64,000 bases of DNA, taken from assembly GCA_905250025.1 (NCBI GenBank), contig CAJNOJ010000406.1:16024-80023 (forward strand), in the 5' to 3' direction. This stretch comes from Adineta ricciae. Lineage: Eukaryota; Rotifera; Eurotatoria; Adinetida; Adinetidae. Under the pieces are notes generated by a model that ran no database searches, had not been told where the DNA came from, and saw only the letters and a list, made by a program, of their open reading frames with translations. Of this stretch, positions 1 through 64,000 are shown piece after piece. Every line of letters begins with the position of its first letter. The stretch's first letter is position 1. The translations under genes and the position numbers were made by a program.

Positions 1-2371
1 GTGCACACGATATGACACTGCAGCTTCGAACAAACCATTACTGAGTCCACATAAAATGTACACAGTTGTCACTTCAGAACAACTGACAATAAGATCTAAT
101 CGTGTGTCATTATTTAAATCGACAATAACTATCCATGCTGGTGCGCTACCCACTCCATATGTAACTTGTGTTGCAAAGGTACCGTTACGATCTCCTAATA
201 TAACACTCACCGTACCGCTTTTAGAATTAGCAACAACAATATCCATTCGGCTGTCATTATTCAAATCAGCAACCGCTACAAAGTATGGGCGTGTACCAGT
301 TCCATATGTTGTTGGATTTCCAAAACTTCCATTGTTATATCCCTTAAGAATGGTTATAGTTTTGTTACTATAGTTGGCAACAACCAGGTCGACTTGATTA
401 TCATTATTAAAGTCACTTATTGCTACGCAATATGGCCTATAGCCACTTGAGTATCTTCGTTGAGTTGTAAAACTGCCGTTGCCGTATCCTAAGAAGACGC
501 TCACACTATCGCTACCATAGTTAGCAACAACAATATCCAGACGGTGATCGTTGTTAAAATCACCAACAGCTGCGAACACTGGCTCGGAGCCCGTTGAATA
601 GTTCGATGGAGTTTCAAAAGTACCGTCACTATCACCAAGATATACACAAATATTATGACTATCACGATTGACAACAACCACGTCCATATTTGTGTCGTTG
701 TTAAAGTCACCCATCGCTAAGGAATATGGACTGTCGTTCGTTTCATAGAGATTAGGACTTTGGAATGTTCCATTACCATATCCAAAAGACACCATCATCA
801 TGTCATCTGTATTACTAAGAAGTATCATATCTAATATTCCGTCATAGTTAAAATCATTGACAGCTACAGTCGTCGAATTGTACCCAACATCGTGCTTTGC
901 GTATGATGGAAAACCTGCAAAATATCCTTTGAGAAGTTCAATACTTCCAGTGTCATTACTAACGACGATTACATCCAACCGATTATCTTTATTATAATCA
1001 CATAAAACAAACGAGATGGACGAAGCAGATCCAGTTGTGTTCATCATTACATTGGAAAAACTGCCATCGCCCAAACCCAGAAGTAAAGCAGTGTTGTTCA
1101 GTCCGATATTAACAGTAAATATGTCCAATCGATCATCTCCATTGAGATCTCCGACGCGGATCGAGTATGGCGAAGAAGAATCGATCGAATACAATGTTCG
1201 CTCCAAAAATTTTCCATGTTCATCATTTAAAAGTACATAAGTCATATTCGTACCATAGTTACTAACAGCAATATCAACGAATCCATCCGAATTGAAATCT
1301 GCAACTACAACCGATGATGGTTGAGAATCGACCCCAGTTGAAATGATCAGTGATTGTTGAATCGTATTACTACTATTAAAAAACACTAAATGTATATCGT
1401 TCGTTCCAAAATTTGCAATAACAATATCTAAGCGATTATCATTATTTAGATCTCCTGTAGTCAATGCATATGGAAACGAATCATATCCAGTTGAATAAGT
1501 AAATAGATTGACAAAATTTCCCTTTCTATCACCATAGAATATACTAATACTGTTCGTTCCATGATTAATAACAATAATATCAACAAATGTGTCATTATTG
1601 AAATCAACTAGATGAAGTGATAGTGGTTGTGAGATTCCTGTTGATATTTCGATTTGATCTTGAAACGATCCATTACCGAATCCATAAAAGATTCCAATAG
1701 TATGACTGTTATAATTTGCAATTGCAATATCTAAATATGAGTCATTATTGAGATTGTCGACTGCAGCCATTGTGGGATGGGAATTGATACCAGTTGAATA
1801 CTCGTATTCTTTGACAAAAGTTCCATTCGAATTTCCAAAATAAACTCCGATCCGACTAACAATCGAATTGACAATGACCATATCGATCCAAGTGTCCAGA
1901 TTAAAGTCACCGATGGCAACGGATACTGGTCCATAATTATATTCGATGGGATTTGTTCCCGTTCGCACGAAATTTAATCCGCATGTCAATACTAAAACAG
2001 AATGTCATTTCGAATTCCAATACGTGAATAATCTACCTTTTGGTTTTGGTGCAGTTAAGCAAACGATGATAATTCCAATAGCCATCGTGGTACAAATGAA
2101 TGTAGAAGATAAGAAGATACGGAGAATGCCGCTCGGTGTTCCAAGAATGGAACGTTTTCTGAAGAAAAAGTATTCAAAATTGAATTTAAAGAAAAAGAAA
2201 CACGCACAGCTCATGTAAAGGATTCGAAATGCTGATTTCATCCTTCTCTTGTGTTTCATCATAGAAATCGGATGTAGACTGTGTGTTCGAAAGTAGTTCA
2301 GAGTTGTTATGCATTGGAATGTCAGCAGCCACACGTTCTACTGAAGTAACGTGTCGATCAGTAGTGAGCAT
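1..2371 (-). CDS. Type II membrane protein with FG-GAP/VCBS repeat ectodomain (3' end outside window)
   Basis: Spliced as 2371-2208, 2158-2037 and 1991-<1; introns of 49 nt (2159-2207) and 45 nt (1992-2036) both have GT..AG ends and keep the frame. About 759 residues are visible. The first ~67 residues are a polar, probably cytoplasmic tail. One hydrophobic segment follows (about residues 68-89, rich in I, T and C), and the rest is at least 12 units of roughly 50 residues. Each unit carries a D-F/L-N-N/L-D-x-x-x-D-I/M-x-I/V-A/V-N core followed by a G-N-G/S-x-G-T/S-F core: the calcium-binding FG-GAP/VCBS beta-propeller signature of integrin-alpha-like proteins. Family knowledge suggests an extracellular adhesion or ligand-binding role. 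The frame stays open to base 1, so the C-terminus is missing from the window. Start chosen at the ATG 2369-2371; a TTTAG just upstream could be a splice acceptor, so an earlier or trans-spliced exon is possible. Confidence 0.85.
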
Positions 2372-5007
2372 TTCAATCTAAATGGAATAAACTAAAAGAT
2401 GTACCACAATCATATTCGAATAATGTTTCATACCTGATCCATAGTGTACCGTTCGACAAATGGATGCAATTAAGTGACAACAACACCGTCCTTCTTAGTG
2501 GTTTATGGGCGGAGGTAAATGTATTATCTACAAGTACATTTCGACCTCGTCGAGAGAGTCATCGCGAGATATATGAAAACTAAGTATAAGACACTAAAAT
2601 ATTCGGTTTATATATTTTTATAGTTGATCTGTATTTCATCTTTTCGTTTTCTTGGAACGTGAGTGGGCAAACTTGGAGTGTAACTAGGGATAAAACAATT
2701 CTAAAGTCTTGAGGTTGAACTTTGGCTTTATTCTTTGAGTTTATACTCGAGTTTGAGTGTTGAATGTCTAAAGTACAGATCTGTCTAACAGTGAGAATCC
2801 TTGCCGTAGAGAGGATGGTAAACAACTCCATCAATTCTAGTTCCATTACCACTTCAAACTCAAATGAAAAATCGAAATCCTTACCAGCATTAACTCCGCT
2901 TCTATCAGTAGAACAGTAATATCCATTTCTACCTTAATAATTGATTACAAGTCAAATCGAATAATTGTACACCGTTTTACATGATGCTTGCGAAAGGTTC
3001 GTAACAAAACAAAAAGTTCCTATGAAACGCTCTCTATAACACTCACATACATTTTCCAAAGAGCGTAGTTTTAAGTCCGGACTCTATCACACACATCCAC
3101 CCGATATAATAAACGTGCTTTCTACGCCTATTTTGATTGTGAAATGAGACACAAACTGAGGTATAATTGAATGCATATACACAATAAGATAGTCGCTTAC
3201 CTTTTTTGTGATGTATAAATGGTATGGTGTATTCTATCGCGGATAAAATGGGATAAAAACATTAACTACTGAAGAATCCACCGATGATGAAGACATCTAG
3301 TTTCAACTAGCAAACGCTGAGAAGTGAATATCGTCATAATTATTGAAAATAGGTACTATTTTCAGTTATGTTTTTAGCTGTCATATAGAACCAGTTCCAT
3401 CGGACAGATGGCGTGCGTGTACGCATATGTATTGCATAAGTGGCATTTCATATACTGCGAATCGGAGAAAAATCGGTCGCAGAGCTGGAGAGCACACTGA
3501 CAGTTTATCAGCTAAAAAATGACAGATGTATTTGTACAGAAACGATCGAAAATCCATAAAAGATTGTCAAAACTGCTAAATTCTGATCGCGTCACTGGTG
3601 CCACCTGAGCCAGCTATGGAACTGAAATTGGTCACGATAACTCAATATACATTTTCTAACTTTAGCTGTAGATGCCACTGCGGTTTTTTGTATTGTTAAA
3701 TATAACTTATGAAATAAACTCTTCCTTAAATATTTCGAGTATAGGCACAGAGTGGTCTTTTAGTGTTTTATTCAACTAAGTCGATACCTTATAGAAAACA
3801 ATGTCATCATAGGACAGTTTACCACTGATTATAGCACGGGTGCCGAAAAATAATGATAAACCGTCTTGCATCGTCAAGATGTTAATCCTGTATGCCTCGA
3901 AACATAAGATTTCGATTACGTTATTGTATCATGCAACATTCGTTCTCATTATTATCGTTCAAAATCTCATGTTCTTTACATTTTAACTATTAATTGTTAA
4001 CTTATCAGTTTCTTCTTACCGCTACACGTTACATTGTATGTCATTGAAATGATATTTCTGACAAACTCCCATGTACTCCTAATTTCTCTATTAGTAGGCA
4101 AGGAGATACGAACATAGTACAAATTGATTTATTCGATTATTTTGTCTTTAATCGTTCCTTTACTGGTTTCCCTCTGATCATATCATAAATTAAAATATTG
4201 CAGCTAATTGAAATTATCTAATCGAAGAATGTTAATATCGAACAGAGCAGATTGGAAAACAAACATTAAAATGTGGTTGAATCTTCGTATTTAGTAGCAT
4301 TTGAAGAAGTCATAATCTGATATGAATGAATTGATCACAAACTTTTGTTCTTCATAGCAGATACACATATATTATAGCACATGTAGGAAGTTAATGACCA
4401 ATCCAACTGTACTGATGTACTATTAATCGTGGATAAAGAAGTGTCCGATTTTCTTTTAAATCCATACGAATCTTGATTTCGAAGCACAACCTTCAAATTT
4501 CATGAAAGTTTCGTTTTTTGCTTACCATCATCGTTTGCATATCTCTTTCAGTGCTCGTTGAATCTTCGATAGAACTCATAACCGAAAAGAAACGTTCTAT
4601 TTACTGTCATTGAAACACGTACGTATAAACTGTTACGCATGAAACTGGTAGAACGGGTAACTGAGTGTACGAAATTGAGAGAAGCAGGAAAAAACGTCTT
4701 GAGTCAAATCATCACGTTATCCTTTTTTAATGTTTATACAAAAATGAGTAAGTCATAATTATAGTAATCTCTTCAGATATGGATTTTTGATTGTATGACC
4801 GATGACTGCAAGTGTATTTTATGTCCACACCGAATTTGAGATACCTGAAAGAGAAAGTTGAATAGGAGTTGCTGATGAGTAGGAGAGTTCTACCTTCACG
4901 AAGTCGAAAAGTGAGTGAAAAATTTTCATCATTGAGAAAATAAAGCGGATATTCAACGACGAAACCTTGAATACTTTTTTACTTTTCTTGAGCCTGAGTA
5001 AAAGAAG
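2372..5007. other. Intergenic, no gene recognised
   Basis: AT-rich sequence with scattered short open frames. None has a recognisable domain or a plausible exon chain on either strand. It has no homologous copy elsewhere in the window, because the duplicated block begins inside the next gene. Confidence 0.5.
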
Positions 5008-7640
5008 TCAAAGAGAAGTATATTTGATCAATCTATCGTTATGCATACTCGAATAGGATCCGTGTCGTTCAATAAGGATATTCCTTTGTATCCATCTATT
5101 TGATCTAACACGATTGCTGGGTAGAGTCGCAAAGATTTCTTCACAGATCAGTGTATTTTTTCTTGCGATATCTCGAAAGTATTGATAAAACTTATCGCAC
5201 ACTGGATCATTGATATGAATCTGAAGTGAATTTTCGAATTGAATACCTAATATCATTCTGGGAGAAGTTTGTCAGTAAAACTCATTCATTAGTCAGTATT
5301 TTATTAACTTACAAAAAAGATTTTCTTTCGCCAGCTAGAATGAAAATCATCCGACTTGAACAGATTGACCATTGAATCGAAAAAGTTAATATAATCGTGA
5401 ATTGGAATACCTGAAACAAACTAAGAGAAGCAATCGAAGAAGATGGTATTTTACCAGCGTTTTCTAATCAACTGAATAGTGAACCTTCGCCTTTTGTAGT
5501 TGAACACATGATAAAATAAAGTTCATTCAGTACAGATGAAACATCATAGAAACCGAGCAAGAGACGAAGAAAAATATAAACTCGAAACTTTTCTTGAACC
5601 CTAACGAATAAAATATAAAGCATAATTCAAAAAAACTAAGTTTATGTTTACTGATGTGCTCGAACTATTCATTGATAAAGAGCGTCACTGATTTGGTTAT
5701 GGATATCCGCGTGTGAACCAGTAACGAAAAATTGATGCTTAAAAATACAATAACAAAAGTGAACTATAGCAAAGAACTCGTTCGTTATTATCGATACTTC
5801 GATGAATATGAAATGTTGGGCAGCTTGAATCATTTCTATGTAAGCATTGTGAGCAGAGGCTTCGGTGATTTTTACATCTGATGACCATGGCCTTATGATT
5901 AGAACACACTGAACATCGACTCGGAAAGGATTACTCTCGAGAAATGCTTTCCAGTTCGTGTCATTAAGGTCGTTTTCGTCATCATACGTTTTCGATAGTA
6001 GAAACGGATACGAATTATTCTCATGATATTTTACTTTTCTCACTTTGAGAGCATTCCATCGCTGATTGAAAGGCTATGGCATACGAGAGACTGTTTTTCG
6101 ATCAATATAATCTAAATTTCATTTCATTCAAAATAGGTAAACGAATACGTAAATGATTGGAATGGTTTCTCATGAAATATCGATTTTTTCTATTGACAAA
6201 AAGCGAATCCGATGGTATTTCAGGTGTTTCTTCGATTTCATCATCTTTCGTTGTTCCCTACAGAAATGAACCTAACACAGTATTTACTCACGGTTTGCCT
6301 TTTTTGCGGTATAATTGAATTTCTAATGTTTTCATCACCTAGGTCAACATGGCTAAGAAAAAGTGGTAAATGTATAATATTCTACCGTAGTTATATCCCT
6401 ACTTATCGCATATACTCATCATCCCATCAGCCAAAGCATAGATCGATTCCGTAGAGAAATGCAACTTTCTGATGGATAACAACCATTTCCTTGTGATGGA
6501 ACCAAAAGAGAACTGTGCGTTTTGTATATGAACTATTTAAGACCATAGTAAATGGCACATCTTAGTAAACAATCACATGCACACTGACATCTGCATCCTT
6601 ACCATATTCAAAGAGAACAATCAAATTAGTCGATGGAAAGCGAAAGCATACAGTGATTTTTCCTAAAAGAATATCTAATCGAAATGTCTCATCGCCCGAT
6701 GGTCTGATTAACATGATTTCTGGTGAAATCCACCAACCACCAATAAATACTTTATTTCAATACCATTTTTAACTCCTGTATCATCTACGACAATGTGCAT
6801 TTCAATCCGAAAAGCATCAAACTCGAAATGTACGTATTCTCGATGATGAATCAGAGACGAGTTTAAAGCGGATGGTAAATGAATCAAACGACGAGAACCA
6901 CGAGAGTCATTGTGGACTCGTTTGAGTAAATAATTTTCTTTCTGGCTGATGCATATACCGTGGATGAATGAAAGAAAACTGACATTGAAAAATTGACGCT
7001 ACGAAAAGAAATATCGAATAATCTAATCGATAAGTATTCCTACTGTTACTAGATGATGACGAAATTTTCGATGTTCAACGATTCTATTAAGATACTCCTT
7101 GAACATTTCCTATTGAGAATGACAAGGGCAACTATCAGAAATCGACTTCGAAGAAACTTACACAACATTTCCGAATGGAAGCACCATTCATCATTGCCAT
7201 TCGATCCGTTCTTGTCGGAAAGCATGGATTTACTTCGTTAGTATTATTAATTTGATCATGTCGATGATTAAAATCACTGACGGGTTTCTTCGTTTCCACT
7301 TCGACAAAGTGAACTAGTGCTCGATGCAACACATGCAAGTGTGAATAACATTTGTGAATAATCCATTCGAACAGACGTGTTTGAAAAGTTCGCCGAAGTA
7401 CGTTCAGCAGTTATTGATATCACTTGAACAAGAATATTGATGGAAAATGCTTGGCCAGTATCATCATACAGATGTTCAATAGTAAACTGATTTTTTTACA
7501 TTGAACGAACTTCGTTGAAGATCTTCATCGATAGATACATCGAAGTCGTTGTTAGGATATGGTAGAAATTCAGCATGAGGAGTTAAATCTGCTAATTCAG
7601 TAATCGGGCGAAATGAAGCACTGATATTATCGTGTGTCAT
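5008..7640 (-). pseudogene. Phospholipase D (PX-PLD1/2 type), decayed copy 1
   Basis: Ordered fragments of one animal PLD1/2-type gene read down the minus strand, interrupted by stops and frame changes. An N-terminal piece begins at the ATG 7638-7640. A W-x-L/I-S-P-E-like piece lies before the first HKD region. The best piece (5669-6043) has the K-Y..S-Y-P-F-L-L stretch, the block with A-Y-I-E-M-I and H-F-I-F-I-E, then the Q-F-F-V-T strand after an intron. A piece near 5470-5600 matches the R-V-Y-I..L-L-G-F region. The C-terminal D-P-V-C-D-K-F and A-R-K-N-T segment is at 5008-5256. Intact enzymes hydrolyse phosphatidylcholine to phosphatidic acid using two HxKxxxxD motifs. I cannot find either HKD motif here, and the Asn of the usual E-N-Q-F-F is His in this copy. 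A non-functional relic is the best reading; exact ends are uncertain. Confidence 0.8.
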
Positions 7641-7772
7641 CGATAGTAAATTTTTTCAAATATAACAATGATTATATGTTATCGAGTGTATAATTATTGC
7701 GTATATTGTGGACAATGATAAATAAACAAAAGAAGAAAAGAAAGAGAAAAGTTTCGTATACACTCGTTAGTT

Positions 7773-8615
7773 TTATTGGCAAAGATCGAATACAAAGAGG
7801 AGACAAAGCAAAATACATGCAGAATAAGATGTGATCGATGACGAACTCTTAGAAATTTTACTGAGGAATGTTCTGACACTCTCATGGACTTGGTTGATAG
7901 CTGCGACGTTCTCTAGATTTGAGTAATTGGCGCCTGCTGATACAAAACCGTGTTTCATGTTGGCGTATGTTTCATACTGACATTGTCCGGATACCTGTGA
8001 GTTTGCTGATTGTTCGATGACAGTCGAAATGTTTGGACGCAATGGTGGATCATCGCCAGCAGCTATAAATAGTACTGGTCGCTGTAAATTCTTTACCTCA
8101 TCTTCAGTCAACCATGCGCCATGAATAGAAACACCTGTAAAGAACAGATCCGACAGATTTGAACAAGCACGAGCCACTTGTAGGCCACCCCAGCAGAAAC
8201 CAATCACAGCAATCCGACGCGATGGCGATGATGTTTTTCGAAGCCAAGTAGCAATAGTTCTCAAGTCAGTAGATACTTGAGACCAATTACCAACCTGAGC
8301 AAGCCATGCAATGAAATGAGGTACTGTTGTGGGCAATGTATTGCCTCGGTAAAAATCCGCCATCACAACCTGTACTTCGTACTCGGCTGCGAGTCGATCA
8401 CAGAACACACGCGTCTGAGTGATATTGAATCCGTAAATGTCGTGAAAAACGATAATAGATAGATCTTTCGCAGAATTTGCCTTATTTCCAACTGTATACA
8501 CATTCATGTCTTCTACACGAACGACTTCACCTTTTGGATACGTCTCATTCCACAAACTCGATGATTGACAAGTTGAAAAGCCCAATATGAGAAATACTAA
8601 ACATAGAACATGCAT
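7773..8615 (-). CDS. Secreted dienelactone hydrolase-family alpha/beta hydrolase, copy 1
   Basis: Single exon, 280 aa. Start chosen at the ATG 8613-8615 because it opens directly into a signal peptide (M-H-V-L-C-L-V-F-L-I-L-G-F); the longer frame upstream begins with GTG and adds nothing conserved. The DLH fold is shown by the nucleophile elbow G-F-C-W-G-G with Cys at about residue 141, a downstream A-A-G-D-D acid motif and a late K-H-G-F histidine: the Cys-Asp-His triad of dienelactone hydrolases. It carries several N-glycosylation sequons. The C-terminus is serine-rich followed by a hydrophobic tail, which suggests a GPI anchor or membrane tether. Substrate unknown; relatives cleave cyclic esters. 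Length is identical to copy 2 and the residues differ at roughly 5%. Confidence 0.88.
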   Translation of the reverse strand: MHVLCLVFLILGFSTCQSSSLWNETYPKGEVVRVEDMNVYTVGNKANSAKDLSIIVFHDIYGFNITQTRVFCDRLAAEYEVQVVMADFYRGNTLPTTVPHFIAWLAQVGNWSQVSTDLRTIATWLRKTSSPSRRIAVIGFCWGGLQVARACSNLSDLFFTGVSIHGAWLTEDEVKNLQRPVLFIAAGDDPPLRPNISTVIEQSANSQVSGQCQYETYANMKHGFVSAGANYSNLENVAAINQVHESVRTFLSKISKSSSSITSYSACILLCLLFVFDLCQ

Positions 8616-9843
8616 TGTCTTGGGAGTTGCTGCATGCAAGATAAGAATAAGCACATGTATTTATAAGCCACTTCTAAAATGCAAATTTACCATATGATGC
8701 AGCAGAAAAAGAAAAAAGATTACACAGCAATAAATCAAATATTTACATATTACTACTTTAAAACTATGCAAATATCATTCTATAATACATGAAAGCTAAA
8801 GTGTCTTTCTCTTGATCCATAAAGACAGTTTTGTTTTGTGTATCCGATCCTCAATAATGCAAAATTTGGCGTCTATAATTCACGAAACGTTTCTTTCATC
8901 CAAGATCAATCCGAATATGTCCATGTATGAACATTTGATCAAATATTATAACTACTCTGTTTGATGAATATAGCAAACCAAATGTTCTACACCAATGAAC
9001 GTCTAAGAAAATCGAACGATTTCATCACAAGAACGACACACAGCGTCAAATCTATCCGATAGATCAACCTTTCAAATTCTTTCATTTGATTCAAGGAAAA
9101 GCAAGTATTTCGATGAATGTATTTCCATTGATGACAACATCAGTGCACGATTGAATATTTCGAACAATTGAGTCGAATCCAGTTGTGTATTATGCTTAAA
9201 TAAAATACTCAAATGTGGAATGTAAGACAAATTCATGGTCACTTTCAAAGACCTGGGAAATCCATAGCATGCTTATATATTAGTTAATGTTAACGATGTC
9301 ACATATAGGAAGTAACATTTCTTCGAGTTTCTTATAATTCTCTCTCGAACTGGTAATAAATCTGTGACATTATCAAATATATGAATTTCTTCTACTAATT
9401 TATTCGAATATGTTTGTAGAGAATGTAGGTTTATATGCTTTTTCCATATAAGGTATGGTGTAAATCGTTACAGTGTCTTCGCATAAAACGTCTTCTGTCA
9501 CTCAATGATGTTGTTTTTGCCAAAAATCAGTTTGAAATTGGTCCAACGTTCGTGTAATTCAATCTTTCAGACCAGAGAGATAGTAGCATGAGGGTGTGGG
9601 TGTTTGTGCTTATGTTGATGAGAACTGAATTAATCATGATACACACCTTCACCCTTTGCAACCAAAAATTATTGCAGCTGTTTCTTATAAATTCATAGTT
9701 AATGTATCTATAGCAAGTCAACGGCCATCCTATTCAGTGAAAACCTCTGTTCCTTACATACTGAGTGTCGGACATACGGGAAAAGGAAAAATTTTAATAT
9801 TTATTCAAAATTCTCAATAGTCAGTTGTAATCAAAATAGACTT
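8616..9843. other. Intergenic with decayed sequence
   Basis: No intact gene. Around 8880-9090 the minus strand holds a peptide frame with F-L-E-S..R-I and C-R-S-C-D-E-I that is broken by stops here but open in copy 2 (30880-31101). It may be a gene remnant of unknown family. The remainder is AT-rich. Confidence 0.4.
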
Positions 9844-12800
9844 TTATTTATAGGTTATTAGATATTCAGCATAGGCTTGAGCATCATGATAGGTGACAGT
9901 CATGTGAACTCCGTCTGTCGTTGAATCGAATCCGATCGGACGAACTTTCATAGACGAATCTCCTTTGGTAGTTTTTCCGCCGAGAACACGACAAACAAAC
10001 ATACGGTGCTCGCCACTTTCGTTCTGAACCGCGTAGCCATGGCTATAAGTAGCCCGAGACGAAAAATAAACTCCATAGCCGTACAGTGTACCTAGAATAA
10101 AAACATAAATATATGTTCAAATTTTGATAAAAATCAAGAGCACCGTTAACTCCTGCGAAACTGCGATTGAAACAGTCGCGAATAATCGCATTCGCTGGTT
10201 GTTCTGGACAACCATGATATAGACGTTTTTCCGTATCGATGCCTAGACGTTTCTTAAAGTCTTTTTTATGCGCAATGTACTGCATATACCATCGTTCATT
10301 TTGAATGCGTTCTAATCGAACAATTTCTGTGTAATATCCTTGCATTTGTTCATCAAATTTGCTGATAATTTGTTTATATTCGTCTGTATTTCCGGATACA
10401 ATAAATCGAAATTGATCTTCATCATCGCATGGCTCCCATGTCGAAGGCAATCGATAGTCATTCGATGCACCATCTGATGATAGAACTTGTCTACAGAATT
10501 CATCGTAAACATGCGGTTGACTTGGATGGATGATAAATTTCACGGTCCACGGTAAACTATTCTTTTCGATTTGTTGCTTCATCTCTTTCACCATCGTTTT
10601 GACAACAATGTCGACCGAACAAGCGTGTTCGCCACATCCGAGAGCAGGAAATGCAATAGACGTGTACCGATGTGCATGAACACGTTGAACAATATTCGCT
10701 ATGAGATCGACGATCGATTGTTGAAGAATCTTTTTATTCTTATTTGGCTCCCAGCGAAAGAAGAAGATACTTTTGCATTGTAAATGACCTGGCGGAGTAA
10801 TGATAACGGATGGATTTCGAGTTGCTGTTTGTTCCTTCGTGTAAGCGCTTTGAGCTTGATCGCCGGCTGCTTTCAACAGAATTTGTCGTAAATTCTCTGA
10901 TGACATACTTCCAATAATAACATCCACCTGAAACAAATGAAAATAACAAGATCGAAGCAATTAAAAGCAGTTATTTACTTGTTGTTTTGTGATATCATCC
11001 TTTTTCACTTCAATAAGTCCATTTGCAATTCTTAACGAGATTGGTGGTTCTTTCACTGTCGTTTGTCGATGTTTGGATACGCCGAGATATTGACGAAATT
11101 CATCGTAGAGTTCAACTTTCTCCGGTTGAATGACAAAGACGACTGATAGAGGATATTTCGCTACCAACTGTTGACATTCGCCGACTAACGTTTTCGCAAT
11201 AAGACTAGTCGGACATCCGTATCCACCGCAACCGATCGCAGGAAATGCGATACTTTGTAAATTCTTACCTGCTGCTGTAGTAATCACATTTTGAACTAAC
11301 TGTTCAAGCGATCGACAGAGTCGATCTTCATTTGAACTGGGTGCCCATGGAACGAAATAGATTTTCTTAGCTTTGAGTGAACCGGTGGCTGAAATACTAA
11401 TAACCGATTCCTGACTATTTTGGCTCACTTTTTCATCGAAAGAAGCTTTTAGTAATCTTCCACCCACTGTGAAAACACTGTCCATCAGATATTTCGACGT
11501 TGAACAAACAACGATCACATCAGTCTAGATAATTTTCGTTTACTACTTACAATATTGCTCGCCTGCAACTTACCGTCTGTGCCAATAAATCTGCTTGAAT
11601 AACTGATATTAGCTGATTCGACTCATCGTTGTCGTCTACTTGCTATAATAAACGTAAAAATCTTCAATTTGATTGAAATAAATAAATATTACTACCTGAT
11701 TTGAAAAGTCTAAATCATCATTTTCAAAGGCATTCTCATATTTCAATTCATAATAATAATGTACTTCATCCGATGAAATATTCTCATCGTGCTCAGCTTG
11801 TTTAACACGAGACGTAGTCAGCAACATCACGCTCGAATCATTTGTTAATTCAAAATTATTCACTGGTGATAAATCAGCCGTATTCGAAATCAATTTCGGT
11901 ACCCATCGTAGGAAACCTTCGATTGTATTCCGTTGATTTGTAAACGAGAAACTCTTCAAATCTAACGTAATCTGTTCATTCTCAAGAATTTCTAAATACA
12001 GATTGATACATCGTCGTCGATAATTCATGCCAGTTTCTAAGATTAAATTGACTCGGTCATCGACCGTGTACCAGGAGTTAAATTGGATATTATCGTCTGA
12101 TGTCATGTCGAGAATTTCAATCGAAGGCGAGAGATTGATGGTTCCGGTGGGGTGTTTAGTGAACATCATTTGCCATTGGCCATAGCAGTGAAAGTTAAGA
12201 AGGGATGAACCACGACAGCGAATCCAGGCATAATTCCCGGATCGATTCGAACCTGGTTCTAAACGTAGGAATTTTGCTAGAGAGATCTGATGGCGATCTC
12301 GACCTGCTTGAAGTTGAATGTCTGTTTTGAATGGTTTACCAGCGAGTGATTGTTGAAAATGGTTCGAAATTTCGGATGTGAAAGCCATCCATTGTTCCAT
12401 GGCAAGTGGTTTGTATTCCCAAATACAATCAACTGCCAGACCTCTCTGACCTTCGACTTCCTGTAGAATTGTTTTCTTTGGAAGCTCTGTTGAGTTCATC
12501 AAATAGCCAGGCAGTAGAAAATCTTGGAAAAAGCCTCGAATATTATGTTTCGATTTGCCATTTTGAACAGGTGTTTCATTGAAACTATTCAATAGGAAAT
12601 AATCTCCACCGCGAGAAATTAAATAGGTGACAATATCTCGATGCCCTTGATAACATGCAGCATGCAACGCAGTAGAGCCAATAATCGCTTTCTTTGTATC
12701 ACCTGATTGATCTGGTGGATCATAGGATTGATTTTGAGCATTGACAGAACAACCTGCTTCTTCGACGAGATATTTGACTAAATCAAGATGATTATTTCGA

Positions 12801-13231
12801 GCCGCACAGTACAGAACGGTAGTTTCATAAGGGCTCGATTTATCCATTAGATGCGAATAATTTTCATGAAATGCTTCGATAACTTCCTGATTGCCATCCC
12901 ATGCTGCGTGAAACACATCAAGTGATGCTAGCATACCTTGAAGATCTTGTAAAAATGACTCTAACATATCGCTAGTAAACGAATCGGACAAGGTCTTATT
13001 TGTTTCATTGTAGCCGTATTCACGCAGAACGTTGAAAAGATAATTTTGGCATTGCTTTGATAATGAAGAAAAAGATTTGTTGGCGATTGTTTTAACTGCC
13101 TTTCGTAAATCATCGATAAGCTGCGGAGAATTAGTTTCGCCGTCGAATTGACTTATTGTATGAGAGACAGCATCGATTAGCAGTTGAAGACATTCCTTCA
13201 ACTTATTTTCGTCGTTGTTTCCAGTCGCCAT
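9844..13231 (-). CDS. Ankyrin / WWE-like / tandem macro / PARP catalytic protein (PARP14-like mono-ART), copy 1
   Basis: Five exons: 13231-11696, 11642-11574, 11524-10979, 10927-10144, 10091-9844; introns of 53, 49, 51 and 52 nt, all GT..AG. Total 3183 nt, 1060 aa. Domains in order: ankyrin-type repeats (about residues 105-215, with T-A-L-H-A-A-C-Y-Q-G-H), a WWE-like region (about 260-350, W-E-Y-K and W-I-R-C-R), macro domain 1 (about 537-690, A-F-P-A-I-G-C-G-G-Y-G), macro domain 2 (about 718-870, A-F-P-A-L-G-C-G), and a C-terminal ADP-ribosyltransferase domain (L-Y-H-G-C, N-R-S-F-A-G, Y-G-Y-G-V-Y-F, ending Y-A-E-Y-L-I-T-Y). His and Tyr of the H-Y-E triad are present; the Glu position appears to be Met, which predicts mono- rather than poly-ADP-ribosylation. 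Macro-PARPs of this type act in stress and antiviral responses in animals; the role here is inferred. Confidence 0.9.
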
Positions 13232-14211
13232 AAATTATGAATGAAGCAATATTTCTCTTACGACTCTCGGTGTCACTTTTATTAACGAAAAAGACAAAGA
13301 ATTGCAATGCATTGCATACAGTTGTTTTTGGAGAGAGGTTTTTTTTCTTCCTACCAGCCATTATAATAACAGTAACAGTCGACAAAATTTCCAACTTGCA
13401 TCGACGACAATACTCAGTCAAATCAAAAAGAAGGTCTTTTTCTTCTGTTATATGCTGCGAAGACGCTGAAACTTTCATTACCGAAAAACAAGAATCTACA
13501 GAGCGTCTCCTAGCTGAATACAAGCAGCAGCGATGATGTTCTTCAACATCAAAATATTCTGAACACGGCATTAACGAGGCCTTATGGAATAGACGAGATC
13601 CTGTCGATTCACTTTCATCACATTGGGTGAGATTTTTAGCATTTGTCGATATTGAAGTCCTGCAATGGTTGCTTTCTTTCCAAGAGTCCTTATTTATTTC
13701 TAAAATACACGAAAACAGACGCTGAAAACTTCCTTTGAATTAGACGATCGCAATACATCACTCTCTGCTTTTCCAGCAAAAAAATTTACAGCTCTAAATT
13801 CGGTCTTTCGCTCAATGAATATTTTCGTTTTCGAAATCATTGAACAGCAGCACATTCGTTCAGACAGATGAAACTCGACACAAAGGTCATAGCCATCGGT
13901 GTACAATTCAAATCATTCGATCAAATTAGCCAAACTATGTCTTGGAGTCGCAAAACTGATGACACCCTCTATTACTCGAAGATTATAAATAAAAGACGAA
14001 CTGAATATATTCAGATATATTCAAAAAAAAGTGATTGTAAAAATGTAGAAAATATAGGGATTATCTTTCATTCAAAAAAACAAATCAGAATATTTCAATG
14101 TGTTCGCCATCACTCTCGTCTATAAGAAAGAGAATATACAGATGCATAAAAAATGAAGTTAATGGTGCATATATCGAAATCATCAGTCAATAGAGTTGAA
14201 TTCTTCTGAGC
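13232..14211. other. Intergenic, possible relic
   Basis: Between the divergent 5' end of the PARP gene and the next minus-strand gene. A short minus-strand frame at 13700-13906 is also open in copy 2 (35464-35670) but has no recognised domain. I regard it as an unidentified exon or chance conservation. Confidence 0.35.
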
Positions 14212-15117
14212 TCATTCAAAAGAAAGTGACATTGTTTGTGATGCTGCATTGCATGACGCTGAGGCAATACCACCCCAATATCCACTAACCCAAGGACATG
14301 GTCTTATTGTATAGTAACCTGTTGTACAGCTACACGTAGATCCCGATGAAGTGATTTCATAACCACTGCTGCATGGCCATACACGCCAGGCTATTCCATT
14401 ATAAGTCAGGGCCATTGTAGTATTATAGCGTAAGGCAACTGCTAGAGCAGTGACAGTATTTGGATCAGTAACTGTGATGCCAACTGGATCATTTGAACCA
14501 TAGATCCGCATTTTCGAATAACTCGTACACGTCAAACTAGCAGCGAATTGTTGCCATGCTGTGCATTGAGCAGCTTGAGTTGTAAGGGCAGTGAAACTCT
14601 GTGAATATGTTACAGCACATGCTGCAAAGAATTTATGGAATAGAAGGGAATGGATCAGTTGAAATGAACTTACGTGATGCTGACGATCGATTGTCTAAAA
14701 CAAAAAACAGCGATAATGGTACACGTTTTTATAGAACTCAATCAACATAGTGCAGATAAGTGCCAGGGTTTTCCGATTATCTATCTTTCACCCAAACACA
14801 CACCTACCTAGTACTAATACGACGATGGGAATAATGATAGCTGCGAGTACCAACATACCCAATAGAACCAACAATTGAATGCATATGCAGCGTGGTACAC
14901 TCCATCTAAATATTCATTTTATAAAATTGACTTGCATAGATTGATGTGTTACCAACCTCGAACAAAATTTGGATGAAGCCGATGGAATACTTTGGAGACT
15001 ATTCTGAGAAATGATTTGGGAATTATGGAAGGAATGTTGAAAGCTATTTTGTAAGGAAGATGACGGATCAAGTTTTTTGTTTACTTTTTGCGTCGACTTT
15101 TTACTAGCGTTGATCAT
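14212..15117 (-). CDS. Single-pass membrane protein with Cys-rich ectodomain, copy 1
   Basis: Four exons: 15117-14957, 14905-14808, 14694-14674 (a 21-nt micro-exon) and 14621-14212; introns 51, 113 and 52 nt, GT..AG. 690 nt, 229 aa. The start at ATG 15115-15117 is the one shared with copy 2. Residues 1-53 are a Ser/Gln/Asn-rich tail beginning M-I-N-A-S-K-K. A hydrophobic segment (L-L-V-L-L-G-M-L-V-L-A-A-I-I-I-P) spans about residues 61-86. The ectodomain has paired cysteines, several G-S/W-G motifs and ends A-S-C-N-A-A-S-Q-T-M-S. Similar TM plus Cys-rich ectodomain proteins are familiar from bdelloids, but I know no named family or function. Splice frames were fixed by continuity of the protein and by the identical structure of copy 2. 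Confidence 0.8.
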
Positions 15118-15650
15118 CTTGATTTTTGTCTTTCTAACGAAAAAAAAACGAGAATATGTAAAAATCAATCCCTGTATTTCATAATTGTCAGAAAAGTTCG
15201 AATCTGTTGAGAGAAAAGATGAGAACATCGTTCTGTCACAAATTTCTGTTAACGAATGCTTCTAAGTGAAGTATTTTCATTTTTGCTTATTTTAAACTCG
15301 ATGATTTATTGACTTTTGCTAAGCGATGATGATTGTAAATTGTCGCATATTTATCTTTCTCTCGAAAAGAAAAAGAGTGCAGCAATACAAACAATTCGTC
15401 CGCCTTCATCATTCGATTTACACTACTTCGGTGGGCATAAGATTCTGTGCTGATGCGAATGCTGTTAGTATAACAAGGAGATTGTGTTTATGCACTTGAA
15501 AAAGCAAATATTCCGGCATTGTTATTTTTGTTTGTAAGAACATATGCAAATGTATATCTCTTCCTCCACGACGATTATTTATCGACCGAGAGTGTGAGAG
15601 TGATACACTTTATGATATGTTAAAGGCCTTTGTATCTGCCGTGTAAAAAC
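15118..15650. other. Intergenic, nothing recognised
   Basis: Lies between a minus-strand gene and a plus-strand fragment, so it would be a shared upstream region. No motif beyond AT-rich runs was found. Confidence 0.4.
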
Positions 15651-15905
15651 CGGACGAAGCAGGAACTAACAAAAACCTTCTTCTTCGAACGACTACCAAA
15701 ACATCTGCAAACTTTGGAAACTCTGGGTAAATTTTATGGTGACAGTGATGCATACTTTATTGATAATAAACTAACATGGGCAAATCTATTCTTTCGTTTA
15801 TTTGGTGAAACGATCTTTGGAATCGATGATCAATCTTTAGTTGATTTTGTATGGTTGAAACAAAATCGTGTTGAAATCAAACTGAAACACGATATATCTT
15901 TATGA
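15651..15905 (+). pseudogene. Glutathione S-transferase C-terminal fragment, copy 1
   Basis: An open frame of about 80 codons contains the GST C-terminal helical signature: L-P-K-H-L-Q-T-L-E followed by A-Y-F-I-D-N-K-L-T-W-A-N-L-F, corresponding to the F-V-G-D-x-L-T-W-A-D motif of sigma-type GSTs. There is no ATG in front and no N-terminal thioredoxin-fold domain with the glutathione-binding Tyr could be found upstream. Copy 2 has lost seven more codons and closes early. Best read as a relic; an unrecognised multi-exon gene is possible but unlikely. Confidence 0.7.
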
Positions 15906-16076
15906 CATGATTTCGATTGACACACATATTCTCATTCGCGTCTTCGAAATGCAATTCAATTTCATAGGGATTTAATCTGTTTGTGATGATTAGAGTATCG
16001 ATATGACGAAAAAGTGGAATATAAAACTTGGTTCGTTTTCTCGATACAAAATAGTTTTCGAAGACGAAGAGGCGTA

Positions 16077-16754
16077 ATGCAAATGTTCTTTCTAATAGGT
16101 CTCAGTATTTTGTTCGCAGCCAATCATGCTTATGCGTTAGATTGTAAGGTAGTGAAACAAGGTCAACATTTCATATCAACACTTCCATTCTATGGTTTCA
16201 AACAAGATCTTGTTCTTACAACACGCATCCGATTCAATGAATCTATGGCTCGTTATCTCTTTCCACCAACAGAAAGTAAAGGTCGTTCATGTTCATTATC
16301 CTGGAATCAAGTATGGGGTGCTACACGATGTGGTTATTTAACCAGCACTCAAATGGATTTAGATCGATTCGTATGGCGTCGTCCTAGTAGCTGTTTACAA
16401 TATGATTCTAAAGGATATGTTGTTAATGAATATGATGACTGTCCCGAAAAGAATCTCATCGAACTAGCTGCGTCTGCTTATGATAATGGTTTGAAGCCAT
16501 TTGAACATCCAGGTGTTTTACTGAAAGAATTTACAACGAAACTTCAAATCAATACATGGTACAATTTCAAGTTGATTTTCGAGGACACAAAAACAACCTA
16601 TCAACTGCTTGATGAGTCGAATCAACTTCTAGAAAGTCAATTTATTAACCATCATTCATGTGAACAATTTAATTTTGGTATGATACATGGTTTGTATTTT
16701 GGTGGAGAATGTCCAGCACCACAAGATGTTTCAGTTTGTTACGATTCATCATAG
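16077..16754 (+). CDS. Small secreted Cys-containing protein, possibly lectin/LamG-like, copy 1
   Basis: Single exon, 225 aa. The start at ATG 16077 is preferred over the upstream in-frame ATG at 16014 because it begins the signal peptide (M-Q-M-F-F-L-I-G-L-S-I-L-F-A-A) and because copy 2 has only this start. The mature part has about eight cysteines, probably in disulfides. The segment W-Y-N-F-K-L-I-F-E-D followed later by L-Y-F-G-G-E-C resembles the strand pattern of concanavalin/LamG-like jelly-roll domains (W-Y-x-V-x-V...), but the similarity is weak and no family is assigned. Differences from copy 2 are very few, so it is under constraint. Confidence 0.75.
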   Translation: MQMFFLIGLSILFAANHAYALDCKVVKQGQHFISTLPFYGFKQDLVLTTRIRFNESMARYLFPPTESKGRSCSLSWNQVWGATRCGYLTSTQMDLDRFVWRRPSSCLQYDSKGYVVNEYDDCPEKNLIELAASAYDNGLKPFEHPGVLLKEFTTKLQINTWYNFKLIFEDTKTTYQLLDESNQLLESQFINHHSCEQFNFGMIHGLYFGGECPAPQDVSVCYDSS

Positions 16755-17582
16755 TTGACTGAAAACTACACGTCAGAAATAAAATGAATCATCTAGATCG
16801 GCACGTACAGTTTTAAGCCTAAGCATCTAATTCAGAAAGATTCAAACGTTGTCTCATAGCCTTCATGAATAATTGTTGCAGATGAGAATACGATGTGCGA
16901 TGAAAACAGCATGCAGTGAAGGCTTTACTTTTGTTGTGAAATCTGACTATAAAACGTTTAAAATGTACTGACGAACTACATACCACCCTCGGTCATTCTA
17001 CAAACAAGATTTTATCTGCCAATAGTTCCATGAACACTCTTATAATCAACGGAATACTCGGGAATGTATAGAATAATATCAGACTCAAACACGATTGGAT
17101 TTTCCATGTATTACTTTACTTGTTTTAGCACAATAAATTTCTTCTATTCTCTTTTTATCCCTAACAAACACAACTGTCATGAACAATTAACTGTTTCAAA
17201 TGAATTTCTTTATCTATGAGCCTCGAATACTTTTGCTTGACCGTCTTCTTTGCTTGTTTACACAAAACATCTTACTGATCGGCCATATGAATACAAAAGA
17301 CAACCATCTTGTCGATGATGCATTTTTATCATCGTTCATTATCAAATATATCGTCGAAAGTTCCAGGTCAACTACTTGTTTATTCTATCTAACGGAATGG
17401 CTGTCCTTGTATGAATAGGAGAGAAGAGAGATTCTCTCGGATAATAATTAGTTCAAAGTCATGTTTATTTTCTTTTCTCTTCCAGCGTGTCTATATTCAT
17501 CTATTCTCGCTGTAGTGGACGAATAAATCTGCACTCTGATTTGTGTTATTTTGCCGTTCCTCTTTGACCTAGATTATCCGTA
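16755..17582. other. Intergenic, distal upstream region of the patatin gene
   Basis: AT-rich DNA conserved only in patches with copy 2 (38452-39213). A short plus-strand frame at 17200-17418 is not preserved in copy 2, so it is not treated as a gene. Confidence 0.4.
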
Positions 17583-17761
17583 TGAGTCATAACAAGAGAG
17601 AATTGCGTTCTTTTCTATCACGGGAGAAAAAGTCGATAACGCATTTCTCCCATGTTGTCGTTCTAATGAGTCATCATGTGTCCATATATAAATATATAAT
17701 GTGCGTCGTTTCTTTTACGATTTGATCTAAGATCAGAATATTGCATTGAACTTCACGAATC
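17583..17761 (+). promoter_or_regulatory. Candidate promoter of the patatin/oxylipin pair, copy 1
   Basis: Two perfect bZIP/AP-1-like TGAGTCAT octamers (17583-17590 and 17667-17674) flank an inverted repeat, GGGAGAAA at 17622-17629 and TTTCTCCC at 17644-17651. A TATA-like run of ATATATAAATATATAA lies at about 17684-17699, and the last 60 bases before the ATG are nearly identical to copy 2. Sites are seen directly; their function is inferred. Confidence 0.4.
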
Positions 17762-19492
17762 ATGGCTGAGCGTCTTATGGAAACGGCCAGTGAAATTTCC
17801 ACACATTTCCGCTGTGATCATTGTGGTATTACGATCGACGACGTGGCTTGGAGACAATGTAAAATTTGTAAAATATTCGATCTATGCCATACTTGTGGTA
17901 AAATGAAGTACAATCAACTATTAGCGAGTGTTCGTAATGATCATATGCAGAGACACACGGAACTTGGTGAGCTTGAATCGATTACAGACGATTGTATCGA
18001 AAAGATAGCCGTTGAACAAGCTGAAGCCAATAGTCAAACAATTCGAAACAAGATCAGAGAGGAACATTTGAATCGTATACAAAAGGAAAAGAAAATATCC
18101 AATGACTATGATATGTCAATCGTTATGGATGAATTAGAAAAACTGAAGAAAACATCATCATTATCATCGAAAGATATCGAATGGCATGGACTGGATTCAT
18201 TACTTGCAAGATATCATCTAGAAGCACATGAACGAAACATACGTATACTGAGTTTAGATGGTGGAGGTAAGACACTTATCAGTTCGATACACTGAATATT
18301 CGTTGCCTTTCATTTGTTAATAGGTGTGCGTGGCTATATGCCGATTAAGATTGTTTCTGAACTAATTGCACAAAAGTATCTGTCTCTGAATGAACCATTT
18401 GATCCACATAATGCAGAACATAAGGAAGCATTTCAAAAAATACAAGGAAAATTTACTGAGCAATTCGATTATTTCGTTGGTACGAGTACAGGTGGACTTA
18501 TCGCCTTTTGCTTAGCGATGAACTACAGTGTCTTGAAGATGATGGACATCTATGCGGATTATTCATATTATTTCTGGCGCAATTATCTCGGACCAATTAT
18601 TTATTCGAAATATAATCCAGCTCGTATTCATCAAAAGATCGACGATATTATCAACAGTCTCTCGTTCAAAAATGGAACAAAATTATCAGCAGAAAACGCG
18701 ACATTGCTTGATATTCGCAATATCTTAAATCAGGACGATGTTATCACTAATGATCAAGTTCAATTACGCGCTTCTAATCATGGAAATCTATTAGAGTTCG
18801 TCGATGACACAAACAACATCGACAGCGCCAATCGCGTTACCAATGACTACAGTTTTCATCGAATCTATCGTGAAAAAGTCTTACTCATTACTTCATACAA
18901 CACAACAACAAATAGCATTACGATATTCAATACAAGTTACGCTCCACATTGGAATTATCGTATTGCTGATGTGTTGAAAGCGACTATGGCTGCTCCGACG
19001 TATTTTCCACCAATGGAAATCTTTACCGGAAAGAAAGTCGATGGTGTCTTTCGAAAAGATGCGCAGTCAGAATTATTCATCGATGGAGGTGTATTCGCTA
19101 ATGATCCCGAACTATCAGCACTGTGGGCCATTCGAATGCAATGGAAAAAACCGGCGAACTATCATTTGCTTTCGATTGGCACTGGTTGCTATAAGACAGC
19201 ATTATCCTCGTCGACTTGGGGTGGTTATCTCGGATGGATAATGAACAAAGGTTATTTAGTAAACACATTGATGGATGCACCGCGTAGTTTCATCGAAATT
19301 ATTGGAAGTAATCTGGCAAAATTCAGCAACATCAGACGAATGAAATTGAATTACAATATGAAACGATCAATGGCTTTGGACGATGGTGAATTCGTTCGTG
19401 TATTCGATAAAGAATGGGAACAATTAAAAACCGAAGAAGACTATAAAGCTTTTGTTTATTTCTATGATAGCTATATCGTTAAACGAATTTGA
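17762..19492 (+). CDS. ZZ-type zinc finger plus patatin-like phospholipase, copy 1
   Basis: Two exons, 17762-18266 and 18324-19492, with a 57-nt intron (18267-18323). 1674 nt, 557 aa. N-terminal ZZ-like zinc finger: C18-x2-C21, C33-x2-C36, C42-x2-C45, then a pair of histidines in H-M-Q-R-H. A charged helical linker follows. The patatin domain has the oxyanion loop D-G-G-G-V-R-G (from residue 166, formed across the splice junction), the nucleophile elbow G-T-S-T-G with Ser223, and the catalytic D-G-G with Asp422. Patatins are Ser-Asp dyad lipid acyl hydrolases that release fatty acids from glycerolipids. The apparent stop codon after S-S-I-H lies inside the intron and is not a break. The next gene starts 50 nt downstream. 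Confidence 0.93.
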
Positions 19493-19542
19493 TTGAATAT
19501 AACTATAAAACGTTCTTTTTTGTAGATAATTTTTCTTGACAA
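19493..19542 (+). promoter_or_regulatory. Intercistronic splice acceptor (putative trans-splice site), copy 1
   Basis: Only 50 nt separate the patatin stop from the next ATG. The gap holds a strong acceptor, a T-run ending TTTTTTGTAG at 19516-19525, 17 nt before the ATG. I found no cis donor that joins the two frames. Bdelloids are known to use spliced-leader trans-splicing, so this fits a downstream operon gene; that reading is inference. Confidence 0.55.
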
Positions 19543-22500
19543 ATGGGACTTAATTTTTCTACACCGGAGACTCTATTCAAACTGAACCATCTGATCATCA
19601 TAGGATGGGTTGCATTGATTCTTGTACCGTTTCACAAAATATCCAAATACTTGACTCTTCTACCTGCGTTAATATTATCAATCGAATATACTCTTATCTT
19701 ATTTTCTCGAGATACAACAAGTCTTCGATTGAATTTCTCGCATTTATCTGCATGGAAAACGTCGTTCAACGATGCATTCATGATTATTAGTGCAAGAAAT
19801 CATTTTTCCGTAATGGATCTTTGGGTCGCTCGATGGATGGTGTATGATTTTTATACTGGATACACATTTGCTTACAACGGTACAAATAAATCGTGGACAT
19901 TCGGAAGAGTTCTTTTGACAAGCGTTCTTTTAATCACTTATCTAGTCGCACCATTTGGATTCTTACTTTACAATTTGATGAAATATTCATTTTTGAAGAA
20001 ATATCGAACTGAAGATCGAATAGTTATCAAACGTGGTCAAGGTTTCCTTGGAAATTTTCATACACAAAAGCGATTGTTTAGTCCTCATATCGTTCGATTC
20101 GCTGATAAACTACCGGAACCATTACGTACAGTTTATTATTTTGTACTTGGTCTCGTTGGGTTGAGCATTTTATTCACGATTGTCCTACCTTCGTATCTCG
20201 TTCTGATTATCTACTGTCGAATTGTTTATCGAACACATTTAACATCGACTTCGAAATCATTGCCGAGTAAAAAGGTTCCGGAATTTGTTCGTAATGTTAC
20301 TGCAACAATGCGATTATCATTAATCAGTACACCTCTCGACAAACGAAACCGCATTTGGCATTTAAAATTTCTTCTCTTACAGTTTGCCACATTCATCGAA
20401 TATATCGTCAATTCTTCGCAACCGGCTTATTTATTCAAAGCGTTGGAAGATTACTTTCGTCAAGTGTATAATTCTCCGTATTATGTCTTGGGCAATGGAA
20501 TAGCGGTGAATTCGCATCAATTAGTTAAACGCTACCTTCAAGATATTCGGCCACGTAAAGATTACGAATTATTAGCATGGGAAGTTTCACAATCCTTAAT
20601 AACATTTTCTGATTTTACAACGATTTTCTTGTCAACAGACGATCCGGATGTGAAATTAGGTCGAACGATTGTATTTCAATGGTTACATGCATTTCCGCAC
20701 AACTTGCAAAATGGCAATTTCGAAACCAATTCGCAACTGGCGCGAATTCTTCCACGCCAAATGAATGAAAAACCGACTGCAGATGTAGTTTATCAATCCG
20801 TCGGGGAAGTATTATTTTTCCTGGCAACAAGCGGCGAATTAACTAAAGATGAACGAGCAGCATTTATCGAGGGTGTTAAAAACCCAATGATATTCTTTCC
20901 GAATTGGTTCAATTTCTTACTGAATGGTCATTCCTTGGAACGCAAGAATCTACGTAGTTATTATACTCTTCTTCAAGCTTTTGCACGGTATGAAAATGGA
21001 CCTGCTCTACAAGCTGCTTTTGCAGCGGCAGAGAAGAAGAAGTCTCACGAAGAAGTTTTAAAATTTCTCACCGTCGTCTTTTGTATAGCAGGAAGTCCAG
21101 CACCGGCGAAATTAGCAGTGACTGTTATCGATCGATTATGGGCAGACAAAGAAAAAAATGTTCGTTTATTCAAAAAGAATCCACATAATTTCATTAAAGA
21201 ATGCGCTCGATTGGATAAAGTCGTTCCAACGGTAAACGTCTTGGCAACTGATGAAATCGCCGCGGAAATCGGGAACTCTTTTCAAAGTCAAAATATCAAA
21301 ATTCCTGAAAATACACCCATTCACTGTTCTCTCGTCAACGCCAATCGTGATGAAACAGTTTTTCAAAATCCTGATGAGTTCTTACCGGATCGACCTGATT
21401 TGAATAAAATTATCGTTTGGAACGGCGTTGAAGAAGATGTGACCAATCCGGATAAAAGCAAACGACCTATTCGTTACTGTCCCGGACATGATTTAGCTAT
21501 TGATGTTATTCAATTCGTTGCTGAACGATTTTTACCGATCATCGACGATGCAGATGACGAACAAAAACAGAAGAAGGAAGATACGATAGGTAAGTTTTGA
21601 TGAAACTCATCACCAAAGATTTTTTTCTCAATTGTATATAGAATCTGCATCACATGACAAAGAAGAGCAGCAGAAGGACAACAATGAAAAAGATATGGCC
21701 TTGTTTGATCGAAAAACTCGAAAGTTAAACGAAATGGAAAAGAAACGTTGTTGGAAAACATTAGACACATACACAAAATTGGTTTATCTCTTAATGAAAA
21801 CAGCTGTGAGTGAATCCAATCAATCTCCATCACGTGCAATCGATATTAAACCACCCTTGACTTTCCCTGTGGAAAAACTCGGTATATTTCGAATTGATAT
21901 GGCGAAATTTATCCCATCATGGGATGAAGATGAGCCGAATGGCTCGGGTTTATCAAGAAAACTTGCTCGTTGGTTAGTCAACAGTACTCTATGGGATTTT
22001 TACGACTGTTTAGCCGAATTCGACACATTAGAACAAGCATTTGCCTGGCGTGCAAGGGTCTTTCCTGAATTGCCGTTACCAAATGTTGTCTATACAGACA
22101 TGTTTTCCGACGAAGCAATGAGTCGCTTAGCATTTTTCGGCTGTGCTTGTCATTACACGCAACGGATTGGTAATGGATGGCAGCCTGGTTGTGGGATTCC
22201 TGAACAAAAATTGCTGACGAATGCAGTGTATGTTAATGATATGACTGGTTTATCGATCTTTCGTGTTCGAAAACCATTTGAACGGTACGGAGCAGCGGTG
22301 TATTTCGATAAAGATTTTCAATTAATTGCCATTTACTGGTGTCATGCTAATCGTTTGGTAGAAAAAAATGATCAATTTTGGGAACATGCAAAATATGTTT
22401 GGCGTTCATCATTCTTCGCTTATGTCACTATATGTGATCATCTGATTGTCACACACATGATCGAATGTAATGCTTTCGTGAGTGCAACACGAAAATGTTT

Positions 22501-23371
22501 GCCAAGTGATCATCCATTACGAGTATTTCTGAAACCATTTACATATCATACAGTTTCAGTGAATTATCAAGCTGCAGTGTCACTAGTCAATCGACGTGGC
22601 TTAGTACATCGCATATGGGCATTTGATTATGATGAATTTTTGAAAGTGTGTGATTATATATCAACAAATTATAAATTTCGATTGTTAACGGAATTTATCT
22701 CTCCATCGATGTCGCCGAAGAATAATCATGTCAGTCGAGAAGAATGGGACAAGGTTTATCCGATTTATTCAGATACGAAACAATTCTGGAGAATTATTCA
22801 GCAATATGTTGCAAATTTCTTTCATATAACTTATCACCTTCGCGTCGAAATCGATCCTGATGATGACAATGATGAAAAACGTGTTGATAAGGACGTCTGC
22901 GATGATAAATTACCCGTCGATTCCTACATGATGGACTTTATCGATGACTTATGCAAGCAACTTGGAATACCTGGTATTACTTCACTAAAGCGGTTCGTTG
23001 ATGTTCTATCACAACTGATTGCTGATAGTACAGGTATTCATGAACATGTCGGTCAGATTAGTGATTATATGATTGATCCGAGATTTATTGGTGCCAAGTT
23101 ACAAGAAGGAAGAGAAATGCAGAATATCCAAACATATACACAAATACTGATTTTGACTGTTGTTACAGGCTTACGTATGCCGGGAATAATGGAAGATTGG
23201 AGTCATTTAATCGAACATAATCAAGATTACGAAAAGAATCTCAAGAATTATCACGATTTCAAAAGTCAATTACGCAAACTTTCGAAATGTGTGGATGAGC
23301 GTAATAAAACACGAAGATATCCGTTTCAGTCATTTAACCCAAGATTTATTGAATGTTCAACATCGGTTTGA
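19543..23371 (+). CDS. ABA4-like / cytochrome P450-like / lipoxygenase-like triple fusion, copy 1
   Basis: Exons 19543-21589 and 21642-23371 with a 52-nt GT..AG intron; 3777 nt, 1258 aa. Residues ~15-160 are a multi-pass membrane domain with D-L-W-V-A-R-W-M-V-Y-D-F and L-V-A-P-F-G-F-L-L-Y, the pattern of ABA4/DUF4281 proteins. A further hydrophobic stretch lies near 198-230. Residues ~230-680 are P450-like: E553-C-A-R556 is the helix-K ExxR and R-Y-C646-P-G is the heme-thiolate loop. Residues ~720-1258 are lipoxygenase-like: D-H-L-I-V-T-H gives the H-x4-H iron ligands (H949, H954), and P-S-D-H-P-L and Y-P-I-Y..W are typical. The second iron pair is unusual (H-E-H-V-G-Q, H1149/H1151) and the C-terminus is Val rather than Ile. 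Likely chemistry is fatty-acid peroxidation then P450 rearrangement of the hydroperoxide, on membranes. AATAAA follows at about 23488. Confidence 0.88.
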
Positions 23372-26300
23372 ATCAATCCGTAACATTTCTCACTAACTCA
23401 AACTATATTAGAATTAGATTATTAGATTTTTTTTATCACAAGAGATAGAATCTCGTTTTTTTGTTCTCTTCACATATATATATTCGAAATAAACTAAACT
23501 CCTTCTACCATCGAAAGTTTAACTAAATACAAAGAATCAATGTTGTCATCTCTTCATGATGAACAGATAATAAAGTATTCTTGTCAAATCCCTTTTATAT
23601 GGAAATATCAACTCCTGAAATTACACTCTCGTACTGTATATATCGAGTATAACTCCAAATTATTCGATAGTTCCATGTAAGGCTGATCGGTATTCTCAAT
23701 CAGACGTTTCACATCCACAAGATGATTGAAGAACACCTTGGTCGATAGGAAAAGCTCGTTAAGTGTTGTGCTATATTGGATTGGATAAAAAATTCCGCTT
23801 TCGGTAACACATTGGTAGTGGTAAAGAAGTGCATCGTGAGTCGATCAATCGGGTTTTTAGTGATCTCATTTGTCAGCTTGCAGAGATCTGCAAAGAATCG
23901 AAACTTAAAATACGCTATATTGCGACAATCTAGAGTCAGATGCAGTATGCTATGCCATTTTCTTTCCACCAAGCCACTCTGATATACTGAATGTAATATT
24001 GGCGTCAATAAACCCAATGTTGTATAAGGAATTGTCGTGGTGAAACAAGAACGGTTAACTGTTCTAGAAAACATACTTTGTAATTCATTGTATTCAGTCA
24101 GCGATGACTTTTCTCTTGTGATTATCATTTATTTCACGATTGAGTGAGATGAAGAGAGCAATTGTTAGAAATGTGTCTACAAAGAATGAAGAAAGAGAAT
24201 AAAAGGATACACTCATACCGAAGCACGACAATCAATGAATTGCCATGAACGCACATGCTATTCTCTTCGAACTTTCCAGGAAGAGCAGTGTCGGCCAGGC
24301 ATAGTCTAGCTTTGAAGAAGTAACTTATGGAGATTGGTGGTAAAACTTAACATATCTATCAATGATACTAAATAAATGTATGTCATCATCTTCTGTCGCT
24401 TAACGTCTTTTTCTGCTCGCGCATTGACAGTTTTGAATAAATTGAACGATTTTATTGAGTGAATCGACTGTTGCTTGATTGTGTGTCGTAGCAATGGATG
24501 AGCTCACAGTTAGTAATGTACTGTTTTGCACAAAGAATATTTACCTCGTCCGGTTCGAGCATGAGTGAATCAGTGCCAAACGTATAAAATAATTTTGATC
24601 AGAAATGTCGTGATCAAGAAGAGTAGAATGGTACGATCCCCATAAAGATTAATGAAAAGAGCAATCGCATGAAACACATTCTTCTGATCCTTTTTTGTAT
24701 ATGTGCAAAACGAAGGAGAACCTCTAGTGAAATATTCTAATTACATAGTCAATGTTTGCTGACGAAGAAGTTAGATATATGGTTTTTGATAGGATTCGAT
24801 TCTTCCTTTAAAAATAAGCAAAACAAACAATGCAAGATCGTACGGACTTGATTAAGTATTGGAAAATATTTGGACAAGGCATGTAAACATTCGGCTTTAT
24901 ACAAGTAATCAAGAGTATCTTCATATTCAGCGTCGAGAATACTTACACGCTGTAAGAAAACCACCAGGCGCATATTCAGTTTCGAAAGGATATGTCCATG
25001 ATTTAAGGTCTGTCATATCTGGATTATTTTTGCCGCCGATCAGAGTAAAGACAGCTTGTTCACTTGTTTTGGATTTGCCGCAGTAATGTGTTTGGAAAAA
25101 TGTTTGAATAGACTTGTCAATTTCTTTTATTATCAGTATAGCATCTTATTGATTCTCATGCTTATGATACACGCTAAAGCATTGATGTTCAGGACCGATA
25201 TGAGACGATGCGCTCTAGTGACTGTTTCTAAATAGTTAAGAAATGAAATTGTTTTTGTTGATGCACTATTTTCGAAAAGGTCAATTATTACGGTAGTCTT
25301 TTACTGAAATTGTTTTGCTGTATGAGGTTGGACGACGGTGAATTCATATCTACCGATATGCATCAGATTCGAATAAGTTAGTTTTCGTGAAAACGAACAC
25401 AAGCTAGACTAGCTAAGTTTTGACAATCGTTCAACAGATATCGATTTATCCTTGGTGAGTAATTACAAGGCTTCGATTCACTGTTCGCTTAGAAAAATAC
25501 TTGAACAATTTGAATGGAATGGAACACTATGGTTAACAAAGTCTTTCAGAAGTATTGTAGTTTTCGAACATGGGCACAACAATGTCTGGTTATGATCTTG
25601 ATATAGTTGATCGAAACGAGAACGAGTGATGTTCGAGACCAGAATCGTATTACTTTTGTTTTTGTTAGAACGGTTGAAAAGAAAACACGGTAAAATGAAA
25701 TAGAGATGAGTTCATTAGTTGTTTCAATTCAGTCTCAAGATACGGGTGATACTTCTTGTGATATAGTAGATATAATTTTCTGTTAGAAGCTCAATTTGCG
25801 AGCAGACTCGAAAATGGTGTGATTGGATGAAGTGAATCAGATATACAGAAGCAAGAAATCGTGTTCGACGCTTCGTTCTGAAATGAGAGAAAATCGTACA
25901 TCGATTCTATTTTCACCTTCTTTCAAATCCGAGGAGAAAAAAAGTAATTTGCAAGATCAACGACATACGTACCGATCTAATGTTGTAATCAGTCTGTATT
26001 TGATCGAACTATCATCTAGTAGATCGGATACATTAGTCGATTGTATTGAAATATCCGTCCAATTGACCAGTAAAGAGTTACACAACGAAGCGGAGCACTA
26101 CTGCTATCCTAGATCGTCTGACGATTGTTGTATACTACAACAGCATCATCATCAGGATCAGAAGCAATTAGAGATTACATTGAAATCTCAATGGTTTCTT
26201 TTATAAATACGTATTTCATTCCAGAAAACAACGTTTTTCTAAGATATTCGTAAGAGACGAAATTGACTTAGAATTCACTAAATCCCTTTTGTTAACTTTG

Positions 26301-27080
26301 CAATAAAGTGGCGTCACTCAAGAGAAACGTAACTGTGCTAAATTATTTCTTACAGTTTTCATTTGATTCCTCTTTAGTTGATCATACACAGAATTAGATT
26401 CTCGCTCGTATGATATATGCAATATTTGGTGAAAAGTATATATACTCGAGCATAAGCTAATAAGCAGCACCAGTTAAACAAGAGAGCAGAGAGAAATACG
26501 ACCGAAAAGTGCAAAAGAAAAAACATAGCCAGAGAGCAAACACTGAGAAAGTCATGGCAAATCAGTATGAAACGTGTAGTTTTTGTGTATACGAACTTAT
26601 CATTATAGTTCTCTCTTCATCTGTTTTTATAAGATATAATTAACCAATTCTGCATGTGTGATTACTTGACAACTTCTGTGGAAACCTAAATTTGTTCAAT
26701 TGGTGATTTCATTTAAGAAACATTGATATATGATGAACATCGCAGCAGAAACTTCTAGCTTATACATGTGCTTGGCTACGGTGTCTTCATGGCCATCATT
26801 GTTAGAATCATCAGTAACGACATGAGTGATGGAATCGTGAGATTAGAAAGTTTTAGGATATCTATTTTCTCTGGTCCTATTGGTTGGGCTTTCTGCAATC
26901 GAATGAATTAGATTATACGATATTGCTGAATAAGCTTACTAATCATTTTAAACAGACAAATGCAATACATTTTTCACTAATATCCGCCTTTGAAAAACTA
27001 TTTTCGCTATTGTTTCGATAATAATAACAAATATAAATAGTTTATCTGAGGATATAGATACGAATCGGAACATTTATTCA
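23372..27080. other. Degenerate region without an intact gene, copy 1
   Basis: The minus strand between about 25090 and 23700 carries peptide stretches conserved with copy 2: one with A-V-F-T-L-I-G-G-K-N followed by W-T-Y-P-F-E-T-E-Y, one with E-D-T-L-D-Y-L-Y-K-A-E, and one with R-T-V-N-x-S-C-F-x-T-T-I-P-Y. They are broken by stops and frame shifts in both copies, so this looks like a decayed multi-exon gene of unidentified family. Relative to copy 2, copy 1 carries extra DNA near 24110-24300 and 25080-25470. A plus-strand frame at 25823-26206 is not kept in copy 2. Confidence 0.5.
26146..26276 (+). repeat. Inverted repeat, left arm
   Basis: 131 bp that match the reverse complement of 27281-27411 at every position on manual comparison. 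About 1 kb separates the arms. The arm ends in GAATTC. Part of this arm is itself absent from the corresponding place in copy 2 (around 47138). Confidence 0.95.
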
Positions 27081-27282
27081 TTAGACACACACTGACGTCT
27101 TCAATAAAACCATTGTTGTCAGAAAACAAAATAACAATCTCCAGTTACTGACAAGAACGTTAATACCGGCACCACTTGGAGCGTCTTCTACTGAGAACAG
27201 TTGAATTTGAAAGTTATTTGTGTCACTCACATACAAATCTAGTTTTTGGTCAAATGCCAGATAGATAGGACGATTTAGCTGA
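27081..27282 (-). pseudogene. NHL-repeat protein, C-terminal remnant (truncated by the junction), copy 1
   Basis: About 66 codons equal to the last part of the NHL gene at 48345-49561: R-P-I-Y-L-A-F, D-L-Y-V-S-D-T-N-N-F, then a Ser/Ala/Gly linker and a hydrophobic C-terminal tail ending in S-V-C-V and a stop. Upstream of base 27282 the homology stops abruptly and sequence switches to the right arm of the inverted repeat. The truncation may be an assembly effect rather than a real broken gene. Confidence 0.85.
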
Positions 27283-27411
27283 ATTCTAAGTCAATTTCGT
27301 CTCTTACGAATATCTTAGAAAAACGTTGTTTTCTGGAATGAAATACGTATTTATAAAAGAAACCATTGAGATTTCAATGTAATCTCTAATTGCTTCTGAT
27401 CCTGATGATGA
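27281..27411 (-). repeat. Inverted repeat, right arm
   Basis: Exact reverse complement of 26146-26276, inserted where the NHL gene should continue and ending precisely at the N. See the findings for the artefact versus templated-insertion question. Confidence 0.95.
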
Positions 27412-27412
27412 N
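27412..27412. other. Ambiguous base N at a sequence join
   Basis: A single N separates the end of copy 1 from the start of copy 2. Genes on both sides are cut here (NHL on the left, PLD on the right), which marks a contig join rather than a base-call problem. Confidence 0.85.
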
Positions 27413-27420
27413 TTTTTGAG

Positions 27421-29623
27421 TCCTGATGAATAAAACATAAGGTACGATTTAAAAGAAAAACTAAGTTTATCTTTACTGATGTGCTCGAACTATTCGTTGA
27501 TGAAGATTGTCATCGATTAGGTTATGGATATCCTCATGTGAGCCAGTAACGAAAAATTGGTTCTTAAAAATACAATAACAAAAGTGGACTATATCGAGGA
27601 ACTCGTTCGCTATCATAGATACTTCGATGAATATGTAATGTTGGACAGCTTGGATCATTTCTATGTAAGCGCTATGAACGGAGACTTCGGTGATTTTTGC
27701 ATCTGATGGCCATGGTCCCATAATTGCTCGAATACACTAAACATCGACTGGGAAAAGATTACTCTCGAGAAAAGCTTTCCAGTTCGTGTCATTAAGCTCG
27801 TTTTCGTCATCATACGTTTTCGGTAGTAGAAACGGATACGAATTATTCCCATGGTATTTTACTTTTCTCGTTATGACAGCATTCCATCGCTGACTGAAGC
27901 GCTACGGCGTACGAAGGACTGTTGTTCGATCAATATAATCTGAATTTCATTTCATTCAGAATAGGTAAACGAAGACATAAACGATAGATTAACCTTCATT
28001 ATACTTTTCAAGTGACTGAAATGGTTTCACATAAAGATCGACATAATCTTTTCCGATGAACTATCGATTTTTTTCTATTGACGAAAAGCAAATCCGATGG
28101 CGTTTCATGTGTTTCTTCGATTACGTCATTACAGAAATAGATCTAACACAGTATTGCACTCACGGTTTGCCTTTTTGCGGTATAATTGAAGTTCTAATGT
28201 TTTCATCACCTAGGTTAACGTGGTTGAGAAAAAGAGGTAAATGTGGAATATTCTACCGTAGTTATATCTCCACTCACCGCATACACGCATCATCCCATCA
28301 GTCAAATCATAGATCGATTCGAATGAGAAATGCAACTTTCTGATGGGACCATAAGAGAACTACGCGTTTTGTATGTAGACCATTCAAGTCCATAGTAAAT
28401 GGCACATCTTTGTAAACAATCGCGTGCACACTGACACCTGCATCCTACGATATTCAAAGAGAATAATCAGATTAGTCGATGAAAAGCAAAGGCGGCATAC
28501 AGTAGTTTTCCCTAAGAGAATATCTAGTCGAAATGTCTCGTTTTCCGATGGTCTGATTAACATGATTTCTGGTGAAATCCGCCAACCACTAATAAATAAT
28601 TTACTTCAATACCATTTTTAACTCCTGTACGATGAAAACCTAATGAAAATGTAAAACCATGATCAACCAGTATGGGAAAACGTAATACATTTGTATCTGG
28701 TCGGATATAAGCTGTATAAGTAGCTTTAATAACAAACTATCTACGACAATGTACATTTCAATCTGAAAAGCCTCAGACTCGAAACATACGTACTCTCGAT
28801 GATGAATCAGAGACGAGTTTAAAGCGGATGGTAAATGAATCAAACGACGAGGGCCACGGTAGTCACTGTGAGCTCGTTTGAGTAAATAACCTTCTTTCTG
28901 GCTCTCGCTTATATACCGTGGATGAAGGAAAGAAAACTGACATCGAAAATTTCACGCTACGAAAATAAATATCGAATAATCTAATCGATAAGTATTCTTA
29001 CTGTTGCTAAATGATGACGAAATTTTCGATGTTCAACGATTCGATCGAGATACTCCTTGAACGTTTCCTGTTGAGAATGACAAGGGCAACTATCACAAAT
29101 CGATTTTCAAGAAATTTACACGACGTTTCTGAATGGAAGCACCATTCAGCATTACCATTCGGTCCGTTCTCGTCGGAAAACATGGATTCACTTCGCTAGT
29201 ATTGCTAACTTGCTCATGTCGATGATGAAAATAACTGACGGATTTCTTCATTTCCACTTCGACAAAGTGGACTAGTGCTCGATGCAACACATGAAAGTCT
29301 GAATAACGTTTGTGAATAATCTTTTCACTGGTGGATATATCAGATGAGACCTACAAGTGCGGATTTAAAAAGTTCGCCGAAGTACGTTCAGCAGTTATTG
29401 ATATCACTTGAACAAGAATATTGATGGAAAATGCTTCGTCAGTATAATCATACAGATGTGCAATAGTAAACTGATTTTTCACATTCAACGAACTTTGTTG
29501 GAGATCTTCATTGGTAGATTCTTTGAAGTCGTTACCAGGATATGGTAGAAATTCAACTTGAAGAGTTAAATCTGCAAATTCAGTAATCGGGCGAAATAAA
29601 ACACTGATATTATCGTGTGTCAT
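27421..29623 (-). pseudogene. Phospholipase D (PX-PLD1/2 type), decayed copy 2
   Basis: Same fragments as the copy at 5008-7640, with a clearer N-terminal piece (29351-29623, F-T-I-A-H-L-Y-D-Y-T-D) that resembles the start of a PX domain. It also has S-G-W-R-I-S-P-E near 28590, corresponding to the W-W-L-S-P-E region, and the C-terminal block at 27473-27721 where the canonical N-Q-F-F-V-T is retained across an intron and R-I-V-R-A-H-Q follows. Stops interrupt the frames and the HKD motifs are not found. The C-terminal third is missing because the sequence ends at the N. Confidence 0.8.
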
Positions 29624-29753
29624 CGATAGTAAATTTTTTCAAATATAAAAATGATCACATGTTATCGAGTGTAATTATTGCGTATATTGTGTACAATGAT
29701 AAATAAACAAAAGAAGAAAAGGAAGAGAAAAGTTTCGTATACATTCGTTAGCT

Positions 29754-30596
29754 TTATTGGCAGAGATCGAATACAAAGAGCAGACAAAGTAAAATACATG
29801 CAGAATAAGATGTGATCGATGACGAACTCGTAGAAATTTTATTGAGGAATGTTTTGACACTCTCATGGACTTGGTTGATAGCTGCGACATTCTCTAGATT
29901 TGAGTAATTGGCGCCTGCTGATACAAAACCGTGCTTCATGTTGGCATATGTTTCATACTGACATTGTCCAGATACCTGTGAGTTTGCTGATTGTTCGATA
30001 GCAGTCGAAATGTTTGGACGCAATGGTGGATCATCGCCAGCAGCTATAAAGAGTACTGGTCGCTGTAAATTCTTTACCTCATCTTCAGTCAACCATGCGC
30101 CGTGAATAGAAATGCCTGTAAAGAACAAATCCGACAGATTTGAACAAGCACGAGCCACTTGTAGGCCACCCCAGCAGAAGCCAATTACAGCAATCCGACG
30201 CGATGGCGATGATGTACTTCGAAGCCAAGTAGCAATAGTTCTCAAGTCAATAGATACTTGAGACCAGTTACCAACCTGAGCAAGCCATGCAGCGAAATGA
30301 GGTATTGTTGTGGGCAATGAATTGCCTCGGTAAAAATCCGCCATCACAACCTGTACTTCGTGCTCGGCTGCGAGCCGATCACAGAACACACGCGTTTGTG
30401 TAATATTGAATCCATAAATGTCGTGGAAAACGATAATCGATAGATTTTTCTCAGAATTTGTCTTATTACCAACTGTATAGACATCCATGTCTTCTACACG
30501 AACGACTTCACCTTTCGGATACGTCTCATTCCACAAACTCGATGATTGACAAGTTGAAAAGCCCAGTATGAGAAATACTAAACACAAAATATGCAT
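29754..30596 (-). CDS. Secreted dienelactone hydrolase-family alpha/beta hydrolase, copy 2
   Basis: 280 aa, same length as the copy at 7773-8615. Start at ATG 30594-30596 opening the signal peptide M-H-I-L-C-L-V-F-L-I-L. G-F-C-W-G-G, A-A-G-D-D and K-H-G-F are all retained, so both copies should be active. Substitutions relative to copy 1 are scattered (for example in the loop after Y-T-V-G-N-K and near the C-terminus), consistent with purifying selection on the catalytic core. The hydrophobic C-terminal tail suggests GPI or membrane anchoring. Confidence 0.88.
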   Translation of the reverse strand: MHILCLVFLILGFSTCQSSSLWNETYPKGEVVRVEDMDVYTVGNKTNSEKNLSIIVFHDIYGFNITQTRVFCDRLAAEHEVQVVMADFYRGNSLPTTIPHFAAWLAQVGNWSQVSIDLRTIATWLRSTSSPSRRIAVIGFCWGGLQVARACSNLSDLFFTGISIHGAWLTEDEVKNLQRPVLFIAAGDDPPLRPNISTAIEQSANSQVSGQCQYETYANMKHGFVSAGANYSNLENVAAINQVHESVKTFLNKISTSSSSITSYSACILLCLLFVFDLCQ

Positions 30597-31633
30597 TATC
30601 TTGGGAGTTGCTGCATACAAGATAAGAATCAGCACATGTATTTATAAGCCACTTCTAAAATGCAAATTCACCATATGATGCAGCAGAAAAAGAAAAAAAG
30701 ATTACACAGCAACAAATCAAATAGTAACATATTACTACTTTAAAGCTATGCAAATATCATTCTATAATACATGAAAGCTAAATTGTCTTTCTCTTGATCC
30801 ATAAAGACAGTTTTATTTTGTGTATCCGATCTTCAATAATGCAAAATTTGGCGTCTAATTCACGAAATGTTTCTTCCATTCAAGCATGAAAATCCTCTAA
30901 GATCAATCCGAATATGTCCATGTATGAACATTTGATCAAATATTGTAACTGCTCTGCTTGATGAATATACCCAATCATGTGTTCTACATCAATGAACGTC
31001 TGAGAAAATCGTATGATTTCATCACAAGAACGACACGCAGCGTCAAATCCATCCGATAGATCAACTTTTCGAATTCTTTCATGTGATTCAAGGAAAAGCA
31101 ATCATTTCGAACAATTCAGTCGAATCCGATTCTGTATTATGCTTAAATAAAATACTCAAATATGGAATATAAGACAAATTCATGGTCACTTTCAAAGACC
31201 TGACAAACTCATGGCATGCTTATATATTAGTTAATGTTAACGATGTCACACATAGGAAGTAACATTTCATCGAGTTTCTTATAATTCCCTCTCGAACTGG
31301 TAATAAATCTGTGACATTATCAAATATATGAATGTCTTCTACTAATTTAGTCGACTATGTTTGCAGAGAGTGTGCTTTTATATGAGGGTACGGGTGTTTG
31401 TGCTTATATCGATGAGAACTGAAGTAACCACTATACACACCTTCATCCCTTGCAACCAAAAATGATTGCAGCTGTTTCTTATAAATTCATAGTTAATGCA
31501 TCTATAGCAGACCAACGACCATCCTATTCAGTGAACACATCTGTTCTTTACTGAGTGCCAGACATACGGGAAAAGGAAAAGCTTTTATATTTATTCAAGA
31601 TTCTCAATAGGCAGTTGTAATCAAAATAGACTT
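30597..31633. other. Intergenic, possible relic frame
   Basis: Contains a minus-strand open frame (30880-31101) with F-L-E-S-H-E-R-I and C-R-S-C-D-E-I that is disrupted in copy 1. No domain recognised; treated as remnant. Confidence 0.4.
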
Positions 31634-34600
31634 TTATTTGTAGGTTATTAAATATTCAGCATAGGCTTGAGCATCATGATAGGTGACAGTCATGTGAATT
31701 CCGTCTGTCGTTGAATCGAATCCGATCGGGCGAACTTTCATAGACGAATCTCCTTTGGTAGTTTTTCCGCCGAGAACACGACAAACAAACATACGGTGCT
31801 CGCCATCTTCGTTTTCAACCGCGTAGCCATGGCTATACGTAGCCCGAGATGAAAAATAAACTCCATAGCCGTACACTGTACCTGAAATAAAAACATAAAT
31901 ATATGTTCAAAATTCGATAAAATCAAGAGCACCGTTAACTCCTGCGAAACTGCGATTGAAACAATCACGAATAATCGCATTCGCTGGTTGTTCTGGACAA
32001 CCATGATATAAACGTTTTTCTGTATCGATGCCTAGACGTTTCTTAAAGTCTTTTTTATGCGCGATGAACTGCATATACCATCGTTCATTTTGAATGCGTT
32101 CTAATCGAACAATTTCTGTATAATATCCTTGCATTTGTTCATCAAATTTGCTGATAATTTGTTTATATTCATCCGTATTTTTGGGTACAATAAATCGAAA
32201 TTGATCTTCATCATCGCATGGCTCCCATGTCGAAGGCAATCGATAGTCATTCGATGCACCGTCTGATGATAGAACTTGTCTACAGAATTCATCGTAAACA
32301 TGCGGTTGACTTGGATGGACGATAAATTTCACGGTCCACGGTAAACTATTCTTTTCGATTTGTTGCTTCATCTCTTTCACCATCGTTTTGACAACAATGT
32401 CGACTGAACAAGCGTGTTCGCCACATCCGAGAGCAGGAAATGCAATAGACGTGTACCGATGTGCATGAACACGTTGAACAATATTCGCTATGAGATCGAC
32501 GATCGACTGGTGAAGAATCTTTTTATTCTTATTTGGCTCCCAGCGAAAGAAGAAGATACTTTTGCACGATAAATGACCTGGCGGAGTAATGATAACGGAT
32601 GGATTTCGAGTTGCTGTTTGTTCCTTTATGTAAGCGCTTTGGGCTTGATCACCGGCTGCTTTCAACAGAATTTGTCGTAAATTCTCTGATGACATACTTC
32701 CGATAATAACATCCACCTGAAACAAATGAAAATAACTAGATCGAAGCAATTAAAAGCAGCTATTTACTTGTTGTTTTGTAATATCATCCTTTTTCACTTC
32801 AATGAGTCCATTTGCAATTCTTAACGAGATCGGTGGTTCTTTCACTGTCGTTTGTCGATGTTTGGATACGCCGAGATATTGACGAAATTCATCGTAGAGT
32901 TCAACTTTCTCCGGTTGAATGACAAATACAACTGATAGAGGATATTTCGCTACCAACTGTTGACATTCGCCGACTAACGTTTTCGCAATAAGATTAGTTG
33001 GACATCCGTATCCACCGCAACCGATCGCAGGAAATGCGATACTTTGTAAGTTTTTACCTGCTGCTGTAGTAATCACATTTTGAACTAACTGTTCAAGCGA
33101 TCGACACAGTCGATCTTCGTTTGAACTGGGCGCCCATGGAACGAAATAGATTTTCTTGGCTTTGAGTGATCCGGTGGCTGAAATACTAATAACCGCTTCC
33201 TTATTATTTTGGTTCACCTTTTCATCAAAAGATGCTTTTAGTAACCTTCCACCCACTGTGAAAACACTGTCCATCAGATATTTCGACGTTGAACAAATAA
33301 CGATCACATCAGTCTATATAATTTTTGCTTACTAATTAGAACATTTCTCGCCTTCGACTTACCGTTTGTGCCAATAAATCTGCTTGAATAACTGATATTA
33401 GCTGACTCGACTCATCGTTGTCGTCCACTTGCTGAAATAAACGTAAAATCCTTCCATTTGGTTGAGATAAATAAATAATATTACCTGACTTGAAAAATCT
33501 AAATCATCATCTTGAAAGGCATTTTCATATTTCAATTCATAGTAATAATGTACTTCATCCGATGAAATATTCTCATCTTGCTCAGCTTGTCTAACACGGG
33601 TCGTAGTCAGCAACATCACGCTCGAATCATTTGTTAATTCAAAATTATTCACCGGTGACAAATCAGTCGTATTCGAAATCAATTTCGGTATCCATCGTAG
33701 GAAACCTTCGATTGTATTCCGTTGATTTGCAAATGAGAAACTCTCCAAATCTAGCGTAATCTGTTCGCTCTCAAGAATTTCTAAATACAGATTAATATAT
33801 CGTCGTCGATAATTCATGCCAGTTTCTAAGATTAAATTGACTCGATCATCGACCGTGTACCAAGAGTTAAATTGGATATTATCGTCTGATGTCATGTCGA
33901 GGATTTCAATCGAAGGTGAAAGATCGATGGTTCCGGTGGGATGCTTAGTGAACATCATTTGCCATTGGCCATAGCAGTGAAAGTTAAGAAGTGATGAACC
34001 ACGACAGCGAATCCAGGCATAATTCCCGGATCGATTAGAACCTGGTTCGAAACGTAGGAATTTTGCTAGAGAGATCTGATGACGATCTCGACCTGCTTGA
34101 AGTTCAATGTTTGTTTTGAATGGTTCGCCAACGAGTGATTGTTGAAAATGGTTCGAAATTTCGGATGTGAAATGTATCCATTGTTCCATGGCAAGTGGTT
34201 TGTATTCCCAAATACAATCAACTGCCAGACCTCTCTGACCTTCGACTTCCTGTAGAATTGTTTTCTTTGGAAGCTCTGTTGAATTCGTCGAATAGCTAGG
34301 CAGTAGAAAATCTTGGAAAAAGCCTCGAATATTATGTTTCGATTTGCCATTTTGAACAGGTGTTTCATTGATACTATTCAATAGGAAATAATCTCCACCG
34401 TGAGAAATTAAATAGGTGACAACATCTCGATGCCCTTGATAACAAGCAGCATGCAACGCGGTCGAGCCAATAATCGCTTTCTTTGTATCACCGGATTGAT
34501 CTGGCGGATCATAGGATTGATTTTGAGCATTGACAGAGCAACCTGCCTCTTCAATGAGATATTTGACTAAATCAAGATGATTATTTCGAGCTGCACAGTA

Positions 34601-35020
34601 CAGAACGGTAGTTTCATAAGGGCTCGATTTATCCATTAGCTGCGGATAATTTTCATGAAACGCTTCGATAACTTCCTGATTGCCATCCCATGCTGCGTGA
34701 AATACATCAAGTGATGCTAGCACACCTTGAAGATCTTGTAAAAAGGACTCTAGCATATCGCTAGTAAACGAATCGGATAAGGTCTTGTTTGTTTCATTGT
34801 AGCCGTATTCACGCAGAATGTTGAAAAGATAATTTTGGCATTGCTTTGATAATGAAGAAAAAGATTTGTTGGCGATTGTTTTAATTGCCTTTCCTAAATC
34901 ATTGATAAGCTGCGGAGAATTAGTTTCGCCGTCGGATTGACTTATTGTATGAGAGACAGCATCGATTAGCAGTTGAAGACATTCCTTCAACTTATTTTCG
35001 TCGTTGCTCGCAGTTGCCAT
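31634..35020 (-). CDS. Ankyrin / WWE-like / tandem macro / PARP catalytic protein, copy 2
   Basis: Exons 35020-33485, 33431-33363, 33313-32768, 32716-31933 and 31881-31634; introns 53, 49, 51 and 51 nt. Exon lengths (1536, 69, 546, 784, 248) are identical to copy 1, giving 1060 aa. All domain signatures of copy 1 are present: ankyrin T-A-L-H-A-A-C, macro motifs A-F-P-A-I-G-C-G-G-Y-G and A-F-P-A-L-G-C-G, and PARP L-Y-H-G-C and Y-G-Y-G-V-Y-F. No disabling change was seen. The Met at the position of the catalytic Glu is shared with copy 1, supporting mono-ADP-ribosyltransferase activity. Confidence 0.9.
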
Positions 35021-35974
35021 AAATTATGAATGAAGCAGTGTTTCTCTTACGACTCTCGATACCACTTTTATTAACAAAAAGACAAAGAATTGTAATGCAT
35101 TGCATACAGTTGTTTTTGGAGAAAAGTTTTTTTTCTTCCTACCGGTCATTATAATAATAGTAACTATCGACAAAATTTCCAACTTGCGTCGACGACGACA
35201 CTTAGTCAAATTAAAAGAAGGTCTTTTTTCTTCTATTATGCTGCGAAAACGCTCAAACTTTCATTACCAAAAAACATGAATGTACAGAGCATCTCCTAGG
35301 TGAATACAAGTAGCAGCGATGATGTTTTTTAACATTAACGAGGCCTTATGGAATAGACGAGATCCTGTCGATTCACTCTCATCACATTGGGTGAGATTTT
35401 TAACATTCGTCGATATTGAAGTCCTGCAATGGTTGCTTTCTTTCCAAGACTCCTTATTTATTTCTAAAATACACGAAAATAGACGTCGAAAACTTCCTTT
35501 GAATTAGACGATCGCAATACATCACTCTCTGCTTTTCCAGCAAAAAAATTTACAGCTCTAAATTCGGTCTTTCGCTCATTGAATATTTTCGTTTTTGAAA
35601 TCATTGAACAGCAGCACATTCGTTCAGATAGATGAAAATCGATACAAAGGTCATAGCCATCGATGTACAATTCAAATTATTCGATCAAATTAGCCATACT
35701 ATGTCTTGAAGTCGCTAACTGATGACACCCTCTATTACTCGAAGATTATAAATAAAAGACGAACTGAATATATTCGGACGTGTTCAAAAAAGTGCCGGTA
35801 AAAATGTAGAAAATATAGGGATTATATCTTTCGTTCAAAAAAGCAAATCAGAATATTTCAGTGTGTTCGCCATCACTCTCGTCTATAAGAAAGAGAATAT
35901 ATAGATGCATAAAAAATGAAGTAAAAGGTGCATCTAACGAAATCATCAGTCAATAGAATTGATTTCTTCTGAAT
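35021..35974. other. Intergenic, possible relic
   Basis: Counterpart of 13232-14211, with a short conserved minus-strand frame at 35464-35670 of unknown nature. Confidence 0.35.
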
Positions 35975-36881
35975 TCATTCGAAAGAAAGTGACATTGTTT
36001 GTGATGCTGCATTACATGACGCTGAGGCGATACCACCCCAATATCCACTAACCCAAGGGCATGGTCTTATTGTATAGTAACCTGTTGTACAGCTACACGT
36101 AGATCCCGATGAAGTGATTTCATAACCACTGCTGCATGGCCATACACGCCAGGGTATTCCATTATAAGTCAGGGCCATTGTAGTATTATAGCGTAAGGCA
36201 ATGGCTAGAGCAGTGACAGTATTTGGATCAGTAACTGTGATGCCAACTGGATCATTTGAACCATAGATCCGCATTTTCGAATAACTTGTACATGTCAAAC
36301 TAGCAGCAAATTGCTGCCATGCTGTGCACTGAGCAGCTTGAGTTGTAAAAGCTGTGAAGCTCTGTGAATATGTTACAGCACATGCTGCAAAGAATTGATG
36401 GAATAGAAGGGAATGGATCAGTTGAAATGAACTTACGTGATGATGACGATCGATTGTCTAAAACAAAAAAACAGCGATAACGGTACACGTTTTTATAGAA
36501 CTCAATCAACATAGTGCAAATAAGTGCCAGGGTTTTCCGATTACCTATCTTTCATCCACACATACACCTACCTAGTACTAGCACGACGATGGGAATAATG
36601 ATAGCTGCGAGTACTAACATACCCAATACAACCAACAATTGAATGCATACGCAACGTGGTACACTCCATCTAAATATTAATTTTATTAAATCGACTTGCA
36701 TAGATCGATGCATTACCAACCTCGAACAAAATTTGGATGAAGCCGATGGAATACTTTGGAGACTATTTTGAGAAATGATTTGGGAATTATAGGAGGAATG
36801 TTGAAAGCTATTTTGTAAGAAAGATGACGGACCAAGTTTTTTGTTTGCTTTTTGCGTAGACTTTTTACTAGCGTTGATCAT
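35975..36881 (-). CDS. Single-pass membrane protein with Cys-rich ectodomain, copy 2
   Basis: Exons 36881-36721, 36669-36572, 36457-36437 (21-nt micro-exon) and 36384-35975; 690 nt and 229 aa, exactly as copy 1. The ATG 36879-36881 is the first in frame. The Ser/Gln/Asn-rich N-terminal tail, hydrophobic segment with A-A-I-I-I-P-I-V-V-L-V-L and the Cys-rich ectodomain are all kept. One change in the micro-exon turns a Ala codon into Ser. Function unknown. Confidence 0.8.
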
Positions 36882-37368
36882 CTTGATTTTTGTCTTTCTA
36901 ACAAAAAAAAACGAGAATGTGTAAAAATCAATCCTTGTATTTCATAATTGTCAGAAAATATGAGAACAACATTCTGTCACAAATTTCTGTTAACAAATGC
37001 TTCTAAGTGAAGCATTTTCATTTTGCTTATTTTAAACTCGATGATGTTATTGACTTTTTCTAAGTGAAGATGATTGCAATTTATCGGATATTTATCTTTC
37101 TCTCGAAAAGAAAAAGAGTGCAGCAATACAAACGAATCGTGCGCCCTCTTCATTCAATTTACACTGTGCTGATGCGAATGTTGTTAGTATAACAAGGAGA
37201 TTGTGTTTATGCACTTGAAAAAGCAAATATTTCGGCACTGTTATTCTTGTTTGTAAAGAACATATGCAAATGTACATCTCTTCCTCCACGACGATTGTTT
37301 ACCGACCGAGAGTGTAAGAGTGATACACTACGATATGTTAAAGGCCTTTGCATCTGCTGTATAAGAAC
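36882..37368. other. Intergenic, nothing recognised
   Basis: Counterpart of 15118-15650, with small deletions relative to copy 1. Confidence 0.4.
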
Positions 37369-37541
37369 CGGACGAAGCAGGAACCAACAAAAATAATCTT
37401 CATCGAACAACTACCAAAACATCTGCAAACTTTGGAAACTCTGGGCAAATTTTATGGCGATGGTGGTGCATACTTTATTGATAATAAACTAATATGGGCA
37501 AATCTATTCTTTCGTTTATTTGGTGAAACGATCTTTAGTTA
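37369..37541 (+). pseudogene. Glutathione S-transferase C-terminal fragment, copy 2
   Basis: Shorter version of the fragment at 15651-15905: L-P-K-H-L-Q-T-L-E and A-Y-F-I-D-N-K-L are kept. After G-E-T-I-F a deletion of about 21 bp relative to copy 1 brings a stop codon into frame. This supports a relic that is still decaying. Confidence 0.7.
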
Positions 37542-37773
37542 ATTTTGTATGGTTGAAACAAAATCGTGCTGAAATCAAACAGAATACGGTATATCTTCAT
37601 GAGATGATTTCGATTGACACACATATTCTCATTCGCGTCTTCGAAATGCAATTCAATTTCATAGGGATTTAATCTATTTGTGATGATTACAGTACCGATA
37701 TGGCGAAAAAGTGGAATATAACACCTAGTTCGTTCTCTCGATAAAAAATAGTTTTCGAAGACGAAGAGGCGTA

Positions 37774-38451
37774 ATGCAAATGTTCTTTGTAATAGGTCTT
37801 AGTATTTTATTTGCAGCCAATCATGTTTATGCATTAGATTGTAAGATAGTAAAACAAGGTCAACATTTCATATCAACACTTCCATTCTACGGTTTCAAAC
37901 AAGATCTTGTTCTTACAACACGCATCCGATTCAATGAATCTATGGCACGTTATCTCTTTCCATCAACGGAAAGTAAAGGTCGTTCATGTTCATTATCCTG
38001 GAATCAAGTATGGGGTGCTACACGGTGCGGTTATTTAACCAGCACTCAAATGGATTTAGATCGATTCGTATGGCGTCGTCCTAGTAGCTGTTTACAATAT
38101 GATTCTAAAGGATATGTTGTTAATGAATATGATGACTGTCCTGAAAAGAATCTCATCGAACTAGCTGCGTCTGCTTATGATAATGGTTTGAAGCCATTTG
38201 AACATCCAGGCGTTTTATTGAAAGAATTTACGACGAAACCTCAAATCAATACGTGGTATAATTTCAAGTTGATTTTCGAGGACACGAAAACAACCTATCA
38301 GCTGCTTGATGAATCGAATCAACTTCTAGAAAGTCAATTTATTAATCATCATTCATGTGAACAATTTAATTTTGGTATGATACATGGTTTGTATTTTGGT
38401 GGAGAATGTCCAGCACCGCAAGATGTTTCAGTTTGTTATGATTCTTCATAG
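37774..38451 (+). CDS. Small secreted Cys-containing protein, possibly lectin/LamG-like, copy 2
   Basis: 225 aa, same length as copy 1. The frame opens directly with the signal peptide M-Q-M-F-F-V-I-G-L-S-I-L-F, confirming the start choice. Cysteine positions and the W-Y-N-F-K-L-I-F-E-D and L-Y-F-G-G-E-C segments are unchanged. Only a handful of residues differ, among them P-P-T to P-S-T and T-K-L-Q to T-K-P-Q. Confidence 0.75.
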   Translation: MQMFFVIGLSILFAANHVYALDCKIVKQGQHFISTLPFYGFKQDLVLTTRIRFNESMARYLFPSTESKGRSCSLSWNQVWGATRCGYLTSTQMDLDRFVWRRPSSCLQYDSKGYVVNEYDDCPEKNLIELAASAYDNGLKPFEHPGVLLKEFTTKPQINTWYNFKLIFEDTKTTYQLLDESNQLLESQFINHHSCEQFNFGMIHGLYFGGECPAPQDVSVCYDSS

Positions 38452-39213
38452 TTGACTGAAAACTAAATGCCAGAAATAAAATGAATAATCTAGATCGACA
38501 CGTACAGTTTTAATCCTAAGCATCTAATTCAGAATGATTCAAACGGTATCTGACAGCTTTCGTGATTATTGTTGCAGCAGCTGAGAATACTATGCGTGTG
38601 ATGAAAACGGAATGCATTGACGACTTTGCTTTTGTTCTGAAATCTGAATATAAAACGTTTAAAATATACGAACAGGCTACACGCCACTCTCGATCATTCT
38701 ATAAACAAGATTTTATCTGCTAATAGTTCCATGAATACCTTTGTAAGCAATGCTACACTTTGGAATGCGTAGAATCATGTCACGCACTTAAACACGATTG
38801 GATTTTCCATGTGTTATTCTACCTGTTTTAGCACGATAAATTTCTTCTATTCTCTTTTTATCCCTAGCAAATAAAACTTCTAGGAACGATTAACTATTTC
38901 CAATGAATTTCTTTGTCTATGAAAGCCTCGAATACTTTTGTTTGACAGTCTTCTTTGCTCGTTTACATAAAACATCTTACTGATTGGTCAGGAATACAGA
39001 AGACAACAATCTTTTCGATAACGTATTTTTACCATCCTTCATTATCAAATATATCGTCAAAAGACCTAGATCAACTACTTGTTTATTCTGCCTAACGGAA
39101 TGACTGTTCTTGTATGAATAGGAAAGAAAAGATATTCTCGCTGAAGTGGACGAATAAATATGCACTCTGATTTATGTTACTTTGCCATTCCTTTTTGACC
39201 TAGATCATCTGTA
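38452..39213. other. Intergenic, distal upstream region of patatin copy 2
   Basis: Counterpart of 16755-17582, about 100 bp shorter through deletions. No gene. Confidence 0.4.
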
Positions 39214-39391
39214 TGAGTCATAACAAGAGAGAATAGCGTTCTTTTCTATCACGGGAGAAAAGTCGATAACGCATTTCTCCCATGTTGTCGTTCTAATGAA
39301 TCATCATGTGTTTACATATAAATATCTAATATGCGTCGTTTCTTTTACGATTTGATCTAAGATCAGAGTACTGCATCGAACTTCACGAATC
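39214..39391 (+). promoter_or_regulatory. Candidate promoter of the patatin/oxylipin pair, copy 2
   Basis: Keeps the first TGAGTCA site (39214-39220) and the GGGAGAAA/TTTCTCCC inverted repeat (39253-39260 and 39274-39281). The second bZIP site reads TGAATCAT here, so it is altered. The 60 bases before the ATG are almost unchanged. Confidence 0.4.
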
Positions 39392-41122
39392 ATGGCTAAA
39401 CGTCTTATGGAAACGGCCAGTGAAATTTCCACACATTTCCGTTGTGATCATTGTGGCATTACGATCGACGACGTGGCTTGGAGACAATGTAAAATTTGTA
39501 AAATATTCGATCTATGCCATACTTGTGGTAAATTGAAGTACAATCAACTATTAGCGAGTGTTCGCGATGATCATACGCAGAGACACACGGAACTTGGTCA
39601 GTTTGAATTGATTACAGACGATTGTATCGAAAAGATACTCGTTGAACAAGCTGAAGCCAATAGTCAAACAATCCGAAACAAGATCAGAGAGGAACATTTG
39701 AATCGTATACAAAAGGAAAAGAAAATATCCAATGACTATGATATGTCAATCGTTATGGATGAATTAGAAAAACTGAAGAAAACATCATCATTACCATCGA
39801 AAGATATCGAATGGCATGGACTGGATTCATTACTTGCAAGATATCATCTAGAAGCACATGAACGAAACATACGTATACTGAGTTTAGATGGTGGAGGTAA
39901 GACACTTATCAGTTCGATACACTCAATATTCGTTGGTTTTCATTTGTTAATAGGTGTGCGTGGCTATATGCCGATTAAGATTGTCTCTGAACTGATTGCA
40001 CAAAAGTATTTGTCTCTGAATGAACCATTTGATCCACATAATGCAGAACATAAGGAAGCATTTCAAAAAGTACAAGGAAAATTTACTGAACAATTCGATT
40101 ATTTTGTTGGCACGAGTACAGGTGGATTAATCGCCTTTTGCTTAGCGATGAACTATAGTGTCTTGAAGATGATGGACATCTATGCAGATTATTCGTATTA
40201 TTTCTGGCGCAATTATCTCGGACCAATTATCTATTCGAAATATAATCCAGCTCGTATCCATCAAAAGATCGACGATATTATCAACAGTCTCTCGTTCAAA
40301 AATGGAACAAAATTATCAGCAGAAAACGCGACATTGCTTGATATTCGCAATATCTTAAATCAGGACGATGTTATCAGTGGTGATCAAGTTCAATTACGTG
40401 CTTCTAACCATGGAAATCTATTAGAGTTTGTCGATGACACAAACAATATCGACAGCGCCAATCGCGTTACCAGTGACTACGGTTTTCATCGAATCTATCG
40501 TGAAAAAGTCTTACTCATTACTTCATACAACACAACAACAAATAGCATTACGATATTCAATACAAGTTACGCTCCACATTGGAATTATCGTATTGCTGAT
40601 GTGTTGAAAGCAACCATGGCTGCTCCGACGTATTTTCCACCAATGGAGATCTTTACTGGAAAGAAAGTCGATGGTGTCTTCCGAAAAGATGCGCAGTCAG
40701 AATTATTCATCGATGGAGGTGTATTCGCTAATGATCCTGAACTATCAGCACTGTGGGCCATTCGAATGCAATGGAAAAAACCGGCGAACTATCATTTGCT
40801 TTCGATTGGTACTGGTTGCTATAAAACAACATTATCCTCGTCGACGTGGGGTGGTTATCTCGGATGGATAATGAACAAAGGCTATTTAGTAAACACATTG
40901 ATGGATGCACCGCGTAGTTTCATCGAAATTATTGGAAGTAATCTGGCAAAATTCAGCAACATCAGACGAATGAAATTGAATTACAATATGAAACGATCGA
41001 TGGCTTTGGACGATGGTGAATTCGTTCGTGTATTCGATAAAGAATGGGAACAATTGAAAACTGAAGAAGACTATAAAGCTTTTGTTTATTTCTATGAGAG
41101 CTATATTGTCAAACAAATTTGA
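39392..41122 (+). CDS. ZZ-type zinc finger plus patatin-like phospholipase, copy 2
   Basis: Exons 39392-39896 and 39954-41122, 57-nt intron, 557 aa as in copy 1. In this copy the intron happens to be free of in-frame stops, so the locus can be misread as one 576-aa frame; splicing is required to form D-G-G-G-V-R-G. All zinc-finger cysteines, the G-T-S-T-G serine and the D-G-G aspartate are retained. It is followed 50 nt later by copy 2 of the fusion gene. Confidence 0.93.
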   Translation: MAKRLMETASEISTHFRCDHCGITIDDVAWRQCKICKIFDLCHTCGKLKYNQLLASVRDDHTQRHTELGQFELITDDCIEKILVEQAEANSQTIRNKIREEHLNRIQKEKKISNDYDMSIVMDELEKLKKTSSLPSKDIEWHGLDSLLARYHLEAHERNIRILSLDGGGKTLISSIHSIFVGFHLLIGVRGYMPIKIVSELIAQKYLSLNEPFDPHNAEHKEAFQKVQGKFTEQFDYFVGTSTGGLIAFCLAMNYSVLKMMDIYADYSYYFWRNYLGPIIYSKYNPARIHQKIDDIINSLSFKNGTKLSAENATLLDIRNILNQDDVISGDQVQLRASNHGNLLEFVDDTNNIDSANRVTSDYGFHRIYREKVLLITSYNTTTNSITIFNTSYAPHWNYRIADVLKATMAAPTYFPPMEIFTGKKVDGVFRKDAQSELFIDGGVFANDPELSALWAIRMQWKKPANYHLLSIGTGCYKTTLSSSTWGGYLGWIMNKGYLVNTLMDAPRSFIEIIGSNLAKFSNIRRMKLNYNMKRSMALDDGEFVRVFDKEWEQLKTEEDYKAFVYFYESYIVKQI

Positions 41123-41172
41123 TTGAATATTACGATAAAACGTTCTTTTTTGTAGATAGTTTTTGTAGACAA
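41123..41172 (+). promoter_or_regulatory. Intercistronic splice acceptor (putative trans-splice site), copy 2
   Basis: Same 50-nt spacing. It holds TTTTTTGTAG ending at 41155 and a second possible acceptor, TTTTTGTAG, ending at 41168, just before the ATG at 41173. Confidence 0.5.
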
Positions 41173-44100
41173 ATGGGACTTAATTTTTCTACACCGGATA
41201 CTCTATTCAAACTGAACCATCTGATCATCATAGGATGGGTTGCATTGATTCTTGTACCGTTTCACAAAGTATCCAAATACTTGACTCTTCTGCCTGCGTT
41301 AATATTATCAATCGAATATACTCTTATCTTATTTTCTCGAGATACAACAAGTCTTCGATTGAATTTCTCGCATTTATCTGCATGGAAAACGTCATTCAAC
41401 GATGTATTCATGATTATTAGTGCAAGAAATCATTTTTCCGTAATGGACCTTTGGGTCGCTCGATGGATGGTGTATGATTTTTATACTGGATACACATTTG
41501 CTTACAACGGTACAAATAAATCGTGGACATTCGGAAGAGTTCTTTTGACAATCGTTCTGTTAATCACTTATCTAGTCGCACCATTTGGATTCTTAATTTA
41601 CAATCTGATGAAATATTCATTTTTGAAGAAATATCGAACCGAAGATCGAATAGTTATCAAACGTGGTCAAGGTTTCCTTGGAAATTTTCATACACAAAAG
41701 CGATTGTTCAGTCCTCAGATCGTTCGATTCGCTGATAAACTACCTGAACCATTACGTACAGTTTATTATTTCGTACTTGGTCTCGTTGGGCTAAGCATTT
41801 TATTCACGATTGTCCTACCTTCGTATCTCGTTCTGATTATCTACTGTCGAATTGTTTATCGAACACATTTAACATCGACTTCGAAATCATTGCCGAGTAA
41901 AAAGGTTCCGGAATTTGTTCGGAATGTTACTGCAACAATGCGATTATCATTAATCAGTACACCTCTCGACAAACGAAACCGCATTTGGCGTTTAAAATTT
42001 CTTCTCTTACAGTTTAGCACATTTATCGAATATATCGTCAATTCTTCGCAACCAGCTTATTTATTCAAAGCGTTGGAAGATTACTTTCGTCAAGTATATA
42101 ATTCTCCGTATTATGTCTTGGGCAACGGAATAGCAGTGAATTCGCATCAATTGGTTAAACGCTACCTTCAAGAAATTCGGCCACGTAAAGATTACGAATT
42201 ATTAGCATGGGAAGTTTCACAATCCTTGATAACATTTTCTAATTTTACAACGATTTTCTTGTCAACGGACGATCCGGATGTGAAATTAGGTCGGACGATT
42301 GTATTTCAATGGTTACATGCATTTCCGCACAACTTGCAAAATGGCAATTTCGAAACCAATTCGCAGCTGGCGCGAATCCTTCCACGCCAAATGAATGAAA
42401 AACCAACCGCAGATGTAGTTTATCAATCCGTCGGGGAAGTATTATTTTTCCTGGCAACAGGCGGCGAATTAACTAAAGATGAACGAGCAGCATTTATTGA
42501 GGGTGTTAAAAACCCAATGATATTCTTTCCGAATTGGTTCAATTTCTTACTGAATGGTCATTCCTTGGAACGCAAGAATCTACGTAGTTATTATGCTCTT
42601 CTTCAAGCATTTGCACGGTATGAGAATGGGCCTGCTCTACAAGCTGCTTTTGCAGCAGCAGAGAAGAAGAAGTCTCACGAAGAAGTTTTGAAATTTCTTA
42701 CCGTCGTCTTTTGCATAGCAGGAAGTCCAGCACCGGCGAAATTAGCAGTGACTGTTATTGATCGATTATGGGCAGACAAAGAAAAAAACGTTCGTTTATT
42801 CAAAAAGAACCCGCATAATTTCATAAAAGAATGCGCTCGATTGGATAAAGTCGTTCCAACGGTAAACGTCTTGGCAACTGATGAAATCGCCGCGGAAATC
42901 GGGAACTCTTTTCAAAGTCAAGATATCAAAATTCCTGAAAATACACCCATTCACTGTTCTCTCGTGAACGCCAATCGTGATGAAACAGTTTTTCAAAATC
43001 CCGATGAATTCTTACCGGATCGACCTGATTTGAATAAAATTATCGTTTGGAATGGCGTTGAAGAAGATGTGACCAATCCGGATAAAAGCAAACGACCTAT
43101 TCGTTACTGCCCCGGACATGATTTAGCTATTGATGTTACTCAATTCGTTGCTGAACGATTTTTACCGATCATCGACGATGCAGATGACGAACAAGAACAG
43201 AAGAAGACAGATACAATAGGTAAGTTTTGATGAAACTCATCACCCCCAAGATCTTTTTCTCAATTGTCTATAGAATCTGCATCACATGACAAAGAAGAGC
43301 AACAGAAGGACAACAATGAAAAAGATATGGTCTTGTTTGATCGAAAAACTCGACAGTTAAACGAAATGGAAAAGAAACGTTGTTGGAAAACATTAGACAC
43401 ATACACAAAATTGGTTTATCTATTAATGAAAACAGCTGTGAGTGAATCCAATCAATCTCCATCACGTGCAATCGATATTAGACCACCATTGAATTTTCCT
43501 GTGGAAAAACTCGGTATATTTCGAATTGATATGGCGAAATTTATCCCATCATGGGATGAAGATGAACCGAATGGTTCGGGTCTATCAAGAAAACTTGCTC
43601 GTTGGTTAGTCAACAGTACTCTATGGGACTTTTACGATTGTTTAGCCGAATTCGACACATTAGAACAAGCATTTGCCTGGCGTGCAAGGGTCTTTCCTGA
43701 ATTGCCGTTACCAAATGTTGTCTATACAGACATGTTTTCCGACGAAGCAGTGAGTCGCTTAGCATTTTTCGGCTGTGCTTGTCATTACACGCAACGGATT
43801 GGTAACGGATGGAAGCCTGGCTGTGGGATTCCTGAACAAAAATTGCTGACGAATGCAGTGTATGTTAATGATATGACTGGTTTATCGATATTTCGTGTTC
43901 GAAAACCATTTGAACGGTACGGAGCAGCGGTATATTTCGACAAAGATTTTCAATTAATTGCCATTTACTGGTGTCATGCTAATCGTTTGATAGAAAAGAA
44001 CGATCAATTTTGGGAACATGCAAAATATGTCTGGCGTTCATCATTCTTCGCTTATGTCACTATATGTGATCATCTGATTGTCACACACATGATCGAATGC

Positions 44101-45003
44101 AATGCTTTCGTGACTGCAACACGAAAATGTTTACCAAGCGATCATCCATTACGAGTATTTCTGAAACCATTTACATATCATACAGTTTCAGTGAATTATC
44201 AAGCTGCAGTGTCGCTTGTTAATCGACGTGGCTTAGTACATCGCATATGGGCATTTGATTATGATGAATTTTTGAAAGTGTGTGATTATATATCAGCAAA
44301 TTATAAATTTCGATTGTTACCGGAATTTATCTCTCCAACGATGTCGCCGAAGAATAATCATGTCAGCCGAGAAGAATGGGACAAGGCTTATCCGATTTAT
44401 TCAGATACGAAAGAATTCTGGAGAATTATTCAGCAATACGTGGCAAATTTCTTTCATATAACCTATCATCTTCGCGTCGAAATCGATCCTGATGATGACA
44501 ATGATGAAAAACGTGTTGATAAGGACGTCTGCGATGATAAATTACCCGTCGATTCCTACATGATGGACTTTATCGATGACTTATGCAAGCAACTTGGGAT
44601 ACCTGGTATTACTTCATTGAAGAGATTCGTTGATGTTCTATCACAACTGATTGCTGATAGTACGGGTATTCATGAACATGTCGGTCAGATTAGTGATTAC
44701 ATGATTGATCCGAGATTTATTGGTGCCAAGTTACAAGAAGGAAGAGAAATGCAGAACATTCAAACGTATACACAAATACTGATTTTAACTGTTGTTACAG
44801 GCTTACGTATGCCGGGAATAATGGAAGATTGGAGTCATTTAATCGAACATAATCAAGATTACGAAAAGAACCTCAAGAATTATCAAGATTTCAAGAGTCA
44901 ATTACGCAAACTTTCGAAACGTGTGGATGAGAGTAATAAAACACGAAGATATCCGTTTCAGTCATTCAACCCAAGATTTATTGAATGTTCAACATCGGTT
45001 TGA
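41173..45003 (+). CDS. ABA4-like / cytochrome P450-like / lipoxygenase-like triple fusion, copy 2
   Basis: Exons 41173-43219 and 43274-45003 with a 54-nt intron; 1258 aa, same as copy 1. An in-frame upstream extension to 41119 exists only in this copy and lies across the splice acceptor, so the ATG at 41173 is preferred. ABA4-like membrane segments, ExxR (E-C-A-R), R-Y-C-P-G, D-H-L-I-V-T-H and H-E-H-V-G-Q are all present. Differences from copy 1 are roughly 2% of residues and none falls on a catalytic motif, so both copies should be functional and the three-part frame is being maintained. Confidence 0.88.
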
Positions 45004-48000
45004 ATCAATCCGTAACATTTCTTACTAACTCAAACTGTATTAGAATTAGATTATTAGATATTTTTTATCACAAGAGATAGACTCTCGTTTTTGTTCTCTT
45101 CACATATATATATATTCGAAATAAACTAAACTCCTTCTACCATCGAAATTTTAACTAAATACAAAGATTCAATGTTGTCATCTCTTCATGACGAAGAGAT
45201 AATAAAGTATTCTTGCCAAATCCCTTTTACATGGAAAAATCAACTCCTGAAATTGCATTCTCATACTGTATATATCGAGTATAACTCGAAATTATTCGAT
45301 AGTTCCATGTAAGGCTGATTGGTATTCTCAGTCAGACGTTTCACATCCACAAGATGATTGAAGAACACCTTAATCGATAGGAAAAGCTCGTTCAGTGTTG
45401 TATTGTATTGGACAGACAATTCGGCTTCCGTTAACACATTGGTAGTGATAAAGGATTGCATCGTGAATCGATCAGCCGCGTTTTTGGTGATCTCATTTGC
45501 TAACTTGCAGAGATCTGCCTAGAATCGAAACAGTCTAGAGCAGCATGACGATTATTAGTCAGATGCAGTATGCTATGCCATTTTCTGTCCACCAAGCGGC
45601 TCTGATATACTGAATGTAATATTGGCGTCAATGAAACCAATGTTGTATAAGGAATTGTCGTGGCGAAACAAGACTGGTTAACTGTTCTAGAAAACATACT
45701 TTGTAATTCATTATATCCGGTCAGCGATGACTTAGCTTTGAAGAAGTGTCCTATGAAGTTTGGTGGTAAAACTCAACATATTTATCATTGATACTAAATA
45801 AACGTATGCCATCATCTTCTATCTTTTTCTGCTCGTGCATTGGCAGTTTTGAACAAATTGATCGATTTTATTGAGTGAATCGGCTGTTACTTGATTGTGT
45901 ATCGTAGCAATGGATGTGCTCACAGTTAGTAGTGTACTGTTTTGCAAAGAAAAACATCTGGTTCGGCTCGAGCATGAGTAATCGGTGCCAAGCGTATAAA
46001 ATAATTTTGATCAGAAATGTCGTGATCAAGCGGAGTAGAATGGTACGATCCCCATAGAGATTAATGAAAAGAGCAATCGCATGAGACACATTCTTCTGAT
46101 CCATTTTTTATATGTGCAAGACGAAGGAGAACCTCTAGTTAAATATTCTAATTACGTAGTCAATGCTTGTTGGCGAAGAAAGTTAGATATATGGTTTTTG
46201 ATAGGATTCGGTCCTTCCTTTAAAAATAAGCAAAACAAACAATGCAAGATCGTACGGACTTGATTAAGTATTGGAAAATGTTTGGACAAGACATGTAAAC
46301 ATTCGGCTTTATACAAGTGATCAAGAGTATCTTCATACTCAGCGTTGAGAATACTACACACTGTATAAGAAAACCACCAGGCGTATATTCAGTCTCGAAA
46401 AAGGACGTGTCCATGATTTGAGTTTTGTCATATCTGGATCATTTTTGCCGCCGATCAGAGTAAAGACAGCTTGTCCACGGATTTCGGATTTGCCCTTAGT
46501 GAGTACAAGGCCTCGATTCACTGTTCGCTGACAAAAATACTCGAGCAAATTGGATGGAATAGGACATTATGGTAGTTTTCTAAAATGGGTACAGCAATGC
46601 TTGGTTACGATCTTGATAGAGTTGATCGAAACGAGAACAAGTGTTATTCGAGACCAGAATCGTATTACTTTTGTTTTTGTTAGAACACACAGAAACAAGA
46701 AATCCTGTTCGACGCTTCATTTTGAAATGAGAAAAATACGTACATCGATTCTATTTTTACCTTCTTTCAAATCCGAAGAGAAAAAAGTAATTTGCAAGAT
46801 CAACGACATACGAATCGATCTAATGTTATCTTTACTGAGAAGTGAATGACGCACCAATCAGTAGGATTTTTCTGAAGCCCAACGAAGCGTAATCAGTCTG
46901 TATTTTATCGAACTATCATCTAACAGATAGGATACATTAGTCGGTTGTGTTGAAATATCCGTCCAATTGATGACCGGTAAAAAGATACACAAGCAAGCGG
47001 AGTACTACTGCTGTTCTAGATCGTCTGACAATTGTTGTATACTACAACAAGCATCATCATCAGGATCAGAAGCAATTCGAGATTACGTTGAAATCTCAAT
47101 GGCTTCTTATAAGTACGTATTTCATTCCAGAAAACAGGAGTTATCTAAATTATTTCTCGCAGTTTTCATTTGATTTCTCTTTAATTGATCATACACAGAA
47201 TTAAATTCTTGCTCGTATGACATATGCAGTATTTGGTGAAAAGTATATATACTCGAGCATAAGTTAATAAGCAGCACCACAGTTAAACACGAGAGCAGAG
47301 AGAAATACGACCGAAAAGTGCAAAAGAAAAAAGATAGCCAGATTAGAGCAAACACTGAGCAAGTCATGGTAAATTAGTATGAAACGTGTAGTTTTTGTGT
47401 ATACGAACTTGTCACTATAGCTCTCTCTCTTTATCTGTTTTTATAAGATTGTCCAGTCTACGAACGTTAACATAAATTCGGTTTGCTTCTTAATTAAGTT
47501 CATTAAGGTTTTAATTTTTCTTGAACTATCCATGATACAAAGGAGACTGCTCTGAAACTAATATTACAAGTGGCACGGCGCCAGGATTTTCATTTAGACA
47601 GGGCTCAGTCCTCAAAATTCGATACTTTTGTAAGAAAATCATTAGTATTCTACGGAATTTTTAAAAGACCTGAAGGGACCGAGTCCCCGCAAGCCCTCCA
47701 TTGACGCCGTCACTAGTTATATAGTATTTTTTCGAACCACTTGTACCCTTATGATCAGATGTTGCCAAGCGGCAATATGTTAGTATTCTATACAGAGTCA
47801 ACTCTTTCGGCCTGATGATGCGCTTTGACAACCTCGGCACCTAAAAACAAGGGAAATACTTGCAATAATAACTTTCTCCCGATTGTCTTCTGATATTCGA
47901 CTGTAAAGAATTAAATGATCATTCAGAATTTATGCGTAACACGTTTAATTGTTTTTCTGTAATTAAGCAATTCTGCATGTGTGATTACTTGAGAACTTTT

Positions 48001-48344
48001 TTGGAAACATGAATTTGTTCAATTGGTGATTTCATTTAAGAAACATTGATATATGATGAACAGCGCAGCAGAGACTTCTATGGTTTATACATGTGCTTGG
48101 CTACGGTGCCGCGAGACTGAAAACTTTTAGGATTTCTATTTTCTCTGGTCCTATTGGTTGGGCTTTCTGCATGCGAGTACGATATTGTTGAATAAGATTA
48201 CTAATCATTTTAAACAGATAAAAGTAATAGATTTTTCACTAATATCCGCCTTTAAAAAGCTGTCTTCGCTATTGTTTCGATAATAAAAACAAATGTAAAT
48301 AGTTTATCTGAGGATATGGGTACGAATCGATAAACATTTATTCA
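45004..48344. other. Degenerate region without an intact gene, copy 2
   Basis: Counterpart of 23372-27080. The same unidentified minus-strand peptide pieces occur (45500-45697, 45868-46104, 46152-46361, 46354-46548), again broken. It lacks about 400 bp present in copy 1 near 46490. It carries an extra segment of about 500 bp at 47450-47965 that includes a possible transposon remnant. Confidence 0.5.
47572..47716. mobile_element. Possible hAT-type non-autonomous element (MITE-like)
   Basis: GC-richer island with imperfect inverted ends: AGTGGCACGGCGCCA at the left and, on the opposite strand at the right, AGTGACGGCGTCAATGG. This resembles degenerate hAT terminal repeats. It lies inside sequence absent from copy 1. 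No transposase and no clear 8-bp target duplication were found, so the call is tentative. Confidence 0.35.
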
Positions 48345-49561
48345 TTAGACAGACACTGACGTCTTCAATAAAACTATTGTTGTCAGAAAACAAAATAACA
48401 ATCTCCAGTTACTGATAAGAATGTTAATACCAGCACCACTTGGAGCATCTTCTACTGGAAACAGTTGAATTTGAAAGTTATCTGTGTCACTGATGTACAG
48501 ATCTAGTTTTGAGTTAAACGCCAGATAGATAGGACGATTTAGCTGACTGTTACCGCCTGCGATGATGGTAGCATCTTGTATGCCGGGCGATACTGCAAGA
48601 ATCCGATCGTTACGCTCATCCACTACATATATTGTTCCAGTTTTGTCGCGCAGAAGCGCAGCTGGTACGTTTAATTGATCTGTTCGGTTTCCTATACCGT
48701 GACCACCAAAAACGACTACTCCTTCCTTAGCATTTGCCTCCCATTTTATGATACGTTCATTATTCGAATCTGCGACATAGACAGATCCATCTTGATCTAC
48801 TGCAACACCTCGGGCTATAAAAATTCGGACATCAACAATCTAGTAAAGTGAACAGATATGGTCTACGTACGATAATCAAGTTGATTGAGAGCTGCTCCAC
48901 GACCATGTCCTCCAGCAACGATAGCGACGAATTGTCCATCTTTTGTATATTTGCTAACTTGATGTTCACGATGATGTCCAAGATAAAGAAATTCCTCCTT
49001 TTCGTCCCAAACAATGCCATACAAAGACGAATTCGTCATAATGAACATCTCGGTTGTAGTAGCTCCTGACTTCTTTCGTACCACTCCTCCATTTGTACCA
49101 TTTTCTACGGTGACATACATCGTTCCCTCTCTATCAAATGTCAAAGCAGTAGGATGACACAAATGGTCATGATTGTCGATTCCACATTGACCTCCAGCAT
49201 AGAGGATGCCAGTAGTCGCATCCTTTTCCCATTTCACTACTCGATTATTAGAGTAGTCACTAATAAAAAGATCATCATTCAACTGCACAAAAATCCCATA
49301 CGAAGAATTCAATTGGTTGAGAGCATTTCCCGGACCGTGACCTCCAGCGATTACTTTACCTTTGGATGACCATGTTGTTCTGCCATGTAGTATTTCTAAC
49401 ATTATGGAAACCATAGTTATGATTTCCTACGATCTCTGTAAAACAACGAGTATTTTTTTCAGTTACTCACCGTGTGACATCATTGAACCACGACGATCAT
49501 TCTTATTTGATGCACAAACTATTGTGTGTACTACGACGAAGAATAAGAATAGATGCTGCAT
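48345..49561 (-). CDS. Secreted NHL-repeat beta-propeller protein
   Basis: Exons 49561-49471, 49395-48871 and 48814-48345; introns 75 and 56 nt, GT..AG. 1086 nt, 361 aa. ATG 49559-49561 starts a signal peptide (M-Q-H-L-F-L-F-F-V-V-V). NHL repeats follow: V-I-A-G-G-H-G..N-Q-L-N, I-S-D-Y-S-N-N-R-V-V-K-W, I-V-A-G-G-H-G-R-G, V-A-D-S-N-N-E-R-I-I-K-W, V-V-D-E-R-N-D-R-I and I-S-D-T-D-N-F-Q-I-Q-L-F. The C-terminus is hydrophobic (L-L-F-C-F-L-T-T-I-V-L-L), suggesting a GPI or membrane anchor. Extracellular NHL propellers usually bind ligands or partners. The first intron choice is the least certain part: a shorter intron gives a premature stop, while the 75-nt one joins the frame cleanly. Confidence 0.82.
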
Positions 49562-51085
49562 TGTTATCACTAGATACATTAAAATGAAGCAATACTACTG
49601 TTTATATCGAGAAAGGTAACGTCAACATACTTTCGTAATCTTCAGAAGTAAATAATGACCTACCTTTTTCTTGACTCAATTCTCATTTCTCTTCATCACG
49701 AGTGATATTGCAAATTATTTCTTTACTTTTACGGATAAACTAGAATTGGTTTCTCTGTTTAATAGTTTCAGATGAATAAAAGAAATACAACAATTCTATA
49801 GTATGTTCGAGCAAAAAGAATTTGTATATTTTTCTTTATTAAACATTTGTTTTACAAACAACGAATTTGCTTTTTGTTTACTTGATTTTTTTCTAAAATA
49901 TTCAACAAAAGATATCATGAGCCTATTGTTGAATAAGAATGAAGTGACTAATGATATAGAACAAACGACGGTACGAAATCCGTGTTGAAACATCATCGTT
50001 CATGTCATAGGCAAACTATTCTTTCACAAAAATGTTCGAACAATTCGATTGCACCTAGAAGAATTACTGGAAAATTGACATTGGCTTGTGCGAGGACTTG
50101 TTACTATAGGTTGTTAACCATTTGAATTCGTTGATGATGAAGATTTTCTAAAAGTGACTCAAGTTGCCTTTGATGTTGGTCAACATTTCAGTCTTACATC
50201 GAATATTAGTATTAATGATTCGGTTCCTTCATCTGTTACAGTAATTACATTAACTTCTAATATATGAGGCATGATTATTTTGTCTCTATTCTTCTTCTTT
50301 TTGATAGATTGGTAGACATATTGATCGTTTGTATGAACAAGAAAAAACTGGATTATTAAAATAATGTTCCGAAATGGAGTCTTTTTTAATATAGTACGTG
50401 ATTTCTGGACCAAACGATATACCGGTTAGTTACTTCTATTTATGCTTTTAAAATAAAAGATACAATATAAAATGAACATACTCCTTCTAATTAACTCCTA
50501 TTTTCAATGTATACTTTAGGCATTTCATATTTTGACTTACGGAAGTATTTGTCATTTGGAAGCACATTACGAAATAGTTCTATCGTTTACATAGAGGCAT
50601 AGCGATCGACTTGTGTATTATACACTTTGACGTTGATTCTGCAGAGTCTAAGCAAATTGTTTCTTTTTGAATTCTATGAATCTTTCAAAAACGAATCTTT
50701 ATCCAACCGTTTCTTTTGAAAGACAAAGTAACAAACATTTTTTCTGAAAGCTTTATAGAGTTAAAATACTCGTCAAGTGCACAGCACTACTCGATTACGT
50801 TAGATATTCATAAAGATGCGATATATACCACATTCTACGTAGGATTTATGAAATAGGCAATGCGTATTACAAGAAACAAACGAGGCCTGTAAAGCGATAT
50901 GATACATATATGGAACTCGAGATTGCAAGGTTCCGTTCTTTTCGCCTTTACTTTCCGTGTATTTTACATACAGAAATTGGCAGATAGTTTCAGCATTAAG
51001 AAATGTTCAAATAAATGGGCAGGACAACATATACGAATCTTTTTAAACAGTGTGTTGTTCTCTTATAATATCAAAAAAGAAATTT
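49562..51085. other. Intergenic with decayed exon-like pieces
   Basis: Plus-strand pieces around 50130-50270 (D-D-E-D-F-L-K-V-T-Q, then V-G-Q-H-F-S-L-T-S-N-I-S) and 50310-50420 (R-N-G-V-F-F-N-I-V-R-D-F-W) are also present at 58270-58560, in the second duplication, but broken by stops. Probably a relic of an unidentified gene. Confidence 0.4.
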
Positions 51086-52122
51086 CTATTGAGATTCAGG
51101 TGCGACTTGATTAATATCAACGATTGTTCCACAACATCGTTGGAAATAAATCTTATAAAGCACAAAAAGGAACTGTTGTCGATATCTCTTCGATATACAA
51201 ATGTAAATATAGAAAGGAACCTATCAATGAAACAAATGATTGGCTTAATTAAAAGTTCAAATTAAATAATTACCGTGTAATATGAATAATAAAGACATAT
51301 GGTTACACTTGAGACTAATTGTATTTTAGCATTAATGACAGGATCGCTGGTGAATTGTATATTACTTGTCAATGTAGTTAAGATAAAGAAAGGCGTGATT
51401 AGTAAAACACTGATCAACGCTTGTGTAAGAATCATTGATGTTATTTGAATTTCATGTTGACGACGAACAAGAGGTGCTGTTCGATAAGACATCTGTTTCA
51501 TATTACTATAAATCATTAAGCCGAAAGTAATGATAAACAAAAGAGGAAATGTATTCAACAAAACTGGTGTATAAAAGCGATTAACATAACTTTGAAAAAT
51601 GCTATTTGTAATCACACAAACAGCTATGTTTGTTACTGATGAAACTACGGCATTATAATATATCAAATGAGGAATACAACAAACTATCCAAAAGAGACTA
51701 ACAATAATACATAAATGGTAAGCGATCTTGCGATGGCTCCAGTCTTGTAATCGTTTATATTTTGATGTTGCCATATATTGATCAAGTAAAGCCATACAAA
51801 TGCATGACATGGAAATGAGTGCACAGATTTGAACGAGATATACTCGGATTGTGCAATTACCTACATTTATAACGATTCCATCGATTAATGGTCCTCGAAC
51901 GAAAATCAGATAGAGAAAACCAGCTAACAACTGAATGATGTTGACAAAAGATATGGTTATTAAATAAATTCCGCAAGAATTTTGTCGAAAGATTCGAAGA
52001 CTAAGAAAAACGACTATATTCAATATACCACCTAAAACTCCAAAAATGATAATTGGTAAGCCAACATAAACGTAGATTCTGCTGGAAGTATAATTTATTG
52101 AGGAAACTGTTGAAGAAGACAT
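51086..52122 (-). CDS. Rhodopsin-class GPCR (FMRFamide-receptor-like), copy A
   Basis: Exons 52122-51274 and 51220-51086 with a 53-nt intron; 984 nt, 327 aa. Seven hydrophobic segments are visible, from G-L-P-I-I-I-F-G-V-L-G-G-I-L-N-I-V-V-F-L (TM1, with the conserved G-x-x-x-N) to the C-terminal one that is completed by exon 2. L-L-D-Q-Y-M-A-T-S occupies the place of the D-R-Y motif after TM3. The last exon supplies V-P-F-Y-I-Y-I-C and a basic tail. If the intron is not removed the protein ends at 286 aa inside TM7. Expanded families of such peptide-receptor-like GPCRs occur in bdelloids; ligand unknown. Confidence 0.85.
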
Positions 52123-53532
52123 TTGTGAACGAATCGAAACAAATGATTCTAGTGTCTAAAGTCAAACTTATAATCATTTTACAATTATTTATAAATATAT
52201 AAACAGATGATGAAATACAAATGTCATCTTAAGAAAATAATCTGACAACATCCTGTAAGACTCGGAAAAAGTCATAAAAAATATTATGCTGCATATCTGC
52301 ATGTGATTAAAGATTTGTTTTAGTCGAACATTGAGAGATAAGTCAAATGACGCTGTGCTTACGGTTGATGGTGATGTTTTTACCATTTTTAAATGATTTA
52401 TAAAAGAGCTTTTAGTTGAAGTCAAAGAAGAATCTCGTCCTTTTGGAAATTAACAACTATGCACCGTTATGATAAACAAAGATTGCTCAATTAGTTAATT
52501 TGTCATAAGCAGAAGAACGGCGTGTTTGGAATCTGTTAACGCGAACTGCAAAAAAATGCACGCGATTTCGATATAAGACTAATCTGAATGGATCTATGTC
52601 AAATTGGTACTACAATGACGCATTTCTCTGCTAGTTTAGAGTACCTAGAACATATCAAGAGAAAATATCTTCGAAGTACAAACGAATAGAGAAATATTTG
52701 CTCTTCCTCCGTTGTCTGAAACACTAATAACATTTGACAAAATCCGATTATATATATTTGGATACAACATACTTCATTACGTATAATTACAGTAGTTTCT
52801 TTTTTCTTTCTCTAAAAGATAATTATAGCCATGAAGATGGAAAGAACTTTGTACAAATAGATAGTCTCGTGATTTAGGCAAGTATTGAATTTTGAATCGG
52901 TGAATTTAACTTCAGTTTATGCAGCAGTGAGAAAGAAAAAGTTAAGTTAACGGAGATCTTTCTTTTTTCTTTAACATCGACTCAAATTAAGAACTAAGGA
53001 TCTGTTTCCTTGAGAACCATAAATGAAGATATTTTACCCACAGTCTATATGAAACTAAGAATAGAGATGAGAATAAATTATTTAAAAGAAGATCTTTTTC
53101 CCGTGAATATGCCTCTGCTACCATGGAGAAGAAATCATTATTTTGAAAGTTCAGATATACAAGCAAAACAACTTCTAATTTGTTTATAATAACCATTTAA
53201 CTATTTTTCGTTCATTCTTGTTGTTTGGATTCTCGAAGATATCGAAACAGATATGATCCGTGCAAAAGTAGAAATAGCGCCTGCAATTACTCTCCAAACA
53301 CATGTGTCCTTTACTAATCTGTTTATGTGAAATGCATTTTTTGTTCGTCTATTCGTTTAAATTTCATTCTTATCAATTGATCATTTGTAAGCCATTTCGC
53401 GAACAATAAAATGAATGTTTTAATACTTTTTTCCTCAAAAAAGAAAAAGTGACTCTGTAGGTATCTAATGTGATTGATCAGTACAGATAAGAAATCTTGA
53501 CGGAGACTTCCTTGTAATGAACTAACGACGGT
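52123..53532. other. Intergenic, nothing recognised
   Basis: AT-rich, alignable with 60345-62121 but about 220 bp shorter. No conserved reading frame. Confidence 0.45.
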
Positions 53533-53593
53533 TCAATTCATTGAATTATATTGATTGTTTTCACTGATATAATATCGAAAAAGGAAATAAAGC
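53533..53593 (-). pseudogene. Ceramidase-like gene, last ~20 codons only
   Basis: Encodes the end of the protein found intact at 62122-62940 (L-Y-F-L-F-R-Y-Y-I-S-E-N-N-Q-Y-N, then the shared stop at 53533-53535). Homology stops at about 53593 without any N, and unrelated AT-rich sequence follows. This is a true breakpoint in the sequenced DNA of this piece. Confidence 0.8.
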
Positions 53594-54424
53594 ATTGATA
53601 TAACACGAATATATGTTTTAAACTATCGCAGAAAAAAAAATTTTCAAAAATTAAAATCTTCAATTCATCTGTCATCACTGACTATGTTTCAGATCGATTT
53701 CATGTCGATCTAATCGAAAAACATGTTATTTCTAATTCGAATCGTTTCATTTTTTTTCTTTCATTCTGTTCATAAAAATTGATTAACATGAGAAATACTT
53801 CTCACATGTGAAAATATTCATTTCAAGACACATTTCTTCAATAATTATCAAAACAAATCCATTTGTCAATTCTTCTCATTTTCATCGATCAACAAATTCT
53901 ATCGAACAACAAATGAAAGGGATTGATTGGGAAAATCTTCTTTTTCTTCATGAAGATCATCGATAAATTCTTTTTCCTAAAAAGAGAAAAAACTAAATCC
54001 CTTTTCTCTTTTCAGATGAAAAATTGAAAATCTTTCGGAAAAATTCTTCATTCTAATGTAAAATCTTCATCCATTCCAATGTTTCGCTTTAATTCATCAC
54101 AATTTGCATCTTTACATGAAAAAAAGCAAAGATTATTAAAGAAAGATTTGTGTTTCTTTAATTGTCTTTGCAAAATAAAATCATTTTCAACAGATTTTTT
54201 GCTATCCACAAATCGACTTTTCAGTTCGATTTTCATCAAAACTTCATTTGTTTCCTTCAAGTTCTTCGTGCTAATTTCGTTCGAAATTGAAACAGAAATG
54301 AAAAATAGATCTTTTCAGTCACAATTTATTTAATCTATTGTCAGCTCAACAAGTTTTCCATTTTCACAATTTCTTGTTTTTAGTTTGAAAAAGAATAAAA
54401 TATTTAGTTGAACACGTTTATCGA
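53594..54424. other. Intergenic, very AT-rich
   Basis: Long T-, A- and TTC-rich stretches; no gene. Short complementary open frames at 54048-54333 on both strands are composition artefacts. Confidence 0.45.
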
Positions 54425-55938
54425 TCAATACAATTCGGCACTGTTGAGAGGACAGCACCCACCTGCCACTAATATAGTCTTATTGTATAAAATCGATGCT
54501 GTATGCTGATTTCGTGCAACACTCATATTTCCAGTTGTTGTCCAATTGCCTGTTGATGGATCATACAATTCAGCACTATTCAGAGAAACACTACCAGTCC
54601 ATCCACCAGTGACTAAGACTTTTCCATTTGATAAAATCGATGCTGTATGCACATGTCGTGCAACACTCATATTTCCAGTTGATTGCCATTCTAAACAAAA
54701 CAAACATAAATTCAAACTCGATTTTTTTTCTTCCCAAAATCTTCGAAATGAGAATGAAATTACAAAAGCAAAGTTGTCTTTCATATAAAACAGGACTTTT
54801 TCGTTTATTTTAAGAAAATCCTTAGAAAACTTTCCTAATGAAACAGTTCCAGACAATTTACAATTCAAAATGATTTGTTTCTTTGATTTTTCCTTTCAAC
54901 TTACGTCCTGCAATGATAATCAAATCAAATTTTTGAATCCGGTGGTTTTGTTGATCAACGACAAAGATATTTCCAAATAAATCAAATTGAAGATTTGACG
55001 GAGAACTCAGTTGATTTGACGGAGAACTCAGTTGATTTGAATTAGAACCCGCTGATTGATTACATCCGACTAAACAATGAAAACCATTGGAATTTTGTCC
55101 GATGATTCGATGATTGTTGGAATCAACAACAAATACAAAACCTTCATTATCCAATGTGATTCCATTTGGACAATTCAGTTCAAATGTTCCATTCGAAAGA
55201 ATTGTCTCACCTTGAAATGAACCAAAGCGGAATTTCTGTATTCGATTATTTCCACAATCAGCAACAAATAGAGTTGAATTATTCTCATCGAGAAATATTC
55301 CACGAGGATTTCGAAGTGTTGTTGATGTTGATCCTTCACTTCCTGTTCCAGCCACGATTTTCAAATGATTCCATCGATTGAGTAATGATTTCGAAATGAT
55401 TTGATGTTGTTCAGATAATGAACAAAACAAAGTTTGATTTTCACTCACAAAAATATCAAAACATTGTTCACAAAAGTTCATTCGTAAAATAGAACTCACT
55501 CTCCACGATGAATTCACTTCGATTTGACTTACAACACTCACATTTGATGAATAAAATGTATCAACATAGATCTTCTCTTCGTTCGTCACAAATAAACTTG
55601 ACGAGTTCTTCAAATTCATTGAAATATTTCTCATCCAACTCACATTTCCTTCAACAAAAATCACAATTTGTTGCTTTTGTTCATTTGAAATGTAAATAGT
55701 ATTGTTTTCATCAATAAACAAATCAAAGAGACTTGTTCCGATCATCGTTTCATTTACGATTGTTGTTCCATTTGGATTCCATTGAGAATCAGATGAAAGA
55801 CTTGGTCGATTGTAGGAATAACCTTAATTCAACATTTGATCAACTTAAATCAGATCTTCCAAACGAAATCTTACCTGCAACTTCGTCGAGAATGAACAAA
55901 AGAATCAACAAATGAACTTTTGTGTGTTGCACCGACAT
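54425..55938 (-). CDS. Secreted NHL-repeat plus kelch-repeat protein
   Basis: Exons 55938-55875, 55822-54905 and 54690-54425; introns 52 and 214 nt. 1248 nt, 415 aa. ATG 55936-55938 opens a signal peptide (V-H-L-L-I-L-L-F-I-L). NHL repeats span about residues 30-325 with F-V-A-D-C-G-N-N-R-I-Q-K-F, V-V-D-S-N-N-H-R-I and V-V-D-Q-Q-N-H-R-I-Q-K-F. Two kelch units follow in the last exon (T-A-S-I-L-S-N-G-K-V-L-V-T-G-G and L-N-S-A-E-L-Y-D-P-S-T-G-N-W). The protein stops after only two kelch units, ending N-S-A-E-L-Y, far short of a full propeller, so the 3' end may be truncated. NHL-kelch fusions are common among predicted bdelloid surface proteins; function unknown. Confidence 0.8.
54994..55036 (-). 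repeat. 21-bp tandem duplication in the NHL region
   Basis: Two adjacent copies of a 21-bp unit (TTGACGGAGAACTCAGTTGAT on the plus strand) add a seven-residue S-P-S-N-Q-L-S repeat inside the propeller without changing frame. Confidence 0.85.
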
Positions 55939-57600
55939 TTATGAACGAATTCAAAATGATTTTTCTCACAAGAAGAGTTTTTATCGGGAAATCTCTTTTG
56001 ATTATTCAAACACAAAACGGCAAAGGTATGACTTTTAATGAGAAAACATTTCGAGGAAGCCAAATATTTTCTCAAATCTATTTTGATTTGGATAAATACA
56101 AGAAAATCATTAACACAATATTTGAGTTTTTCAAATTTCAGTTAAAAGTTTCTTTTGTTTTGTAATGAAAAAGAAAAATCAAATGTTTGACTTTTTATTA
56201 TGACCGCAACGACCAAAATCATTGACAAGTAAAAATAAATTTTCCTGGAAGATCAATATAGAAACGTTCATTATATAGTTAAATAGTGCTTCTCTGACTT
56301 CAAACAGACCATATAGTTTATTTCTTCACCATGACATCGATACAATGAATCAACCGCTTCTTAACTTCTTAGGTTGTGTAATTATAGAAGAGATCGCAGA
56401 AAAGTAAAATAGACTTGTGGAGTGTGGGTAAGAAATAATTGTAACAAAAAGTATGAATTAACTATTTAGAAGAACAAAGTCATTGTGAATAATCTAAGAA
56501 AAATGAAACAAATTATTTTACAAGAACATTTACCTGATTTATCATTTGACTTGACGCATACTGAATAATTTCATTCAATAAATCATTTTGAAATGCGGAA
56601 AACAAACAAAAGATTCATTTTAATAAATATTATCTCTATATAGTAAAGTGAAAACGAAAATTTTCGCCATTCTCTATAGTTTTTGGTTGTTGTTTCCTAT
56701 TTGAAAAACGTCTTTATCATTTATGAATGCATCTCCAAGTATACCTATACCTTAGAATCCCAGAAAATATGGATGGTCACAAGTGAAACTATTCATCTAT
56801 TGAATGAACTTAACGGAATCATTTTCACTCAGGAAGTCCTATTTGTTAACCTGAATCATTGTGATGAAATGATATCTCTGTTGAATGTTTGTAGACGAAT
56901 TGAATTGAATTGAATATACGTGTCATCTTGTTAGTGACAATGAGATACTTAGGACATACCAAGCGTAATCACAGTGGCACTTTTCTACTCTCGAGTAAAG
57001 TTCAAGAAATTTTCTCTATATAAGCAGTCTCATAGAAAAGATCAAACTCCATCTCTCTATGTCACTCGATTACAGTTTAGAAAGTGTAACACCAATAAAC
57101 TTTTTATAAGATTTGTTTTGTCATTAGATTAACTCGTTATAAATTTGCATTCCAAACTTTGGATCGTTTTTTACGGACATGAGTAAGTAGCAAAATGTAC
57201 TATATGTTGCAGTGTAAACAATACAACTCAAATAAGAATATCTATTTCGCACTTGTTAATTTTTTATTCAAGAGTAGGAAAAATCGAGATGATCAAACTA
57301 TTTATGATTAAAGATAACGGTTTTCATCGCTAAACAATCAAATTTTTATGATGACAGGAGTTCATCACAAAAAATGATTCATCAGGAGACAAATCTAAGA
57401 TGCAGCGTCAAGAGTTCTTACGATCTACTCAGAAAAATGTATTTTAATTGTTTTCAAAAACAGTTTAGTTTATTAGACCCTTACCATCTGGTATTGGGTG
57501 AAGATCAAAAGTACAAAAAAAGAGAAAATAAAGAAAAGCAGTTGTTTGATCGTTCATTCGGTGGTTTCTTGCTCGATCGTCGTAGCGCTTGATCACCATA
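55939..57600. other. Intergenic, no gene recognised
   Basis: AT-rich. Short frames such as 56683-56913 show no domain and no splice partners. Confidence 0.45.
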
Positions 57601-57839
57601 GCTATTTGTCCGCGTCCTACCTCCCACCCATCTCGGATTGGTTTCAGTAGCACCCATCATCGTGCGCATGGTGAAAAAAACGCAGCTTTTTTGGCAGGCG
57701 AAGGAATTAGCGTCCGATAATGTTATTCTTCCTGCACCACATCACGGCGCAGCGCCTCACGTGGTTGGTTATTCCTTGTGGCTTGAACAGCTTCTTGCAT
57801 TATGGACACTTGTAGCTGTTGTTTGCGGTTCGTGTCAGC
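57601..57839 (-). other. GC-richer patch with a CCHC zinc-finger-like fragment
   Basis: Noticeably richer in G+C than its surroundings and ending at the N. On the minus strand, near 57760-57815, it reads C-P-(stop)-C-K-K-L-F-K-P-Q-G-I-T-N-H-V-R-R-C. This is a C-x2-C-x11-H-x3-C finger like those in some retrotransposon or BED/C2H2-type proteins, but with a stop inside. Possibly a broken mobile-element or gene exon. Confidence 0.35.
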
Positions 57840-57840
57840 N
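57840..57840. other. Ambiguous base N at a sequence join
   Basis: A single N separates the GC-rich patch from sequence that restarts homology to 49699 onward, marking a second contig join. Confidence 0.85.
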
Positions 57841-59307
57841 CGAGTGATAATGCAATTTATTTCTTTACTTTTACTAATAAACTAGAATTGGTTTCTCTTT
57901 TTTATCCAATAGTTTCAGATGAATAAAAGAAAATACAACTATTTTATAATATGTTCGAGCAAAAAGAATTTGTATATTTTTCTTTATTAAACATTTGTTT
58001 TACAAACAACGAATTTGCTTTTTTTACTTGATTTTCTTCTAAAATATTCAACAAAAGATATCATGAGCCTATTATTGAACAAGAATGAAGTGACTAATGA
58101 TATACAACAAACTACGGTACGAAATCCATGTTGAAACATCATCGTTCATGTCATGGACAAACTATTCTTTCACAAAAATGTTCGAATAATTCGATTGTAC
58201 CTAGAAGAATTACTGAAAAAGTAACATTGGCTTGTGCAAGGACTTGTTACTATAGATTGTTAACCATTTGAATTCGTTGATGATGAAGATTTTCTAAAGG
58301 TGATTCAAGTTGTCTTTAATGCTGGTCAACATTTCAGTCTTACATCGAATATTAGTATTAATGATTCGGTTCCTTCATCTGTTACAGTAATTACATTAAC
58401 CTCTAATATATGAGGCATGATTGTTTTGTCTCAATTCTTCTTTTCTTTGATAGATTGGTAGACATATTGATCGTTTATATGAACAAGAAAAAACTCGATT
58501 ATTAAAATAATGTTCCGAAACGGAATCTTTCTCAATATAGTATGTGATTTCTGGATCGAACAATATACCAGTTAGTTACTTCTATTTATGCTTTTAAAAT
58601 AAGAGATACAAGATAAAATGAACATGCTCCTTTTTAATTAACTCCTATTTTCAATATATACTTTAGGCATTTCATATTTTGACTTACGGAAGTATTTGTT
58701 ATTTGGAAGCACATTGTTGACTTATGATTGTTGCAGAAAAATATGAAATAGTTCTATCGTTTACATAGAGGCAGCGATCGACTTGTGCATTACACTTTGA
58801 CGTTGATTCCAGAGTCTAAACAAATGGTTTCTTTTTTGAATTCTATGAATCTTTCAAAAACGAATTTTTAATCCGACCGTTTCTTTTGAAAGACAAAGTA
58901 ACAAACCTTTTTCCGAAAGTTTTATAGAGTTAAAATACTCTTCAAGTGCATAGCACTACTCGTTTACGTTAGATATTCATAAAGATGCGATATATACCAC
59001 ATTCTACGTTGGATTTATGAAATAAGAGTATGTTTACAAAAGATTCACAGGGTTGAGCGGTTGTATGAAAGCGCTGCGAGGTTTATTATTTCACATCGAT
59101 GTTTTACAATGCGTATTACAAGAAACAAACGAGAGATCTGTGAAGCGATATGGTACATATATGGAACTCGAAATTACAAGGTTCCATTCTTTTCGTCTTT
59201 GCTTTTCATGTATTTTACATACAGAAATATTCAAATCAACGAACAAGACAACATATACGAATCTTTTTAAACAGTTTTGTTCTCTTATAATATCAAAAAA
59301 GAAATTT
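57841..59307. other. Intergenic with decayed exon-like pieces, copy B
   Basis: Counterpart of 49699-51085 with the same broken pieces. It has an extra segment of about 80 bp near 59030-59105. Confidence 0.4.
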
Positions 59308-60344
59308 CTATTGAGATTCAGGTGCGACTTGATTAATATCAACGATTGTTCCATAACATCGTTGGAAATAAATCTTATAAAGCACAAAAAGAAACTGTTG
59401 TCGATATCTCTTCGATATACAAATGTAAATATAGAAAGGAACCTATCAATGAAACAAATGATTGACTTAATTAAAATTTCAAATGAAATAATTACCATGT
59501 AGTATGAATAATAAAGACATATGGTTATACTTGAGACTAATTGTATTTTAGCATTAATGACAGGATCACTGGTGAATTGTATATTACTTGTCAATGTAGT
59601 TAAGATAAAGAAAGGCGAGATTAATACAACACTGATCAACGCTTGTGTAAGAATCATTGATGTTATTTGAATTTCATGTTGACGACGAACAAGAGGTACT
59701 GTTCGGTAAGACATTTGTTTCATATTACTATAAACCATTAAGCCGAAAGTAATGATAAACAAAAGAGGAAATGTATTCAACAAAACCGGTGTATAAAAGC
59801 GATTAACATAACTTTGAAAAATGCTATTTGTAATCACACAAACAGCTACATTTGTTACTGATGAAACCACGGCATTATAATATATCAAATGAGGAATACA
59901 AAAAACTATCCAAAAGAGACTAACAAGAATACATAAACGATAAGCAATCTTGCGATGACTCCAGTCTTGTAATCGTTTATATTTTGATGTTGCCATATAT
60001 TGATCAAGTAACGCCATACAAATGCATGACATGGAAATAAGTGCACCGATTTGAACGAGATATAGTCGGATTGTGCAATTACCTACATTGATAACGATTC
60101 CATCGATTAATGGTCCTCGAACGAAAATCAGATAGAGAAAACCAGCTAACAACTGAATGATGTTGATGAAAGACATGGTTATTAAATAAATTCCACAAGA
60201 ATTTTGTCGAAAGATTCGAAGACTAAGAAAAACGACTATATTCAATATACCACCTAAAACTCCAATAATGATAATTGGTAAACCAACATACACGTAGATT
60301 CTACTGGAAATATAATTTATTGAGGAAACTGTTGAAGAAGACAT
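59308..60344 (-). CDS. Rhodopsin-class GPCR (FMRFamide-receptor-like), copy B
   Basis: Exons 60344-59496 and 59442-59308, 53-nt intron, 327 aa as in copy A. Here the intron has no in-frame stop, so the unspliced frame runs on to 417 aa with an implausible tail. Splicing restores the V-P-F-Y-I-Y-I-C-I-S-K-R-Y end shared with copy A. TM1 G-x-x-x-N, L-L-D-Q-Y after TM3 and the basic loop before TM6 (R-R-Q-H-E-I-Q-I-T) are kept. Few substitutions separate the copies, mostly conservative changes in membrane segments. Confidence 0.85.
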
Positions 60345-62121
60345 TTGTGAATGAATCGAAACAAATGATTTTAATGTCTAAAGTCAAACTTATAATCATT
60401 TTACAATTATTTATAAATAAATAAACAGATAATGAAATTCAAATGTCATCTTAAGAAAATAATCTGACAACATCCTGTAAGACTCGGAAAAAGTTATAAA
60501 AAAGATTATGCTGCATATCTACATGATGAAAGATTTGTTGTAGTCGAACTTCGAGAAATAAGTCAAATAATGTTGTGCTTACGATTTATGTTGATGTTTT
60601 TGTCCTTTTAAAATTATTTATAAAAGAACTTTTAGTTGAAATCAACGAAGAATCTCGTCCTTTTGGAAATTAACAATTATGCACCGTTATAATAAACAAA
60701 GATTGCTCGATTAGTTAACTTGTCATAAGCAGAAGAACGGTTTGTTTTGAATCTATTAACGCGAACTACAAAAAAAAAATGCACGCGAATTCGATAGAAG
60801 ACTAATCTGAATAAAGACGAAAAATTTCAACCGGGAAGTATCAGTGAAGTATTTCAACTTTTCTATTGGATGGATCTATGTCAAATCGGTAGTACAATGA
60901 CGCATTTCTCTGCTAGTTTAGAGTACCTAGAACATATTGAGAGAAAAATATCTTTGAAGTACAAACGAATAGAGAAATGTTTTGTTCTTCCTACGTTGTC
61001 TAAAACATGAAGAACATTGACAAAATCCGATTATATATATTTAGATACAACATACTTCATTACGTATAATTACAATAGTTTCTTTTTTCTTTCTTTAAAA
61101 GATAATTATAGTCAGGAAGATGGAAAGAACTTTGTCTAAATGGATAGTCTTGTGATTTACGCGAGTACTGAATTTTGGATCAGTGAGTTCATCTTCAGTT
61201 TATGTAGCAATGAGAAAGAAAAAGTTAAGTTAACGAAGATCTGCTTTTTTCTTTAACATCGACTCAAATTAAGAACTAAGGAGTTGTTTCTTTGAGAACC
61301 ATAAATGAAGATGTTTTACCCATAGTCTATATGAAACTAAGAATAGAGATGTGAATAAATTATTTAAAAGAAGATCTTTTTTCCGTGAATATGCCTCTGC
61401 TATCATGGAGAAGAAAACACCAAGATCAATATTTTCTAATGCATGAATACATTTATAGACGAAATATCGTAGAGGTTATTGAAAAAGTTCTCATTCGTTA
61501 ACTTTTTTTTTGTTCATAACAAATATTCCAGTGAAGATCTTTTAAAAAGAACATAAGAAGAAATCATTATTTTGAAAGTTCAGATATACAAGCAAAACAA
61601 CTTCTAATTTGTTTATTATAATCATTTAACTATTTTTCGTTCATTCTTGTTGTTTGGATTCTCGAAGATATCAAAACAGATGTGATCTGTGTAAAAGTAG
61701 AAATAGTATCGGCAATTACTCTCCAAACACATATGTGTTCTTTACTAATCTGTTTATGTGAAATACATTCTTTGTTCGTCTATTCGTTTAAATTGATCAT
61801 TTGTAAACCATTTCGCGAACAATAAAATGAACGTTTTCATACTTTTTTCCTCCAAAAAACAAACAAACTACGAATATCTTCACCTCTACCTAAGAATGTT
61901 TTTCTTTTTTTTTATTCGTAAGAAAAGCAAACGATCGAAATACGATTATCAAATTGTACATAACCTCTTAGCCTATGAAACCACCAACGAACGTATAATA
62001 TCATCAGGGAAGCGATATCTACATGAAAAGAAAAAAGTGACTTTGTTGGTATTCAATGTGATTGGTCATTACAGATAAGAAATCTTGACGGAAGACTTCC
62101 TTGTAATGAACTAACGATGGT
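60345..62121. other. Intergenic, copy B
   Basis: Counterpart of 52123-53532. A plus-strand frame at 61827-62078 has no counterpart in copy A and no domain; not called. Confidence 0.45.
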
Positions 62122-62940
62122 TCAATTCATTGAATTATATTGATTATTTTCACTGACATAATATCGAAAAAGAAAATAAAGTGCTAAAGCATCAAGTGAA
62201 TGCCAAACAGCGTGTCCTTGAATAAACGACTTTGAATAACATAATAAAGCATTAGTTTTCGATAAATTATAAATAACAAATGAAATAAGAAAGGTAATAA
62301 TACATGCAATACCCCATTTCTTTTCAATATTGGATCGTCGAAAGAAAATGATAAGAAGTTCAAAGATAAATGTTGAGAAAATGTAACAAAAAGATATAAA
62401 ATTCGACAAATACTTAATAGCCACATTTTGGGAGGATAATTGCGAAATAAATTCACGAAGAATAGTAAGAAAAACAAATAAACCAATGAAATATTTAATA
62501 TGAAGATTAAATAAACGTTGTAAACTATAACTGAAAATAAACGAAGAAATACAAAACATAGAAAGTGAAGCGAATAGTTCACTTGGATATGAATAAAATG
62601 TATGCAATGACAATAATCCCAAACAAAGAAAAATAATGATTAATGGAAATAATACTGATATAAAATCACTGCAAATAAAATGATTCGAATATTCTTTGAA
62701 TGTTTCACGCATTAATTGCCAAGCAATAATCAATCCAACAAGAAGAAATGTTAAACTACTCAACGCATTTATTGGTTCAACGAATAGTTTTCCATTGGAT
62801 ATTTCACAATAACTACCGATAAGTCGTGTTCTACCATGTTTCCATTGTAAAACAAGAAAAACAGAATATATTGATAAACCAATTATTGAGAAAAGCAATG
62901 GAATTACAAAAAATAAAACTCTTCTTTCGCCTAGTTTCAT
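62122..62940 (-). CDS. Alkaline ceramidase/phytoceramidase-like membrane hydrolase
   Basis: Single exon, 272 aa. Start placed at ATG 62938-62940 (M-K-L-G-E-R-R); the longer frame begins with GTG. About seven transmembrane segments. The C-I/Y-C-E-I-S-N-type segment followed by V-E-P-I-N-A-L-S-S after TM1, and the late H-A-V-W-H-S-L-D-A-L motif, match the Glu/Asn and His-x3-His residues that bind zinc in the ceramidase/CREST superfamily. Family members hydrolyse ceramides to sphingosine and fatty acid in the ER or Golgi membrane. The identification rests on these motifs and topology; another CREST hydrolase is possible. The first exon-like D-M-K-L start has no signal peptide. Confidence 0.75.
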   Translation of the reverse strand: MKLGERRVLFFVIPLLFSIIGLSIYSVFLVLQWKHGRTRLIGSYCEISNGKLFVEPINALSSLTFLLVGLIIAWQLMRETFKEYSNHFICSDFISVLFPLIIIFLCLGLLSLHTFYSYPSELFASLSMFCISSFIFSYSLQRLFNLHIKYFIGLFVFLTILREFISQLSSQNVAIKYLSNFISFCYIFSTFIFELLIIFFRRSNIEKKWGIACIITFLISFVIYNLSKTNALLCYSKSFIQGHAVWHSLDALALYFLFRYYVSENNQYNSMN

Positions 62941-64000
62941 GTCGAATGTAAACAAACACGAATACACGAATGGATTGATGTTTTTATCAATACGGTTTGT
63001 TCGTTTATTTCGAGTAGAGAGGCGTATGACTCAATTTTCTATTTCTTTTGCTTTCGTGACATTTTATGAAGGAAAAAAATAGGTACATAAAGGTATCTTC
63101 ATTAAATTATTCAATCGTTTGGAAAGAAACGTATAAACATCCTTCAAAGTGAAATGTTCATTGAATCATTCATTTCAGATTCTTTCTCTCGATTCTCTCT
63201 CTCTACATGTATGATATACTCTCGTTTGTATAGTTTGTTTCTCATCCCTCAACTGCATTTCTTCATCATATAAATGTGCATTGAAGCGAATCTTGTTTTC
63301 AAATAAAAAAGTGTATCTACTATTACCTATATCGTATTTTTTTAACGACTTTCATTTGTTAAATCAGCGTGGTTGGTAATGGATTTTATCGGAAAAATCT
63401 CCATCAACTGCTGCAAATTTGATGTGCATTTGAAAACAAAAGTATATTCAATGGTATTTGTAACCGTCACAATCGGACTCGATTAACGGGATTGACAAAG
63501 ACTTAACGATGAAGAAATAAAATGAAACTGATTCCTAGATGATTGAAATTTTTGTTTATTTTAAGTTAAAGAATCAATTACAAAATTTGATTTTAATTTC
63601 AAAGTTCGAAAGAATTTCTGTAAAACATTTTTCAAGTGCTTTAAAAGTTCATTGATTAATGTTTGATTGAGTGAAAACACTAAACGAAGCCATCCTATAG
63701 TTCATTACAATTCAAAAATTTCTCCCCTGAAAAGGAACAAACCTGCCTATGATTGTCGTAATTATTTTGACTTCATCAATCATTTCCAGTGTTGTTTTTA
63801 CTTGTAAATACTGCTGTGTCAGTCTTAACAATAATAACATGTAGATGATTTTCATACGCAATATTTAATATCGAAAGAGGAGTAATACGTGAATGAAGAT
63901 CAGCATTTTTTTTTTTTTTTTTTTTTTGTGGCCAAAGGTTTTTTTGTGTAACACAACTGCATATGCACTACGAACCACGCTTTGTAGTTTCCCGTACGCG
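62941..64000. other. Intergenic to window end, with poly-T tract
   Basis: No gene seen. A CTCTCTCT run lies near 63190-63205 and a T tract of about 22 bases at about 63906-63927, which on the minus strand would be an A tail and might mark a retroposed insertion. Confidence 0.4.

Follow-up and report, generated by a model that had tools for sequence, protein, structure and literature searches.

An ABA4-like, P450-like and lipoxygenase fusion protein in a bdelloid rotifer: a probable membrane-tethered oxylipin synthase

The fusion gene and its neighbourhood

The window is the whole analysed stretch of 64,000 nucleotides of DNA from the bdelloid rotifer Adineta ricciae. On its forward strand lies W1 (19543-21589 joined to 21642-23371), a gene whose frame, free of internal stops, encodes a 1258-amino-acid protein composed of an ABA4-like, a P450-like and a lipoxygenase (LOX) part. 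Exon 1 (19543..21589; aa 1-682 plus one base) specifies the ABA4-like part, a further hydrophobic segment and the P450-like part, and exon 2 (21642..23371, stop codon at 23369-23371) specifies a linker and the LOX domain. The 52-nt GT-AG intron between them (21590..21641; GTAAGT...TATAG) falls within the P450/LOX linker. A preliminary description had proposed a three-part fusion with LOX and P450 identity for two of its parts. This proposal holds: the coordinates are exact, the frame is open, the catalytic motifs are present, W1 exceeds the Pfam cut-offs for all three parts, and uninterrupted paralogues exist.

The ABA4-like domain (aa 12-143; 19576..19971) matches profile positions 3-127 of the 127 of PF14108 (E 7.4e-9; 36.5 bits against a cut-off of 27), and its motif HF..MDLW.ARW lines up with cyanobacterial ABA4-like proteins (n=5). 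The P450-like domain (about aa 261-660; 20323..21522) is delimited by profile searches, alignments and a tree; PF00067 itself matches aa 550-623 (E 2.9e-5; 23.4 bits, cut-off 22.8). In the exon-2 protein, the Lipoxygenase profile PF00305 covers residues 241-407 (E 3.5e-9; 36.2 bits, cut-off 23.6). Characteristic motifs start at aa 94 (WVARW), 553 (ECAR), 644 (RYCPG) and 949 (HLIVTH, the H-x4-H motif). The PLAT domain that is N-terminal in LOXs of the animal and plant type gave no Pfam match (E<=10 in the window copy, E<=1 in the other copies), and no reductase domain is among the Pfam matches of the fusion proteins.

A Kyte-Doolittle scan picks out hydrophobic segments at aa 10-28, 37-55, 123-141 and 205-223, in keeping with the earlier suggestion that the protein is probably attached to a membrane. 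The strongest of them (aa 205-223; 20155..20211) lies between the ABA4-like and P450-like parts; a fifth (aa 511-529) is the I-helix of the P450.

A patatin-like phospholipase gene precedes W1 on the same strand (17762..19492). It has a 57-nt intron (18267-18323, read from sequence) and may have further exons upstream; an apparent premature stop in its frame was rejected, its position falling within this intron. The stop codon of the patatin gene is 50 nt before the ATG of the fusion gene, and the intergenic stretch (19493..19542, forward strand) contains TTCTTTTTTGTAG, ending at 19525, which may serve as a trans-splice acceptor. The arrangement recurs in the window at W2, a tandem copy of the fusion gene that also encodes 1258 aa (41173..45003, forward strand; exons 41173-43219 and 43274-45003, intron of 54 nt) and is likewise preceded at about 50 nt by a patatin copy (39392-41119; PF01734, E 1e-15; intron 39897-39953). 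No patatin gene was found beside the paralogues L009 and L010 (about 2.9 kb of upstream sequence), nor in L011 or L012.

Paralogues and purifying selection

Five intact copies of the fusion are present in the genome, and their domain order is constant. L009 (1203 aa), L010 (1204 aa) and L011 (1394 aa) are continuous frames, the W1 intron being missing from the three intact paralogues of C386 and C350. Because these three frames are uninterrupted, the fusion does not depend on the assumed intron; the possibility of split genes or a mis-read intron is rejected, since the intronless paralogues carry all three parts. A sixth copy, L012, in which the ABA4-like and LOX ends are visible and the middle and 3' end run into N, was excluded from the analyses. 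All LOX matches in this genome (6/6) are fusion genes of this type.

The LOX profile scores above its cut-off of 23.6 bits in all five intact copies (window copies: 36.2 and 38.3; other three: 29.6, 29.6 and 28.1). PF00067 exceeds its cut-off of 22.8 in three of the five (23.4, 23.6 and 30.1 bits) and falls below it in L009 and L010 (18.2 and 19.7 bits). The score of PF14108 is 36.5, 34.6 and 27.2 bits in three copies (cut-off 27); L009 and L010 have no ABA4-like Pfam match at E<=1 and still align with the window protein across the P450-like and ABA4-like parts.

The P450 and LOX parts are under purifying selection, with dN/dS of about 0.08-0.12: 0.075 for P450 and 0.094 for LOX between W1 and W2, 0.107 and 0.122 in the C386 pair, and 0.112 and 0.087 between W1 and C386b.

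Metal ligands and bacterial relatives

The fusion protein retains catalytic residues. In a ligand alignment of 93 rows (frames with E>=1e-5 or of up to 520 aa were left out, as were L069 and L058, which are present as L151 and L152), the three histidine ligands of the LOX metal, H-x4-H and a later His, are found in 5/5 bdelloid and 88/88 bacterial rows. In W1 they are H949 and H954 of HLIVTH (22439..22456) and H1149 of HEHVG (23039..23053), where the place of the Asn ligand is taken by Gly and there is an extra His at +2. Gly stands at this fourth ligand place, without the usual Asn (or His or Ser), in 5/5 bdelloid copies; the bacterial rows have Asn (70/88), Ala (17/88) or Gly (1/88). Since the place varies within the family, Gly is not decisive against LOX. 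The fifth ligand position, the C-terminal residue, is usually Ile (68/88 bacterial rows, with Val in 2/88 and other residues in 18/88); it is Val in 5/5 bdelloid copies (Val1258 in W1; 23366..23368), and the C-terminal carboxylate is kept. The Gly and the terminal Val, each in 5/5, make the metal site of the bdelloid LOX unusual.

The bdelloid and bacterial LOXs align profile to profile over 404 columns (probability 99.4, E 4.6e-21). The bdelloid LOX profile scores best with a LOX on a Nostoc plasmid (62 bits), followed by the neighbours of P450s termed type 2 (49) and type 1 (32-45); as a source of the bdelloid LOX, no group stands out among the bacterial LOXs searched. Horizontal acquisition of the parts, which the preliminary description had raised as possible, gained no support from this bacterial comparison.

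By sequence comparison, the bdelloid P450 is kin to P450s adjoining LOX genes in cyanobacteria. A profile query built from three bdelloid rows, L069 and two L058 rows, run against 386 cyanobacterial genomes, yielded strong relatives (type 1; E<1e-140) in nine genomes, seven of them outside the query and two having supplied query sequences; the match in one (G172) has a stop codon listed within it. In 9/9 the next large upstream frame on the same strand is a LOX, from overlapping to 455 nt apart. At the places fetched for type-2 P450s, LOX lies directly downstream, which is the bdelloid order, in 3/6, these three being near-copies by score; no LOX was seen within the 11-12 kb examined at the other three. 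In whole-genome searches at E<=0.001, matches of the bdelloid profile are confined in G001 (with seven P450 matches) to the LOX and its adjoining P450, and in G002 to the LOX and two adjoining P450s.

A tree of 33 rows (bdelloid 3/5, type-1 6/10, type-2 5/10, generic 19/21; L062 was omitted, as were L179 and L185, which are without the heme-motif pattern) splits the bdelloid and both LOX-neighbour types from 19 other cyanobacterial P450s (100/98). Its branches are long, and the alliance of the bdelloid P450 with type 2 is weak (87/47). Profile-profile comparison aligns the bdelloid P450 with type 1 over 323 columns (probability 98.0, E 1.7e-13; identity 21-24%) and with type 2 over 161 columns (probability 96.5, E 8.2e-10). 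These LOX-P450 pairs contain the closest P450 relatives found, but they are separate genes where the bdelloid has one chain, and their LOXs have Asn and a C-terminal Ile (12/12 rows) in place of the bdelloid Gly and Val.

Outside Cyanobacteria, no strong P450 relatives were found at a limit of 1e-8 among 377 genomes of one phylum (that of G004) and 398 of another (that of G006); partial matches occur in 13 and four genomes, respectively (best 3e-10). One partial non-cyanobacterial match lies within a 916-aa frame, the viewed 675-aa part of which ends in an ordinary P450 heme motif. A P450 adjoining LOX on a Leptospiraceae contig (L062; E 0.00064) was set aside as an ordinary P450, with the heme loop FGRGPRSCMG. 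The P450 alone matched 21 plasmid records (best E 0.03), and the whole fusion gene only distant LOXs in three plasmid records (20-22% identity). Whole-gene pattern scans matched 35 stretches of GTDB contigs and 60 of viral contigs and confirmed none, a weak negative, the patterns having come from non-catalytic stretches. A bacterial origin of the whole gene was dropped, there being no all-domain relative in GTDB, viral contigs or plasmids, on negative evidence that is weak.

Proposed function and significance

The fusion is probably a membrane-tethered oxylipin synthase, with LOX and hydroperoxide-isomerase P450 on one chain, and a self-contained synthase of this kind, as the preliminary description had proposed, is the likeliest function suggested by the retained catalytic residues and the kinship with LOX-neighbour P450s. 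The C-terminal LOX would add O2 to a polyunsaturated fatty acid, and the P450 would isomerise the resulting hydroperoxide, without O2 or reductase and most likely by homolytic O-O cleavage, to an allene oxide, an epoxy alcohol or a lyase product. Membrane anchoring would fall to the ABA4-like part with the next hydrophobic segment, the hydroperoxide may be channelled, and the upstream patatin-like phospholipase, if co-expressed, may release substrate (at the two window copies only).

An extension of this reading, which seems unlikely, makes the ABA4-like part catalytic: it would open or rearrange a P450-made epoxide within the bilayer, completing a three-step synthase on one chain. Its DL..RW signature is kept, and plant ABA4 has been linked to the formation of neoxanthin, in which an epoxide becomes an allene. 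Yet dN/dS of the ABA4-like part is 0.245-0.259 in three pairs, two to three times as high as in the other parts; two of the five copies are without the Pfam match; and the LOX loci searched, cyanobacterial LOX-P450 pairs included, hold no convincing ABA4 frame (best E 0.88).

That the P450 is a heme-binding or scaffold relic beside an active LOX, the product being a hydroperoxide or hydroxy acid, is rather unlikely. The P450 profile scores are marginal in some copies and the I-helix is atypical: FC[IVL][AG][GA][SA]PAPAK in 5/5 (FCIAGSPAPAK in W1, aa 513-523; 21079..21111), with Pro-Ala in place of the acid-alcohol pair of monooxygenases on alignment to CypX (3nc3), and aligned to IHIAGTAGTS of the LOX-neighbour P450s. 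But the motif is near-constant, the K-helix ExxR (ECAR or ETAR; in W1 ECAR, aa 553-556; 21199..21210) and the heme-thiolate Cys loop YCPG (Cys646; 21475..21486) are kept in 5/5, and dN/dS is as low as in LOX. Moreover, hydroperoxide isomerases themselves show an atypical I-helix, and a nonpolar distal-heme-site residue is found in thromboxane synthase and in 8S- and 9S-allene oxide synthases (excerpts of PMC13049297). A monooxygenase or peroxygenase that hydroxylates fatty acids, by way of hydroperoxide or an outside reductase, is unlikely. A weak NCBIfam similarity to CYP152 peroxygenases speaks for it (window copy E 0.0012, L009 0.037, L011 0.00043). Against it, the CYP152 scores are 12.6-19.0 with a cut-off of 600, other P450 models score alike, and both the acid-alcohol pair and a reductase domain among the Pfam matches are missing.

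Isomerisation by the P450 would be the reaction type of the CYP74 clan (plant AOS, HPL and DES; metazoan and algal epoxyalcohol synthases), whose members convert hydroperoxides of fatty acids and need neither O2 nor reductase (PMC10813956, in part). Membership of the bdelloid P450 in that clan is not supported: the Asn of the plant CYP74 I-helix motif FNxxGG (PMC13049297, in part) is missing in 5/5 copies. A PDB search with the P450 profile (E<=10) likewise brought up no CYP74 or allene oxide synthase name among the best 60 of 64 matches. The W-NG-E and longer heme loop of the bdelloid P450 presumably resemble the CYP74 loop; CYP74 enzymes are, to our knowledge, stand-alone.

Fusion of a dioxygenase to the consumer of its unstable product arose before, in fungal heme dioxygenase-P450 and in catalase-LOX proteins. 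The fungal fusions are not known to carry an ABA4-like part and have the dioxygenase first in the chain. They (PpoA and linoleate diol synthases, 8/9-allene oxide synthases, 10R-EAS; excerpts of PMC13049297) likewise join a dioxygenase and a hydroperoxide-isomerising P450 in one chain, but with a cyclooxygenase-related heme enzyme as dioxygenase where the bdelloid has a lipoxygenase. The fusions of Capnella coral, Anabaena and Acaryochloris likewise combine a heme enzyme converting hydroperoxides with a C-terminal LOX (PMC5617202 and PMC11719350, each in part), but their heme domain is catalase-like and that of the bdelloid P450-like.

LOX and P450 are separate proteins in plants and side-by-side genes in some cyanobacteria, whose pairs offer a simple test bed for the chemistry, with two genes each. 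A covalent LOX-P450, found here in an animal and including a membrane part as well, would add one more solution. No publication on bdelloid lipoxygenases was found by title or abstract opening in the literature searched. Since all LOX matches found in the genome belong to this fusion, a single assay would show which LOX-derived oxylipins the animal makes; and if the three-step reading is true, the only LOX type found in the genome would carry all of its LOX-derived lipid signalling.

The fusion gene and its copies

The preliminary description had placed the fusion frame in two exons, 19543-21589 and 21642-23371, with a 52-nt GT-AG intron between them and 1258 aa encoded, and these coordinates are exact. 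Its three-part make-up is borne out by profile search: ABA4-like (PF14108), P450 (PF00067) and lipoxygenase (LOX; PF00305) matches each exceed the Pfam cut-off, the P450 match narrowly. Sequence searches of the PDB pair the last third of the protein with lipoxygenases (best 6ns2, E 1.2e-16, four-copy profile) and its middle with P450s (CypX 3nc3, E 4e-5). The predicted folds of the parts rest on sequence profiles.

Six fusion-type loci are found in this genome (130 Mb, 1033 contigs): two in the window (W1 and W2) and two on each of contigs C386 and C350. Three of the C386 and C350 copies are uninterrupted frames (1203, 1204 and 1394 aa) with the ABA4-like, P450 and LOX parts arranged as in the window. 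The intron interrupts the P450-LOX linker and is present in the window pair only. All 6 Pfam-LOX matches and all 4 ABA4-like matches in the genome fall inside fusion loci (an exon-by-exon search, so that these counts are lower bounds). The sixth copy (L012, on C350, ~1834-5734) has N in its middle and, past HEHVGHVG, no longer follows the family, N being present there too; it is either truncated or mis-assembled.

Pairwise dN/dS is 0.075 for the P450 part and 0.094 for the LOX part of the tandem pair W1/W2, 0.107 and 0.122 for the C386 pair, and 0.112 and 0.087 for W1 and one C386 copy (C386b), compared with 0.245-0.259 for the ABA4-like part of the same three pairs. Between W1 and the C350 copy C350a, the ABA4-like part gives 0.40; the P450 and LOX parts yield no ratio because silent sites are saturated. 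The ABA4-like/P450/LOX fusion is genuine, conserved and selected. No description of this architecture was found among the PMC titles and abstract beginnings listed.

Residues of the LOX and P450 parts

One-against-one comparison of the bdelloid and bacterial LOX profiles gives an alignment of 404 columns (probability 99.4, E 4.6e-21). All 93 rows (5 bdelloid, 88 bacterial) have the three His ligands. The fourth ligand position is Gly in all five bdelloid copies, whereas in the 88 bacterial rows it is Asn in 70, Ala in 17 and Gly in 1. A further His, two residues beyond the third, is found in 5/5 bdelloid as against 0/88 bacterial rows. The C-terminal residue is Val in every one of the five, as is known for manganese LOX. 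Pfam detects no PLAT domain in the fusion proteins. At what we take to be the Coffa site, all five copies have Ala. By the usual rule Ala at this site yields an S hydroperoxide, and this points to an S hydroperoxide as the predicted product of the bdelloid LOX.

In the P450 part, ExxR and the heme Cys are kept in 5/5 copies. The I-helix pattern across copies is FC[IVL][AG][GA][SA]PAPAK, and alignment to CypX puts Pro and Ala at the places of the acid and the alcohol. According to PMC13049297, the distal heme position is occupied by Ile in thromboxane synthase (IAGYEI), by a nonpolar residue in 8S/9S allene oxide synthases and by Asn in plant allene oxide synthase, where it seems not to be essential; plain comparison with these motifs places Ala of the window's IAGSPA at that position. 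An I-helix lacking the acid-alcohol pair, with Ala at the distal site, fits a putative hydroperoxide isomerase with homolytic O-O cleavage rather than a monooxygenase. Candidate products would be an allene oxide, an epoxy alcohol or aldehydes. Membership of CYP74, whose P450s convert fatty-acid hydroperoxides with neither O2 nor a reductase (PMC10813956), is not claimed.

P450s beside cyanobacterial LOX genes

Pfam scores the K-helix-to-meander stretch alone in the P450 part, and its kinship was therefore examined by other routes. The bdelloid P450 profile was run on frames from 80 LOX loci of GTDB, the best of 107 found, and from three plasmid LOX loci; among the matches listed, 4 of 16 frames reached E<=1e-3. 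Three of these (one in L069, two in L058) lie behind a cyanobacterial LOX gene in the same orientation, and the fourth (L062) is an ordinary P450 adjoining a Leptospiraceae LOX.

Since these loci had been preselected for LOX, two further searches were made free of that bias. In the whole genomes of L069 and L058, which have 7 and 9 P450 matches respectively (some of them fragments), the bdelloid profile matches just LOX and its adjoining P450 or, in L058, its two adjoining P450s. A profile of three bdelloid rows with the L069 and L058 P450s was then used on 386 cyanobacterial genomes, and reached E<1e-140 in nine, seven of them absent from the query; in one (G172) a stop lies inside the matched stretch. 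In 9/9 of these neighbourhoods the next large upstream frame on the same strand is a LOX (overlapping to 455 nt apart). These type 1 gene pairs are L138-L144, L151 and L152, the last (genome G002) with two P450s after the LOX. Among the PMC titles and abstract beginnings listed, none describes cyanobacterial LOX-P450 gene pairs.

A more distant P450, type 2 (~455-465 aa; motif GFHSVGDRSAGRICPGKD in relatives), was fetched at six places. LOX lies directly downstream, which is the bdelloid order, in three (L146-L148, near-copies by score); at the remaining three, the fetched stretches showed no LOX. Among LOX-centred loci with type 2, LOX comes first in L054 and L078, and the strands differ in L055 and L056. 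A nine-row type 2 profile gave no clear match in the PDB. In a 33-row tree, for which the tool issued a long-branch warning, the P450s of the bdelloid fusion and of the two LOX-neighbour types split from 19 other cyanobacterial P450s (100/98), with type 2 nearest to the bdelloid P450, weakly (87/47). The three bdelloid rows are the sole eukaryotic P450s in this tree, which is therefore silent on the donor.

Neighbouring genes and predicted function

Upstream of both window copies lies a patatin-like phospholipase gene (PF01734; E 1e-15 at the second copy) whose stop is 50 nt from the fusion ATG; the stretch between them holds TTCTTTTTTGTAG, resembling a 3' splice acceptor. Bdelloids trans-splice, which makes it plausible that the two genes form an operon whose products would free and then oxidise fatty acids. 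In the stretches fetched around the copies on C386 and C350, no patatin-like phospholipase gene was found. The whole block is enclosed in a tandem duplication of ~18-19 kb (window 6166-25079 and 28050-46494, pieces 82-96% identical) that carries the fusion, patatin-like, dienelactone-hydrolase-like and ankyrin genes. Within a second tandem duplication (49693-53134 and 57835-61416, 90-93%) is a frame for a rhodopsin-like receptor (Pfam 7tm_1, below the cut-off with E 1.7e-5). Elsewhere, on a Rhodococcus qingshengii plasmid (L029:2399-5476), an acyl-ACP thioesterase-domain gene precedes a LOX gene by 24 nt, possibly another pairing of substrate release with LOX.

The bdelloid fusion has relatives in design in fungal dioxygenase-P450 fusions (PMC13049297) and in coral and cyanobacterial catalase-LOX fusions (PMC5617202, PMC11719350). 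That the ABA4-like part is itself catalytic seems rather improbable. The fusion is most likely a LOX plus a hydroperoxide-isomerase P450, the two enzymes on one chain that would be held by a membrane anchor.
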